The translations under genes and the position numbers were made by a program. A stretch of 48,582 nucleotides of DNA from a virus. Shown here one piece after another: positions 1-48,582 of this stretch. The notes below the pieces were generated by a model that saw only the letters and a program-made list of their open reading frames with translations, made no database searches and was not told where the DNA came from. The first letter of the stretch is position 1; each line of letters opens with the position of its first letter. The stretch spans positions 1-48,582 of IMG/VR virus record IMGVR_UViG_3300025132_000061; one strand, written 5' to 3'.

Positions 1-1
1 T

Positions 2-688
2 GCTAATCGTGAAGATACTCAAAACTTTCAAAGAGATAGTCAAGTATTAGGTCTTACAACTGGATTGATACCTTCATTAAATCAAATAAGAAACTCTGAG
101 TTGGATGATGACTTAGAAGTAGGTGATAGAAGATATGGTAAAATAGACCAGAAGATGGCTATGATGAAAGAAGACAAGATGAATGCCAGACGTTATAATC
201 CAAATGTGAGGAAAACTCGTCAAGCATTAGGTCAGTTTTTTACAGAATCATGGTGGATGGGAACAGATGAAGGTGATATCATAGAAGGATATGTCAATGC
301 TCGTGATAATCACTTAGAACCTATGGTTATGGAAGTAGCTAAACTTCCTTATGGAGACCCTAAGCGTAAAAAAGTAATTAAACTACTTGATGATATGGTA
401 GCTAAAAGAGATAATGTAGATTTTAAAGATGGTGGTTATGGTCCATGGGATGCAGACCCAGGTGGTTCTCAAGCAAAAGATATTATCAATGAAATTAAAA
501 GCTTTAAAACCTTATTAGAATCAGATGATGACACTATACTAGATGAGTATTATGGTGTTTCTCCAGAAGAAAGAGAGTTTTATGATAGTTGGGAAGCTAC
601 TAGAGCTCCTATTAAAAAGAAGAAAAGGGACAATACAGCTAATGTTATCAATAGCTTATTAGAGCAGATAGGCAAAATAGGACAGTAA
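2..688 (+). CDS. Probable virion protein, 5'-truncated by the window edge
   Basis: The reading frame is open from the first complete codon at position 2, so the true start lies upstream of the window. The visible part is about 228 residues, hydrophilic and rich in Lys, Asp and Glu, with no recognisable catalytic motif and no membrane segment. The stop codon is followed immediately, with no gap, by the ATG of the giant protein, so the two are probably cotranscribed and translationally coupled. Its position directly before the giant protein suggests an internal virion or ejection protein, but that rests on context only. I do not recognise the family. Confidence 0.75.
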   Translation, partial: ANREDTQNFQRDSQVLGLTTGLIPSLNQIRNSELDDDLEVGDRRYGKIDQKMAMMKEDKMNARRYNPNVRKTRQALGQFFTESWWMGTDEGDIIEGYVNARDNHLEPMVMEVAKLPYGDPKRKKVIKLLDDMVAKRDNVDFKDGGYGPWDADPGGSQAKDIINEIKSFKTLLESDDDTILDEYYGVSPEEREFYDSWEATRAPIKKKKRDNTANVINSLLEQIGKIGQ

Positions 689-3600
689 ATGACCCCTTTT
701 CAAACTAGGGAAAAGCTAAGGCGTTATAGGTTTAGACCTCAGAACTTTTCTCAAGCTGAGGCTAAAGAGTTAGAGAAGTATGCTAAGATGTATGGCATTC
801 CTCATAGTAGTGAAGCTACGGAATTGCCAGAAGCAGGTGTAAGTGGCGTATTATCTCAATTTAGCTCTGGTCTTACAGAAGGATTTCTTGGTCCACTTGC
901 AATGGGTGGATGGGCTGAAGACCCACAAGACGAAGTTCAATCAATAGCACATAGTGCAGGACACTTATTAGGTTTTGCAGTTCCTTTAGCAGGTTCTGTA
1001 TTAACTGGTGGAGGTAGCTTACTTGCTCGTGCAGGGTTAGGTGGTATTGGTGGGCTAACAAAAACTGCAGGTACATTTCTAAAAACACAAAAGTCTGTAC
1101 CATTACGTGTTGCTGATTTTGCTGAGGATAAAGCTAAAGACTTTATGGCTAAAGCAGGATTTGAAGCAGGTAAGTATTTACAAAAGGGAGCATTAAAAGA
1201 AGGACAAATCACTTTAAAGCAAAAAATAACTGATGTAGCGTTTCAAGGTGCTCATCTTGGAGTAGCTAGTACAGTAAGTGGAATGTGGGATGGTGAAGAT
1301 AATGAACTAGACAATTTTATGTTTGGTGCAGTAGCAGGTGGATTCTTTGGTGGCTTAGGTAATTTTGTACGAATAGGTAATATGGTGCAACATGCCAATC
1401 CTAAAGTAGTGAATGCAGGTAAAAGGACATTATGGGAGCATAGTAAAGAGTTATCAGATACTTTATATAATTATCGTGGTCAAATAGTTAGAGGTGCATT
1501 AGGTGCAGGATTCCAAGGTGGTATGGCTAGTATGCAAGGCGCTCCAACAGCTACTCAATTTTATGAATATGCATTAGGTGCTTTCTTTGGTAAAGGTGCT
1601 CATGGAGTTCCAGAAAAGATGGCTACCAAATTTTTTAATAGGTTCAACGAAAAACAAGAAGATGGTGTGACTTTAAAGTATGAGTTTTCTGACATGAGAA
1701 AGATGTTAGAGTCTACTGAATACCTTGAAATGCCTAAAGAAGCACAGGAAATAATACGAGACAAATACAATAATCATATAGGTGAAATATGGGATAGAGC
1801 TACCAATCCTGATAGAATAGAATCTGGTGACTCTACAGCAAGTGTTGTGTTAGGCTCAGAATTATCAGGTAGCTATAATAAAGCATTAGAACGCAAAGCT
1901 AAAGACTTAGCTAAAAAAGTCAAAGATTTAGAACCACATGAAATAGCTGAAACACAAGCAGAATTAATAGATGTAATACCTACAAAGTATCGTAGACAAG
2001 GATATATGGGTGTAGTTACCGAAGGTATTATGAAAAAAGTGAACGCAGGGGAGCAATTAGAAGGTCAAGCTAAAGAAATTGTTGACTCAATGTCCCCAGA
2101 AGCTATAAAAGAAATGAAATCTGGTGTTGCAGACCCATTAGAAAGAGCAATAACAGAATATTACGAGAAACTCCCTACAGAAAAATTAAGATTATCTGCT
2201 GAGGACTTACTTGTAGCTGATGAAATGGTTGCGTCAGACCAACCTGAAACATCTTCAATACCATTACTTAGAAGGTCATTCAACAGATTGCAAAAAGATG
2301 TACCTAGTGATGTAAACGAAGCAGATGTTTTAACTCATGCAATAGAGTATTTCAATACATTAAAGGAGACTGGCTATAAAGATAAGGCAGTAAAAGAGAT
2401 TGTAGAAGATTATATGGTAGCTTTGGAAGCTAAATTCCCTACAATAAAGCCCGATGTTAAGACTAAGGGTGCCTTTATACAGGCTTTTACACGTTTAAAA
2501 CAGGGAAAAACTAGACCTATTCTATCTTTTAATAAGGTAGAGAAGAAATCTGGATGGCTTGATTCGTTAAATGTTCTTAAAAGAAAAGTAACTGGAGCAG
2601 AAGCTAAGTCTGCTGATGAAGTTATGTATGAAAAACTCTGGGGAAATAAAATCCAGGTTAGAGAATTTAATGAAGTCGTAGATAGAGCAGGTAATTCATT
2701 CTTTGTTGCTAAACCACATGATAGAATATGGAATCCTACCACTAAAAAGTGGGAAGGCATTATGGATAAACAAGCTTGGATGGAAGTCATGGGTCAATTA
2801 GAAGAAGGTGGTTTCTACTTAAAAATTCCTAAGAAAGACACGGGTGCTGAAAGAATATATCCACATCATCCTAAGACAAAAAATACCACAGTAGATAACA
2901 TACTTAAAAAAGTAAGTAAAAAGGGTAAGGTTCCCTTAAAAGTTTTAAATGAATACATAGAAAAAGATTATAAATTATGGTTAAAGACCATGGGTATGAC
3001 TCCTAAAGAAGGTAAAGAGCAAAACCTAAGAGGAGTCTACAATAAAGCTTTTAAATCTAATTTCCTATATGAAGAGAACTTTGGTTTTAGAACTGCTATC
3101 GCTAGAGTAAAAAGAGAAGCATTGCTATCATCTAAAGGTTTTTTTCAATCAGACCCAGAAGTATTTAAAGATATAGCTCCAGATGGTAAGATAAAAATAC
3201 ATATTGTAGATACAGAGTCTAATCTTAAAGCTACAGATAAAATTCGTAAGTGGTTTAATGTGTCAGGCAAAGAACCTGAAATGTTTTGGACTAGGAATGC
3301 TAAAGGTGATTATGTAGAAGAAGCTTGGACAAGTAAGATTGATGGTTGGGTAGTCATGCATAGTGATTTATTTAATAGATTTGTAGAGGCAAATGGTTTT
3401 AAAGGTCACGAAACAAGTCACTTAAAACCTGCCGTTGCTATAAGAATGCCAGATGGCTCATTATTTTTAGTCAAGGGTGGTGTTCATGCGTCCCGTATGG
3501 GATACAATGAGGCTCTAAAAGACCCAAATTCGATGATTATTGCTACTAGTGCAGTTAAGGCATTACCTCCTGGAATTAAGACCTTTCTAGGGCAATCTAA

Positions 3601-6600
3601 TAATAAAGGTAAGTACACTTTATACGACCAAGAAATCTACAATGCTAAGGGTAAAAAGGTAAAAGCCACTACTCCATCTATGGAGATGAAAGTAGATGAT
3701 TTTAGAATTAGTTTTGGTGTCTATGGAGATGCTCATTCAGGTAAACCAGTAAGTATTAAAAAACAGATGCATACCTTCTTTGAAGGATTAACAATGTCTA
3801 GGTCTGGATATAAAGATTTTATGGATGCTATACATCAAGATGTCGTTCATGGTACTCCAAGAGCAAATGAGTATATGGATGCATTGTCTAAAAACCCTAA
3901 TACTGCTATTCCTAAGAATTTTGATGTAACAGAGTTAAGTGATAAACATTTTGTACAAGTAATTAATGACATAACTCATCCTCTACATAGAGAATTGAAT
4001 AAGGAAATCTTCAAGAAGCTAAAACAAATGGAAGCTACAGAGGAATTTGAGGCTCCCGTACTGCAGGAATTAAAAGAATATGCTAATAGTTTTGAACAAT
4101 GGTACAGACGTAGTGGTTATCATCCTGCTAGTTCTATTATAAACTACAATTTATATAGCAGGACAGTTCATATGTATCGTATGGACAAATTTACCAATCC
4201 AGTATGGAAAAATAGTGGTAGTGGTTGGGTAGCAGGTGTGGACCCAATCATGGAAGCTGTTACAGGTGGTATCCGTGAAAATAGAAGTTATGATTTCTAT
4301 CAAGATGGTGAAGTAATTCAAAAAGAGGTAGGTCATTTTAAGCTAGGTCACAGTCATGGTAAAATGAAAATAAAGTGGTTTGGTAAGGAAGTTGATTTAT
4401 ACGATGCTTATAATGAGTATCAAGAAGGCAAAGGCAGTCCAGAGCGTATGGCTCAAATGCGTCAACAATTAATGATGGCAGTAATGCGTGTTCCTGCTAA
4501 TGCTATTAGTGGAACAAGGGCATTGCTATTTGATGGTTTTGTAGATAACGATGTTGTTAAAAGTAAAAGTGTAGATGGCAAAAAGGTAAGGTATCAAGAT
4601 GACTGGAGCGTTTATATGCGTTCTAGAGACCACTTTTATATAGATGGTGCAGATGTAGATGGGGATAAAGTATTCTTTTTTCAAGGAATGCCTCACAATT
4701 ATATGAATGACTTAATTAAAAATGACAATTTCTTTGAAAGACTGCAAGATAAAAAACAGGTCTTATTTGAAAATAAAGCAAAGAAGTTTGATAAGTTATT
4801 TAAAAGTGAGACATCTAAAGAAGATGTTAACTTTGTAGAAAATAATCCTATTGCACAATGGTCTCCAGGTCAATTACGCAAAGCAGGAATGAGTGCTAGA
4901 ACTGGGAAAAAAGGATTAGGTATCGTAGTAAATACCAAGAGTTTCTTAAATACTGTTCTATCAGATATTATTACCAATAAAAAAGGTAAATTAGAATTAG
5001 ATGTCCACTACAGAGGGAAATTTGCAGGTACATTACTAGGAAAAACAGACATAGACCATTTAAAAAGTGATATGGGATATTATGTTGTAGGTACAGAAGC
5101 CCATAGTAGAACAGCAGATAGTGCCAACTACTACTCAATGGCTACGCCACAAGAAATGGCACAAATCATATTTGAATCAGCGTTTAAAAAGATAGTATTT
5201 AAGACGAAAGATGGAAAATTTAGACCTGCTAGACTATCAGATTTAAAAAATACACTCCAATATCGTCACTTAATCGACTTAAATGCCAAACTATATGGAT
5301 ATAATTATGAAAAAGGTAGAGCATACAACCAACAAGAAGTCAACGAAGCAATCCAGTCTTTTAAAACTGAGCCAAAAGGTATGTCAAGTATTGAACAGAT
5401 TGCCCATAATATGGCTCAACATAGTCTGGATGTTAATCCATTAAAGCATTTTAACTACAAAAGTATGTCTGAATCTATTAGACTACTTAATAATACAATA
5501 TTTAAAGAAGATGGTGTATTAGGTTATATAACACGAAAGAATTTAAGAGTACTACCAGTTTATTATCATGTAGACTATGGTGCAGTACGAAAAGCGATGG
5601 CAAATCATCCTGATTTTAGAACCACAGAAGGAGAAAGACTCAGGAAAGTAGATGAAAAGATGCCAACCAAAGCCCAAAGAAAGCCCTACAGAGATTTTAT
5701 ATTTGAAGCAATGTCCAAACCTAACGAAGAAGGACTAACATTACTGGAGCAAAGATATGCTAAAATGGGTCAACTGGCAGAAGGTAAAAAAATACAAAAG
5801 ACTTTCAATTCTATATTCACAAATGAAAGAGCGTTTGAAGGCAGGTCTGAAAAACCAATAAGTAGGCTACCTGCTCATATAGAAAAAGAGTACAGAATAA
5901 ATGATACTTATGATGTCTGGAGTGCCTTGCAGTTAATGGCTAAAGGAAGAAGGCTAGAACAAGCTATAGAACAAACTGGTGAAAATGCATTAAAAGGTGG
6001 AAATGTTCCTTATGAAGATATCAATAGGATTGCCAATGAAATATATGCAGGTAGAGAATTAACTGGGAATATAGACATACTAAAGAATGAAAAATGGTCA
6101 GTACAAGTAGAAAAAGCAGTAGAAGATTTAAATAATGGTAGAGTACCCAGAAGTAGACCAGAAAATAAGTTCACTATTTTAAGAGATATTATTACAAGAC
6201 ACGCAGAAGCTATCAAATTAAGATTTAATCACGCATATAAGAATAGTAAAGAACCTGCATTTCGTACAGAAGCTGAAATGAATCAGCGTATATTAAAAGA
6301 TAAGTCAGAAATAACTCGCTACGCTAAAGAATTAGGAATAAGACCAGAGATAGCTATCGAATATTATGAGAACTATTTGTTAGGCAGTATTAGACCACAG
6401 CAAACAACAAGAGAGGGCTATACTAGAAATATAAATGCTCGTATTACCTCTGCTAAAAAGAGAAAAGACTGGTCTAAAGTAGAAGAATTAAGAGACCAAA
6501 AAGAAAATTGGCTCCGTACTTATGAAAATACTAGTACACCTAAGTTTATGTGGACCATGGATGCTATAAATTCTAAGACTATGGAAGAGTTTATGACTGG

Positions 6601-9600
6601 CTATGGTAATACCTTTGACTTATTAAACACTAAAAACCCAGAAAAGCTTCCTGTAAGTCAAGAAAAACTCTATGATTACCTCAGTAAACAAAAAAATGAT
6701 GTCAAATTAGGCAATGTAGAGAGCAAATCTGAAACACTTGAGATACATGATGTAGAAATAGACAGAGTTTTTAGGTTAAATGAAGCAGGGGATGTAGAAA
6801 TAACCAAGGATATTAAAGATATTGACAAGGTAAAAGTACCAAAAGATATCCCAGGAACTATTAAGCAAATTAAAGAGACGCTTAAAGACTTGCCTGATGG
6901 AGCTACATTAAGATTTGAAGATTTATATACAGTAATGAAGAATATGCAACAATCCCCAACAACTTCTATCAAAGAAGCTACTTGGGATGACATAAGAAAC
7001 TTCAACAGATTTTTAAAAGACATAAAAGACCAATCCAGTAACGCTCACAAGTGGTGGTATTCCTTTATCTTTCCAGATGCTATAGGCAGAAAAATGGCAG
7101 GTCATGACCTCGACCTTCTTTATAAAATGCAGATACCAGTCAAAAATGAGAAAGATTCTGGATTGGCAACTATTAAAGTTCCAGTTAGTACCATGTCATT
7201 TATAAATAAGACAGGTGGTAACATAAGGGAAATTGAAGATGCTATAAAAAACTCTATGGTAGAGGAGTTATTCACTTCCATAGGAGTTAAAGGTGAATTG
7301 GAAGCTATACCAAATGGTATTACCAAATTCACAGACCTCTTTATGTTTGCTCAAAAGAAGATGAACTTTGAAAGAACATCTCATCAAGAGCGTAAAGAGT
7401 TCTACTTTAAGGAATTACAAGCAACAGAAGATTATTACAAATCCCAATATGAGGGTAAAACACATAAAATAACCAGAAATGGTAAACAAGTCGAAGTAAC
7501 TAGCGAGCAACTTATTGATGATATCATTAACCAACAGAGTCAATACTTTGAAAGGTTCTATGAAAGATTCATCGGTACTGGTATCGTAGATAAAGATGGA
7601 GCATGGAATAGAGTAGACTGGTCACGAATAGACGAAGCTCAGGAATGGGCAGGGACTGGTTTAAAAATCCATGACTTTATTAAGTACAATAAATACGGAA
7701 GGTTTGATATACAAGGATTTAACCAACTAGTTATGTCTAACGTAGAAACCTTTGGTGTGAATAACCTGTATAAACTCATCGGAAAGACCACCAATCCTTT
7801 AGGAGTGGAATTATTGAATCGTGTGCAATACGAAACTGCACTTGAAGAATATATAGTAAAGAAAGGCATTAAGAATCCAGACTCAGATAAAGCAATGCGA
7901 ATACGAACAGCATGGAGAAAAGCAGATAAAACAAAATTCTTTGGTGTAGGGCGAGTAGGAGGAAAAGACACTTCTGGTGAGTTTATTACAGAGTATTTCC
8001 CACAAATGATGCATGATAAAAAGAAGTTAAAAAGTTGGATGCAGAATGAATCTGTTCAGTTAAAAACTTCTTTAGAAAACTACATAACAGAATTAATAGG
8101 AGATGGTAAACTAATTAACCAAGGTGCTTATAACATCAATAAAAATTATAGGTTGAATAAAACCGAAATAGATGCATTAACTGGAAAGATACCTACAAAA
8201 AAGATATTAAAGATATTTGGAGTAACGGGACCAAAGAAACTCCGTGAGCGTATTATTAATCTAAAGCTAGAAAGACAAAGACAAGATTTTGAAATATGGA
8301 TGGGTACTAGGGTAGAAGATGCTACTGGTCAGTCAGATTATTTAGTACAATATCTAAATGCTGAATATAAAAAAGGTAGAGAGCATTGGAGCGATATTAA
8401 TGCAGAACATAGACCAGGAACTGGACGTGCAAGAAGTGACGTACCTATGCCTCATTTCTCTTATGGATTTGAAGTATTAGAAGCCTACACTAATCAATGG
8501 GTAGGTTCATTCTTTAAGAACATGAATGCATTGGCATTTCGTAAAGCCATAAACCAATATGCAGAAAACAATGTCTACGCTCAGGACAACCCTGAAATAG
8601 CAGAAATGTGGACTATGGAAATGAGAAAGTATGCTTCATCCTTAATGGGTAAATCAAACTTCTTACCTAGTAAATATACTGGATTAACTAAGGTAGAAAC
8701 TGCCAAGCTAAAAGAATCATTAAAGACTGCCAAGGGTATGGATAAAAAAAGGATTCAGGCTAAACTCAGGTCAGATGATAGACTTAAAAGAAAATTTAAC
8801 ATAAAAGCACCATGGTATAATCCACTACAAAGTTTTGAATATAAAATGTCAGACCAGAACATTGTTGATTATCTGGATGCAAAATCACAGGGATTAGACA
8901 GGTGGCTATTACCTAATAAGTTACATGGCACATCTAAAGACCCTAAACTATTTGGAATGGAATTACCAACGGGTGAAAGAGCAAGACATCAGGTATTGTT
9001 TCAGACATTAAATAACATAGGTGCATTTGAATCTAAGATGTCATTGATAACTCTACTTTCTCATCCTAAAACATCGTTAGGTAATATTTTAGGTGGTAGC
9101 CAGAATACTGTAACTAATATGGGTTTAAGAAACTTTGTCCGTGCAAGAGATACTAAGTTTTTAATCCAAAATGTTTTTGCAGGAGGTAAACTAAAAGATG
9201 GTACTCCTATAAGAACAAGAGCAGATATTCATAGATGGGTAGCTGAAATTGGAGCATTGGAATCATTTTATATAGATGAAGCAATGCAGGATAGAAGATT
9301 AGATGCCAAAAAATTAACACCATTCATTAGAGAAGTATTCAGTAAAGATAGAGTTAATGACGCTACCATAAAAGATTTAGCTAAGAAATACCAAGTAACA
9401 GATAGCATTATGTCAGCAGGTGGATATTTTATGCGTACTTCTGAACGAGCTTTGCGTACTGATGCATTCTTAGCACACTACTTAAATGCCAGAGAATACT
9501 TAACGAGAATCATTCCTAATATGCCTTTTGACCACCCCTATTTAACTGGCATGGCATTAAAAGGCGTAGAAGCCACACAGTTTTTATATCATAACCTAAA

Positions 9601-10165
9601 TAGACCTTCTATCTCAAGAAGTGCTATGGGTAAAGTAATGACAAGATTTCAACCATTTGTATGGAACTCATTAAGATTTAGACGAGACATTTTTAAACAA
9701 GCTAAGATGTATAACTTTGCAGATAAGACTATGAATGAAAGAGCAAAGCGTTTAATGACTATGGATTTAATGACGATGGCATTAGCAAATGTATTTGTAG
9801 GTAGTATTTTCGATAGTATTCTACCTCCTCCATTAAATTACCTCCAAGATACTGCAGAATGGTTATTTGGAGATGAGCGTTCATCAGAAAGAGCGTTTTT
9901 TAGTAGCTATCCATCTACCGCATTAGCACCATTACAAGTAGTAACAGCACCAGTACATAGATATTGGCTCCCTCTGATGACAGCTACTATAAATGGTGAA
10001 TGGGATAGATGGGCAGACTACTATGTACATACATTATATCCTTTTGGAAGATTAGCTAGAAGTAGCATAATGACTTTAGATAAACCAGAGATGGTAGCAG
10101 AATTTATGTTTGGAATACCATTGCATAAGTTTGGAAGAATGATGAGGGACAAAGAAGATGAATGA
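689..10165 (+). CDS. Giant (3158-residue) virion protein with a two-barrel RNA polymerase-like active-site motif
   Basis: Seen: the motif GADVDGDKVFFF around residues 1320-1331, with D1322, D1324 and D1326 forming DxDGD. This matches the metal-binding NADFDGD loop of RNA polymerase beta' and of the single-chain two-barrel polymerases (QDE-1, YonO, crAss-like phage virion RNAP). About 55 residues upstream lies RVPANAISGTRAL (R1267, P1269), which resembles the NRxPTLHR element that precedes NADFDGD in beta'. A lysine cluster (K1019, K1024, K1025) lies about 300 residues before the aspartates, where the other barrel would sit. The N-terminus has Gly/Ala-rich hydrophobic stretches (about 88-123, 210-225, 267-300), and the C-terminus has a hydrophobic stretch near 3025-3045. 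The region around 2780-2980 resembles large-polyvalent-protein-associated domains. Inferred role: an ejected virion protein that transcribes early genes after entry. It starts right after the previous stop, with AGGA nearby. Confidence 0.72.
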   Translation: MTPFQTREKLRRYRFRPQNFSQAEAKELEKYAKMYGIPHSSEATELPEAGVSGVLSQFSSGLTEGFLGPLAMGGWAEDPQDEVQSIAHSAGHLLGFAVPLAGSVLTGGGSLLARAGLGGIGGLTKTAGTFLKTQKSVPLRVADFAEDKAKDFMAKAGFEAGKYLQKGALKEGQITLKQKITDVAFQGAHLGVASTVSGMWDGEDNELDNFMFGAVAGGFFGGLGNFVRIGNMVQHANPKVVNAGKRTLWEHSKELSDTLYNYRGQIVRGALGAGFQGGMASMQGAPTATQFYEYALGAFFGKGAHGVPEKMATKFFNRFNEKQEDGVTLKYEFSDMRKMLESTEYLEMPKEAQEIIRDKYNNHIGEIWDRATNPDRIESGDSTASVVLGSELSGSYNKALERKAKDLAKKVKDLEPHEIAETQAELIDVIPTKYRRQGYMGVVTEGIMKKVNAGEQLEGQAKEIVDSMSPEAIKEMKSGVADPLERAITEYYEKLPTEKLRLSAEDLLVADEMVASDQPETSSIPLLRRSFNRLQKDVPSDVNEADVLTHAIEYFNTLKETGYKDKAVKEIVEDYMVALEAKFPTIKPDVKTKGAFIQAFTRLKQGKTRPILSFNKVEKKSGWLDSLNVLKRKVTGAEAKSADEVMYEKLWGNKIQVREFNEVVDRAGNSFFVAKPHDRIWNPTTKKWEGIMDKQAWMEVMGQLEEGGFYLKIPKKDTGAERIYPHHPKTKNTTVDNILKKVSKKGKVPLKVLNEYIEKDYKLWLKTMGMTPKEGKEQNLRGVYNKAFKSNFLYEENFGFRTAIARVKREALLSSKGFFQSDPEVFKDIAPDGKIKIHIVDTESNLKATDKIRKWFNVSGKEPEMFWTRNAKGDYVEEAWTSKIDGWVVMHSDLFNRFVEANGFKGHETSHLKPAVAIRMPDGSLFLVKGGVHASRMGYNEALKDPNSMIIATSAVKALPPGIKTFLGQSNNKGKYTLYDQEIYNAKGKKVKATTPSMEMKVDDFRISFGVYGDAHSGKPVSIKKQMHTFFEGLTMSRSGYKDFMDAIHQDVVHGTPRANEYMDALSKNPNTAIPKNFDVTELSDKHFVQVINDITHPLHRELNKEIFKKLKQMEATEEFEAPVLQELKEYANSFEQWYRRSGYHPASSIINYNLYSRTVHMYRMDKFTNPVWKNSGSGWVAGVDPIMEAVTGGIRENRSYDFYQDGEVIQKEVGHFKLGHSHGKMKIKWFGKEVDLYDAYNEYQEGKGSPERMAQMRQQLMMAVMRVPANAISGTRALLFDGFVDNDVVKSKSVDGKKVRYQDDWSVYMRSRDHFYIDGADVDGDKVFFFQGMPHNYMNDLIKNDNFFERLQDKKQVLFENKAKKFDKLFKSETSKEDVNFVENNPIAQWSPGQLRKAGMSARTGKKGLGIVVNTKSFLNTVLSDIITNKKGKLELDVHYRGKFAGTLLGKTDIDHLKSDMGYYVVGTEAHSRTADSANYYSMATPQEMAQIIFESAFKKIVFKTKDGKFRPARLSDLKNTLQYRHLIDLNAKLYGYNYEKGRAYNQQEVNEAIQSFKTEPKGMSSIEQIAHNMAQHSLDVNPLKHFNYKSMSESIRLLNNTIFKEDGVLGYITRKNLRVLPVYYHVDYGAVRKAMANHPDFRTTEGERLRKVDEKMPTKAQRKPYRDFIFEAMSKPNEEGLTLLEQRYAKMGQLAEGKKIQKTFNSIFTNERAFEGRSEKPISRLPAHIEKEYRINDTYDVWSALQLMAKGRRLEQAIEQTGENALKGGNVPYEDINRIANEIYAGRELTGNIDILKNEKWSVQVEKAVEDLNNGRVPRSRPENKFTILRDIITRHAEAIKLRFNHAYKNSKEPAFRTEAEMNQRILKDKSEITRYAKELGIRPEIAIEYYENYLLGSIRPQQTTREGYTRNINARITSAKKRKDWSKVEELRDQKENWLRTYENTSTPKFMWTMDAINSKTMEEFMTGYGNTFDLLNTKNPEKLPVSQEKLYDYLSKQKNDVKLGNVESKSETLEIHDVEIDRVFRLNEAGDVEITKDIKDIDKVKVPKDIPGTIKQIKETLKDLPDGATLRFEDLYTVMKNMQQSPTTSIKEATWDDIRNFNRFLKDIKDQSSNAHKWWYSFIFPDAIGRKMAGHDLDLLYKMQIPVKNEKDSGLATIKVPVSTMSFINKTGGNIREIEDAIKNSMVEELFTSIGVKGELEAIPNGITKFTDLFMFAQKKMNFERTSHQERKEFYFKELQATEDYYKSQYEGKTHKITRNGKQVEVTSEQLIDDIINQQSQYFERFYERFIGTGIVDKDGAWNRVDWSRIDEAQEWAGTGLKIHDFIKYNKYGRFDIQGFNQLVMSNVETFGVNNLYKLIGKTTNPLGVELLNRVQYETALEEYIVKKGIKNPDSDKAMRIRTAWRKADKTKFFGVGRVGGKDTSGEFITEYFPQMMHDKKKLKSWMQNESVQLKTSLENYITELIGDGKLINQGAYNINKNYRLNKTEIDALTGKIPTKKILKIFGVTGPKKLRERIINLKLERQRQDFEIWMGTRVEDATGQSDYLVQYLNAEYKKGREHWSDINAEHRPGTGRARSDVPMPHFSYGFEVLEAYTNQWVGSFFKNMNALAFRKAINQYAENNVYAQDNPEIAEMWTMEMRKYASSLMGKSNFLPSKYTGLTKVETAKLKESLKTAKGMDKKRIQAKLRSDDRLKRKFNIKAPWYNPLQSFEYKMSDQNIVDYLDAKSQGLDRWLLPNKLHGTSKDPKLFGMELPTGERARHQVLFQTLNNIGAFESKMSLITLLSHPKTSLGNILGGSQNTVTNMGLRNFVRARDTKFLIQNVFAGGKLKDGTPIRTRADIHRWVAEIGALESFYIDEAMQDRRLDAKKLTPFIREVFSKDRVNDATIKDLAKKYQVTDSIMSAGGYFMRTSERALRTDAFLAHYLNAREYLTRIIPNMPFDHPYLTGMALKGVEATQFLYHNLNRPSISRSAMGKVMTRFQPFVWNSLRFRRDIFKQAKMYNFADKTMNERAKRLMTMDLMTMALANVFVGSIFDSILPPPLNYLQDTAEWLFGDERSSERAFFSSYPSTALAPLQVVTAPVHRYWLPLMTATINGEWDRWADYYVHTLYPFGRLARSSIMTLDKPEMVAEFMFGIPLHKFGRMMRDKEDE

Positions 10166-12014
10166 GAGATTAATGTGGGGAAAACTCCTAAAATCTATAG
10201 GAATTGACCCAAATCCAAAAAAACGAGGCTTAAATTTCACGGATACGCCCGTTTTTAACATCGAGACAGGTAAACGTATGACTGTTTCTGAAGCCCAAAG
10301 ACATGAAATGGCGAAAGACGCAGGTGGAAATATCATCACAAATCCTTATGCAAGGAATATGGTAGACATGCCAATCATGCCAACTCCTGTAGGAAATGCT
10401 GTCGAAACAGGCGTGACTGCATTATCAGAATTAAACCCAGTAGCAGGTATGGTAGCAGGTGTTCTCTCAGGTAGAATACCAGGGCAAACATTGAAACAAC
10501 CAAGGCAAATGAATGCGTATGAAAATGCCTATAATAACTACAAAAAGATTAATGGATATAAGAAAAGCTCCTATGAGCTACAAAGCTATACTGATGATTA
10601 TGCAGGACCTCCTAGACAAGAAACTATAGTTAAGTTTAAAGACAAACCATTGTCAACAGTATCCATTCCACCGCAAAGAGTTCCAATGGCAGAAAGAGTT
10701 GTAGCTAATCCTGCAGAAAAAGTTCCAGAAGGAACATTGCCTTCTATAACAGCAGATGGTGTAGGTATTACTGGATTACCTCCAAAGGAAGTAACAAGAC
10801 TTTTAAAAGAAAGATATGGTAAAGATGCTATTGACCCTTATTTTGAAGGACCAACTAAAACATGGGATAATACTGGCTTAGGTTATATGAGAGGTAGAGA
10901 CAATGCGTACTTTGACCCTAAAACTGGAAAACCATTCCCAGAAGTAGCAGGAGATAGAAATAGAGGTAGAATGCACTTTAGTAAAACTACTTCCAATATT
11001 GATATAGATATTCATGACCCAGAACATGCTGATTTATTCGTAACAGCTAAAGACCATGGTGAAGGATTAATGCACTTGCAAGATGTATCTAAAAAGCTAG
11101 GTAATATGCCTATTGCTGTATTTGCAAGTCCAGGTGGAGTGAGCGGAGTCCCACTAGACGCACATTTCTATAAACAAATGCAAGGTCCAGAAGGACCAAG
11201 AAAAGCCTTTGAGTTATTAGCTAGGTCAAAAGGTGACCCTGCCTTTATGAATTTTGAAATGGAAAAGTATTCAAATGCAATGAATAACATCTGGGAGCAA
11301 TTACCACATAAAGAATTATCCAGATATAATCCAGAAAGACATAAGTTCTTTGCTCAAGCATCAATGAAGCATGAAGCAGGAAAACCAGTTATCAATCCTA
11401 AGACTGGAAAGTTTTTTGTAGATTTTAAAACTGGTGAACCATGGATACCACCAGGAAGGCATTTCCCAGAAGTTCAAAAGAATTGGGGTAGATTACAAAA
11501 AGGTGATAATCCATTCGATGAAAAAACATTGTTCTGGAGAAACATGAAAGACATACCAAAATCTATGATGCATGATTGGTTAAATGACCAAGGTGGTATG
11601 ATGTTAAATCTAAGACATAGTGCAAAACCAAGTAGGTTAGATAATTTACGATTAGGTAAACACGGATTCAGACCTACAATATCTAAGGATGGATTCTTTC
11701 AAGAAGGACCAATGATGGGACCACCATTTGTTAGGCAATGGATGATGAATATAGGCAATATGGATAAAGCAGGTGTCGAAGCAATGAATAGAGTATTTGG
11801 ACCAAAAGGTTTAGTTGATGTAGTAGACCAAACTAGATATGTCCAAAATATACAAGATATTAATAGACCTGAGATGGGTAGAGGATTATTAGATAGCCAA
11901 TATTTGAACGATTTCATGAAAAGTTTTTCAAATAAAGCCCAAGAAACTATACGAAAAAACTGGAGACTAGGTCTAGTCCCCCCTTTGTTGCAAAATAACG
12001 AAGAAGAGCAGTAA
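10158..12014 (+). CDS. Probable virion/ejection-associated protein, unknown family
   Basis: This protein of 618 residues has its ATG overlapping the end of the giant protein gene by 8 bases, so the two are translationally coupled. I do not recognise the family. It is hydrophilic and rich in Met, Pro and Asn, with one weakly hydrophobic Gly/Ala/Val stretch near residues 75-110 and no obvious catalytic motif. It is the last gene of the rightward virion operon and ends just before the attachment site. Its partnership with the giant protein suggests a companion ejection or internal capsid protein. That role is inferred from position only. Confidence 0.7.
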   Translation: MNERLMWGKLLKSIGIDPNPKKRGLNFTDTPVFNIETGKRMTVSEAQRHEMAKDAGGNIITNPYARNMVDMPIMPTPVGNAVETGVTALSELNPVAGMVAGVLSGRIPGQTLKQPRQMNAYENAYNNYKKINGYKKSSYELQSYTDDYAGPPRQETIVKFKDKPLSTVSIPPQRVPMAERVVANPAEKVPEGTLPSITADGVGITGLPPKEVTRLLKERYGKDAIDPYFEGPTKTWDNTGLGYMRGRDNAYFDPKTGKPFPEVAGDRNRGRMHFSKTTSNIDIDIHDPEHADLFVTAKDHGEGLMHLQDVSKKLGNMPIAVFASPGGVSGVPLDAHFYKQMQGPEGPRKAFELLARSKGDPAFMNFEMEKYSNAMNNIWEQLPHKELSRYNPERHKFFAQASMKHEAGKPVINPKTGKFFVDFKTGEPWIPPGRHFPEVQKNWGRLQKGDNPFDEKTLFWRNMKDIPKSMMHDWLNDQGGMMLNLRHSAKPSRLDNLRLGKHGFRPTISKDGFFQEGPMMGPPFVRQWMMNIGNMDKAGVEAMNRVFGPKGLVDVVDQTRYVQNIQDINRPEMGRGLLDSQYLNDFMKSFSNKAQETIRKNWRLGLVPPLLQNNEEEQ

Positions 12015-12060
12015 CTTCTCTCGTTAATTAGTGGGCAACACTAAAAGATACAAAAGGGCT

Positions 12061-12078
12061 ATAGCCAATATATAGCCA
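12061..12078 (+). repeat. Left pair of ATAGCCA direct repeats (putative integrase arm sites)
   Basis: ATAGCCA begins at 12061 and again at 12072. The first copy sits in the palindrome GGCTATAGCC (12057-12066). The same pair with the same 11-base spacing occurs on the other side of the tRNA fragment. Confidence 0.6.
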
Positions 12079-12082
12079 CTTA

Positions 12083-12129
12083 GGGCGATTAGCTCAGTTG
12101 GTTAGAGCGCTACGTTGACATCGTAGAGG
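12083..12129 (+). other. tRNA-Val(GAC) 5' half, probable attP core (not a functional tRNA)
   Basis: The sequence has the 5' acceptor strand GGGCGAT, a D-arm (GCTC, loop, GAGC) and a complete anticodon arm, CTACG-TTGACAT-CGTAG, with anticodon GAC at 12117-12119 (Val). After the anticodon stem there is no TTCG T-arm and no ATCGCCC acceptor complement, so this is only the 5' half. It most likely matches the host tRNA-Val gene and serves as the crossover region. Usually phages carry the tRNA 3' end; keeping the 5' half is unusual. Confidence 0.75.
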
Positions 12130-12158
12130 AGTAGACTACCGCATTCTGTCTATTCCTC
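12126..12158 (+). other. 11-bp hairpin abutting the tRNA half
   Basis: GAGGAGTAGAC (12126-12136) can pair with GTCTATTCCTC (12148-12158), with one G-T wobble, around an 11-base loop. It starts inside the last bases of the tRNA fragment. There is no T-run, so it is not a standard terminator. It may be part of the integrase-binding architecture. Confidence 0.55.
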
Positions 12159-12198
12159 GTCTGAAAACAGCCTTTTCGTATACCCCACTAATCTTTAC

Positions 12199-12216
12199 AT
12201 AGCCAAATAATAGCCA
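12199..12216 (+). repeat. Right pair of ATAGCCA direct repeats (putative integrase arm sites)
   Basis: ATAGCCA begins at 12199 and 12210, 11 bases apart like the left pair, ending 13 bases before the integrase start. Integrase or another factor bound here could also repress int. Confidence 0.6.
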
Positions 12217-12229
12217 AAAAGGGGTCAAA

Positions 12230-13129
12230 ATGAGCAGTTTGAAGCCTAACCTTATAAGAGATAACCTTGGCAATATTTACTACCGAAAGATGATAAATGG
12301 CAAAAGGGTAATTATTCCAAGCTACACTAAGAATCACAAACACGCAAACAAGCTACACCATACATTAGAATACCAAGCCTTAATGGAGCATTACGCTCCC
12401 AAAGAAAAAACAAAGTTTAAAAGATTTACTGAACTTGTTAAATTATACCTAAGAGATACAGAAGTTTTAAGTAGGTGGACAAACGATACAAGTAAAGTGA
12501 CTCAGTACGTTTTAAATGCCTATATAAAAAAACGGAAACTACCTAATAATAAAGAAACAGCACGAGGATACCAGACCAGAATTAACGCAGTAATTAACTG
12601 GGGTAAAAGTAAAGGTTATAGCACAGACCAGGATTTTATGAGAGTAAATAAAAAAAGAGGTAGACTGAGAGTGTTTAATGAGAGAGAGCTGTCTTTAATC
12701 ATGAATGAATTTCAAGATGACGATTTTCAACTCTTTACAAAGTTTGCATATTACACAGGAGCTAGAAGGGGAGAGATAAAGAACATCAAGACAACTGATA
12801 TAGACTACACTAGATTGAAAGTTACAGGCAAGACAGGAGAGAGATATATCAAACTGAACTCACAAGCACAGCACATTTTGTATTCTACGGAAAAAATATG
12901 GCAGTATACTGGAGATTTTATTACTAAAAAGTTTAAGTGGAACGTAAGACGCCTTAATATAAAAGACGCTCGTTTTCACGACCTACGTAGGACTTTTGGA
13001 CTTAACCTGATAAAAGCAGGTATGCCTATTTTTGAAGTCAGTAAGTTATTGGGACATACATCCGTTAAAACTACTCAAGAGCATTATGCTCCTTTACTAG
13101 TAGATGATATAAAAGACTTTACTCTTTAG
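12230..13129 (+). CDS. int: Tyrosine recombinase (phage integrase)
   Basis: This protein of 299 residues catalyses site-specific integration and probably excision at the adjacent attP. The catalytic set is complete: R179 in TGARRGEI, K201 in the beta-hairpin TGKTGER, H250-x-x-R253 in FHDLRR, H276 in LGHTS, and the nucleophile Y286 in EHYAPL. The N-terminal 60 residues resemble an arm-binding domain, and residues about 65-130 a core-binding SAM-like domain. GGGG lies about 6 bases before the ATG. The length fits the family. It ends convergently with the leftward gene downstream, overlapping it by 4 bases. Confidence 0.96.
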   Translation: MSSLKPNLIRDNLGNIYYRKMINGKRVIIPSYTKNHKHANKLHHTLEYQALMEHYAPKEKTKFKRFTELVKLYLRDTEVLSRWTNDTSKVTQYVLNAYIKKRKLPNNKETARGYQTRINAVINWGKSKGYSTDQDFMRVNKKRGRLRVFNERELSLIMNEFQDDDFQLFTKFAYYTGARRGEIKNIKTTDIDYTRLKVTGKTGERYIKLNSQAQHILYSTEKIWQYTGDFITKKFKWNVRRLNIKDARFHDLRRTFGLNLIKAGMPIFEVSKLLGHTSVKTTQEHYAPLLVDDIKDFTL

Positions 13130-13431
13130 CATTCCCAACACACCTCTTTCTCTGTGGGAATACCTCCAAATACATCTTGACGCAAGTAAGTAGGTCTTTT
13201 TTTGTTTTCACTACTTAACGTCCAATTCCAGTATTTTCTACAAGATGGACATTGCATGGGTTGATAGGCAGATGTAGCTATATCTCGATAAATCTCAATA
13301 ACTATATCTGCACTTATCACACCATAATCTATCCAATCATTGCCAAGGTAGTATTCTAAGTCTCGTATTCGAGCCCTAGTAATACGCCTATATTGCCTAC
13401 TTCCCCCAACTCTTTGTTGTTGGGAAGACAT
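13126..13431 (-). CDS. Small zinc-ribbon-like protein, unknown function
   Basis: This protein of 101 residues is the last gene of the leftward operon and overlaps the integrase stop by 4 bases. The C-terminal half has CPSC (near residue 60) and CWEC at the very end, a spacing consistent with one zinc-binding knuckle pair. The N-terminus is basic and rich in Arg, which suggests nucleic-acid contact. I do not recognise the family. Because it converges on int it could influence integration or excision, but no sequence evidence shows this. Confidence 0.7.
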   Translation of the reverse strand: MSSQQQRVGGSRQYRRITRARIRDLEYYLGNDWIDYGVISADIVIEIYRDIATSAYQPMQCPSCRKYWNWTLSSENKKRPTYLRQDVFGGIPTEKEVCWEC

Positions 13432-13443
13432 GATTGATTTCCT

Positions 13444-13578
13444 TTACTTTTTATTTAGTAATTCCTGACTCTTATTAATTACTACAATAAGATAGTGAAA
13501 TAATCCAACTGCTAGTAAGGCATTCAATAGCCAAAACATAATGGACATACACTTTTCTCCAATATCAAGAATTAACAT
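13444..13578 (-). CDS. Small single-span membrane protein (44 residues, or 34 from an internal start)
   Basis: The ATG at 13578 shares its A with the TAA of the upstream gene (TAATG). A second in-frame ATG at 13548 has a good Shine-Dalgarno sequence (GGAGAAAAG) before it and would give 34 residues. Either form has one membrane helix (FWLLNALLAVGLFHYLIVVI) and a short charged tail ending NKK. Function unknown. The tight overlap and the second ribosome site support a real gene. Confidence 0.5.
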   Translation of the reverse strand: MLILDIGEKCMSIMFWLLNALLAVGLFHYLIVVINKSQELLNKK

Positions 13579-13763
13579 TAGTTACCTGATATCTCATCTA
13601 TGTCATTTTGTATAATATCTAACTTGTCATTTAATTCTTTAAAGTAAGAAGTAACATAGTACTTCATTAAAAAATAAAATGGTATTATACAAGACACTCC
13701 GATAATCATATCGAATGCTTGAGTTTGTAGTATTTCTAGTATGTAGTATCTTACCATAAACAC
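13578..13763 (-). CDS. Small membrane protein with a C-terminal helix, unknown function
   Basis: This protein of 61 residues has a hydrophobic span around residues 18-37 (FDMIIGVSCIIPFYFLMKYY) and then a charged amphipathic tail, LNDKLDIIQNDIDEI. An AAGGAG Shine-Dalgarno sequence precedes the ATG. It is followed by another tiny membrane protein in the same operon. The layout resembles small phage membrane proteins such as holin-like or superinfection-exclusion proteins, but nothing specific supports either role. Confidence 0.6.
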   Translation of the reverse strand: MFMVRYYILEILQTQAFDMIIGVSCIIPFYFLMKYYVTSYFKELNDKLDIIQNDIDEISGN

Positions 13764-13780
13764 TCCTTATTTAAGACTTA

Positions 13781-14041
13781 TGAGGCTACGAGGCGCCAAC
13801 CAAGTAATTCTACTTTCATTCATTCGTCATTCTTTCATTTTGACTCCAGGCATAAACCTGCGAGTCTATTGAAAAAAATCGTTCTAGGCACAAGGGTCTT
13901 CCTTGCTGTTTAATGCCATTATTGAATCGAAGTTTATCATTACAACGTAGCCTCAAAATTAACAGGGACATAGCACAGGCGTTAATTCGCTGTATAAATA
14001 CTCATTATATTGAGCCTTATTCATAGCAACTATGCCCCCTG
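13781..14041 (-). ncRNA. Candidate structured RNA with two stem-closed domains
   Basis: Domain A (13781-13955) is closed by a perfect 10-bp inverted repeat, TGAGGCTACG with CGTAGCCTCA. It contains a 9-bp hairpin (13842-13866: GACTCCAGG against CCTG-C-GAGTC, loop CATAAA) and a hairpin at 13891-13905 (CAAGG-GTCTT-CCTTG) extended by GGCA/TGCC. Domain B (13963-14041) is closed by CAGGG..CATAG with CTATG..CCCTG and contains ACAGGCG/CGCTGT. The region lies in the leftward operon and is mostly non-coding. The strand is assumed from the neighbours; the pairings also exist on the other strand. Confidence 0.5.
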
Positions 14042-14051
14042 ATGACCAAAA

Positions 14052-14303
14052 TTAGTCACACACTCCAGTTTTACATTCAGCAGGATTCTGAGTACCATGC
14101 TTAGTAATATCATCGACATTAGCTTTAGCCCGTGATTCATCACGCTCCTCAGCCTCTACCATCTGATTACTATAAGCATTCCTCATAGCTCTACCTAGCT
14201 CAGTCATCTCTTCATCATCACCTTTAACTAAGTAGTCTGCTAATCTGAAAAACTTATCAATGTGTAGAATTGGTTTTACAAATTCATATTTATTCTTGCT
14301 CAT
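14052..14303 (-). CDS. Hypothetical phage protein, 83 residues
   Basis: A hydrophilic, charged protein that is probably mostly helical, ending in a short Cys-containing tail (CKTGVCD). It overlaps the end of the upstream zinc-knuckle gene by 14 bases, consistent with operon translation. Family not recognised. It is the last gene before the structured non-coding region on the leftward transcript. Confidence 0.7.
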   Translation of the reverse strand: MSKNKYEFVKPILHIDKFFRLADYLVKGDDEEMTELGRAMRNAYSNQMVEAEERDESRAKANVDDITKHGTQNPAECKTGVCD

Positions 14304-14514
14304 TACATTTCCTACATTTATTTCGTTCTAAACCACGTGAGGGAAAATCTTCATAGTAGAGGATTTTTGCACTACCTCTAAGACAATCGTTTTCCCACAC
14401 CATATCACACGAACTGCAAAAGTTCAATTTATCAGATTCAAGTCGTTTCCTCTTGTACCAATGACTAGGGGTAATGACCTTTTGATTATTTAAACTATCA
14501 ATCACCCATTTCAT
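14290..14514 (-). CDS. Small zinc-binding protein, unknown function
   Basis: The protein has two CxxC pairs, CSSC and CRKC, the second near the C-terminus, typical of a small treble-clef or zinc-ribbon fold. The ATG at 14514 gives 74 residues; a GTG at 14523 would give 77 and cannot be excluded. The start overlaps the upstream 54-residue gene. It could be a nucleic-acid-binding accessory factor, but the exact role is unknown. Confidence 0.65.
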   Translation of the reverse strand: MKWVIDSLNNQKVITPSHWYKRKRLESDKLNFCSSCDMVWENDCLRGSAKILYYEDFPSRGLERNKCRKCNEQE

Positions 14515-14662
14515 CTTTAACACTTTTCAAGGAGGCTTTTAGTTTCTTTAATTCCTTAATAGTATCTTCAATCACCAACATCATCTCTGCATTCCGTTTT
14601 ATTTCTCGTTTTAGAATTGGTTGTAGATTAACTTCATCTAATACTTCTTTTATATGTTTCAT
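14498..14662 (-). CDS. Small helical/coiled-coil protein, 54 residues
   Basis: Reading leftward from the ATG at 14662 gives 54 residues beginning MKHIKEVLDEVNLQPILK, rich in Lys, Glu and Leu with heptad-like spacing, ending DEMGD. It fits exactly between the nuclease gene (2 bases upstream) and the zinc-knuckle gene, with which it overlaps. Composition and packing suggest a real helical protein of unknown function. Confidence 0.65.
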   Translation of the reverse strand: MKHIKEVLDEVNLQPILKREIKRNAEMMLVIEDTIKELKKLKASLKSVKDEMGD

Positions 14663-14664
14663 AT

Positions 14665-14967
14665 TTAACCTTTCAACATCTTTAATATTTCTAAGAACTT
14701 TTCATGCTTCAAGAGAGTATAGGTTTCACCTCTATCTTCTCTGAAGGTTACTATATCAGTATGCTCACACTTGAGATACTTTGGTAATACCTTTCGTCTC
14801 TTTGCTTGAACCTTATATTCTTCAATCAGCAAATCAACTTCTTCATGCATTCCTAAAGAACGACCATTAGAACCCCAAGCACGTTGGGATGAGAAACCCC
14901 ATCCCTGTGCCTGTTTAACTAATTCACGTTCAAATGCATTTCCTTTGCGTTTACTACTATTGGACAT
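14665..14967 (-). CDS. Holliday-junction-resolvase-like PD-(D/E)xK nuclease
   Basis: This protein of 100 residues runs from the ATG at 14967, whose A is shared with the upstream TAA. The layout is KRKGNAFERELV (E13/E15), then EVDLLIEEYKVQAK with D45 and Q54-x-K56. This is the acid, D, (E/Q)xK arrangement of the Hjc-like/PD-(D/E)xK superfamily. The substitution of Q for E in the ExK motif is known in phage members. Expected role: cleaving branched recombination or replication DNA before packaging. It sits beside primase-helicase and annealase genes, which supports this. Confidence 0.7.
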   Translation of the reverse strand: MSNSSKRKGNAFERELVKQAQGWGFSSQRAWGSNGRSLGMHEEVDLLIEEYKVQAKRRKVLPKYLKCEHTDIVTFREDRGETYTLLKHEKFLEILKMLKG

Positions 14968-15143
14968 TACCATTTATCCCAATTATGTAGACTGCCTGAT
15001 AACTCCAATGGACCCACACCAAATCCCACGGATAGGTGCATACCATTAACATCATGCAATGCAAACTCAAGAGACAACAAAGAAAGAATTACAAAGCGTA
15101 CACTTTTTCCTCTTTCATTATTGTTCGTTTTTATTCTAAACAT
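14967..15143 (-). CDS. Small hypothetical protein, 58 residues
   Basis: The ATG at 15143 lies within the last bases of the primase-helicase gene (8-base overlap), and its TAA overlaps the ATG of the nuclease gene (TAATG). This double overlap strongly supports translation. The protein begins MFRIKTNNNERGKSVRF, has a modest hydrophobic middle and ends HNWDKW. Family and function are not recognised. Confidence 0.65.
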   Translation of the reverse strand: MFRIKTNNNERGKSVRFVILSLLSLEFALHDVNGMHLSVGFGVGPLELSGSLHNWDKW

Positions 15144-16926
15144 CAATCACCTGCTTAAATAGCATATGAGGCTTATGAAAAGTAAATCCTAACTGCATAT
15201 AATCTTCGTCTCTAGACTTCTCAGCTTTCACCATACGAAATCCAGAATCTCTATCATTATCTTTTGCGTTAATTGTTAGAACTTTATCAGCCTTTTGATA
15301 AGTATTTGATGTACCTTTCAAATGACCAAGCTTTACAAAGCCTTCTCTTTCTGCATCTTTATTAACATGGTGTACAGCAATGACAATACAATCTTGATTT
15401 TGAGCTACAGACTTTAATTGTCCAATAACTTCATTCATCTTTGTAATCTCATCATACACACCTTTCATAAATACCATATCCGTAGTATCCACTACGACAA
15501 CCTTAGGTTTACTCCTAGCAATACCATCAACTAACCTAGAAATCTCAGGTGGGTCACAACATACTTGAATATGTTGAAAAGCACTTTGCAATTTCTGAAC
15601 ACCACTTCTTTTGATTTCATCATTAACCTCATTCTTATCCATAAGAGAAGTCATTTGACAAAACCTTCTAAAGGTTAAGTGTTTATGATTCTCTAAAGAT
15701 AAAAAGAGACAAGAGAGGTGAGGTATTTGAGTGACTAGATTCATAACGAATGTTGATTTACCCATACCAGTATTCCCAGTAACTACTACGAGTTCTCCAG
15801 GTAGTACCCAGTAATCATTTTTCATGGTGTAGATATCTTTAAAGTTGAACGAGCTTTCTGTCATATCTTTGGCGAGAAATTCGGCATACTGTTCAGCCAT
15901 ATCATCTACATTCATTACATTCATATTATAATCTTTATGCTTAAAGTAGATGCAATTCGTTTTGCACCACTTCGACATAATACCATCCTTACAAGAGTAC
16001 TCATATCCAGTATCGAATATTTTACGAGCAACTTCTCCTGCTTCAGATTGTAAGCCAGACCATTCAGTTAATGTATGTGCAACTACTTTTTCAGGCATTC
16101 CCCAACGTCTCATCCATGAAGCAATACGCATCATTGTATCGTTGCGTTCACCTACTACTGGAGGAGAGTTCAAAGCAGTTTGCATACAAGTTACCACAGA
16201 ATTAGGGTCCATACGAAATTGACTTCTAACTGTGTAAACTTGCTCAGATTTAACTGGGTATTTAACGAGATGTTTTAAATAAGCTTTCACTTCTTTAAAC
16301 TCGTATTGACTCCAGTCTAAACCTTGTAAACCTTCCCATGATTGAGATTCTTCAATGATAGCAGGCATTTGATGATTGTTAAACTGACTAACAGTAAATG
16401 GTATTTTGAAGTTGGACTTCTTTTCATTAAAACTGTAGCCTGCACGAATCAATCTTGCACCATCATATATGTTATCACATTCAGGGAATAAAGTTGTAAG
16501 CGTTTCCTTGACAATTCCTGGGAGAGAAGTGGAAGGTTGAAAACCAAATAAGTTAGGCATTTCAATATGGAATCCAGTACCTGAATACCAGATTACTAAA
16601 TGATTCTCATTAACTCCAAGGTCCTCAATTAATTCAGTATTAACTAACCAATGTACTGCCTTATATAAAGCATCATCAGTTAAGTCTTTTTTATCATAAT
16701 CGAGAATAATGTTTTCTACATAATAGACTCCATTAAATCCTTGAATAGTACCTACACCATTGATATGTTGTTTTAATTGTTCATCAAATGCATACCAACT
16801 GTGATAGACTTCGGTTTTCTGCCCAGGTTCAAATCTGTATTTAGGAACATCCTTTAAAGGGACTACTTGGTTCCTATTACTTACATGACCTGTGGCAATC
16901 TCTACCATACGGATATCACTATCCAC
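15136..16926 (-). CDS. Primase-helicase: archaeo-eukaryotic-type primase domain fused to a DnaB/RecA-like helicase
   Basis: This protein of 596 residues should unwind DNA at the fork and make primers. The N-terminal half has AEP signatures: LDYDK (D76, D78), SGTGFH (S115, H120) and RLIRAG (R161). Residues about 258-300 resemble a PriCT-like helical linker, followed by cysteines C312, C321 and C325, which may bind zinc or a cluster. The C-terminal half is a RecA fold: Walker A GNTGMGKST (384-392), Walker B VVVVD (D480), and AVHHVN near 520 as the sensor region. Its 3' end overlaps the next gene by 8 bases, and its start overlaps the previous gene by 8. It is the main replication enzyme visible here. 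Confidence 0.88.
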   Translation of the reverse strand: MDSDIRMVEIATGHVSNRNQVVPLKDVPKYRFEPGQKTEVYHSWYAFDEQLKQHINGVGTIQGFNGVYYVENIILDYDKKDLTDDALYKAVHWLVNTELIEDLGVNENHLVIWYSGTGFHIEMPNLFGFQPSTSLPGIVKETLTTLFPECDNIYDGARLIRAGYSFNEKKSNFKIPFTVSQFNNHQMPAIIEESQSWEGLQGLDWSQYEFKEVKAYLKHLVKYPVKSEQVYTVRSQFRMDPNSVVTCMQTALNSPPVVGERNDTMMRIASWMRRWGMPEKVVAHTLTEWSGLQSEAGEVARKIFDTGYEYSCKDGIMSKWCKTNCIYFKHKDYNMNVMNVDDMAEQYAEFLAKDMTESSFNFKDIYTMKNDYWVLPGELVVVTGNTGMGKSTFVMNLVTQIPHLSCLFLSLENHKHLTFRRFCQMTSLMDKNEVNDEIKRSGVQKLQSAFQHIQVCCDPPEISRLVDGIARSKPKVVVVDTTDMVFMKGVYDEITKMNEVIGQLKSVAQNQDCIVIAVHHVNKDAEREGFVKLGHLKGTSNTYQKADKVLTINAKDNDRDSGFRMVKAEKSRDEDYMQLGFTFHKPHMLFKQVIDV

Positions 16927-17248
16927 GCTTATTTACCTTGTACCATTTTTGAGTAGACTCAGGTTTTTTTAACTCTACTACAAAAAGACCTTTATTATAT
17001 AAACTACTATTATATTGGTCATCTCGATAATCTTCACGCATCTTTCTCCAAAGACGAGAGAGGGTATCAGGTGTTACCTTTTTACCATAAAATGTATTAA
17101 TGTAGTTTACAGCAGAGGTTTGTATATCATGACTACCAAAAGGAGTAGTCTTTTCTCGCAACCAATGAAGGAGCATAGACTCATTACTGAGAACATGCCC
17201 CTTCTTTGTGCCACCAGAAATCATAACTTTCTTGATGGGGAATTGCAC
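16919..17248 (-). CDS. Hypothetical replication-operon protein, 109 residues
   Basis: It probably starts with GTG at 17248, right after the TAG of the ssDNA-binding candidate; an ATG at 17224 is an alternative. The middle (residues 24-75) looks helical with a possible winged-helix pattern (SMLLHWLREKTTPFG, then VTPDTLSRLWRKMRED), followed by basic strands. A DNA-binding helper for the primase-helicase downstream is plausible, as is a replication initiator. The family is not recognised. Confidence 0.65.
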   Translation of the reverse strand: MQFPIKKVMISGGTKKGHVLSNESMLLHWLREKTTPFGSHDIQTSAVNYINTFYGKKVTPDTLSRLWRKMREDYRDDQYNSSLYNKGLFVVELKKPESTQKWYKVNKRG

Positions 17249-17848
17249 CTACTTCAAAAAGTCAGGTAAGTCAGCAGACTGAGAAGCCATTTGTTTTTGA
17301 CCCTTAGCCCACTCTTCAGACATTACATCATTAGAAGGCTTATGCTTATAAGACTGTGGAGGTGACATAGACTTCCACTTATCTAATAAAGCATCCTTAC
17401 CTTCATCTTCCCCTGCAAAGAAATACCAAGTATCTCTAGAACGAGGACCACTACTTTCATACTGAAGAATAAAGACCTTACGACCTAACATTTTAGACAA
17501 CTCATCTTCATGAATTGTACCATCATCATTGAGAACAATATCATTGGATTTCTTTCCAAGAGTTTTCTCAATAAAGTGTGCAACTTTCCATGAACCACCT
17601 TTGACGCCTTTCTTACTGGTTCCCCAGTCTAACATGACATCACCATCTTTTACATGGTTCCCACCGAGGTAGAATTTCTTAGGATATGGTCCACCAGAAT
17701 CTCCCTCTACAAACAGATTGCAATCATTATACTTGCTATCTGTGTTATCAACTTTAGTAAGAGTGATTAAGTCAACGAAAACACCTTTAGGGTATTTACT
17801 ATCGCTAACGGAAACACCATTACCATTACTACTAGAATTAAACTGCAT
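17249..17848 (-). CDS. Putative single-stranded DNA-binding protein
   Basis: This protein of 199 residues has beta-rich sequence with alternating hydrophobics and aromatics, a Gly/Ser-rich linker near 165-185 and a short acidic/hydrophobic end, SADLPDFLK. That architecture fits a phage SSB with a partner-binding tail, but the OB fold cannot be proved by eye. It sits between the DUF1071 annealase (11-base overlap) and the primase-helicase, exactly where phage SSBs are found. Alternative: another recombination accessory protein. Confidence 0.5.
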   Translation of the reverse strand: MQFNSSSNGNGVSVSDSKYPKGVFVDLITLTKVDNTDSKYNDCNLFVEGDSGGPYPKKFYLGGNHVKDGDVMLDWGTSKKGVKGGSWKVAHFIEKTLGKKSNDIVLNDDGTIHEDELSKMLGRKVFILQYESSGPRSRDTWYFFAGEDEGKDALLDKWKSMSPPQSYKHKPSNDVMSEEWAKGQKQMASQSADLPDFLK

Positions 17849-18668
17849 CTATTACTCCAGTCTCTTTCAACTTTGACATTAAAGCATCTACTTCAAGATT
17901 AGATTTACCATCTAACCATTCAATAGTGCTCTTCTTTTTATCGTCTTCCATAGAAGAACTATCTATCAGCTTAGTCACTTGACCCATACGAGTTTTAGTG
18001 ATAGGCTTATTATTACTGATACCTGCTTTGACATCAGCAATTAATATATTGCATTCAGATTCTGAGATATCTTTCCAACCATTTTTCTTGAGAGTCTTAA
18101 TTCGTAATTGGTCTGTTTCAGTACAGTTCCTATCACGCATCAATGCGTCAAGTTTTACAGTTTGGTCTACAGTAGCTCCACCAGGCTCAGGGCGTACTCC
18201 ATTATGATGAGTCTGAGGTCTGTAAGATTGAAGCTCTATAATATCTTCATTCATCCACAATTCAATACCAAACCCAGTTAAGGTAGAGACACCCTTTGCA
18301 AGAGCTCTTCTATAGGTATTTTCTAATTGTGCTGAATCAGGATTCTGAACAGCTTGGTTCCTGTTATTTCTACAGGCTAGGTATTCATCATGATGAAATT
18401 TGTCACCATCTTCTGTTTCATAAGTAATCTTACAATGAACTATTACAGTACCATCAGGTTGTAATAGACCAGAAGCAGGTTTACCATCATATTCATAAAT
18501 AACCCATTCATGTCTAGCCAAAGGGTAGAGGTCTTTAAGTTTGTCCCAACAAACCGACCACGAAATGTAGTCGGCATTGAAGGAAGCAGAACCTATAGAC
18601 TCTACGAAAGGCTTGTATTCACTATCACGCAGTTTATATGCGAATAGCTTTTCTTCCATATTTTCCAT
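17838..18668 (-). CDS. DUF1071/Sak3-like single-strand annealing protein
   Basis: This protein of 276 residues should anneal complementary ssDNA in phage recombination. Residues 30-145 fit the DUF1071 pattern: SWSVCWDKLKDLYPLA, a beta strand with HCKITYE, then NTYRRALAKGVSTLTGFGIELW, matching the conserved 'n.y.Ra..Kgia...G.Gl.lw' helix. The C-terminal 90 residues look helical. AGGAG precedes the ATG at 18668. It adjoins the SSB candidate and the resolvase-like nuclease, forming a recombination module. Confidence 0.72.
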   Translation of the reverse strand: MENMEEKLFAYKLRDSEYKPFVESIGSASFNADYISWSVCWDKLKDLYPLARHEWVIYEYDGKPASGLLQPDGTVIVHCKITYETEDGDKFHHDEYLACRNNRNQAVQNPDSAQLENTYRRALAKGVSTLTGFGIELWMNEDIIELQSYRPQTHHNGVRPEPGGATVDQTVKLDALMRDRNCTETDQLRIKTLKKNGWKDISESECNILIADVKAGISNNKPITKTRMGQVTKLIDSSSMEDDKKKSTIEWLDGKSNLEVDALMSKLKETGVIDAV

Positions 18669-18675
18669 ATTTCTC

Positions 18676-19683
18676 CTAATTTAAAACGAAAGAACTAGGT
18701 ACATCTGGGAAAGCATGCTGAGTCATAGCCTTAGCTACTTTATATGCTTGAACCTTATCACGATTAGAAGCACCGAATTGAGTACCTTTTACCCAATCAG
18801 CATTATTCTTACCATGAGTTTTACTATGGTCATGATATTCAGTTACAGCATTATATGCGTCCCAAAGTGTCCTACCTTGATTACCTTTCCCATTATAGAA
18901 AAGGTCTGTGATTGTTTCAAAGACTGGCTTGGCTCTATTCTTATAGAAGATTTTCATCTCAGGGATTGATTCCCTATGTCTATTCTTGAGCCAAGGCATT
19001 ACAGCCTCGATATAATATGTCAGGGTATCAGGATTCATTTCATATTCATGAAACCTATTCATGTCACCAATCGCTTGAGCAACATTACCCTCACGTGTCT
19101 CTAAGTTTTTAGTTAACTCATTAACACGCTCATGTATTGAAGAAGTATGACGTAGTTTATATTCATGACTCTTTGTAGAGTTCAATGCAATATTCAATGT
19201 GTTATTACAAACAACACGAATAGGTACATCTCTGAAACAACTACCACTACTGCCATCATGTGATGTATACATTAGTATATAATCTAATATCTCATCATCA
19301 CCTACTTTGAATGTGGAAGGGGTTTTGGCTAATATCCAAACTTTCTTACCTTCATCAATAACTCCTGCTGTTTCCAACGTATAACCATAGTCAGTTATTA
19401 TTTCAAAAGGTTTAAAAGCTTCTACATTTTGTAGTACTTCATACTTTTTACCTACATTTCCAATGGCATTACCATTGTCCATTCTAACAGTTACAAAGTG
19501 TCCAGTCTCTGAAGGCATTCCAGTTAAAGGATTATTGTAAGTACTAGATTGTTTTTGAACTTTCCAGTTCATACCTGCGTAGTCTAAAGCTTCCTCAATC
19601 GTAGGTTGTTCAGTCAGCTTTTTACCTAGACCATGCCAGGGTGTTTCACCTAAGTAAAACATACTCTCTATTAAATGAGCCAT
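18676..19683 (-). CDS. DUF932 family phage/plasmid protein
   Basis: This protein of 335 residues starts MAHLIESMFYLGETPWHGLG, the hallmark opening of the TIGR03299/DUF932 phage-plasmid family. Further hallmarks are VGKKYEVLQNVEAF and the central DVPIRVVCNNTLNIAL. Members occur beside recombination and anti-restriction genes in phages and plasmids, and their biochemistry is unsettled. Here it lies just upstream of the annealase gene in the same operon. Length is as expected for the family. Confidence 0.85.
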   Translation of the reverse strand: MAHLIESMFYLGETPWHGLGKKLTEQPTIEEALDYAGMNWKVQKQSSTYNNPLTGMPSETGHFVTVRMDNGNAIGNVGKKYEVLQNVEAFKPFEIITDYGYTLETAGVIDEGKKVWILAKTPSTFKVGDDEILDYILMYTSHDGSSGSCFRDVPIRVVCNNTLNIALNSTKSHEYKLRHTSSIHERVNELTKNLETREGNVAQAIGDMNRFHEYEMNPDTLTYYIEAVMPWLKNRHRESIPEMKIFYKNRAKPVFETITDLFYNGKGNQGRTLWDAYNAVTEYHDHSKTHGKNNADWVKGTQFGASNRDKVQAYKVAKAMTQHAFPDVPSSFVLN

Positions 19684-19684
19684 A

Positions 19685-19873
19685 TTATTGTCTCCCCATT
19701 GCTATAAAGAATAATTCAGGTGTTAGTCGTTTAATGTTGCCATCCTTACACCTATTAGCCATTCGTTTGGCTAGGAGGACACACTCTGTTTCTATCAAGT
19801 CCATACAACCATTACCCAGTTGGATACCATGGTCTTTAAAGACTTTTTTTATAGTAGATTTATTCGGGACCAT
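19685..19873 (-). CDS. Putative minimal histone-fold DNA-binding protein (62 residues)
   Basis: The predicted layout matches a histone fold: helix 1 (STIKKVFKDHG), a loop (IQLGNG), long helix 2 (CMDLIETECVLLAKRMANRC), loop KDGNIKRLT, and short helix 3 (PELFFIAMG). Compared from memory with the single-histone protein of Bdellovibrio, residues 18-54 align without gaps and share the R-x-KD...(V/L)-x-P end. Basic residues lie where histones contact DNA. It overlaps the MazG-like gene by 14 bases. If real it could compact or mark phage DNA. Alternative: another small helical phage protein. Confidence 0.5.
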   Translation of the reverse strand: MVPNKSTIKKVFKDHGIQLGNGCMDLIETECVLLAKRMANRCKDGNIKRLTPELFFIAMGRQ

Positions 19874-20288
19874 GCTTGGAACCGTTTATTATTACTGATT
19901 CTACTTCACCACCAGGTTTTACAACCCATACGTGGTCAGCATATACTGTTCTATATTCATCCTCAGACGCTCCTGAATCTGTATTAAAATCATCATAGAT
20001 TCTTTCCATCAGTCCATTGCCTTCGAGGAGTTCAGTATCTTCATACCAAACAGAACCATTCTCTCCATCTTCAAGTCTTGCGACTCCAAAATATTGATAC
20101 TTAGTTCTTCTTCTTTTTAGTATCTCAGCAGATAAATAAACAGCCATATCTAATGATTCTTCTAAAGCTTCATCAGACCAATTACGACCATCGAATACAT
20201 CTACTTGTTTTGCGTATTCTCTCTTACCTTTATTTAACCTGTCTGTTACAGATTGATTAATAAGAGAGATTATGTTGCTATTTGACAT
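19860..20288 (-). CDS. MazG-like nucleotide pyrophosphohydrolase-type protein (tentative)
   Basis: Start chosen at the ATG at 20288 (142 residues), which has AAGGA before it. Residues 15-60 (TDRLNKGKREYAKQ, then EALEESLDMAVYLSAEIL) resemble the EExxD-type helical pair of phage MazG-like NTP pyrophosphohydrolases. The C-terminal half is acidic and unfamiliar. If active it would hydrolyse (d)NTPs or alarmones to favour phage replication. The full set of metal ligands cannot be confirmed by eye. Confidence 0.5.
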   Translation of the reverse strand: MSNSNIISLINQSVTDRLNKGKREYAKQVDVFDGRNWSDEALEESLDMAVYLSAEILKRRRTKYQYFGVARLEDGENGSVWYEDTELLEGNGLMERIYDDFNTDSGASEDEYRTVYADHVWVVKPGGEVESVIINGSKHGPE

Positions 20289-20309
20289 AATTTTTTCCTT
20301 AAAGTATGC

Positions 20310-20352
20310 GTAGCCCACCCAGAGAAAGGAGGACTAAAAGTAAGTGGGCTAC
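20310..20352 (-). other. Intergenic 9-bp hairpin between the first two leftward genes
   Basis: GTAGCCCAC (20310-20318) is inverted at 20344-20352 (GTGGGCTAC) with a 25-base loop. It lies between the first gene of the leftward operon and the MazG-like gene. There is no T-run, so it is more likely an RNA processing, stability or attenuation element than a complete terminator. Confidence 0.6.
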
Positions 20353-20365
20353 ACAGGGGTTAAGT

Positions 20366-20680
20366 TCAGCGAGTTGCATAGAGTCTATTTCTTGCATAAT
20401 TAAGTAATTCAACATCGTACTTAACTTTGCTGTCAAGCATACGATACATTTTCGATGAACTAGAGTGGGCAATTTTTAGAGCTAACTTCACACTTGAAGT
20501 GTCCCGTTTTTGCTCAATATACTTAACAAGCTTATACTTAGATAGTAATCGTATCTCAGCAATACCTTGTTGGTAGTACTCTTGAGGAGTCTGTTCCTCT
20601 TTAATAGTAGACTTTAAATCATTAGAAAGTTGCAGTAATTTCTGCTTAGTTTCTGTATTAATTAATGTGTCTATTCTCAT
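20366..20680 (-). CDS. First gene of the leftward early operon, 104-residue helical protein
   Basis: A strong Shine-Dalgarno sequence (CAGGAGAA) precedes the ATG at 20680, and a sigma70-like promoter lies just upstream. The sequence is helical and basic (LSKYKLVKYIEQKRD, then VKLALKIAHSSSSKMYRML), compatible with a small DNA- or RNA-binding regulator. As the promoter-proximal gene opposite the repressor it occupies the position of a Cro- or antiterminator-type gene, but no clear HTH is visible. Family not recognised. Confidence 0.65.
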   Translation of the reverse strand: MRIDTLINTETKQKLLQLSNDLKSTIKEEQTPQEYYQQGIAEIRLLSKYKLVKYIEQKRDTSSVKLALKIAHSSSSKMYRMLDSKVKYDVELLNYARNRLYATR

Positions 20681-20695
20681 GTTAATTCTCCTGTA

Positions 20696-20724
20696 ATATT
20701 ACGGATTTGTTATGTTAATGTCAA
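20696..20724 (-). promoter_or_regulatory. Leftward early promoter
   Basis: On the minus strand there is a perfect -35 TTGACA (20724-20719), a 17-base spacer and a -10-like TAATAT (20701-20696). The start would fall only about ten bases before the first leftward ATG, giving a very short leader that contains GGAG. The -35 lies within the TGTCAAGTAT inverted repeat. Confidence 0.6.
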
Positions 20725-20760
20725 GTATTCATTTGTAGTCATTCCTTATCATACTTGACA
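20719..20760. promoter_or_regulatory. Inverted repeat TGTCAAGTAT/ATACTTGACA holding both divergent -35 boxes
   Basis: TGTCAAGTAT (20719-20728) is perfectly inverted at 20751-20760. Each arm contains a consensus TTGACA facing outward. One protein bound across both arms could control both promoters, as in a lambda-type switch. Confidence 0.6.
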
Positions 20761-20783
20761 AATATGTAAAGAAACCTTAACTT
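20755..20783 (+). promoter_or_regulatory. Rightward repressor promoter (weak -10)
   Basis: The -35 TTGACA (20755-20760) is followed by a 17-base spacer and TAACTT (20778-20783), a poor -10. The TGTAGACTACA palindrome lies directly downstream at the expected start point, suggesting control by the repressor or its competitor. Confidence 0.45.
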
Positions 20784-20786
20784 CCT

Positions 20787-20834
20787 TGTAGACTACATTA
20801 ATGTTTAGATAACATATACGAAATGAAGTCTACA
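20787..20834. promoter_or_regulatory. Tandem operator-like sites TGTAGACTACA
   Basis: A palindrome TGTAGACTACA (20787-20797) and a near copy on the other strand (TGAAGTCTACA, 20824-20834, one mismatch) lie between the rightward promoter and the repressor gene. The same palindrome recurs at 25567-25577 ahead of another rightward block. They are candidate binding sites for the HTH repressor. Confidence 0.5.
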
Positions 20835-20837
20835 TAG

Positions 20838-20852
20838 TGACCAGAGTGGTCA
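20838..20852. promoter_or_regulatory. Palindrome TGACCA-GAG-TGGTCA upstream of the repressor gene
   Basis: A perfect inverted repeat with 6-base arms and a 3-base centre, ending 35 bases before the repressor ATG. It could be an operator. The 6-3-6 form also resembles the small hairpins that phage N4 virion polymerase uses as promoters, but that link is speculative. Confidence 0.4.
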
Positions 20853-20887
20853 ATGTATTTTTAAAATCTTATTGATTGAGTGGGCTC

Positions 20888-21631
20888 ATGAACAAAGAAC
20901 TTATAAGGTCCTGGTTAAATACCACGGACTTACCTATCACAGTAATAAGCCGTAAACTGAATATCTCTAGAAATACTCTTTATGCTTGGCGTAAAGGAGA
21001 AGGGGAAATACGTTATAATAATTACAAGCGATTCCTCGAAGTATTTGGACATCAATTAAATAACAAGGAGGGAAGGGTGTACGAAAAAGTGCAATCCGAA
21101 AGGGAGGAGATAGACTCAAAGTATGTTATGAGACTACAAAAAAATGAAATTGATAGGTTAGAACAAGAGAATAAGCAACTGAGGGAAGCTACAAACTCTG
21201 TTCAATCTAAAGCTTGGGATGACATCCAGTACGATTTCTATTCAGATGTAAGGGTTAAATTAATACCCTTTAAGCGTGTTGTTCATTCTATGAAGGGTCA
21301 TGGATTGGATGAACTCGCTGAATCATTAGAAGTGAATAAAACAAAACTATTAGAAGATTACTTTAGTGTAGGTAACTGGCATGATTTTAATAATCATCCA
21401 GTAAATGCCATCATTGAACCTAAGACATTAGGTCAATTACAAGAGATGTCAGTTAAGTTTCCATCTATAATGGAATCTTTAAAACTATTAGTAGGTGAAC
21501 ATTACTTTCAGCAAATAATAGTTTATAGAAATAAAAATAATGTAGTGAACAGTCTTTGTAGTATTAAGATACATTGGATAGAGAATCCCCATAGAGCCGA
21601 GTGTAAGACCCAGATTATAAAGATAAGGTAA
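20888..21631 (+). CDS. HTH transcriptional regulator, probable lysogeny repressor
   Basis: This protein of 247 residues runs from the ATG at 20888; a TTG start four codons upstream is less likely. The N-terminus has a helix-turn-helix (residues about 12-36: TDLPITVISRKLNISRNTLYAWRKGEGE). A basic/acidic coiled coil follows (KNEIDRLEQENKQLRE), then a C-terminal domain I do not recognise. No LexA-type Ala-Gly cleavage site or Ser-Lys dyad is evident. It is transcribed divergently from the early operon across a region with operator palindromes, the classical position of a CI-type repressor. Confidence 0.72.
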   Translation: MNKELIRSWLNTTDLPITVISRKLNISRNTLYAWRKGEGEIRYNNYKRFLEVFGHQLNNKEGRVYEKVQSEREEIDSKYVMRLQKNEIDRLEQENKQLREATNSVQSKAWDDIQYDFYSDVRVKLIPFKRVVHSMKGHGLDELAESLEVNKTKLLEDYFSVGNWHDFNNHPVNAIIEPKTLGQLQEMSVKFPSIMESLKLLVGEHYFQQIIVYRNKNNVVNSLCSIKIHWIENPHRAECKTQIIKIR

Positions 21632-21633
21632 AA

Positions 21634-21651
21634 GGGTAGCCTAAGCTACCC
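21634..21651 (-). terminator. Hairpin GGGTAGC-CTAA-GCTACCC, probable leftward terminator
   Basis: A perfect 7-bp stem with a 4-base loop. On the minus strand it is followed by TTTTA, and it lies just after the stop of the leftward 160-residue gene. It also follows the repressor stop by two bases on the plus strand, though without a T-run there. It probably ends the second leftward block and may slow rightward transcription. Confidence 0.6.
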
Positions 21652-21676
21652 CTCATCTTACCTCGGGCAAATCATA

Positions 21677-22159
21677 CTACCACGATGCGGTGTAGTAGTA
21701 AGAATGACCTTTATCTTCTTTTAAGATTGAAGATAACGCCTTGATAGTATATTCAATATCTTGTCTATACCAATCAGTCGTTACATCATAGTCTCCAAAG
21801 AAGAAACCTTCCGTTGGAGGTAGAAGCTTTTCTACATCTTTCCAACGCTTTTCATCCAAGGCTGTCTTTACATCTACACAAATATCGTGTAGCTTTTGAA
21901 GACTATCCCTATGGATATAGGTGCGAGTGCAATCATCCACACCACTCATGGCATTCTCTACAATCCACCCATGAATCTGATTAGCTTTACGCCAATAAGC
22001 AACTTCACGAGTTAATTCTTGAATGTTAGTCTCCTCTAAGTTGTTATCTAAGGCAAACTTGCCTGTAACACTTAAAGTATGACCTTCACCATGAGATTTG
22101 TTACTGCGCCATTTACCACCATAGTAAATGTGCTCATCTAGATACATATCAAGTCCCAT
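21677..22159 (-). CDS. Conserved phage protein of the MGLDMYL type, unknown function
   Basis: Start at the ATG at 22159 with a near-perfect Shine-Dalgarno sequence (AAGGAGG) 5 bases upstream, giving 160 residues. It opens MGLDMYLDEHIYYGGKW and contains REVAYWRKANQIHGWIVEN, DDCTRTYIHRDSLQKL and EGFFFGDYDVTTDWY. All are hallmarks of a widespread phage family whose role is unknown. The aromatic/charged motifs suggest an enzyme or binding pocket. Last gene of the second leftward block, before the hairpin terminator. Confidence 0.8.
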   Translation of the reverse strand: MGLDMYLDEHIYYGGKWRSNKSHGEGHTLSVTGKFALDNNLEETNIQELTREVAYWRKANQIHGWIVENAMSGVDDCTRTYIHRDSLQKLHDICVDVKTALDEKRWKDVEKLLPPTEGFFFGDYDVTTDWYRQDIEYTIKALSSILKEDKGHSYYYTASW

Positions 22160-22233
22160 TAAACCTCCTTTATGTAAACTACATACATTATTATTATAAA
22201 CACCAACAAAGCACACACGCCAAATACAGCCAT
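22159..22233 (-). CDS. 24-residue membrane microprotein
   Basis: The ATG at 22233 shares its A with the TGA of the upstream 67-residue gene (TGATG), and the TAA shares its last A with the ATG of the next gene (TAATG). The peptide MAVFGVCALLVFIIIMYVVY plus IKEV is one membrane helix with a short basic tail. It also carries the ribosome site of the following gene. The double stop-start overlap is strong evidence for translation. Function unknown. Confidence 0.6.
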   Translation of the reverse strand: MAVFGVCALLVFIIIMYVVYIKEV

Positions 22234-22436
22234 CACGTATTCACATACTCCTTCTGCATTAACCAAGCACCATAAACTCTTGTAGCTATATACTCAGAGA
22301 CTTCCAATTCAACTATGGCATCAATGTAGTCTGCAGATGTTAATTCCCAATCATGTTCTTTATGTAACTCGTCAAGCATGGGAAATGCTTTTTCAGCTAC
22401 ATCATCTATTATGAAATCAGATACTAATACACTCAT
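22233..22436 (-). CDS. Small hypothetical acidic protein, 67 residues
   Basis: Helical, acidic sequence (FIIDDVAEKAFPMLDELHKEHDWELT, then YIDAIVELEVSEYIATRVYGAWL). The ATG overlaps the TGA of the upstream gene (ATGA), and GAGGAGGAATC precedes it as a ribosome site. No family recognised. Confidence 0.7.
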   Translation of the reverse strand: MSVLVSDFIIDDVAEKAFPMLDELHKEHDWELTSADYIDAIVELEVSEYIATRVYGAWLMQKEYVNT

Positions 22437-22552
22437 GATTCCTCCTCATCTTCTTCAATGTAGAAATCGCAATCCTCTAGGCAGAAGGAGCACACAGGTT
22501 TGTTGTACTCCTCCACTAGAGGTTGCCCACAGCATTCAGATATTCCGTACAT
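22433..22552 (-). CDS. 39-residue zinc-knuckle microprotein
   Basis: Starts at the ATG at 22552, which overlaps the TAA of the upstream gene, and ends in an ATGA overlap with the next gene. The sequence MYGISECCGQPLVEEYNKP is followed by CSFCLEDC and an acidic tail. The Cys pattern (CC...CxxC...C) suggests one zinc site of the kind seen in tiny phage zinc ribbons. Function unknown. Confidence 0.65.
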   Translation of the reverse strand: MYGISECCGQPLVEEYNKPVCSFCLEDCDFYIEEDEEES

Positions 22553-23640
22553 TAAGTTAGAACAACTGGTTTGATGTAGTTTTCCAGGTTATCACCATCC
22601 CTCCATGCCAAAGCATGAGTGACTTTATTAATTTGAAAGTCATCCTCTAGCTTATTCTGCCATGTCTTTTCAACTATGTTAGGTACACCTTCAAAGTGTA
22701 TCTCACCCGTTGAGGGATTAATCATTCTCAAGTAGTTACACCACCTAATACGATTAGGCATTGCAACATCTTCTACAGCAACTTCTACGAGTTCATACTT
22801 TCTGCCGTCTATTTCATCTTTATCAATCACTCGTGACTTCTTGCTTAATAGAATGGTATCCATACCAAAGTGAGCAATGACTTCACGCCTGTCACTTACA
22901 TTAAATAGCCTGAATGCGTCATCCATCTCAATATTCGTATATTCACCTGATTCTCTATCTTTATTGAGCCTTGCTAATGCTCTATTGTTAGCATTTCTTG
23001 CCCTAGCCCTAGAATTTCTAAGGAGACGAGTAGTTTCCGTCCATTGCTCCCAAACTAATTGGTCAGCTTTAGGCACTTTCTTACTAACTACTTCAGCAGT
23101 ATCTAGGTCCAGTTTAATACCTTTATAGAAAGGCATTCTATCTATGACCTTGTTACCACGCATGTAATCTTCCCAGAACTTTCCTTCAGTATATTGTAGT
23201 TCAATACAGCTTGGACCATTAGTTGCATGAGGTGTTCCTGCATACAATGTATTGGTTCCCCAATGTCTCACTACATTTACTTTAGAATGAAAGTCTATAC
23301 CAAACGCATTTCCACCTCTTTCAAGTATGGTTGGATTATTCACCACCATGTAGTTCTTTTTAGGATAGATGATAGCGTCAGTATTATTCATTCTAGTTTG
23401 GAAGTATGTATTCTTATGGGTCTCTTTTAAAGACTCTCCAGTCCATAGAGTTGGTAGATTCCAATCAATAGATACATATATTTTACTAGCATACCCATAA
23501 TACAATGTGTAACGAGAGCCATTGACTGAACTCTTTATAATGTTAGGTCTATTGTATTTGGTATTACTTTGAAAGTACTCTACTATCTCTTTAAGACGAT
23601 TGGCACTTTTCCTATCGAAGTTTGAATTAGAATAAGCCAT
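22552..23640 (-). CDS. DUF6745-like conserved protein
   Basis: This protein of 362 residues runs from the ATG at 23640, within a TGATG overlap with the upstream gene. The C-terminus matches a conserved pattern: LRMINPSTGEIHFEGVPN, then VTHALAWRDGD and a final YIKPVVLT, as in DUF6745-type proteins of bacteria and phages. Residues about 215-240 form a basic helix (RLLRNSRARARNANNRALAR). The neighbouring GEATGHHH protein is a common partner in phages. Biochemical role unknown. Confidence 0.65.
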   Translation of the reverse strand: MAYSNSNFDRKSANRLKEIVEYFQSNTKYNRPNIIKSSVNGSRYTLYYGYASKIYVSIDWNLPTLWTGESLKETHKNTYFQTRMNNTDAIIYPKKNYMVVNNPTILERGGNAFGIDFHSKVNVVRHWGTNTLYAGTPHATNGPSCIELQYTEGKFWEDYMRGNKVIDRMPFYKGIKLDLDTAEVVSKKVPKADQLVWEQWTETTRLLRNSRARARNANNRALARLNKDRESGEYTNIEMDDAFRLFNVSDRREVIAHFGMDTILLSKKSRVIDKDEIDGRKYELVEVAVEDVAMPNRIRWCNYLRMINPSTGEIHFEGVPNIVEKTWQNKLEDDFQINKVTHALAWRDGDNLENYIKPVVLT

Positions 23641-24038
23641 CAATCCACCACCATTCTTGTGTGCTGTGACATATGGTCAAATTCTCTTACAATACTTACT
23701 TTGTACTTACCTGCAGGAATTGTTACGGGATTATGCTCTTGATGAGTCATTGTAACATCTCCTGATTTTACATTAAGATAATTACTACGAAGTGGGTTCT
23801 CAGTATCAAATGAGCTTCTCCACCCAACAAACCATGACTGAGCATGACCTGGTCCACCAGTAACTGAATGATGGTGTCCAGTAGCTTCACCCAAAGCAAC
23901 TGTAGCGATACCTTCTGGGTCACCAAAGCCATAGACTCCAGTAGACTGTTTATTATTGCCTGATGACGCTTCGACCTGTTTAGACCAAGCTTCATCAGTT
24001 ATTTTAGTGAGTAATACATCACCTTGTTGTATTTTCAT
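23640..24038 (-). CDS. Conserved phage protein with a GEATGHHH motif
   Basis: This protein of 132 residues has an AGGAGG Shine-Dalgarno sequence before the ATG. It opens MKIQQGDVLLTKI and contains ALGEATGHHHSVTGG, and ends with HQEHNPVTIPAGKYKVSIVREFD. This beta-rich family is common in phages, often beside DUF6745-like proteins. The histidines could bind metal, but no activity is established. It lies downstream of the structured RNA candidate at 24079-24195. Confidence 0.75.
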   Translation of the reverse strand: MKIQQGDVLLTKITDEAWSKQVEASSGNNKQSTGVYGFGDPEGIATVALGEATGHHHSVTGGPGHAQSWFVGWRSSFDTENPLRSNYLNVKSGDVTMTHQEHNPVTIPAGKYKVSIVREFDHMSQHTRMVVD

Positions 24039-24078
24039 ACATCCTCCTTTTTAAGGGTATTGTTTAATTAAAAAAAGA

Positions 24079-24195
24079 ATAGGTAGCCTCCTACTATCAG
24101 TCGACAGATAAAAAGCGAATATCCATGAACCTCCAAATGATAGAAAAAGGTTCAATTAAAAAACTGTCAACATCATACTTCGGTCAGCTACCTAT
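24079..24195 (-). ncRNA. Candidate structured leader RNA with three nested stems and a possible pseudoknot
   Basis: Outer stem: ATAGGTAGC (24079-24087) with GCTACCTAT (24187-24195). Middle stem: GTCGACAG (24100-24107) with CTGTCAAC (24164-24171), one wobble. Inner stem: TGAACC (24126-24131) with GGTTCA (24149-24154). CTATCA (24094-24099) can also pair with TGATAG (24138-24143) in the apical loop, giving a pseudoknot or switch. On the minus strand the outer stem is followed by TTCTTTTTTT, then the ribosome site of the 132-residue gene. It may be a terminator/attenuator leader or a processed RNA. No coding ORF explains it. Confidence 0.6.
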
Positions 24196-24236
24196 AAGTG
24201 TTTGCCTTGCACCTATCCGTACAAGGCGAGATATAA

Positions 24237-24332
24237 TTAATGTCGTACAATCAATAGCAAGAATTCGACAAAAACAACTAACATGACGATGGATAGATAC
24301 GCCATGACAACACGCTCAAGACTAATCTTCAC
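24237..24332 (-). CDS. 31-residue membrane microprotein (GTG start)
   Basis: GTG at 24332 overlaps the end of the upstream 45-residue gene, with GGAG about 9 bases upstream. The peptide has a short amphipathic head (MKISLERVV) and one clear membrane helix (MAYLSIVMLVVFVEFLLLIV). It is followed by the structured leader region. Function unknown. Confidence 0.5.
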   Translation of the reverse strand: MKISLERVVMAYLSIVMLVVFVEFLLLIVRH

Positions 24333-24459
24333 TAGCCTTCTCCCGTGCTCTTATGATAGCTTGTACAAACTCAGGATGTCTACTACGAGACACCTCAACA
24401 AGGCTACCAAAGATGGTTTGGAAATACCACCATTTGGAAGTGTGTGAAACATATTCCAT
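24322..24459 (-). CDS. 45-residue hypothetical protein
   Basis: The ATG at 24459 shares its A with the TAA of the upstream gene, and GGAGGAAGAG precedes it. The sequence MEYVSHTSKWWYFQTIFGSL ends in a charged helix (FVQAIIRAREKASED). Probably real because of the overlap and strong ribosome site. Function unknown. Confidence 0.65.
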   Translation of the reverse strand: MEYVSHTSKWWYFQTIFGSLVEVSRSRHPEFVQAIIRAREKASED

Positions 24460-24647
24460 TACTCTTCCTCCTTAGGCATTCCATAGTATTTAACATAACC
24501 CTCGTAGTTAGAAACAATGTTAAACCACTCATCTTTATCAAGAGTTGAGGACGCTCTTGCTTGGGGGTCTAACATATTAAATGCACCACTCTTCTGTATT
24601 GCTACATATTGGTGCCATTGCTCTTCTGAGCAGTAGATTTGAGCCAT
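24459..24647 (-). CDS. Small conserved phage protein, 62 residues
   Basis: The ATG at 24647 was chosen for its AGGAGG ribosome site. The open frame continues upstream to 24791 without a good ribosome site. The sequence (EEQWHQYVAIQKSGAFNMLD, then DEWFNIVSNYEGYVKYY) resembles a recurring phage protein type with a 'W..Y...Q.SG.fNM' core. Role unknown. Confidence 0.7.
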   Translation of the reverse strand: MAQIYCSEEQWHQYVAIQKSGAFNMLDPQARASSTLDKDEWFNIVSNYEGYVKYYGMPKEEE

Positions 24648-24794
24648 AAAAGCCCTCCTTTTTACATTCTCGCACTTTTTATGTGCATGGATTAGAGTGT
24701 AACCTGCGAGGGCGACACTCATAGTGTGTGAAACACCTATTCTGTTGCCAAGCAGGTGTAGACTCCGAATCCAATTCAGGATACGCTTCAAGGG

Positions 24795-25100
24795 TTACTG
24801 TGCGCTTGCGGTACGCAACGCAGAGGAATCATCTCGGGTTGGGTTGAGGTCTTGACCTACGAACCAACCACCGACTTTAGTCGATTTAGAGATGATGTCG
24901 CCCTTGAAATGACTGAAGGACTCTTCAATGAGTTGACGAGCTTCAGATGCCCTGGTCTCATCTTTAAGAAAGATGGACACAGAGACAGCTGAGTCAACCA
25001 TTGAAGTGACTTCATCAGGCGTATACTCGGCAAGAGGACTGTCATTGAGAAGCTCTCGCTTCCCACGACTGTTCTCGCCAGAGATTTTGATGGTCATCAT
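24795..25100 (-). CDS. Hypothetical protein, first gene of the second leftward block
   Basis: The ATG at 25100 gives 101 residues; an ATG at 25097 or TTG at 25112 is also possible, and none has a good ribosome site. The sequence mixes strands and helices (TPDEVTSMVDSAVSVSIFL, then ASEARQLIEESFSHF) and ends STKVGGWFVGQDLNPTRDD. The gene and its flanks look richer in G and C than the neighbours, hinting at a different origin. Not recognised. Confidence 0.55.
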   Translation of the reverse strand: MMTIKISGENSRGKRELLNDSPLAEYTPDEVTSMVDSAVSVSIFLKDETRASEARQLIEESFSHFKGDIISKSTKVGGWFVGQDLNPTRDDSSALRTASAQ

Positions 25101-25116
25101 CAAGGTTGGCAAGGGA

Positions 25117-25211
25117 CACCTTGGTGTTGGTCATGTTGGGACACGAGTTTAAACTTGAAAAGTTTCAACGGAAAGTGACCCCACGACCAACCCACAGGTG
25201 GGGGGTGGGTT
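25117..25211. promoter_or_regulatory. Divergent control region with several palindromes
   Basis: Between the leftward and rightward blocks lie ACACCTTGGTGT (25117-25128), the 6-3-6 palindrome AAACTT-GAA-AAGTTT (25151-25165), and a hairpin AACCCAC/GTGGGTT (25189-25195 with 25205-25211). No convincing -35/-10 pair is visible. The rest of 25101-25299 shows no gene. Confidence 0.45.
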
Positions 25212-25299
25212 ACCTATATATCACTCACTCCCATTCTAGAACCAATTTTGAAGATTTACCCCCTTGAGATACCCCCATTCCGTAATTGTAGTATCTGCT

Positions 25300-25509
25300 A
25301 TGAAATTTGAAAGATGGGATAAGGACAAGAAAGTATTTACCCCCATTAAGATGGACGAAGAAGAGTATTGCGAGTTATTGATACAATTCGACTATATAGA
25401 GGCAGAATTTGAAATCGAAGAACGTATAGAAATGCTAAAATTTAAAGTAAACCATACTGCTCAGGACTTTTGGAGTACTGAAATGATAAATTATCCAAAA
25501 TACGACTAA
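25300..25509 (+). CDS. Small hypothetical protein at the head of the rightward block
   Basis: The ATG at 25300 gives 69 residues; the frame is open to a TTG at 25264. No ribosome site is evident for either. The protein is acidic and charged (MKFERWDKDKKVFTPIKMDE, then EIEERIEMLKFKV). It precedes the late operon and its palindromic control region. Function unknown. Confidence 0.5.
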   Translation: MKFERWDKDKKVFTPIKMDEEEYCELLIQFDYIEAEFEIEERIEMLKFKVNHTAQDFWSTEMINYPKYD

Positions 25510-25550
25510 ATAAGTGTTGACAAACCCCATACAGTTGTGCTTTTTTAACC

Positions 25551-25577
25551 TATATGTATACATATATGTAGACTACA
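25551..25577. promoter_or_regulatory. Palindrome TATATGTATACATATA plus operator TGTAGACTACA
   Basis: A perfect 16-base palindrome (25551-25566) abuts TGTAGACTACA (25567-25577), identical to the site near the repressor. TTGACA occurs at 25517-25522. Together they suggest a repressor-controlled start for the packaging and structural genes that follow. Confidence 0.5.
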
Positions 25578-25611
25578 TAAGGTATTATATACATATACGT
25601 AAGTGTACACT

Positions 25612-25899
25612 ATGAGTCTGGTAGAATTTAGAAAAGGTAGAAAGCACCCAGACGATAAGATTGTTCTATATAATGGCATTCCAATGACTTTCTACGACTG
25701 GATACACATGGGACTCCAGTTCTATAAAAATGAAGATAAGATTTACCCACCTCCTAGGTTTCTTGGAGGGAAAATGTTAATTAAGGCTCTATGGGAAATA
25801 TGCAAGAAAGGGCATATGGAGTCTACAATCCTAGAACAATATAAAATACCATTACCAGAGAATGACAAAACTAATACTAACCTTACTACTACTACTTAA
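25612..25899 (+). CDS. Hypothetical protein preceding the terminase genes
   Basis: 95 residues from the ATG at 25612 (a GTG lies three codons upstream). Basic, aromatic sequence (IVLYNGIPMTFYDWIHMGLQ, then LIKALWEICKKGH) with a Thr-rich end. The last 38 bases overlap the next gene. Position directly ahead of the terminase genes suggests a packaging or regulatory role, but no family is recognised. Confidence 0.6.
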   Translation: MSLVEFRKGRKHPDDKIVLYNGIPMTFYDWIHMGLQFYKNEDKIYPPPRFLGGKMLIKALWEICKKGHMESTILEQYKIPLPENDKTNTNLTTTT

Positions 25900-26104
25900 T
25901 GCCGAAACTTGCAATCAATATAACATACTTGGATACGAATTTGGGGAAGAAGAAGGGTTCATTACAATATATGACCAAGATTCCACAGTTCATACGTACA
26001 GATTCATCGAACTGGACGAAGAGAACTTCTGTGTGGACCATTGGGAGTACGAAACAGTAAGTAAGAAATATGGATTACATAACAAGAAAGCTGAAAGTCA
26101 ATAA
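25862..26104 (+). CDS. Small protein with a signal-like N-terminus
   Basis: 80 residues starting MTKLILTLLLLLNAETCNQY. The hydrophobic head with a Cys at residue 17 resembles a short signal or lipoprotein-type leader, though the -3 to -1 residues are not a good lipobox. The mature part is acidic. It overlaps both flanking genes. If exported it could act in the envelope, for example in superinfection exclusion; that is speculative. Confidence 0.55.
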   Translation: MTKLILTLLLLLNAETCNQYNILGYEFGEEEGFITIYDQDSTVHTYRFIELDEENFCVDHWEYETVSKKYGLHNKKAESQ

Positions 26105-26828
26105 TTGGGACGATGTAACCTATGTTATCTCTACTCAAGCAGAGGCAGATGAGCGTGGATTAGAATATAGACCCTGGAAAGAAGCTCAGAAAGGTGAATT
26201 TGCTCTATCAGATGATGGATATGTGTCTGATGTAATTGATAGAAAGAAATATAAAGACGCTGAACAGCTAATTGTCCCCTACGGGAGAATGTGGATTAGT
26301 TCCAGAGCCAAATTAGAGTACGAACCTCATAGAAATACTGGAGAATACTCACAATGTGGCACATTAACTTGGGAAGAACGGGAAAGTAAGACTACTAGAA
26401 CTAAGAATGCTGTGGCATTGTATGTAAATATGATGATGCAGACTGGAAAAATAGATTGGTATAAGCTTGGAGAGGTATATAGACCAGACCAACGCCATCC
26501 AGATGCTACAGTTAAGAGATTATTTAAAAGTGAGAAGGTAAAAGGTATGGTAGATGATAAAATTCAAGAATATTTAGACGATAGAGACCTAAATCAAGGT
26601 GACGTTCTAGATATAATACAAAGTGCTATCGAATTAGCCAAACAGAATGGTGACCCTAGTAATATGCTAAGAGGTGCAGAGCAATACATCAGAATCATGG
26701 ATATGTTACCTAGCAAAACAGCCGTGACGGATACTGTACAAATAGATGTTACTAAAAAAATACTCGATGAGATAGAAACCGAAGAATCTCGTCAATTAAA
26801 GCTAGAGAGGAAACAGGATGAGTTATGA
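26070..26828 (+). CDS. Probable terminase small subunit
   Basis: This protein of 252 residues has a central helical region (KLGEVYRPDQRHPDATVKRLFKSEKVKGM) that looks like a DNA-binding HTH with a following helix. A helical segment typical of TerS oligomerisation follows (VLDIIQSAIELAKQNGDPSN, then YIRIMDMLPSK), and then a charged tail. The gene lies just before the large terminase. It would recognise the packaging site and hand DNA to TerL. The family assignment rests on context plus helix pattern. Confidence 0.65.
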   Translation: MDYITRKLKVNNWDDVTYVISTQAEADERGLEYRPWKEAQKGEFALSDDGYVSDVIDRKKYKDAEQLIVPYGRMWISSRAKLEYEPHRNTGEYSQCGTLTWEERESKTTRTKNAVALYVNMMMQTGKIDWYKLGEVYRPDQRHPDATVKRLFKSEKVKGMVDDKIQEYLDDRDLNQGDVLDIIQSAIELAKQNGDPSNMLRGAEQYIRIMDMLPSKTAVTDTVQIDVTKKILDEIETEESRQLKLERKQDEL

Positions 26829-26928
26829 AGCTAAATCAAGACCCAAAAACCCCAAAAAGAAAGTCAAGCCAACTAGAAAAAAGACACGTAATCGTAGAAG
26901 CAAGTCAAGACGATACTCAAAAGCTTGA
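26818..26928 (+). CDS. 36-residue highly basic peptide, alternative frame (candidate)
   Basis: The ATG at 26818 has AGAGGA 8-13 bases upstream, a better ribosome site than the overlapping 65-residue frame. The peptide (MSYEAKSRPKNPKKKVKPTR, then KKTRNRRSKSRRYSKA) is about half Lys/Arg, like a protamine or RNA-binding peptide. It overlaps the end of TerS and the start of the 65-residue gene. Either or both frames may be used. The bias could also be a by-product of the other frame. Confidence 0.35.
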   Translation: MSYEAKSRPKNPKKKVKPTRKKTRNRRSKSRRYSKA

Positions 26929-27022
26929 TGCATTTATGAATGTAATGCAGACTGTGGCTGAGGATATGGGATTAAAGGCTTATCTCGATACAAATCATTA
27001 TTTGATAGGTAGCGATTATTAG
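26825..27022 (+). CDS. Small hypothetical protein between terminase subunits
   Basis: 65 residues, overlapping the TerS stop by 4 bases (ATG starts inside GATGAGTTATGA). The N-terminus is basic, and the C-terminal half looks folded (DDTQKLDAFMNVMQTVAEDM, then YLDTNHYLIG). The ribosome site is weak. Part of the sequence is covered by the basic ORF in another frame. Confidence 0.5.
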   Translation: MKLNQDPKTPKRKSSQLEKRHVIVEASQDDTQKLDAFMNVMQTVAEDMGLKAYLDTNHYLIGSDY

Positions 27023-27131
27023 TAATTATTATAAGAAGGCTTATGAGTACCTAACCATTGGAATAGGGATAGGTATTATGATTGGGTATTTCATTGGAAT
27101 ATTTGTAGTGAATTTTTATGGAAACATCTGA
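27015..27131 (+). CDS. Membrane-helix ORF lacking a standard start codon (candidate)
   Basis: A frame open from 27012 to the TGA at 27129-27131 encodes YLTIGIGIGIMIGYFIGIFV, a clear membrane helix with GxxxG spacing. No ATG, GTG or TTG precedes it. An ATT at 27015 has AGG five bases upstream. Alternatively a +1 shift at the end of the 65-residue gene (TAT-TAG-T) would fuse this helix to it. It overlaps the TerL start by 14 bases. Confidence 0.3.
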   Translation: MISNYYKKAYEYLTIGIGIGIMIGYFIGIFVVNFYGNI

Positions 27132-28602
27132 ACAAAAAGAGATACTAGGAAAACTAAAGCATGATTTGATGTTATTTGGGAAAGTATGCATTCCAAATAT
27201 GTTTTCTGCTAAATCTCCTGATTTCCATTATGATTTGGCTAGTCATATTATGAATCCTGATAATAAGCAGATAAACATTATTGCTCCTCGTGGACATGCT
27301 AAATCATCTGTGGTAGGTGGTATCCTGCCATTGCATCATTTAATGTTTGGAGAAGGAAAGAAATTAATAGTTCTAAGCTCTCGTACTCAGGACCACGCAG
27401 TTAAGCTACTGGGATTAATTAAAGATACCCTGGATTATTCTGAATCTGTTAGGCAGTTATTTGGATATTGGGGACAACATAGTGCAAGGAGTTGGGCTAA
27501 AACAGAAATTGAACTCAAAGATGGCTCTATGGTATTATGCAAGGGAACAGGTCAGCAATTAAGAGGAATAAAAATAGGGAACCAAAGACCCACGCTAATT
27601 ATCGTAGACGACCCTGAAGATGAGAACAATACTAAAACAGCAGAGGCGATGGAGTCAAACTTGCGTTGGCTCCTCCAATCTGCAGTTCCGTCTTTAGACC
27701 CTAGAAAAGGTAGATTAATCGTTATTGGAACACCTCAACATGAAAGATGTTTGGTGGAAACTCTAAAAGAGATGAAAGGATGGGTTAATTTATCTTACAA
27801 GCCAGATATTGAGGCTAAGAAGGCATTATGGGAAGATTGGTGGTCTATTAAAAAATTATTACAGAAAAAAGAAGAATTAGAGTCTATTAATCGTCTTTCT
27901 GTGTTCTATAGAGAGTATATGTGTGAAATAGTAGGAGACGAGGACCAATTATTCAAAGCTGATGATTTTCGCTACTACAAAGGTGAAGTTTGGTTAAATG
28001 ATGCTAAAGAAGCCTTTTTGAACTTGACAGAACCAGAAGTAAAGCAGATTCCTATTAATATCTTTACTGGAGTAGACCCTGCTAGTAGTACAAAGCAAAC
28101 TGCAGACTACTCTGTTATATTTAATATTGGTGTAGACCCTGAAGGCAACAGATATTGTTTGCCATACTACAGAAAGAGAGCTACTCCATTAAATTTAGCA
28201 GAAGCCATTGTAGATAACTTTAAAAAGTATCGTTCTTCAAAAACACGCATAGAAAGTGTTGGATATCAGGAAATGTTACGAGAGTATGTAATAAAACGAT
28301 GCGAAGATGAAAAAATCTTCATTCCTGGCTTAAATGTTAAAGAAAATCCACGAACTTCTAAAAGTAGACGACTAGAAAGCCTTCAACCTATCTTTGCACG
28401 AGGTCAAGTGCATATGGATAGAAACATGGAAGACTTTATCAATGAATTACTACTTTTTCCCCGTGGAAAGCATGATGACCTCTTAGATGGGTTCTTTTAT
28501 GCTAACAAAGGTTCGTATACCCCTCATCATGAAACAATGGATGAGAAAATACCTGTCTTAGGAAGGTCTGTGAAAAAAATTGCAGACTGGATGACAGCTT
28601 AG
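27118..28602 (+). CDS. Terminase large subunit
   Basis: This protein of 494 residues is the ATPase-nuclease that pumps DNA into proheads. Walker A is APRGHAKSS (56-64), Walker B LIIVDDPED (D164, D165), and the coupling motif IGTPQH (near 204). The RNase H-like nuclease shows GVDPA (D320), DYSVIF (D330) and HDDLLDGFF near residue 460. Length is typical. The ATG lies just after the small genes, and the portal gene follows 45 bases downstream. Confidence 0.95.
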   Translation: METSEQKEILGKLKHDLMLFGKVCIPNMFSAKSPDFHYDLASHIMNPDNKQINIIAPRGHAKSSVVGGILPLHHLMFGEGKKLIVLSSRTQDHAVKLLGLIKDTLDYSESVRQLFGYWGQHSARSWAKTEIELKDGSMVLCKGTGQQLRGIKIGNQRPTLIIVDDPEDENNTKTAEAMESNLRWLLQSAVPSLDPRKGRLIVIGTPQHERCLVETLKEMKGWVNLSYKPDIEAKKALWEDWWSIKKLLQKKEELESINRLSVFYREYMCEIVGDEDQLFKADDFRYYKGEVWLNDAKEAFLNLTEPEVKQIPINIFTGVDPASSTKQTADYSVIFNIGVDPEGNRYCLPYYRKRATPLNLAEAIVDNFKKYRSSKTRIESVGYQEMLREYVIKRCEDEKIFIPGLNVKENPRTSKSRRLESLQPIFARGQVHMDRNMEDFINELLLFPRGKHDDLLDGFFYANKGSYTPHHETMDEKIPVLGRSVKKIADWMTA

Positions 28603-28647
28603 TGTTGCGACACCCCCTCTCCTGTTAGATAATATCGTTCCACTTTT

Positions 28648-30852
28648 ATGCCAGAATTAATAAACCCAGAAGTACAAAAATCAGAGGACTTGTTGGATGA
28701 ATTTCATGGACAGAGAGCAGATTGGGCTTCTCAGGCTATGGAAGATGATGAGTTCCGTAACAATTCCCAATGGAATAGCAAACAAGTCAATGTATTAAAG
28801 TCTAGGGCTCAAAGCCCTATTGTTGACAATGTTGTTCATCCTGCAGTAGAACAAGCAAAGGCATTGCTTACAGCAAATAAGCCAAAGTTTCAATCTACTG
28901 GTAGAGATGATAGTGACACCAAAGTAGGAAGAGTCTTTTCTGATATTATGTCCTATATCTGGGATATTTCACAAGGCAATACAGAATTAAAGCAAGTTAT
29001 TGATGATTACTATGTTAAAGGCATGGGAGTCATGATGGCTTATGTAAATCCTATGGCTGATTTTGGTAGGGGCGAAGTTCAGGTAAAAGCTGTAGACCCA
29101 CTCGATTTATATATAGACCCTGCTAGTAGAGACACATTTGCACGTGACGCTAGTAATATTATTATTTCTAAGATTTTAACAGAGGAGCAAGTTAAGAATG
29201 CCTATCCACAATTAATTGAACCAGATGAGAATGGCAATATGCCACTTTCTAGAATGACACAAAGTAGTGATGAGAAATATCCTTCTGCTATGAGAGACAA
29301 TTCTGAATTAGATACAAAAATTGGTCCTCAACATGAAGCAAACGACAGTAAGACCTATCAAGTAATAGATAGATACGAAAAGATACAATTACCTTTCTGG
29401 CATTGTGTGGATTCTACTAATGGTAGGGAAATCATTCATAATGAAGAAGGTTATCAAGAATTTATGGCACAACCTGCCTGCATAGTTACTACTCAGCAAG
29501 GAACTCAATATATAACTGATATATACAAAGTTTCTGAAATGATGGCAATGGTAGAGACCTTTGGTCCAGTCTTTCATATGATGATAGACCAAGCTACTGG
29601 TCAACCTGTACCAATGTCTGGAGAAGAACATGCAGAAGCAATCCCAGGTTCTACTACTCAAGTACAGATAGTAACTATGGAAGAACTCGTGGCAGGGGAA
29701 ATTGTTGTTTGCAACAAGGTGTTAGTAGATAGAATCAAACGTGTGTTATCCGCAGGAAGGGTATTAGTGGCACAACAAATCATGGATATTGATGAGTACC
29801 CACTTGTGACACTAATGAACAGGCATAATAGGAATCCATATCCAATGAGTGATGTGAGATTCATCAAACCCATCCAAGAGTATATTAACAAAATAACATC
29901 TCTTATTATTGCACACGCTAGTTCTTCGACAAATACAAAGCTACTAATTCCACGTGGTTCTATGAATAGAAGGCAATTAGAGGAAGAATGGTCTCGTGCA
30001 GGGACTGGTGTAATCGAATATGACCCTGAATTGGGTCAACCTATAGTTGCAGGACCCGTACCCCTGCCCAACGAATTATATAAAAATAGAGAAGATGCGA
30101 AAAGTTCAATATATCATATTCTCGGAATACACCCACTCCAACATGGTGACCCGTCTTCAGCACCTAGTACATACAAAGGAACAGTTGCTATTGACGAATA
30201 TTCACAAAGAAGGATTAAGTCTAAGTTGGATGATGTTGATGGTATGCTTAACCAAATTGGAAGGGTGGTTGTTAAACTTATACAGCAAACGTATACAGAC
30301 GAAAAAGTAATAAGACTTATGAAGCCAGATGGTACCATGAGCGAACAAATGTTAAATGAGCCATTGTATGATGATTTTACTGGTAGCGTTATTGGAAGAA
30401 TGAATGATGTTACGATTGGTAATTATGATTTAATAGTAGTGAGTGGTTCGACATTACCATCAAATAGATGGGCAAGATTTGATTACTACATGACCTTGTA
30501 TCAACAAGGTATTATTGACCAACAAGAGGTCCTTGAGCAAACTGAAGTAGCAGATACTGAAGGCGTTCTAAAAAGAACAAGTATGATTGCTCAATTACAA
30601 CAGCAGGTAGAACAGCTTACACAGCAGAATAAAGAACTATCTGGTGATTTACAAACTGCAAACCGAGAATCTATGTCTGATAGAAAACGGGTTGAAGTAG
30701 AAAAATTCAAAACCAAACTTAGTAATTCAGCTAACAGAACAGAGAAGGCTAGTGCCTTATTTGAAGCTCGTTTAAATGATGAACTGGGAAAGGTTAAGAA
30801 AGAGAACAAGGAGATACAATCGAACCAAATAAACCCCGTTGCTGTCGGATAG
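28648..30852 (+). CDS. Portal protein
   Basis: This protein of 734 residues forms the dodecameric DNA gateway at one capsid vertex. Features typical of podovirus-type portals are the opening helices with NNSQWNSKQVNVL, IVDNVVHPAVEQAKALLTAN, VKAVDPLDLYIDPASRD, and later the conserved segment TYKGTVAIDEYSQRRIKSKL. The C-terminal 110 residues form a coiled coil (IAQLQQQVEQLTQQNKELSG), perhaps a barrel domain. It sits between TerL and the scaffold/capsid genes, as expected. Confidence 0.88.
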   Translation: MPELINPEVQKSEDLLDEFHGQRADWASQAMEDDEFRNNSQWNSKQVNVLKSRAQSPIVDNVVHPAVEQAKALLTANKPKFQSTGRDDSDTKVGRVFSDIMSYIWDISQGNTELKQVIDDYYVKGMGVMMAYVNPMADFGRGEVQVKAVDPLDLYIDPASRDTFARDASNIIISKILTEEQVKNAYPQLIEPDENGNMPLSRMTQSSDEKYPSAMRDNSELDTKIGPQHEANDSKTYQVIDRYEKIQLPFWHCVDSTNGREIIHNEEGYQEFMAQPACIVTTQQGTQYITDIYKVSEMMAMVETFGPVFHMMIDQATGQPVPMSGEEHAEAIPGSTTQVQIVTMEELVAGEIVVCNKVLVDRIKRVLSAGRVLVAQQIMDIDEYPLVTLMNRHNRNPYPMSDVRFIKPIQEYINKITSLIIAHASSSTNTKLLIPRGSMNRRQLEEEWSRAGTGVIEYDPELGQPIVAGPVPLPNELYKNREDAKSSIYHILGIHPLQHGDPSSAPSTYKGTVAIDEYSQRRIKSKLDDVDGMLNQIGRVVVKLIQQTYTDEKVIRLMKPDGTMSEQMLNEPLYDDFTGSVIGRMNDVTIGNYDLIVVSGSTLPSNRWARFDYYMTLYQQGIIDQQEVLEQTEVADTEGVLKRTSMIAQLQQQVEQLTQQNKELSGDLQTANRESMSDRKRVEVEKFKTKLSNSANRTEKASALFEARLNDELGKVKKENKEIQSNQINPVAVG

Positions 30853-30874
30853 ACAAATGGGAAGGAGAAAATAA

Positions 30875-31798
30875 GTGAACGATATTGTACAAGACGAACT
30901 CGTTGCTGACCAAGGCTCTGATATCTCACCTGAAGGTGGAGATTATTGGGGTGCTGAGTCAAATGAGGAAGTCTCTACTCCAGAGCTAGAAGCTCATCCT
31001 GATGGGCTAGTCCCAAATCAGGAAGCTCCTGTGGGAACACAGGAAACGCCAGAGAATGCAGGTGACGACCAGAATCGTTATCAGTATTGGCAATCACGGT
31101 ACGACCAAAAGGCAAGTGAATTTGATAACATGTCTAAGAAGTTAGCTGAGTATGAGAAGATTGCTCCTATAGCAGAGTATATTCAAGAAAACCCAGACAC
31201 ACTTAAAGATGTTGCAAGGTCACTTTCTGGTGATAACCCTCAGGTTCCCTCACAAGAGAAATCTGCGGAATTACCAAAGAAACCAGAGCGTCCAACCAAA
31301 CCAATGAACTACGATGCAACTGAAGCAGTAATGGATACTGAATCAGAGTCATTCAAATATAGACAAGCATTAGACTCGTATAGAGATGATATGTTCAATT
31401 ATCAAGATAGCATGCAACTTGCCAGAGTAGAACAGATTAAGGCTCAAGAAGCCCAAGTTCTTCAACAGCGCCAAGCCTGGGAAGCAGAACAAGCTAATCT
31501 TAATATGAAATCATCTTTAATGAGTCAATATGGTTATACAGATGAGAGAGCTACTGAATTTATGCAGTACTATCAATCTCCAGAAAGTATCACCTTAGAT
31601 AATCTTGTCCAACTTGATAGACTCAGACATGCTCCATCAAAGCAAGAGGTTGTAACTCAACAAAAAGTCACGGCTATGCAAAATCAACAGAAGAGGATGC
31701 AAGTGCCAACACCAACTGCTGTGCAGAATGGTGAAGGTACTCCAAATTTCTCTGATGAGGATTTGTTTAACCTGGGCTTGATGGCGAATAGAAAATAA
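30875..31798 (+). CDS. Probable scaffolding protein
   Basis: This protein of 307 residues starts with GTG at 30875 after AAGGAG. The N-terminus is acidic and Pro/Glu-rich, and the middle is helical and coiled-coil-like (FDNMSKKLAEYEKIAPIAEY, then VEQIKAQEAQVLQQRQAWEA). Composition and position directly before the major capsid protein are those of a phage scaffold that guides prohead assembly and then leaves. No protease domain is seen. Confidence 0.75.
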   Translation: MNDIVQDELVADQGSDISPEGGDYWGAESNEEVSTPELEAHPDGLVPNQEAPVGTQETPENAGDDQNRYQYWQSRYDQKASEFDNMSKKLAEYEKIAPIAEYIQENPDTLKDVARSLSGDNPQVPSQEKSAELPKKPERPTKPMNYDATEAVMDTESESFKYRQALDSYRDDMFNYQDSMQLARVEQIKAQEAQVLQQRQAWEAEQANLNMKSSLMSQYGYTDERATEFMQYYQSPESITLDNLVQLDRLRHAPSKQEVVTQQKVTAMQNQQKRMQVPTPTAVQNGEGTPNFSDEDLFNLGLMANRK

Positions 31799-31821
31799 AC
31801 CCCTCATAAGGAGAAAATAAA

Positions 31822-33078
31822 ATGGCAGGCGAAGCAAGTGGAATGAAATCCCTCGGGTCCTCAGGTGTTCTTTATGATGAAAGACGGGACTTCTACATTC
31901 GTCCAAATGTTGTAAAAGAACTTTGGACAGACGTAGCGCCTTTTCTTACTGTTGTTGCTAATCAAGGCACAATATCTGGAATGGCTGACCCTACTTTCAA
32001 AATGTTTGAACACAGAAACCCTTGGCAGAAGCAAGAGTTAGTATTAGATGCAGTAGATAATGTTGCATCAGCTAATGGAATTGCGATTGGAAAAAACCTA
32101 ATTGGTTTAGAGTGTGAAGTGTGGGAAGCATCTTATGCTTCTAAAAAAGGTGTAATCTTAATAACAGACGTAGCTAATGATGGCTCAGGTCTTACTAAAA
32201 AAGATTTATCATCTGACGCAGTTACACTAGCAGATACCGATATACTTATTGTTATTGGTAACGCACAAGCAGAAGGAGCTCGTTCTCCAAAAGCTTGGAG
32301 TGATGAACTAGAAGTAGTCTATAACTCTACTCAGATATTCAAAACACCTCTACAGATTACTGGAACTTTGTTGCAGGCATCTTTACGTGGTGAATCTAAA
32401 GAGTTAGCTAGGCTAAGAGACCAGAAATCAGCAGAACATAAAATACAGAAAGAAAGAGCTTTCTTATTTGGTTCTAACCCTAAAGGAATTAGTGGTGATT
32501 TCGCTAATATCGAAGCTGTATCTACAGATGATGGAACAGTTCGTTCAACAATGGGTATTATCCCTGCAGTTATGGAGCATGGCTCTAAGACTGGGTACGG
32601 ACAGAACATCTTCGAGTGTGGAGATGACTATAATTATGCAGGCTTTGTAGATGATATGGAAAAGATATTCCAGTATGTACCTACTGCAGGCATGAAGCGT
32701 GCATTTGTTGGTGCAGGAGCTCTTGGATATTGGTCTAAGCTTGGTAATACATCAGGCGGTTCTACTTTCGCTGACAAGAGCGGATGGGTAGTTAATCTTG
32801 GCGACATGAAAAGAGATGCTCTTGGATTCAATTACAGAGTCCTTGAAACACCTCATGGAATGTTGCAGTTAATTCCTACTCCTGCTTTACGTGGACCTTA
32901 CAATAAGCACATGGTTGTTGTTGATTCTGAAAATCTGTTTCATGCTCAGTATAGAGCACCTCAGTTTCAGGCATCAATACAAGAAAATGATGCTGACTAT
33001 GTTAAAGACCAGTACTTCTCTGACGAAGGCGTTGGTATTAGCATGATTGAGTCTCACGCAATAATGGTTACTCCGTAA
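31822..33078 (+). CDS. Major capsid protein
   Basis: This protein of 418 residues has a strong ribosome site (AAGGAG). The sequence has the N-terminal FYIRPNVVKELWTDVAPFLT, a long beta-rich core and the end EGVGISMIESHAIMVTP. Size, position after the scaffold and composition fit the HK97-fold capsid protein of podoviruses, close in layout to N4-like or related marine phages. No delta-domain protease is encoded nearby. Confidence 0.85.
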   Translation: MAGEASGMKSLGSSGVLYDERRDFYIRPNVVKELWTDVAPFLTVVANQGTISGMADPTFKMFEHRNPWQKQELVLDAVDNVASANGIAIGKNLIGLECEVWEASYASKKGVILITDVANDGSGLTKKDLSSDAVTLADTDILIVIGNAQAEGARSPKAWSDELEVVYNSTQIFKTPLQITGTLLQASLRGESKELARLRDQKSAEHKIQKERAFLFGSNPKGISGDFANIEAVSTDDGTVRSTMGIIPAVMEHGSKTGYGQNIFECGDDYNYAGFVDDMEKIFQYVPTAGMKRAFVGAGALGYWSKLGNTSGGSTFADKSGWVVNLGDMKRDALGFNYRVLETPHGMLQLIPTPALRGPYNKHMVVVDSENLFHAQYRAPQFQASIQENDADYVKDQYFSDEGVGISMIESHAIMVTP

Positions 33079-33092
33079 CAAGGAAACAACTA

Positions 33093-33118
33093 GAGGGGGC
33101 ATCTTCGGGTGCTCCCTC
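33093..33118 (+). other. Strong UUCG-tetraloop hairpin after the capsid gene
   Basis: GAGGGGGCATC (33093-33103) pairs with GGTGCTCCCTC (33108-33118) over 11 bp, including wobbles, closed by C(TTCG)G. There is no following T-run, and the next gene starts 11 bases later. It may protect or partly terminate the capsid mRNA so that capsid protein is made in excess. Confidence 0.7.
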
Positions 33119-33129
33119 GCCTTAGGAAT

Positions 33130-33795
33130 ATGACACTACTAGAAAAAATAGAAAATATAGCAGGAACATCAACCACAACTGGTTCTTCTAATATCACTTC
33201 TTATAGAAATATGATAAGTAGCTTCCTAAAGCAATCTGCAAGAGCAGTATTACTTGCATTACCAGACGAAGTTTTAATTAGAGACTCTATCAAGATTACT
33301 ATATCTGGTGATGGTGGATTAGACGTTACAGATAAGAAAGTATTAAAAGTACTTAGAGATGGTTATGGCGCAGTAGAAATGCCTCTGGAAATGAAAAAGC
33401 ATATGCAAGCAAACTCAGGAAGTATATATGAACCAACAAAAAGAAGTCCTATCTATTACATTGAAGGACAAGTTCAGACTGGTGGAAAGTTATTTATTAA
33501 ACCAGACCCTAATGGGTCCTTTCCTGGTACTGTTGACTATAATGCTTACCCATCCCCTTTATGGTCTGATTCTGCTATCGGTAATTTTCCAGATACTGCA
33601 GAATATGCCGTAGTATTAGGCGCAGGGTTAAGAATGTTACAGCATAAAATGAATGAAATGATTCATGATGATGAAGATATTGAATTAGCACATGTAGCAC
33701 AACAAGAATTATTAAATATACAGACGATGTACAATGAAGAAATTGTACGATTAGGAGGTACACCAGTATCAGGAGGTAGCGATGGCTCTAGCTAA
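33130..33795 (+). CDS. Head-tail adaptor-like structural protein
   Basis: This protein of 221 residues runs from the ATG at 33130, with AGGA before it. Features include SFLKQSARAVLLALPDEVL, YIEGQVQTGGKLFIKPDPNG, and YAVVLGAGLRMLQHKMNEM, a layout seen in connector/adaptor proteins next to capsid genes in several podovirus groups. It would join the portal to the tail. It overlaps the next gene by 14 bases. The assignment is from pattern and position. Confidence 0.6.
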   Translation: MTLLEKIENIAGTSTTTGSSNITSYRNMISSFLKQSARAVLLALPDEVLIRDSIKITISGDGGLDVTDKKVLKVLRDGYGAVEMPLEMKKHMQANSGSIYEPTKRSPIYYIEGQVQTGGKLFIKPDPNGSFPGTVDYNAYPSPLWSDSAIGNFPDTAEYAVVLGAGLRMLQHKMNEMIHDDEDIELAHVAQQELLNIQTMYNEEIVRLGGTPVSGGSDGSS

Positions 33796-34600
33796 TTCAA
33801 CTACAGACAATTCTCCGAGTTATGGTTATGGATTAACTCAAGAACAAATGGTAGAGTTAGTTCGTACTCATCACCCCAATATGCTTGAAAATGAAATACG
33901 AGTATATATTAATCAAGCTTTAAGAGAGTTCTGTAAAAAGACAAAGATTTTAAGAGGTGTATTCGATAAGCCAATAACAAATGGTGTTAGATGGTATACG
34001 ATAGATGATGAAATAGTCTCTATAAACCTAGTTTATTTTGACAATAAAAGAATTGACAGATTACTAAGCCCACCTGATACACAAGATTTAGATATAGTAC
34101 AGCAATCATCTGGTGGAGGTGGAGATGAACCACCTGCTGATGATGAAAATGATAATAGTACTGAAAGTTCATCTAGTAATGATAATACTACTGATAGCAG
34201 TACTGATGATACTCAAAATAGTACAGATAGTTCAGATGATTCTAATAATGACAACACCAATGATAGTACTGATAGCAATGGTGATACAAATGATTCTAGT
34301 GATGATAGTAGTGACGATTCCTCAGACGATTCTTCAGATGACTCTAGTGACGATTCTTCAGATGACAGTAGTAATGATTCTAGTGATGACGATAAAGGCG
34401 ATGACGCAGGTGACACAGGAAATGACACAGGAAATGACACAGGAAATGATACTGGAAATGACTCCTCAGGAGATGATGATAAGGGTGATGACACAGGTGA
34501 CACAGGTGACACAGGTGGAAATGATGATACCAATAAAAATGACTCTGGTAGTGATGATAAAACCGATAGCGGAACAGATAACGATGCAGGGAATAAATAA
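33782..34600 (+). CDS. Connector-like protein with a long Asp/Ser-rich tail
   Basis: 272 residues. The first 105 look folded (TQEQMVELVRTHHPNMLENE, then ALREFCKKTKILRG) and resemble small head-tail connector proteins. From about residue 110 the protein is low complexity: acidic D/S/N/T repeats including runs of DDSS and three GNDT units. Such tails are unusual on connectors. They may be disordered, charge-shielding or surface-displayed. The DNA repeats could expand or contract by slippage. Confidence 0.75.
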   Translation: MALANSTTDNSPSYGYGLTQEQMVELVRTHHPNMLENEIRVYINQALREFCKKTKILRGVFDKPITNGVRWYTIDDEIVSINLVYFDNKRIDRLLSPPDTQDLDIVQQSSGGGGDEPPADDENDNSTESSSSNDNTTDSSTDDTQNSTDSSDDSNNDNTNDSTDSNGDTNDSSDDSSDDSSDDSSDDSSDDSSDDSSNDSSDDDKGDDAGDTGNDTGNDTGNDTGNDSSGDDDKGDDTGDTGDTGGNDDTNKNDSGSDDKTDSGTDNDAGNK

Positions 34601-34983
34601 TGAAAGTATACTGGATAGATAAAGATTCAATAGCAATAGCAGATACCGAAAATAGGATGGATTTTACTGGTCCTACATCAGGTACATTGTCTATGCATTG
34701 TTCTAGACATGACTCCCCAATGGTTTCTGCTGAGAATGGCTCTAAAAATACAGATGGAGTACGAATAGAAACTGGGATGTTAGAGTCTCCTGTAATACCT
34801 GTAGAGTTCCATGAAGCTTTGACTTATAAGGCAATAGCACATGGATATGAAAAGAAAGGTGAATTAAAAACAGCAGATTACTTTCATAGAAAATTCTCAA
34901 TGTCTGTAGCAGAAGGAAAACAAGAAGCAAACTCACATAAAAGTGACGAAGCATCCATAAATATTATTGGAACAGATTTCTAA
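34600..34983 (+). CDS. Structural protein, head-tail region
   Basis: 127 residues; the ATG shares a base with the previous stop (TAATG). The middle segment VEFHEALTYKAIAHGYEKKG and the nearby AAYF-like ADYFHRKFSMSVAEGK match a pattern I associate with small phage head-completion or tail proteins encoded after connectors. Exact role unknown. Confidence 0.6.
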   Translation: MKVYWIDKDSIAIADTENRMDFTGPTSGTLSMHCSRHDSPMVSAENGSKNTDGVRIETGMLESPVIPVEFHEALTYKAIAHGYEKKGELKTADYFHRKFSMSVAEGKQEANSHKSDEASINIIGTDF

Positions 34984-35172
34984 ATGGCATTAAGAGGAAA
35001 TCGAGGCTCATTACCTAGTGATGGAGCATTTAAATGGAATGCCCAACCAGTACTATGGTCTGCAGGTGGAACCTGGGAACAAATAGGTAGAACATCTATG
35101 CGAGGTACTACTACTGCAAATTCAGGAATTAAGAACCAAACAACAAGTCAAGGGACCTTAAAGAATGGCTAG
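34984..35172 (+). CDS. Small structural-operon protein, 62 residues
   Basis: Starts immediately after the previous stop and overlaps the next gene by 8 bases. Basic and Gly/Ser/Thr-rich (MALRGNRGSLPSDGAFKWNA) with no strong helix. Possibly a virion decoration or tail component. Not recognised. Confidence 0.6.
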   Translation: MALRGNRGSLPSDGAFKWNAQPVLWSAGGTWEQIGRTSMRGTTTANSGIKNQTTSQGTLKNG

Positions 35173-35617
35173 TTTAAGTTCATTTCAAATACAAAATTCA
35201 TTTAAAGATTTATTAACTGTCCTAGATGCTAATTCTCCTAATAGTGGATTATCTGCAACGCTAAAAGCAGTCAATGACGGCAATGGTGGTGCAAGTGCAT
35301 TATATATATCTACAGCAGGAGCTGAGATAAAAGGTGACTTAAATGTTACTGGGAGTATAACTGCATCTAATTTAGGAGATGGTTCATTTTCATCAGTAAC
35401 GACTACAACAGGAGTAATAGGAAAAGAGACTGCTCTTACGAGTGGAAACATTCTATTAGGTACTGAAGAAGTATCGTTTAAAATAGGAAATGATGAACAT
35501 CTAAAAATATTAAAGGACGGAACAATACGTATGACATCCGTGTCATCAGCACCATCTTCACCAGTTTTGGGTGATTTGGTTAATATAAATGGAGAAATCC
35601 ATTTAGCAACACAATAA
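35165..35617 (+). CDS. Fibre-like structural protein, 150 residues
   Basis: The N-terminus MASLSSFQIQNSFKDLLTVL is followed by a beta-repeat region typical of fibres (AEIKGDLNVTGSITASNLGD, then FSSVTTTTGVIG). The C-terminal part resembles the end of receptor-fibre shafts (LGDLVNINGEIHLATQ). Probably a trimeric fibre or baseplate-attachment piece. No catalytic motif. Confidence 0.65.
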   Translation: MASLSSFQIQNSFKDLLTVLDANSPNSGLSATLKAVNDGNGGASALYISTAGAEIKGDLNVTGSITASNLGDGSFSSVTTTTGVIGKETALTSGNILLGTEEVSFKIGNDEHLKILKDGTIRMTSVSSAPSSPVLGDLVNINGEIHLATQ

Positions 35618-35634
35618 CAACGTAAGGAGACTAT

Positions 35635-36489
35635 ATGGCTATTGCATATAAAAAAGTTGTTGTCGAGGACTCGAGTGGACACATTGCCCAAACATCAGCC
35701 TTATCAGATAAAGCTACAGCGTTAAATACGGCTAGAACATTATCTGTATCAGGCGATGTAGCAACCGCAAAAGGTGAAAGTTTTGATGGTAGTGCAGATG
35801 TCGCTCTTGCCGTAACTCTCGGTAGCAACGTAATAGGACAAACTAACCTAGAAGGTAAAGGTGGAGCTTTATCTGGAGGTACAGCAGGACAATTTTTAGC
35901 TTCAGGTGGAGGCGAAATATTTGAATGGAAAAACCAAGATGCACCTAATAATGTTACAATAACAATAGATGCAGGTGAAGGTTTAGTTACTGGTGGTGAC
36001 TTTACTACAGACCAAGCAACTGCTGAAACCATTACTATTGACTTGGATTCAAATGTAGCAGGAACTGGTTTAAGTTACAGTTCTGGTGTAATAAGCGTAG
36101 ATGCGTCTCAGGCTATCACAGGGGTTACTGGTAATTTTGCAATCGCAGGTGACTTAACTGTATCTGGCTCAACAATAACTACTACTAAAGAAGTATTAGA
36201 AATTGCTGATAACACAGTAGTACTTAACTCTGACTTAGGAGCAAGTGCTAATAGTGTAAGTGCAGGTATTGTAGTAGAGCGTGGTAAAACTGGAGACAAT
36301 GCAATGTTTTACTGGAACGAAGATGATGGAGCTTGGAATGTAGGCTTTGCCTCTGATAATAGTCTTCCTGCTAAGGCAAATAGAATTGCTACTCAAGTAG
36401 TTTCTTCTTCTTTGTCTGCATCAGATGCTTCAGTACCAGTAGGTGGAACTCAGGTAGTAGGTGGAGACCTTTATCTAAGAGTTAGTTAA
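35635..36489 (+). CDS. Fibre/shaft structural protein, 284 residues
   Basis: AAGGAG ribosome site. The sequence is beta-rich and repetitive: GDVATAKGESFDGSADVALAV, then VTGNFAIAGDLTVSGSTITT, the shaft repeat type found in phage fibres and in S74-containing proteins. The segment VLNSDLGASANSVSAGIVVE and the following FYWNEDDGAWNVG are typical of marine phage fibre-like proteins. Probably part of the fibre assembly with the 1748-residue fibre downstream. Confidence 0.65.
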   Translation: MAIAYKKVVVEDSSGHIAQTSALSDKATALNTARTLSVSGDVATAKGESFDGSADVALAVTLGSNVIGQTNLEGKGGALSGGTAGQFLASGGGEIFEWKNQDAPNNVTITIDAGEGLVTGGDFTTDQATAETITIDLDSNVAGTGLSYSSGVISVDASQAITGVTGNFAIAGDLTVSGSTITTTKEVLEIADNTVVLNSDLGASANSVSAGIVVERGKTGDNAMFYWNEDDGAWNVGFASDNSLPAKANRIATQVVSSSLSASDASVPVGGTQVVGGDLYLRVS

Positions 36490-36674
36490 TGTCTAAGTAC
36501 GCAACTAAAAAATCTAACATCTCTAGCCCTAAGCCTATAAAGCTTGGGGTTAGGGATACGGATTTCCTATTAAAACTTATTAGCAAATCTACTTTTGAAG
36601 GTAGTGAAATAGAACAGGCGTATAATGTTATTCAAAAACTTGGAGAAATCCACAGAGGGCTCCTTGAAGGTTGA
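36489..36674 (+). CDS. Small helical protein, paralogue of the next gene
   Basis: 61 residues; TAATG overlap with the upstream gene. After a basic head the core is FLLKLISKSTFEGSEIEQAY followed by NVIQKLGEI. The next gene encodes the same pattern (ILASLAGATIKGEHAIMFAK, IYEKIQKAL), so the two look like tandem paralogues. Possibly small virion or fibre-assembly proteins. Function unknown. Confidence 0.6.
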   Translation: MSKYATKKSNISSPKPIKLGVRDTDFLLKLISKSTFEGSEIEQAYNVIQKLGEIHRGLLEG

Positions 36675-36822
36675 ACTAAAGGGAGAAGAGCTTAATGTGA
36701 TTTTGGCATCTTTGGCAGGTGCTACAATAAAAGGCGAACATGCAATAATGTTTGCTAAGATATATGAAAAAATTCAAAAAGCCTTAGAGAAGGAAACGGA
36801 GAAACTAAATGCCAAGTTATAA
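36664..36822 (+). CDS. Small helical protein, paralogue of the previous gene
   Basis: Start uncertain. TTG at 36664 gives 52 residues beginning MKVELKGEELNVILASLAGA and has AGAGGG upstream; an ATG at 36625 lies deeper inside the previous gene. It shares the 'L..L...ti.Geha...akiyekI' pattern with its neighbour. The end overlaps the tail fibre start by 14 bases. Confidence 0.55.
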   Translation: MKVELKGEELNVILASLAGATIKGEHAIMFAKIYEKIQKALEKETEKLNAKL

Positions 36823-39800
36823 GAAATTACTGGTAGATGGCGATAACGTATCTAAATTAACTAATGATGCAGGTTATATAACATCTGTAGGTAGCGTATC
36901 TTATAATGACTTAACTAATAAGCCAACTTTATTTGACGGCAATTACAATTCTTTAACTAATAAGCCGTCTTTATTCGATGGTAACTACAATAGCTTATCA
37001 AATAAGCCAACTATTCCCACAAACAACAATCAGCTTACTAATGGAGCAGGGTTTATAACTGGATTAAGCTATAGTTCACTTACCAGTAAACCAACTCATG
37101 TTGTAAATAGTGTGCTTGCTGTTAGAGGCACAAGTACACCAGATACAGCAGGCGATAACACAGGTGCAACTTTTAACTATTCTGCATCTAGTGCAACTAA
37201 TAAACCACCTGGAACAGACCATTCATTAATGACAATGGCATATAGTGCAAATTGGCAAACTCAAATTGCACAAGACTGGAGAATCGGTGGTAGGATGTAT
37301 GTTAGAGGTCAAAATAATGGCACGTGGAGTAGTTGGTATCAGCAATGGTCTGAACACGATTTTAGCCAAACTTCAATTAATAATTGGCAGACTGCTTACG
37401 GATGGGGAGACCATAGCAAGAGCGGTTACCTTACTTCTCATCAAAGTTTATCTGGCTATGCAACGCAATCTTGGGTACAAAACCAAAAATATTTAACAAG
37501 CCAAACAGACTCACAGCAATTATCAATAAGTGGCAGTACAGTAAGTATTAGCGGAGGTAATAGTATATCTTTACCTACCTATTCAAATTTTAGTGGTTCA
37601 TATGATGACCTAACTAATAAGCCAACGATACCTGGCAACACTAGCCATTTAGTCAATGATGCGGGTTTTTTAACATCAAGTGGCATAATTAATTATGCAC
37701 GATATGGTGTTGTAAACGATACTAGAAATACTGTAGTCTCGCCTTATAATGGTGGTAAACAAGTTAGGTGGGATTTTAAGGGCAACTCTGCTGATGGATT
37801 AAGTGATGGAAATACATATCATGGAGTTATGCAATTTAATCCTTGGAGCGATTCTAGTGGGGGTGCATCACATCAAATAGGATTCACAGACAATAACAAT
37901 ATTTGGACAAGAGTAAGTACAAATAGTTCCACTTGGGGTAGTTGGGTTAAGCAATGGAGTGAGAATCATTTTAGTTCTACTCAAATTACAAATTGGCATA
38001 CTGCATATGGATGGGGGGACCATAGTAAACAAGGATACTTAACCAGTCATCAAGACATTAGCGGAAAAGCCAATTTATCTGGTGCAACATTTACTGGAAA
38101 TATAAATACAAGTACACATACTGCTATGTCTAGACTCATGGGTCATCCTGGGGGTCTTGAAATTCAATCATCTCAAACAGACTATGGTGGAATATATCTT
38201 TCAGACAATAATGGCGATTTTGTATTACAGATGTATGGTTCAGCACATAATAATTATGGATTTCTTTCTAGTGAGTGGGGTGCTTGGGATTGGAGAAAGC
38301 AAGTTAATGGAAAGACCTACGACAATAATCAGACTACTTATTACATACAAACCAATGCTACTACCAATTTACATACGCTTACTGTTGCTAATACAATAAC
38401 CTCATCAAGTCAGATATCTGCTAGTGGTGGTAATAGTAGCCATTGGAATACTGCCTATGGATGGGGAAACCATGCCGATGCTAAATATTCTACTTTTAGC
38501 GGTAGTTATAACGATTTATCTAACAAGCCTACTATCCCTACTAATAACAATCAGCTTACTAATGGAGCAGGTTATCTAACTAGCCATCAAAACATAAGTG
38601 GAAAGGCTAATCTAAGTGGAGCAACATTTACTGGTCAAGTTAATGTAAAAGCTAGTACCCCATTTTTATATGTAGGGGACAATGTTTCAAATAATGATGG
38701 TGGTTGGGATGCTAATATCATGATTGATAGTGGGTCTCATTCCAGATTAAGACTTGAGAATCGTAACAACAATAAAAATCTATTACTATATTCTCATGCA
38801 AATACTTCTGAGCCTCATGTTGTAGCAACAGATAGTGCTACTAAACTTTATGTTGGTGTATCTGGGACTGATTCTTATTGGGATAATAGTGGTAGAATCC
38901 ATACTCATTCAGATGGAAATAGTGGTAATTGGAACACAGCGTATGGTTGGGGTAACCATGCATCAGCAGGTTACCTAACAAGTCATCAGTCATTAAGTGG
39001 TTACGCTACGCAGTCTTGGGTTCAGAACCAAAAATACTCAACATTTAGTGGTAGCTACAATGATTTATCAAATAAACCAACTATACCATCTCTATCTGGG
39101 TACGCTACACAATCATGGGTTACTTCCCAGGGTTATACAGGGTATGGAAATGGCGATTTAAATACATATCTTACTGGAACTGGGATAAATCAGTACAAGT
39201 TTAGTCTTAATGATTATGGAAGTCTTTGGGCAAGTGATAGCACCAATTCAAAGTCTAATAATAATCCAATGTCATTGAAACTATGGTATGTTTACAATGA
39301 TTATGCGAGTGGCTCACCAAGTAATTATGGTACAATACTCGATATTTATGGACAATCTGGTCATTCAAGAAGTCATATGCTTTTTGGTCAAGACCAAAGA
39401 GTTTATACTAGGTCCACATTTTATAATCAGCCAGGTTGGAATGCTTGGAAAACACTTGCTTGGACTACTGATATACCTACTAACAATAATCAATTAACTA
39501 ATGGTAGTGGTTATCTAACAAGTCATCAATCTTTAAGTGGTTATGCAACTGAATCATGGGTAGAGGGCAAAAAGTATTTAACATCTCATCAATCTTTATC
39601 TGGGTATGCAACCCAATCTTGGGTAAACAGCCAAGGATTCTTAAAGAGTCAAACTGATAGTCAAACATTATCTATATCTGGTAAGACCCTTACAATAAGT
39701 AGTGGTAATTCTATTACCTTACCAACTGACAATAATCATTTATCAAACATAAGACAAACTGGTGCAGATAATACTCCTGCAGGAACACAATTTAATAATG

Positions 39801-42055
39801 CTTTTGTTGCTCCTAGTGGAAGTTCAAGGGCTGTTTATTTTGATGGTGGTGCAGGGCAATCTGATGTATCTACTTGGTATGGTGTACAAAATAAAGCATA
39901 TAGTGCAATAGATGTAGGTCAAGCTCATACATCTATTTGGACAAACAATACTGCAGGTTCTTGGAAAAGGATGTTTGATGTACTTGGCGACCATTCTTTA
40001 GTAAGAGCTAATGTAAACTTTCAATCTACTGGAACAATTACTGCAAGTGGTGGAGATTCTACAAGTTGGAACTCAGCTTACACATGGGGAGACCATAGTA
40101 AAGTAGGTTACTTAACAAGTCATCAAAGTTTGTCTGGATATGCAACTTTAAGTGGTACTGGTGAAACTTTTACAACAAATAAAACCTTTAGTTCTAACAT
40201 TTATATAGGTGGAAATGTAGCTACGGATAATATTGTTGCTTATCGTGGAACAGATACAGTAACTATAGACGCTGGTAAAGTTATCTTAGGTGGAACTGGT
40301 CATCAATCCACTCCTAATATAGTAAGTCTCAGAGGGCATTCACTTCCTTATAGTGGTGGTGGATATTTAGCAGGAGAGGGATTTTTAGAATTTGACTCTT
40401 ATGTTAGTTGGACAGGTGCACAAAGAAGATTTGCGATAACAAATGCTTATGGTCAAGATTGGGGTTCATTAGCTTTCTTAATGGGTAATGCCTCTGATAA
40501 ATATCCTAGACTTACTACGAATGGAGCAGTAGATAGTAATACAATTTTATGCATGAGGCTAAAAGGTAATAACCTTATAGTGGGCGGTCAAGTTGATGCT
40601 AGTGGTGGTAATAGTGGTAATTGGAATACTGCATATGGTTGGGGTAACCATGGAAGTGCAGGTTATTTAACCAGTCATCAATCTTTAAGTGCTTATGCAA
40701 CAAAAGCATCTCCTACATTTACTGGTCAAGTAACAATAGGGTCTAATAATCGCCTTATTGGTGGTTTTGGTGCAGTAACTACTGCAGGGACTTTAGACTG
40801 GAACCATAGTTCAAATGCAATTAGTGGTAGTGGATATACATTACTACTAGGTAATGCTACAAATGGTCCAGAGGCTACTAGTAATTATTACCATCCATTT
40901 ACTTTTGAATATAGTAGAAATGATGGTTATGGCAACATGACTCAATTTGCTATTCCATATTATAGTGGAAATGTAAGTTATAGAACTAGATATAGTGGCA
41001 GTTGGAGTGGTTGGAAAACAATGATTAGTAGTGGAAATATATCTACTTATGCTGATAAAACACCTTCATGGGTTCCAAGTTCAAACCCTAACTATCTAAC
41101 ATCTCATCAGTCATTATCTGGTTATCTCACGACATCAGGTACAGCATACGACTCTAGTAGGTTGAGTGGTTTAAGCATTACAAGTGGAACTGTAAACAAT
41201 CAAGCAAATAGAATAGTAAGAACTGATGGTAATGGATACCTAAACCAAGGTTGGATACATACTACTAGTGGTTCAACAAATGCTACCATGACTAGGATTT
41301 ATGCTAGTTACGATGGCTACATAAGATATTATACTCCTGCAGAGTTTGGAAAACAGATTGGTGCAAATATACAATATAGTTCTTTAAGTGGTAAACCAAC
41401 TATACCTACAAATAACAATCAATTAACGAATGGTGCAGGGTATAAGACTACAGATACGAATACTACTTATACAGCAGGAACTGGAATGTCCCTATCTGGA
41501 ACTACCTTTAATTGTACAGTAGTTAACACAGATACAAATACTACTTATAGCGCAGGTACTGGTGTCACATTATCAGGCACACAGTTTAGTATTGGTCAAG
41601 ATGTAGCATCTAATGCTGATGTAATCTTTAAAAACACTCAAGCTAATGGTACTTTTTTAGCGAATAGTACTTCAACATTTAAGCAGAATGTTCAGATGGA
41701 CAGAGACTTAACTGTGACTGGTACTGTTACCTATGGAAAGTTAGCACAGTCTAAATCAGATAGAAGATTAAAGAAAGATATTCAACCCCTTGAGACACCC
41801 CTAGACAAGGTTTCTAAATTAGAAGGTAAGAAGTTTAAATGGAAAGATGATAATGCCCAGGATTTTGGTGTTATTGCTCAAGAGGTCGAGAAAGTCTTAC
41901 CTGAATTAACATCTGAAGATAAAGAAGGTTATAAGAGTGTTAATTATCAAGGTATGATTCCCTACCTAATTGAATCCATAAAAGAATTGAAAAACGAAGT
42001 GGAAACTTTAAAATCTAAATGTAAATGTAAAACAGGAGAATGTTGTAATGGCTAA
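36809..42055 (+). CDS. Tail fibre with repeat shaft and C-terminal S74 intramolecular chaperone
   Basis: This protein of 1748 residues is the likely receptor-binding fibre. The shaft has nine copies of LTSHQ (mostly GYLTSHQSLSGYATQSW), six AYGWGDH/AYGWGNH-type units, and several NKPTIPTNNNQLTNGAGY units. The C-terminus is a peptidase S74 domain: SDRRLKKDIQPL with S1650 as the predicted self-cleavage residue, then FGVIAQEVEKVLPEL and a coiled coil (IESIKELKNEVETLKSK). The chaperone directs trimer folding and is then cut off. GGAG precedes the ATG. The repeats could recombine to vary the fibre. Confidence 0.92.
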   Translation: MPSYKKLLVDGDNVSKLTNDAGYITSVGSVSYNDLTNKPTLFDGNYNSLTNKPSLFDGNYNSLSNKPTIPTNNNQLTNGAGFITGLSYSSLTSKPTHVVNSVLAVRGTSTPDTAGDNTGATFNYSASSATNKPPGTDHSLMTMAYSANWQTQIAQDWRIGGRMYVRGQNNGTWSSWYQQWSEHDFSQTSINNWQTAYGWGDHSKSGYLTSHQSLSGYATQSWVQNQKYLTSQTDSQQLSISGSTVSISGGNSISLPTYSNFSGSYDDLTNKPTIPGNTSHLVNDAGFLTSSGIINYARYGVVNDTRNTVVSPYNGGKQVRWDFKGNSADGLSDGNTYHGVMQFNPWSDSSGGASHQIGFTDNNNIWTRVSTNSSTWGSWVKQWSENHFSSTQITNWHTAYGWGDHSKQGYLTSHQDISGKANLSGATFTGNINTSTHTAMSRLMGHPGGLEIQSSQTDYGGIYLSDNNGDFVLQMYGSAHNNYGFLSSEWGAWDWRKQVNGKTYDNNQTTYYIQTNATTNLHTLTVANTITSSSQISASGGNSSHWNTAYGWGNHADAKYSTFSGSYNDLSNKPTIPTNNNQLTNGAGYLTSHQNISGKANLSGATFTGQVNVKASTPFLYVGDNVSNNDGGWDANIMIDSGSHSRLRLENRNNNKNLLLYSHANTSEPHVVATDSATKLYVGVSGTDSYWDNSGRIHTHSDGNSGNWNTAYGWGNHASAGYLTSHQSLSGYATQSWVQNQKYSTFSGSYNDLSNKPTIPSLSGYATQSWVTSQGYTGYGNGDLNTYLTGTGINQYKFSLNDYGSLWASDSTNSKSNNNPMSLKLWYVYNDYASGSPSNYGTILDIYGQSGHSRSHMLFGQDQRVYTRSTFYNQPGWNAWKTLAWTTDIPTNNNQLTNGSGYLTSHQSLSGYATESWVEGKKYLTSHQSLSGYATQSWVNSQGFLKSQTDSQTLSISGKTLTISSGNSITLPTDNNHLSNIRQTGADNTPAGTQFNNAFVAPSGSSRAVYFDGGAGQSDVSTWYGVQNKAYSAIDVGQAHTSIWTNNTAGSWKRMFDVLGDHSLVRANVNFQSTGTITASGGDSTSWNSAYTWGDHSKVGYLTSHQSLSGYATLSGTGETFTTNKTFSSNIYIGGNVATDNIVAYRGTDTVTIDAGKVILGGTGHQSTPNIVSLRGHSLPYSGGGYLAGEGFLEFDSYVSWTGAQRRFAITNAYGQDWGSLAFLMGNASDKYPRLTTNGAVDSNTILCMRLKGNNLIVGGQVDASGGNSGNWNTAYGWGNHGSAGYLTSHQSLSAYATKASPTFTGQVTIGSNNRLIGGFGAVTTAGTLDWNHSSNAISGSGYTLLLGNATNGPEATSNYYHPFTFEYSRNDGYGNMTQFAIPYYSGNVSYRTRYSGSWSGWKTMISSGNISTYADKTPSWVPSSNPNYLTSHQSLSGYLTTSGTAYDSSRLSGLSITSGTVNNQANRIVRTDGNGYLNQGWIHTTSGSTNATMTRIYASYDGYIRYYTPAEFGKQIGANIQYSSLSGKPTIPTNNNQLTNGAGYKTTDTNTTYTAGTGMSLSGTTFNCTVVNTDTNTTYSAGTGVTLSGTQFSIGQDVASNADVIFKNTQANGTFLANSTSTFKQNVQMDRDLTVTGTVTYGKLAQSKSDRRLKKDIQPLETPLDKVSKLEGKKFKWKDDNAQDFGVIAQEVEKVLPELTSEDKEGYKSVNYQGMIPYLIESIKELKNEVETLKSKCKCKTGECCNG

Positions 42056-42263
42056 AACCTATACAAAAAAAACTGATGCAGATAACTGGAAAGCCAGTTC
42101 TGTTGAAGTAAAAGAGACCAAATCTACTACGATGAAAGTTGAAAAAACTTACGAACAAGTAGAAGGTGATATAGCAATGCTTGAAGACTCTAAAACAGCT
42201 ACTGAAGCTATGATAGAGGACTTAAAAGCAGAGTTAATTGAAATCGAAAACGTAGCAAAATAA
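42048..42263 (+). CDS. Small coiled-coil protein after the fibre gene
   Basis: 71 residues; starts 8 bases before the fibre stop, with GGAG upstream. Charged and helical (QVEGDIAMLEDSKTATEAMI, then EDLKAELIEIENVAK). Possibly a fibre-assembly or virion accessory protein. Not recognised. Confidence 0.65.
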   Translation: MAKTYTKKTDADNWKASSVEVKETKSTTMKVEKTYEQVEGDIAMLEDSKTATEAMIEDLKAELIEIENVAK

Positions 42264-42271
42264 GGAATAGT

Positions 42272-42535
42272 ATGTCAAAACCTAAGCAATCCAAAAAGAG
42301 AAAGGACGGATTTGTTAACATAGATGGCAAAGACTATGAGTGGGATAAGTTAAAAGACGAGGAAAAGTTTTACTTTAATCACGTCCTTGACTTGGACAAT
42401 AAACTAGCATCTGCAAAGTTCAATGTAGACCAAATGGCAGGTGGTCGTGAATATTGGATGGGTCTGTTAACAAAATCTCTGAACGGAGAAGTAATTGAAG
42501 GACCAATCAAAACCGAAGACGGCAAGGAGTTATAG
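42272..42535 (+). CDS. DUF6447-like small phage protein
   Basis: 87 residues. The segment FVNIDGKDYEWDKLKDEEKF followed by a long helix (LDLDNKLASAKFNVDQMAGG) and REYWMGLLTKSL fits the small DUF6447-type proteins often found beside fibre or lysis genes. Function unknown. AAGGA precedes the ATG. Confidence 0.6.
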   Translation: MSKPKQSKKRKDGFVNIDGKDYEWDKLKDEEKFYFNHVLDLDNKLASAKFNVDQMAGGREYWMGLLTKSLNGEVIEGPIKTEDGKEL

Positions 42536-42545
42536 AGGAGCCTTA

Positions 42546-42824
42546 ATTGACGATAACTATGTGTTATCATTAAATATAAAATGGCTCGGACAAATCTGCT
42601 TGCTTATTGCAGGGCTCGTTTACGGGTATTGGCAAATTGAAGTTCGTATTAAAACACTTGAAAATGAGATGGTTAATGCGAATGTTGAAATTGAAAACTT
42701 ACTTGATAAACATATTGCACAAGCAGAAAAGGAAACATTAGAGCTAACTGAAAAACTCGCCTTTTATGAAAAAGAATTCAACATCAACCCTCTTTCATGG
42801 GGGAAGAAAAAAAGAGGTAAGTAG
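42546..42824 (+). CDS. Membrane plus coiled-coil protein, spanin- or holin-like (start uncertain)
   Basis: One membrane helix (IKWLGQICLLIAGLVYGYW) is followed by a periplasmic-type coiled coil (VRIKTLENEMVNANVEIENL, then ELTEKLAFYEKEF). This resembles an inner-membrane spanin (Rz-like). The best ribosome site, GAGGAG at 42535-42540, is placed for an ATT at 42546; a TTG at 42495 overlapping the previous gene or a GTG at 42561 are alternatives. It is followed directly by two more membrane genes and the endolysin, forming a lysis cassette. Confidence 0.55.
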   Translation: MDDNYVLSLNIKWLGQICLLIAGLVYGYWQIEVRIKTLENEMVNANVEIENLLDKHIAQAEKETLELTEKLAFYEKEFNINPLSWGKKKRGK

Positions 42825-43141
42825 TGGACTTTTTAGCGGTTTATTCAGAAGCAGGAATGATAGGCGTGGTGGGCGCAATGTTTGTGTTCATGGTGTATTC
42901 TATGAACAAAAGAGGCAACGAGCAGGCAGATTCATTACAAAATTTAAAAGTAGAGAACAAGGGGCAATCTGAAACCCTTGAAAACATGGAAGGCATGGTA
43001 ATCAAATTGATTGAAAGGTGGAATAAAGCTGATGAGAGAATGGATAGAAAATTTGACGACCTAAATAGGAATATAAACGACCTGGATAATCAGGTCTCAG
43101 AAGTAAAGGGCTCTCTCAGTAGAGTTAATGGGAAACACTAA
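42824..43141 (+). CDS. Membrane protein with a long coiled-coil tail (lysis cassette)
   Basis: 105 residues with a GTG start overlapping the previous stop by one base; GAGGTAAG lies upstream. The N-terminal membrane helix (MIGVVGAMFVFMVYSM) is followed by a coiled coil (ERWNKADERMDRKFDDLNRN, then INDLDNQVSEVKGSL). Topology fits an Rz-like or holin-associated protein. The stop and next start overlap (TAATG). Confidence 0.65.
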   Translation: MDFLAVYSEAGMIGVVGAMFVFMVYSMNKRGNEQADSLQNLKVENKGQSETLENMEGMVIKLIERWNKADERMDRKFDDLNRNINDLDNQVSEVKGSLSRVNGKH

Positions 43142-43374
43142 TGCCTGCACATGACGATTATCGAAATAAAGATTTATACGCAATGATGGTGAAGTTTGAT
43201 GAAAGACAACGCACCATATTTAATATGCTACATAGAGTAGAAAAACATTTAGAAAAACTGAATGGTAAAGTAGCTGAACATGAATCTACAATCATAGAAT
43301 TAAGAACTATAGGCACAATAGCAATTATTGGAATGCCCATAATAGTCAACCTCGTAATGAAATACTTTAATTAA
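43141..43374 (+). CDS. XhlA-like holin-associated protein (tentative)
   Basis: 77 residues. A cytoplasmic coiled coil (RQRTIFNMLHRVEKHLEKLN, then GKVAEHESTIIELRT) is followed by a C-terminal membrane helix (IAIIGMPIIVNLVMKYF). This is the topology of the XhlA/hemolysin-type proteins in phage lysis cassettes. It overlaps the upstream stop, and the endolysin lies two genes downstream. Confidence 0.6.
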   Translation: MPAHDDYRNKDLYAMMVKFDERQRTIFNMLHRVEKHLEKLNGKVAEHESTIIELRTIGTIAIIGMPIIVNLVMKYFN

Positions 43375-43384
43375 GGAGAAGTGT

Positions 43385-43561
43385 ATGTTTGCTAAAATGA
43401 TGGCAGAATGGTTACTTGATGATGAAGTCAAAGGAGACTTAATCACACAACTAAATAAGGAAATAGATATTCCTTTCATAAATGAGAAAACCGAAGAGAA
43501 ACTACTTAATGCTCTTTGGAAAATCATTTGTGCAGTTATTGGCAAGAAGTTAGGTGCGTAA
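43385..43561 (+). CDS. Small amphipathic protein before the endolysin, 58 residues
   Basis: ATG at 43385 with AAGGAGA upstream. Acidic N-terminal helix (MFAKMMAEWLLDDEVKGDLI) and an amphipathic/hydrophobic C-terminal helix (LLNALWKIICAVIGKKLGA). It may be a pinholin-like or lysis helper, but the family is not recognised. Good ribosome site and packing support it. Confidence 0.65.
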   Translation: MFAKMMAEWLLDDEVKGDLITQLNKEIDIPFINEKTEEKLLNALWKIICAVIGKKLGA

Positions 43562-43578
43562 AAGAGACCAACTCTGGA

Positions 43579-43594
43579 ATCCACTTTGGTGGAT
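43579..43594 (+). other. Short hairpin ATCCAC-TTTG-GTGGAT before the endolysin
   Basis: A perfect 6-bp stem with a 4-base loop, 39 bases ahead of the preferred endolysin ATG, which itself lacks a clear ribosome site. It might modulate endolysin translation or timing. Confidence 0.4.
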
Positions 43595-43633
43595 GCTAGG
43601 TTTGATTCTCTTTGCGTTAATAACAACAATATA

Positions 43634-44032
43634 ATGCCAAGACTAGGTAAAAGAAGTAAATCAAGACTCAAAGGGGTGGACCAAAGACTGGTTCACCTCT
43701 TAGAAGAAGTGGTTAAATACTTTGACATAACAGTAATTGAAGGAATTCGGTCTCAGGAGAGGCAGAATGAATTGGTTGAGCAAGGTAAGAGCAAGACAAA
43801 GTTTGGAAAGCATGTAAAAGGACATGCAGTAGATATTGCTCCATACCCTATAGATTGGAAAGCAAGAGATGACTTTCACTATCTTGGAGGTTTTGTTTTA
43901 GCGATTGCAAATAGACTAGGCTATAAGGTTCGTTGGGGAGGGGACTGGAATGCCTCATCTCTCTACAAAGGGCAACGCACAACCAAGGACAATTCCTTTG
44001 ACGATTTAGTTCATTTTGAATTATTGGATTAA
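43634..44032 (+). CDS. Endolysin, M15-type L-Ala-D-Glu/D-Ala peptidase
   Basis: 132 residues from the ATG at 43634. The family's usual opening is MPRLGKRSKSRLKGVDQRL; a TTG at 43586 is possible but less likely. Zinc/active-site pattern: KHVKGHAVDIAP with H60 and D67, and VHFEL with H127; D124 may be the catalytic acid. It should cut peptide cross-bridges of the cell wall at lysis. It follows several membrane lysis genes. No signal peptide, so it relies on a holin. Confidence 0.88.
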   Translation: MPRLGKRSKSRLKGVDQRLVHLLEEVVKYFDITVIEGIRSQERQNELVEQGKSKTKFGKHVKGHAVDIAPYPIDWKARDDFHYLGGFVLAIANRLGYKVRWGGDWNASSLYKGQRTTKDNSFDDLVHFELLD

Positions 44033-44056
44033 TCGTGGGCAAAACTAAGAGGTTAT

Positions 44057-44818
44057 ATGAAAATAAAAGAACAAGTAGTTATCTTTCCAGATATCCACTT
44101 TCCCAACCACGATGAGAAGGCATTTAAATGTGCTTTAAACGTATTAAGAAAAGTAAAACCATCAGCATTCTTACTATTAGGAGATGTAATTGATGGCGAA
44201 TCCGTTTCCCATTGGCAATGGCGTAAGAAAAAGCGTCCACCATTGGAATACCAACTTCCCAGTATTGATGAAGAAATTAAGCAGGGGAATCTTGGTTTGG
44301 ATAGAATTGATGAAGTTTTGGAAGAAGTGGGGTGTAAGAAAAAACAATTTACCCAAGGAAATCATGAAAAATGGTTCGACTACTTTGTCGATGAAAACCC
44401 ATACCTTGAAGATTACACCTCAAGAAAAGCCTTCAAATTTGATGAGCGAGGATATAAATGGGCTCCGTATGGTAAAGTCATTAAAGTGTTTGGAAGCAAA
44501 TTATACGCATACCACGGAGGACATTACATGGGAATTGCCCATGCAAGAACTCACGCATTACAAATGGGATGCAACATCATCTATGGTCACACACACGACA
44601 GCCAAAAAGCAGTTATCACCCACATTAGTGGACCGCACATGGCGTATTCAATGGGATGTTTAACAGATATGACAAAAGATTATCTTAGTGGACGTCCTAC
44701 TAATTGGACTCACAATGTTGGTATTCTGGATATCTTTGCAAACGGCAATTTTAATCTTGTGGTGTTGGATATTGTCAAAGGTGTCACAACATATGGAGGA
44801 GATGTTATAAGTGGCTAA
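44057..44818 (+). CDS. Calcineurin-like metallophosphoesterase
   Basis: This protein of 253 residues has all metal-binding motifs: DIH (D12, H14), GDVID (G42, D43), GNHE (N102, H103, E104), H153 in AYHGGH, and GHTH (H178, H180). AGAGG precedes the ATG. Substrate unknown; phage members may act on DNA ends, nucleotides or phosphoproteins. It sits in the late operon between the endolysin and the tail protein, overlapping the latter by 8 bases, so a late role such as DNA processing is possible. Confidence 0.85.
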   Translation: MKIKEQVVIFPDIHFPNHDEKAFKCALNVLRKVKPSAFLLLGDVIDGESVSHWQWRKKKRPPLEYQLPSIDEEIKQGNLGLDRIDEVLEEVGCKKKQFTQGNHEKWFDYFVDENPYLEDYTSRKAFKFDERGYKWAPYGKVIKVFGSKLYAYHGGHYMGIAHARTHALQMGCNIIYGHTHDSQKAVITHISGPHMAYSMGCLTDMTKDYLSGRPTNWTHNVGILDIFANGNFNLVVLDIVKGVTTYGGDVISG

Positions 44819-47800
44819 ATTAACTGAATTAGTTAGTGATTTTAGTGGAGGCATAGTTAAAGGTTATGCTTCATCTAACCTAAAGAACAATCAGTTAGCT
44901 GAGTGTAATAATCTCATAGCAGATGGCATTGGAAAACTGTCTACTGTCCCTGCAGTTCAAAGTAAATCTACCAATGATTTTGTAGTGGACTTACCTAGTA
45001 TTAAGTCTAAGAATATTCATGCATGGTCTACAGATATGCATTTATCTATTCTTACTCCACAAGATTCAAGTGTTATAGTAGACCCAGTAGTAACAGAAGT
45101 ACAGAAAGCTTATCAGGCTAGAACATTGTTTTTTACAACAAATATGAAAGCTAACCTACAGCAAACTATAGGTATAGTAGATGCTGATAATGATATGCCT
45201 TTAGATGCTATATTTCTTGATGGAAGTATTGGTGGTGGAAAAAGTGAAACTTTTGTAAGGGAACAAGAAACAGTTAAGCAACTTGAAGAGCATATTCATG
45301 CTTGGAATACTAGAACACATGATGGTTCTGGCTCTAATTATGACCAAGCTTTTGATGATTACAATAATAATATTTCTGAGTGGAAATACATGACTCATTC
45401 TCAAATGGGCACATTTCAAAAAGGTTTCCCAGAAAGTTTTGACCAAAGCACCTACTTTCCTATTTCATTTAGTACAGAAACAACGCAATGGATTAATCTA
45501 AATATTGATGATACGGATACTGCAAGATTTAACACTCCATATTTAAGCGCTCTTATAGGGCGAGAGGGATTTACTGCAGATGATGACGATACTGGAAGAG
45601 TAATGCGATTTGGTATTGTTCATGAATATTGGGGTAGAAAGAATATAAAGTTAGTAAACCTACAAGGTTCTATGAGTGGTGCTCAGTTTTGGACTCCAAA
45701 AAGAAATCCAAGTGTAGGTTTTGGAGAATTTGGATTAGTAGGGACTCCTACTGAAGAGATGCTAACCCTTCCTTTGGCAAATGAAGTACTTACAGCAAAT
45801 ATGATGGGTGAAGCAGATGGAAATATGATTAATAAGAGTGGCAATGTAGATGGATGGGAAGAAAATGATGAAGAATGGGTTATGTTTTGGTCAGATGTGT
45901 TTGATGAATATAAGCAGTTTGGAGCTTTTTCTGAATGGACCTACGAATTACAAAATGTACCTAATAATCAGAATGTAAACTACAAACTTACTATAGTATT
46001 TCATTCTAACTCAGAACATACCGAAGAAAAGACTCTACAAGCCTCATTTGAGCATGAAATAGGTCAGGATGCATATGATATAAGGACTGGTCTTTTTAGT
46101 GCCTTAGAAGCGAAATTAAACAATGATGCTGATTTAGCACCATTTAAGTTTAGTTGGGCTGATGATGGAGAAAAAGTAACCTTTGAACAAGACGTAAATA
46201 CCCCTACACCTTATGGTATTAAAAGCGTAACTGCTCAACAAACAGTTAGAGAAGCAAATGTAGAATTAACAACAGGTCAGTCTTTTGATAATTTATTAGC
46301 TGTAGCAGGACAAAATGCTCAAGTTGCAGTTTATAGAATAGATGCTGATGAATGGAACGATTGGAATCTTGATTTAAGAAACGATACAAATGTATCACAG
46401 AATACTGCATTGGCATTTTCAGACGCAGAAGGTTATCTACGAGTTTCAGATAAGAATTTTTATACAAATAATAAACCTAAGTGGTTTGGGTATTTAGATT
46501 TAAACAATCATGTGTATGTAGATGGAAATTTCAATGTAGATGACCAAGGTGACCCACAAGGTGGATTCTACGAAGACGATGTAATGCCTACACCTTATAC
46601 TAAGATACATGATAGTGGAAACTTAGAAGGACAATGGCTACATACTATCTACGAAACATATAGTAATTTTAAATATGAAGAAGATAGTCCAAGTGAAGTA
46701 ACCATAGATTTCCCACAGCACGGAGAGTATAGCCCCCATCAGCAAGGAATAAAAGTATTTGCAGAATGGATAGATGGCAAACAGCAGAATGGTAGTGATT
46801 TAAGTGGACACTCCTTAATGGATGGTAGTTTTGGAAAAGCAGAGATAGTTGAAGTATGGTGGAATTATACTTATGTAGGAGGTGCAATAAGTCAGCCTCA
46901 AAAGTTTAAAACATATAAAAACTCAGGTAATGCAGTAGAAATAAAAGAGTTTTCTATGACTCCTCAAGTAGATGCTGATACAAAATGCGCTTTAGGAATA
47001 GGATTTGCATTAGGTAGAAGATTAGTAAGTGGAGATGGCTCTACTGGGTTAATTAACGCAAGATTAAAAGGCATTGAAATATGGGGAAGGTTTACAGATT
47101 ATGATGCAAATAACTTACTACAATTAGCTGAGATAGATTTAGCAAAAGGATGGCGTTCTGAAGCTACTGGAGATTGGAAACCATTACATGACCATCAATA
47201 TGTGGATGGAGATGGCGTTAGTCATCCTAATGCCTGGTTTTCTCAGTCAGATGACACACATTCTTTAGCTGAAACATTAATATATACTACTCCTCCTGCA
47301 ATATCTTTCTTTCATAAGTATGGAATACGACATGATATACCTATTGGATTTGGAAATCTAGGTTCAGGTTGGAAAACATCCTGTGTATTTAACAGGAGAG
47401 CATACTATGGTAATGTTAGATTAGAGAATACAGACAACTTATTAACATATTATCCAGATGGTATTGTTAAATCTGCGGTAGGTATGTATGATACTGTTTC
47501 TGTAGATAACTTAATAGAAGCCACAATTAATGATGGAGATGAAATTACTTGTTTGATTGTAGCAGGTAATAAACTACTTCAATTCAAGAAGAGGTCTCTA
47601 ACCATTATGGGCGTAAAGATTTTAGAAAATGGTCAATCAAGAGAAGTTATTGAAAGGACTATAGACCATGTAGGTGTAGATGGAGATAACCAAATATGCA
47701 AAACACCTTATGGTATTTTATGGGTAAGTAGAAGTGGTATCTATACTTACGATGGTCAAAAGCTAGATAAACTTACAGAAAACCAACAAGGAAGTACTAT

Positions 47801-48152
47801 AAGTAAGCGTGTATGGGAAACCTTTTATAATGAAAGAACTCATGTAGGTTATGATGCATATTGGAATCAAGTTCATATTTGTCAAGATGTTGTAAACAAT
47901 CCTAAGACATTAATATATAGCTTTAATACAAGGGCATTTACAGAGACTGATAAAATGTATTCTTCAGACCAGAAAACTGGGTTTGTTAATGATGCATCAG
48001 GTCATTTATTATGGGCTCAAATAGGTACTGGAGATGATTCAGTTACTGAAAGTAGTAGTAATAGACCAAGCTTTAAAGATAGAAATAATAAATATAATGC
48101 TTATGAAGCTCCAATAGAGACAGACGCAGGCGAAAACATGTCGAACGCATAA
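44811..48152 (+). CDS. Tail nozzle/hub-like structural protein
   Basis: 1113 residues, GTG start at 44811 after GGAG, overlapping the previous gene. It opens LVSDFSGGIVKGYASSNLKN and NLIADGIGKLSTVPAVQS, typical of podovirus tail tube or nozzle proteins (compare T7 gp12-type openings). Near the C-terminus, CLIVAGNKLLQFKKRSLTIM and KTPYGILWVSRSGIYTYDGQ form a beta-propeller-like segment common in such proteins. Likely the tail nozzle or hub. Confidence 0.7.
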   Translation: MAKLTELVSDFSGGIVKGYASSNLKNNQLAECNNLIADGIGKLSTVPAVQSKSTNDFVVDLPSIKSKNIHAWSTDMHLSILTPQDSSVIVDPVVTEVQKAYQARTLFFTTNMKANLQQTIGIVDADNDMPLDAIFLDGSIGGGKSETFVREQETVKQLEEHIHAWNTRTHDGSGSNYDQAFDDYNNNISEWKYMTHSQMGTFQKGFPESFDQSTYFPISFSTETTQWINLNIDDTDTARFNTPYLSALIGREGFTADDDDTGRVMRFGIVHEYWGRKNIKLVNLQGSMSGAQFWTPKRNPSVGFGEFGLVGTPTEEMLTLPLANEVLTANMMGEADGNMINKSGNVDGWEENDEEWVMFWSDVFDEYKQFGAFSEWTYELQNVPNNQNVNYKLTIVFHSNSEHTEEKTLQASFEHEIGQDAYDIRTGLFSALEAKLNNDADLAPFKFSWADDGEKVTFEQDVNTPTPYGIKSVTAQQTVREANVELTTGQSFDNLLAVAGQNAQVAVYRIDADEWNDWNLDLRNDTNVSQNTALAFSDAEGYLRVSDKNFYTNNKPKWFGYLDLNNHVYVDGNFNVDDQGDPQGGFYEDDVMPTPYTKIHDSGNLEGQWLHTIYETYSNFKYEEDSPSEVTIDFPQHGEYSPHQQGIKVFAEWIDGKQQNGSDLSGHSLMDGSFGKAEIVEVWWNYTYVGGAISQPQKFKTYKNSGNAVEIKEFSMTPQVDADTKCALGIGFALGRRLVSGDGSTGLINARLKGIEIWGRFTDYDANNLLQLAEIDLAKGWRSEATGDWKPLHDHQYVDGDGVSHPNAWFSQSDDTHSLAETLIYTTPPAISFFHKYGIRHDIPIGFGNLGSGWKTSCVFNRRAYYGNVRLENTDNLLTYYPDGIVKSAVGMYDTVSVDNLIEATINDGDEITCLIVAGNKLLQFKKRSLTIMGVKILENGQSREVIERTIDHVGVDGDNQICKTPYGILWVSRSGIYTYDGQKLDKLTENQQGSTISKRVWETFYNERTHVGYDAYWNQVHICQDVVNNPKTLIYSFNTRAFTETDKMYSSDQKTGFVNDASGHLLWAQIGTGDDSVTESSSNRPSFKDRNNKYNAYEAPIETDAGENMSNA

Positions 48153-48574
48153 TGGCATTAGTAATTAAAACAACATCAAAAACAAGACAGAATGTTCAGT
48201 CTAATTCCAATTTGGAAACAAAGCTGTTTGATTTTAATGACCCTTCTATGACTAAAAGTTTTAGTAGGTGTAGCTTAACTTACGCAATACATGGTAATGG
48301 ATTATCTCCATTGGGAGTCTACTTTAAGATTGATAATCAAAACACATGGACGAAGTTTAAAGATAAAGATTTTTATAAAAACTACTCAGGGCATATCCTG
48401 AAAAAGACAAACAAGAAGTTATTACAACAGCACTTTGATTTCCCTAAAAAGTCTATAGGTACTAAGGTGCAAATAAAAGTTTGTTGGGACCCTGGTTATG
48501 TAACAAATACAACATGTAAAGATTTCAAATTAGTAGATATATCATTTACATACAGAGGGCTAAATAGGAAGTAA
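48152..48574 (+). CDS. Tail-associated protein, 140 residues
   Basis: TAATG overlap with the tail nozzle gene. Beta-rich and basic, with CSLTYAIHGNGLSPLGVYFK and the end FKLVDISFTYRGLNRK. Probably a small tail or fibre-attachment protein. Family not recognised. A further ATG AGT begins at 48577 and runs off the window. Confidence 0.65.
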   Translation: MALVIKTTSKTRQNVQSNSNLETKLFDFNDPSMTKSFSRCSLTYAIHGNGLSPLGVYFKIDNQNTWTKFKDKDFYKNYSGHILKKTNKKLLQQHFDFPKKSIGTKVQIKVCWDPGYVTNTTCKDFKLVDISFTYRGLNRK

Positions 48575-48582
48575 TTATGAGT

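Follow-up and report, generated by a model that had tools for sequence, protein, structure and literature searches.

We conclude that the 3158-residue protein encoded near the start of the viral DNA analysed here (IMG/VR record IMGVR_UViG_3300025132_000061, positions 1 to 48,582, hereafter the window) contains a single-chain two-barrel RNA polymerase (RNAP) and is itself probably a virion protein that is ejected. In the form that we consider very probable, residues ~785-1500 hold a DNA-dependent RNAP of this class that is made late, packaged, ejected and transcribes the first phage genes. The assignment is based on sequence conservation, predicted fold, motif order and late-operon position, from which we infer that the protein is catalytically active, belongs to the virion, is ejected and transcribes early genes. 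We propose to file the protein as a new family and a variant of the phage single-chain two-barrel RNAPs.

The giant protein and its family

The open reading frame (ORF) at nt 689-10165 is intact over its 3158 codons, and the features of the encoded protein are as follows.

689-10165, +: giant ORF, 3158 aa, with the predicted two-barrel RNAP in residues ~785-1500 (ORF, relatives)
965-1027, +: hydrophobic glycine-rich segment LLGFAVPLAGSVLTGGGSLLA, residues 93-113 (hydropathy)
1307-1369, +: hydrophobic glycine-rich segment LDNFMFGAVAGGFFGGLGNFV, residues 207-227 (hydropathy)
3188-3691, +: predicted DPBB-B (first barrel), residues ~834-1001, limits taken from predicted strands (AlphaFold2, Foldseek to 6VR4/QDE-1, cr130_1 profile match)
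3341-3364, +: DPBB-B motif DGWVVMHS, residues 885-892, resembling crAss TDAQxxIT (spacing ~400-430 aa before DxD)
3425-3427, +: K913, candidate active-site lysine of DPBB-B (invariant in the family alignment)
3473-3475, +: K929 (KGG), candidate equivalent of QDE-1 K743 (invariant; lysine spacing)
3557-3559, +: K957 (TSAxK), candidate equivalent of QDE-1 K767 (invariant; aligned with crAss SAVK)
3692-4471, +: mostly helical inter-barrel connector, residues ~1002-1261 (AlphaFold2 secondary structure)
4472-4684, +: predicted DPBB-A (catalytic barrel), residues ~1262-1332 (AlphaFold2, Foldseek, hhalign on crAss RIP...GSDFDID)
4487-4519, +: RVPANAISGTR, residues 1267-1277, resembling crAss YRIPxxxxSS, P23-45 FRNP and β′ RAPxLHR
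4652-4666, +: predicted metal-binding motif D1322-V-D1324-G-D1326 (invariant in relatives reaching the motif)
4865-4978, +: candidate bridge helix, residues 1393-1430, 38 residues (AlphaFold2)
within the candidate bridge helix: GKKGLG, residues 1406-1411, resembling crAss GKxGxG after DxD (motif table)
5078-5182, +: trigger-loop-like helical pair, residues 1464-1498 (AlphaFold2; invariant E1470 and RTADS 1474-1478)
8936-10162, +: C-terminal segment, residues 2750-3158, with hydrophobic stretch 3025-3045 (conservation profile, hydropathy)

A reading made from the sequence alone had pointed to a polymerase-like active site at residues 1321-1327 (ADVDGDK), preceded by an RxP block. Translation of the ORF bears out both residues and spacing: RVPANAISGTRAL occupies residues 1267-1279 from nt 4487, GADVDGDK holds D1322, D1324 and D1326 at nt 4652-4666, and both motif parts fall inside nt 4460-4700. 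DVDGD is the sole DxDGD among window ORFs of at least 60 aa. By itself this motif is weak and only mildly improbable evidence, being present in 4.4% of composition-preserving shuffles of the protein (0.2% when RxP is placed 40-70 residues before it), and the question was therefore settled through relatives and fold; it is conservation across homologues that raises the motif above chance.

Protein, family-alignment and motif scans of IMG/VR, the last with the motif written as degenerate DNA, revealed relatives of the giant protein in ~23 contigs, and 21 distinct usable sequences, the window protein included, make up the family alignment. Members with both ends present are 3,033-3,682 aa long, and identity to the window protein falls to 31-33%. 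Across the 21 sequences R1267, V1268, P1269, G1275, T1276, R1277, D1319, G1320-D1326 and F1329 are invariant, and a near-unchanged block reads RVP[AS]xx[IV]SGTR...[DN]xGxYM..[RK]DHFYIDGADVDGD. Aspartates that vary among homologues had been named beforehand as a refutation of the polymerase proposal; D1322, D1324 and D1326 are invariant in every relative reaching DVDGD. The same holds for D885-G886, K913, K929, K957, K1024, K1407 and R1474-S1478 across the family. Residues 2750-3158 form the best-conserved part of the protein. Hydropathy analysis places hydrophobic segments at both ends, those at 93-113 and 207-227 accounting for the hydrophobic N-terminus that had been noticed from the sequence.

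The family is new to Pfam and PHROGs, where the giant protein gave nothing beyond chance-level matches, and tblastn against INPHARED returned no match among 50,697 phage records. Likewise, phmmer and hmmsearch against PDB sequences found nothing for it. Genome contigs searched by protein and by DNA pattern held no relative of the giant protein, and no host was therefore assigned.

Predicted fold and sequence kinship of residues 785-1500

An earlier AlphaFold2 model of residues 620-1720, built from nine sequences of one clade, was unusable (pLDDT 53), whereas residues 785-1500 with the 21-sequence family alignment gave pLDDT 79.2 and pTM 0.80, the improvement being due to the deeper alignment. 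A double-psi-barrel fold had been set beforehand as the test of the proposal, and the model best matches 6VR4 and QDE-1 among solved structures. Foldseek against the PDB ranked the crAss-like virion RNAP 6VR4 top (E 2.6e-8, prob 1.00), QDE-1 second (E 4.9e-5) and maize RDR2 third (E 1.1e-3), with E. coli β′ (E 7e-3 and above), the AR9 and phiKZ nvRNAPs and Pol II at lower ranks; all of the best 50 matches listed were two-barrel RNAPs. Together with the invariant aspartates, this agrees with the two-barrel class proposed from the motif. The sequence-only reading had likened the motif to β′ as well as to single-chain enzymes: the likeness to crAss-like RNAPs and QDE-1 stands, but a β′-like multisubunit origin as nearest relative was rejected, since 6VR4, QDE-1 and RDR2 all rank above β′. 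On the predicted fold, the nearest branch is thus the crAss/QDE-1/RDR single-chain one. Alignments to 6VR4 and QDE-1 span 679-892 columns; as a whole, the model superposes only loosely on 6VR4 (query TM 0.42 and rmsd 15 Å in a gapped multidomain alignment), and the catalytic loop is poorly predicted, with confidence values under 50 at model residues 537-539.

The modelled second barrel runs from strand 1307-1310 through helix 1312-1319 and the low-confidence DVDGD loop to strand 1327-1332. This is the order of strand, helix, DxD loop and strand described for DPBB-A (PMC4996933). It is followed by the 38-residue helix at 1393-1430 and then by a hairpin and helices bearing the invariant RTADS. 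From their order after DPBB-A, we take the long helix as a candidate bridge helix and residues 1464-1498 as a putative trigger-loop-like element. The connector at ~1002-1261 sits where other two-barrel RNAPs have a clamp or neck.

A library of viral models also yielded matches at E < 1e-5 to the cr118_1 RNAP and to a number of further crAss-like giants, along with unnamed proteins reaching E 1.5e-25 and TM 0.69. Four such BFVD models (A0A516LW39, A0A516LAI4, A0A516M3R5 and A0A516L9L2) outscore every solved structure as matches to the predicted fold, with E down to 1.5e-25 at 12-16% identity. Judged by their models, these unnamed proteins are likely to be further unannotated two-barrel RNAPs. 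More generally, giant phage proteins may often carry two-barrel polymerase modules that have escaped annotation.

At the sequence level, the family profile matched the RNAP of crAss-like cr130_1 over the first-barrel region (E 1.3e-5), aligning TSAAKVLPEG with TSAVKVGSQG and continuing to the IKKQMH block. At 16.2 bits, this match exceeds the highest score reached by 1,200 locally shuffled crAss RNAPs (8.0 bits). It was the one significant HMMER match among eight crAss RNAPs, and its position ahead of the DxDGD barrel is the expected one. Unconstrained hhalign placed RVP...DVDGD on crAss RIP...DFDID at E 0.016, a weak profile-profile score for DPBB-A taken alone, and an HMM seeded with known DPBB-A motifs gave its best real matches at the right place with E ~0.5. 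With a nine-sequence profile, hhalign against the crAss and P23-45 RNAPs was not significant, which says little as the known pair crAss-gp64 itself scored only 0.053. Full-profile similarity to crAss RNAPs lies near the detection limit. Four motifs occur in the same order in both groups, two of them at closely matching spacings ahead of DxD. Relative to DxD, DGWxVxH lies at -407 to -438 (farther from DxD in two relatives that carry an insert of ~100 residues) and crAss TDAQxxIT at -400 to -431; TSAxK lies at -339 to -368 and SAVK at -305 and -309; GKxGxG follows at +78 to +95 in the giant family and at +104 to +182 in crAss RNAPs.

Genome setting and proposed working

The following neighbouring genes bear on the role of the giant protein.

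2-688, +: late gene, incomplete at the window start; its homologue in related contig L086 (323 aa) lies directly upstream of the giant gene
10158-12014, +: gene after the giant gene, 618 aa, no family, partly conserved in that position
15136-16926: primase-helicase gene
44811-48152, +: late virion gene, 1113 aa, at the far window end (synteny)
48152-48574, +: late gene, 140 aa, following the 44811-48152 gene (synteny)

Homologues of the 44811-48152 gene lie ~2.5 kb upstream of the giant gene, and at least seven relatives share the order metallophosphoesterase (counted where the locus reaches that far), 44811-48152-like gene, 48152-48574-like gene and giant gene. In L086, the 48152-48574 homologue lies ~1.3 kb ahead of the portion of the following gene with which the window starts. 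The window ends are therefore genome neighbours, with ~1.3 kb missing relative to L086, so that the window begins within a late virion operon, which the giant gene closes. The late-operon context claimed in the sequence-only reading is accordingly borne out by synteny among homologues, though it is not visible in the linear window. In homologues, tail genes and genes for small hydrophobic glycine-rich proteins precede the giant gene, which is the last of the structural operon; an integrase or helicase gene lies beyond it in several relatives. The L086 stretch missing from the window codes for small proteins that resemble internal ejection proteins, and one of them carries a hydrophobic glycine-rich tail.

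In ten giant-gene contigs, full-length identity of the major capsid protein is 63-71%, which places them in one phage lineage. The window phage has an integrase, a terminase with broad matches to many phages and a portal of the P22-type family with weak matches to Vibrio-type podophages; no tape-measure gene was found among the late genes scanned, and related contigs reach about 51 kb. The earlier description as a small integrating podovirus fits these features, and the lineage carrying the giant protein is one of unclassified temperate podovirus-like phages.

Relatives of the major capsid gene (31822-33078) are encoded in 443 IMG/VR stretches, far more than the ~23 contigs found with the giant polymerase gene; judged by capsid sequence, the lineage appears common in IMG/VR. 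One 57-kb relative (G014, L182-L184; terminase 72%, portal 66%, capsid 59%) gave no match to the polymerase profile and encodes downstream an 1801-aa protein that has a hydrophobic glycine-rich part and is without a polymerase domain. It also carries a second, distant terminase/portal/capsid set and may be a composite record. Related phages may swap the giant protein for one without a polymerase. Another contig (G017, L187 1-4071) begins after the point where the polymerase part would lie and encodes the last 1357 aa of a more distant giant protein, matching the post-polymerase residues and C-terminus (profile E 5e-154).

A search of DNA repeats for a vRNAP promoter yielded no convincing family, only an operator-like palindrome, TGTAGACTACAT, at 20787-20798 and 25567-25578. 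Near-copies lie at 17100, 20823, 22173, 22324 and 25816; the motif clusters in the early region, and 22 sites with at most two mismatches (some counted once per strand) compare with 6.8 expected, a number that none of 100 shuffles reached. It is perhaps a phage repressor operator, for example for the HTH protein at 20876-21631.

Based on these data, we propose that DPBB-B would provide basic residues, of which two-barrel RNAPs have two in the active site, with K913, K929 and K957 as candidates, while D1322, D1324 and D1326 of DPBB-A would hold the catalytic Mg2+, and the long bridge helix 1393-1430 and the trigger-loop-like element would follow. Most likely, the protein would be produced late, enter the particle alongside the small internal proteins whose genes lie just upstream, and leave it together with the phage DNA on ejection; gene position, size and hydrophobic segments point to this route. 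During genome entry the polymerase domain would transcribe the first phage genes, as modelled on phi14:2 gp66, a packaged and ejected RNAP that transcribes the first phage genes (PMC7886860), and on P23-45 gp96, an ejected virion RNAP acting on the entering genome (PMC10770324). The conserved hydrophobic N-terminus and the highly conserved C-terminus (residues 2750-3158) could serve particle docking and membrane passage.

It seems unlikely that the enzyme is instead a non-virion two-barrel RNAP, made in the cell for middle or late genes and left unpackaged. P23-45 gp64 is such a phage enzyme (PMC10770324), and our protein is known here from sequence rather than from particles; however, gp64 is a compact 616-aa protein, in contrast to our 3158-aa fusion, which has hydrophobic segments at either terminus and whose gene ends a structural operon behind tail and small hydrophobic glycine-rich protein genes. 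We give still less credence to a two-barrel nucleotidyltransferase that serves priming, DNA synthesis or some other task, or to an inactive structural barrel of an ejection protein. Although PolD uses the same fold for DNA synthesis (PMC4996933), the best fold matches here are RNA polymerases, the phage has a separate primase-helicase gene, and aspartates and candidate lysines that stay invariant down to ~31-33% identity are unlike a decayed site. That the motif is a coincidence within some unrelated internal virion protein is scarcely credible: DxDGD does arise in 4.4% of shuffles, but the fold match, the invariance and the independent first-barrel sequence match strongly disfavour this explanation.

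Place among two-barrel RNA polymerases

The ancestors and relatives of every cellular RNA polymerase are found among the two-barrel polymerases, and their single-chain branch, that of crAss phages and of the RNAi enzymes of fungi and plants, bears on how such enzymes originated. Returning to the packaged two-barrel RNAP, we lean towards the broader view that an abundant uncultured temperate podovirus-like lineage ejects an RNAi/crAss-type polymerase fused into an internal head protein. If true, an internal head protein would join the crAss giants and the tape measure as a third type of partner to which a virion two-barrel RNAP is fused, and in a phage that also integrates. With this family, virion RNAPs would come to include those of temperate P22-portal-type phages, and it becomes testable whether a phage capable of lysogeny carries a polymerase of its own into the cell and which genes that enzyme transcribes first.

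The N4 virion RNAP has a T7-type single-subunit fold, unrelated to the two-barrel fold. An N4/T7-type polymerase was rejected here, and the unrelated fold expected from the sequence is in line with two-barrel enzymes filling all of the best 50 fold matches listed. The N4 enzyme (Schitoviridae) is a functional parallel, a giant of ~3,500 aa (PMC12633501) ejected by a podovirus.

QDE-1 and eukaryotic RDR, the second and third fold matches, are likewise single chains with two barrels, and the K929-K957 pair, 28 residues apart, compares with K743-K767 of QDE-1 at 24 (PMC1750930). Unlike the giant protein, these enzymes are eukaryotic, RNA- or ssDNA-templated, dimeric and found outside virus particles.

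Thermus phage P23-45 gp96 and gp64 are phage two-barrel RNAPs with the motif RNP...DFDGD, gp96 being a virion RNAP within a giant ejected protein. However, gp96 is clampless with a tape-measure protein fused on its C side, whereas the giant protein has a helical connector of ~260 residues; with no tape-measure match in the scanned late genes, a gp96-type assignment was set aside. The giant-family profile gave no significant match to the P23-45 RNAPs.

The top fold match was the crAss-like virion RNAP (phi14:2 gp66, PDB 6VR4). As no crassvirus is among the portal matches listed, we rejected a crassvirus-encoded RNAP and regard the giant protein as working like one without being one. An accessory cpYpsA (SLOG) domain is common to both polymerase groups, in one giant-family member and one crAss-like RNAP giant (L001 giant protein, residues ~800-950; L022, residues 2428-2517); the scan left the family member unnamed, and it is probably L001, from an insert of matching type. 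The crAss-like RNAP giant L029 shows weak 2OG-Fe(II) oxygenase and DprA-like matches on its C-terminal side (residues 3616-3968). Both the crAss RNAP and the giant protein are single chains with DPBB-B before DPBB-A, and the former is likewise a giant fusion protein encoded with virion genes. Their motifs correspond throughout, TDAQxxIT to DGWxVxH, SAVK to TSAxK, RIP...DxD to RVP...DVDGD and GKxGxG in both, while the active site reads DVDGD in the giant protein, DFDID in phi14:2 and DFDGD in some crAss-like relatives.
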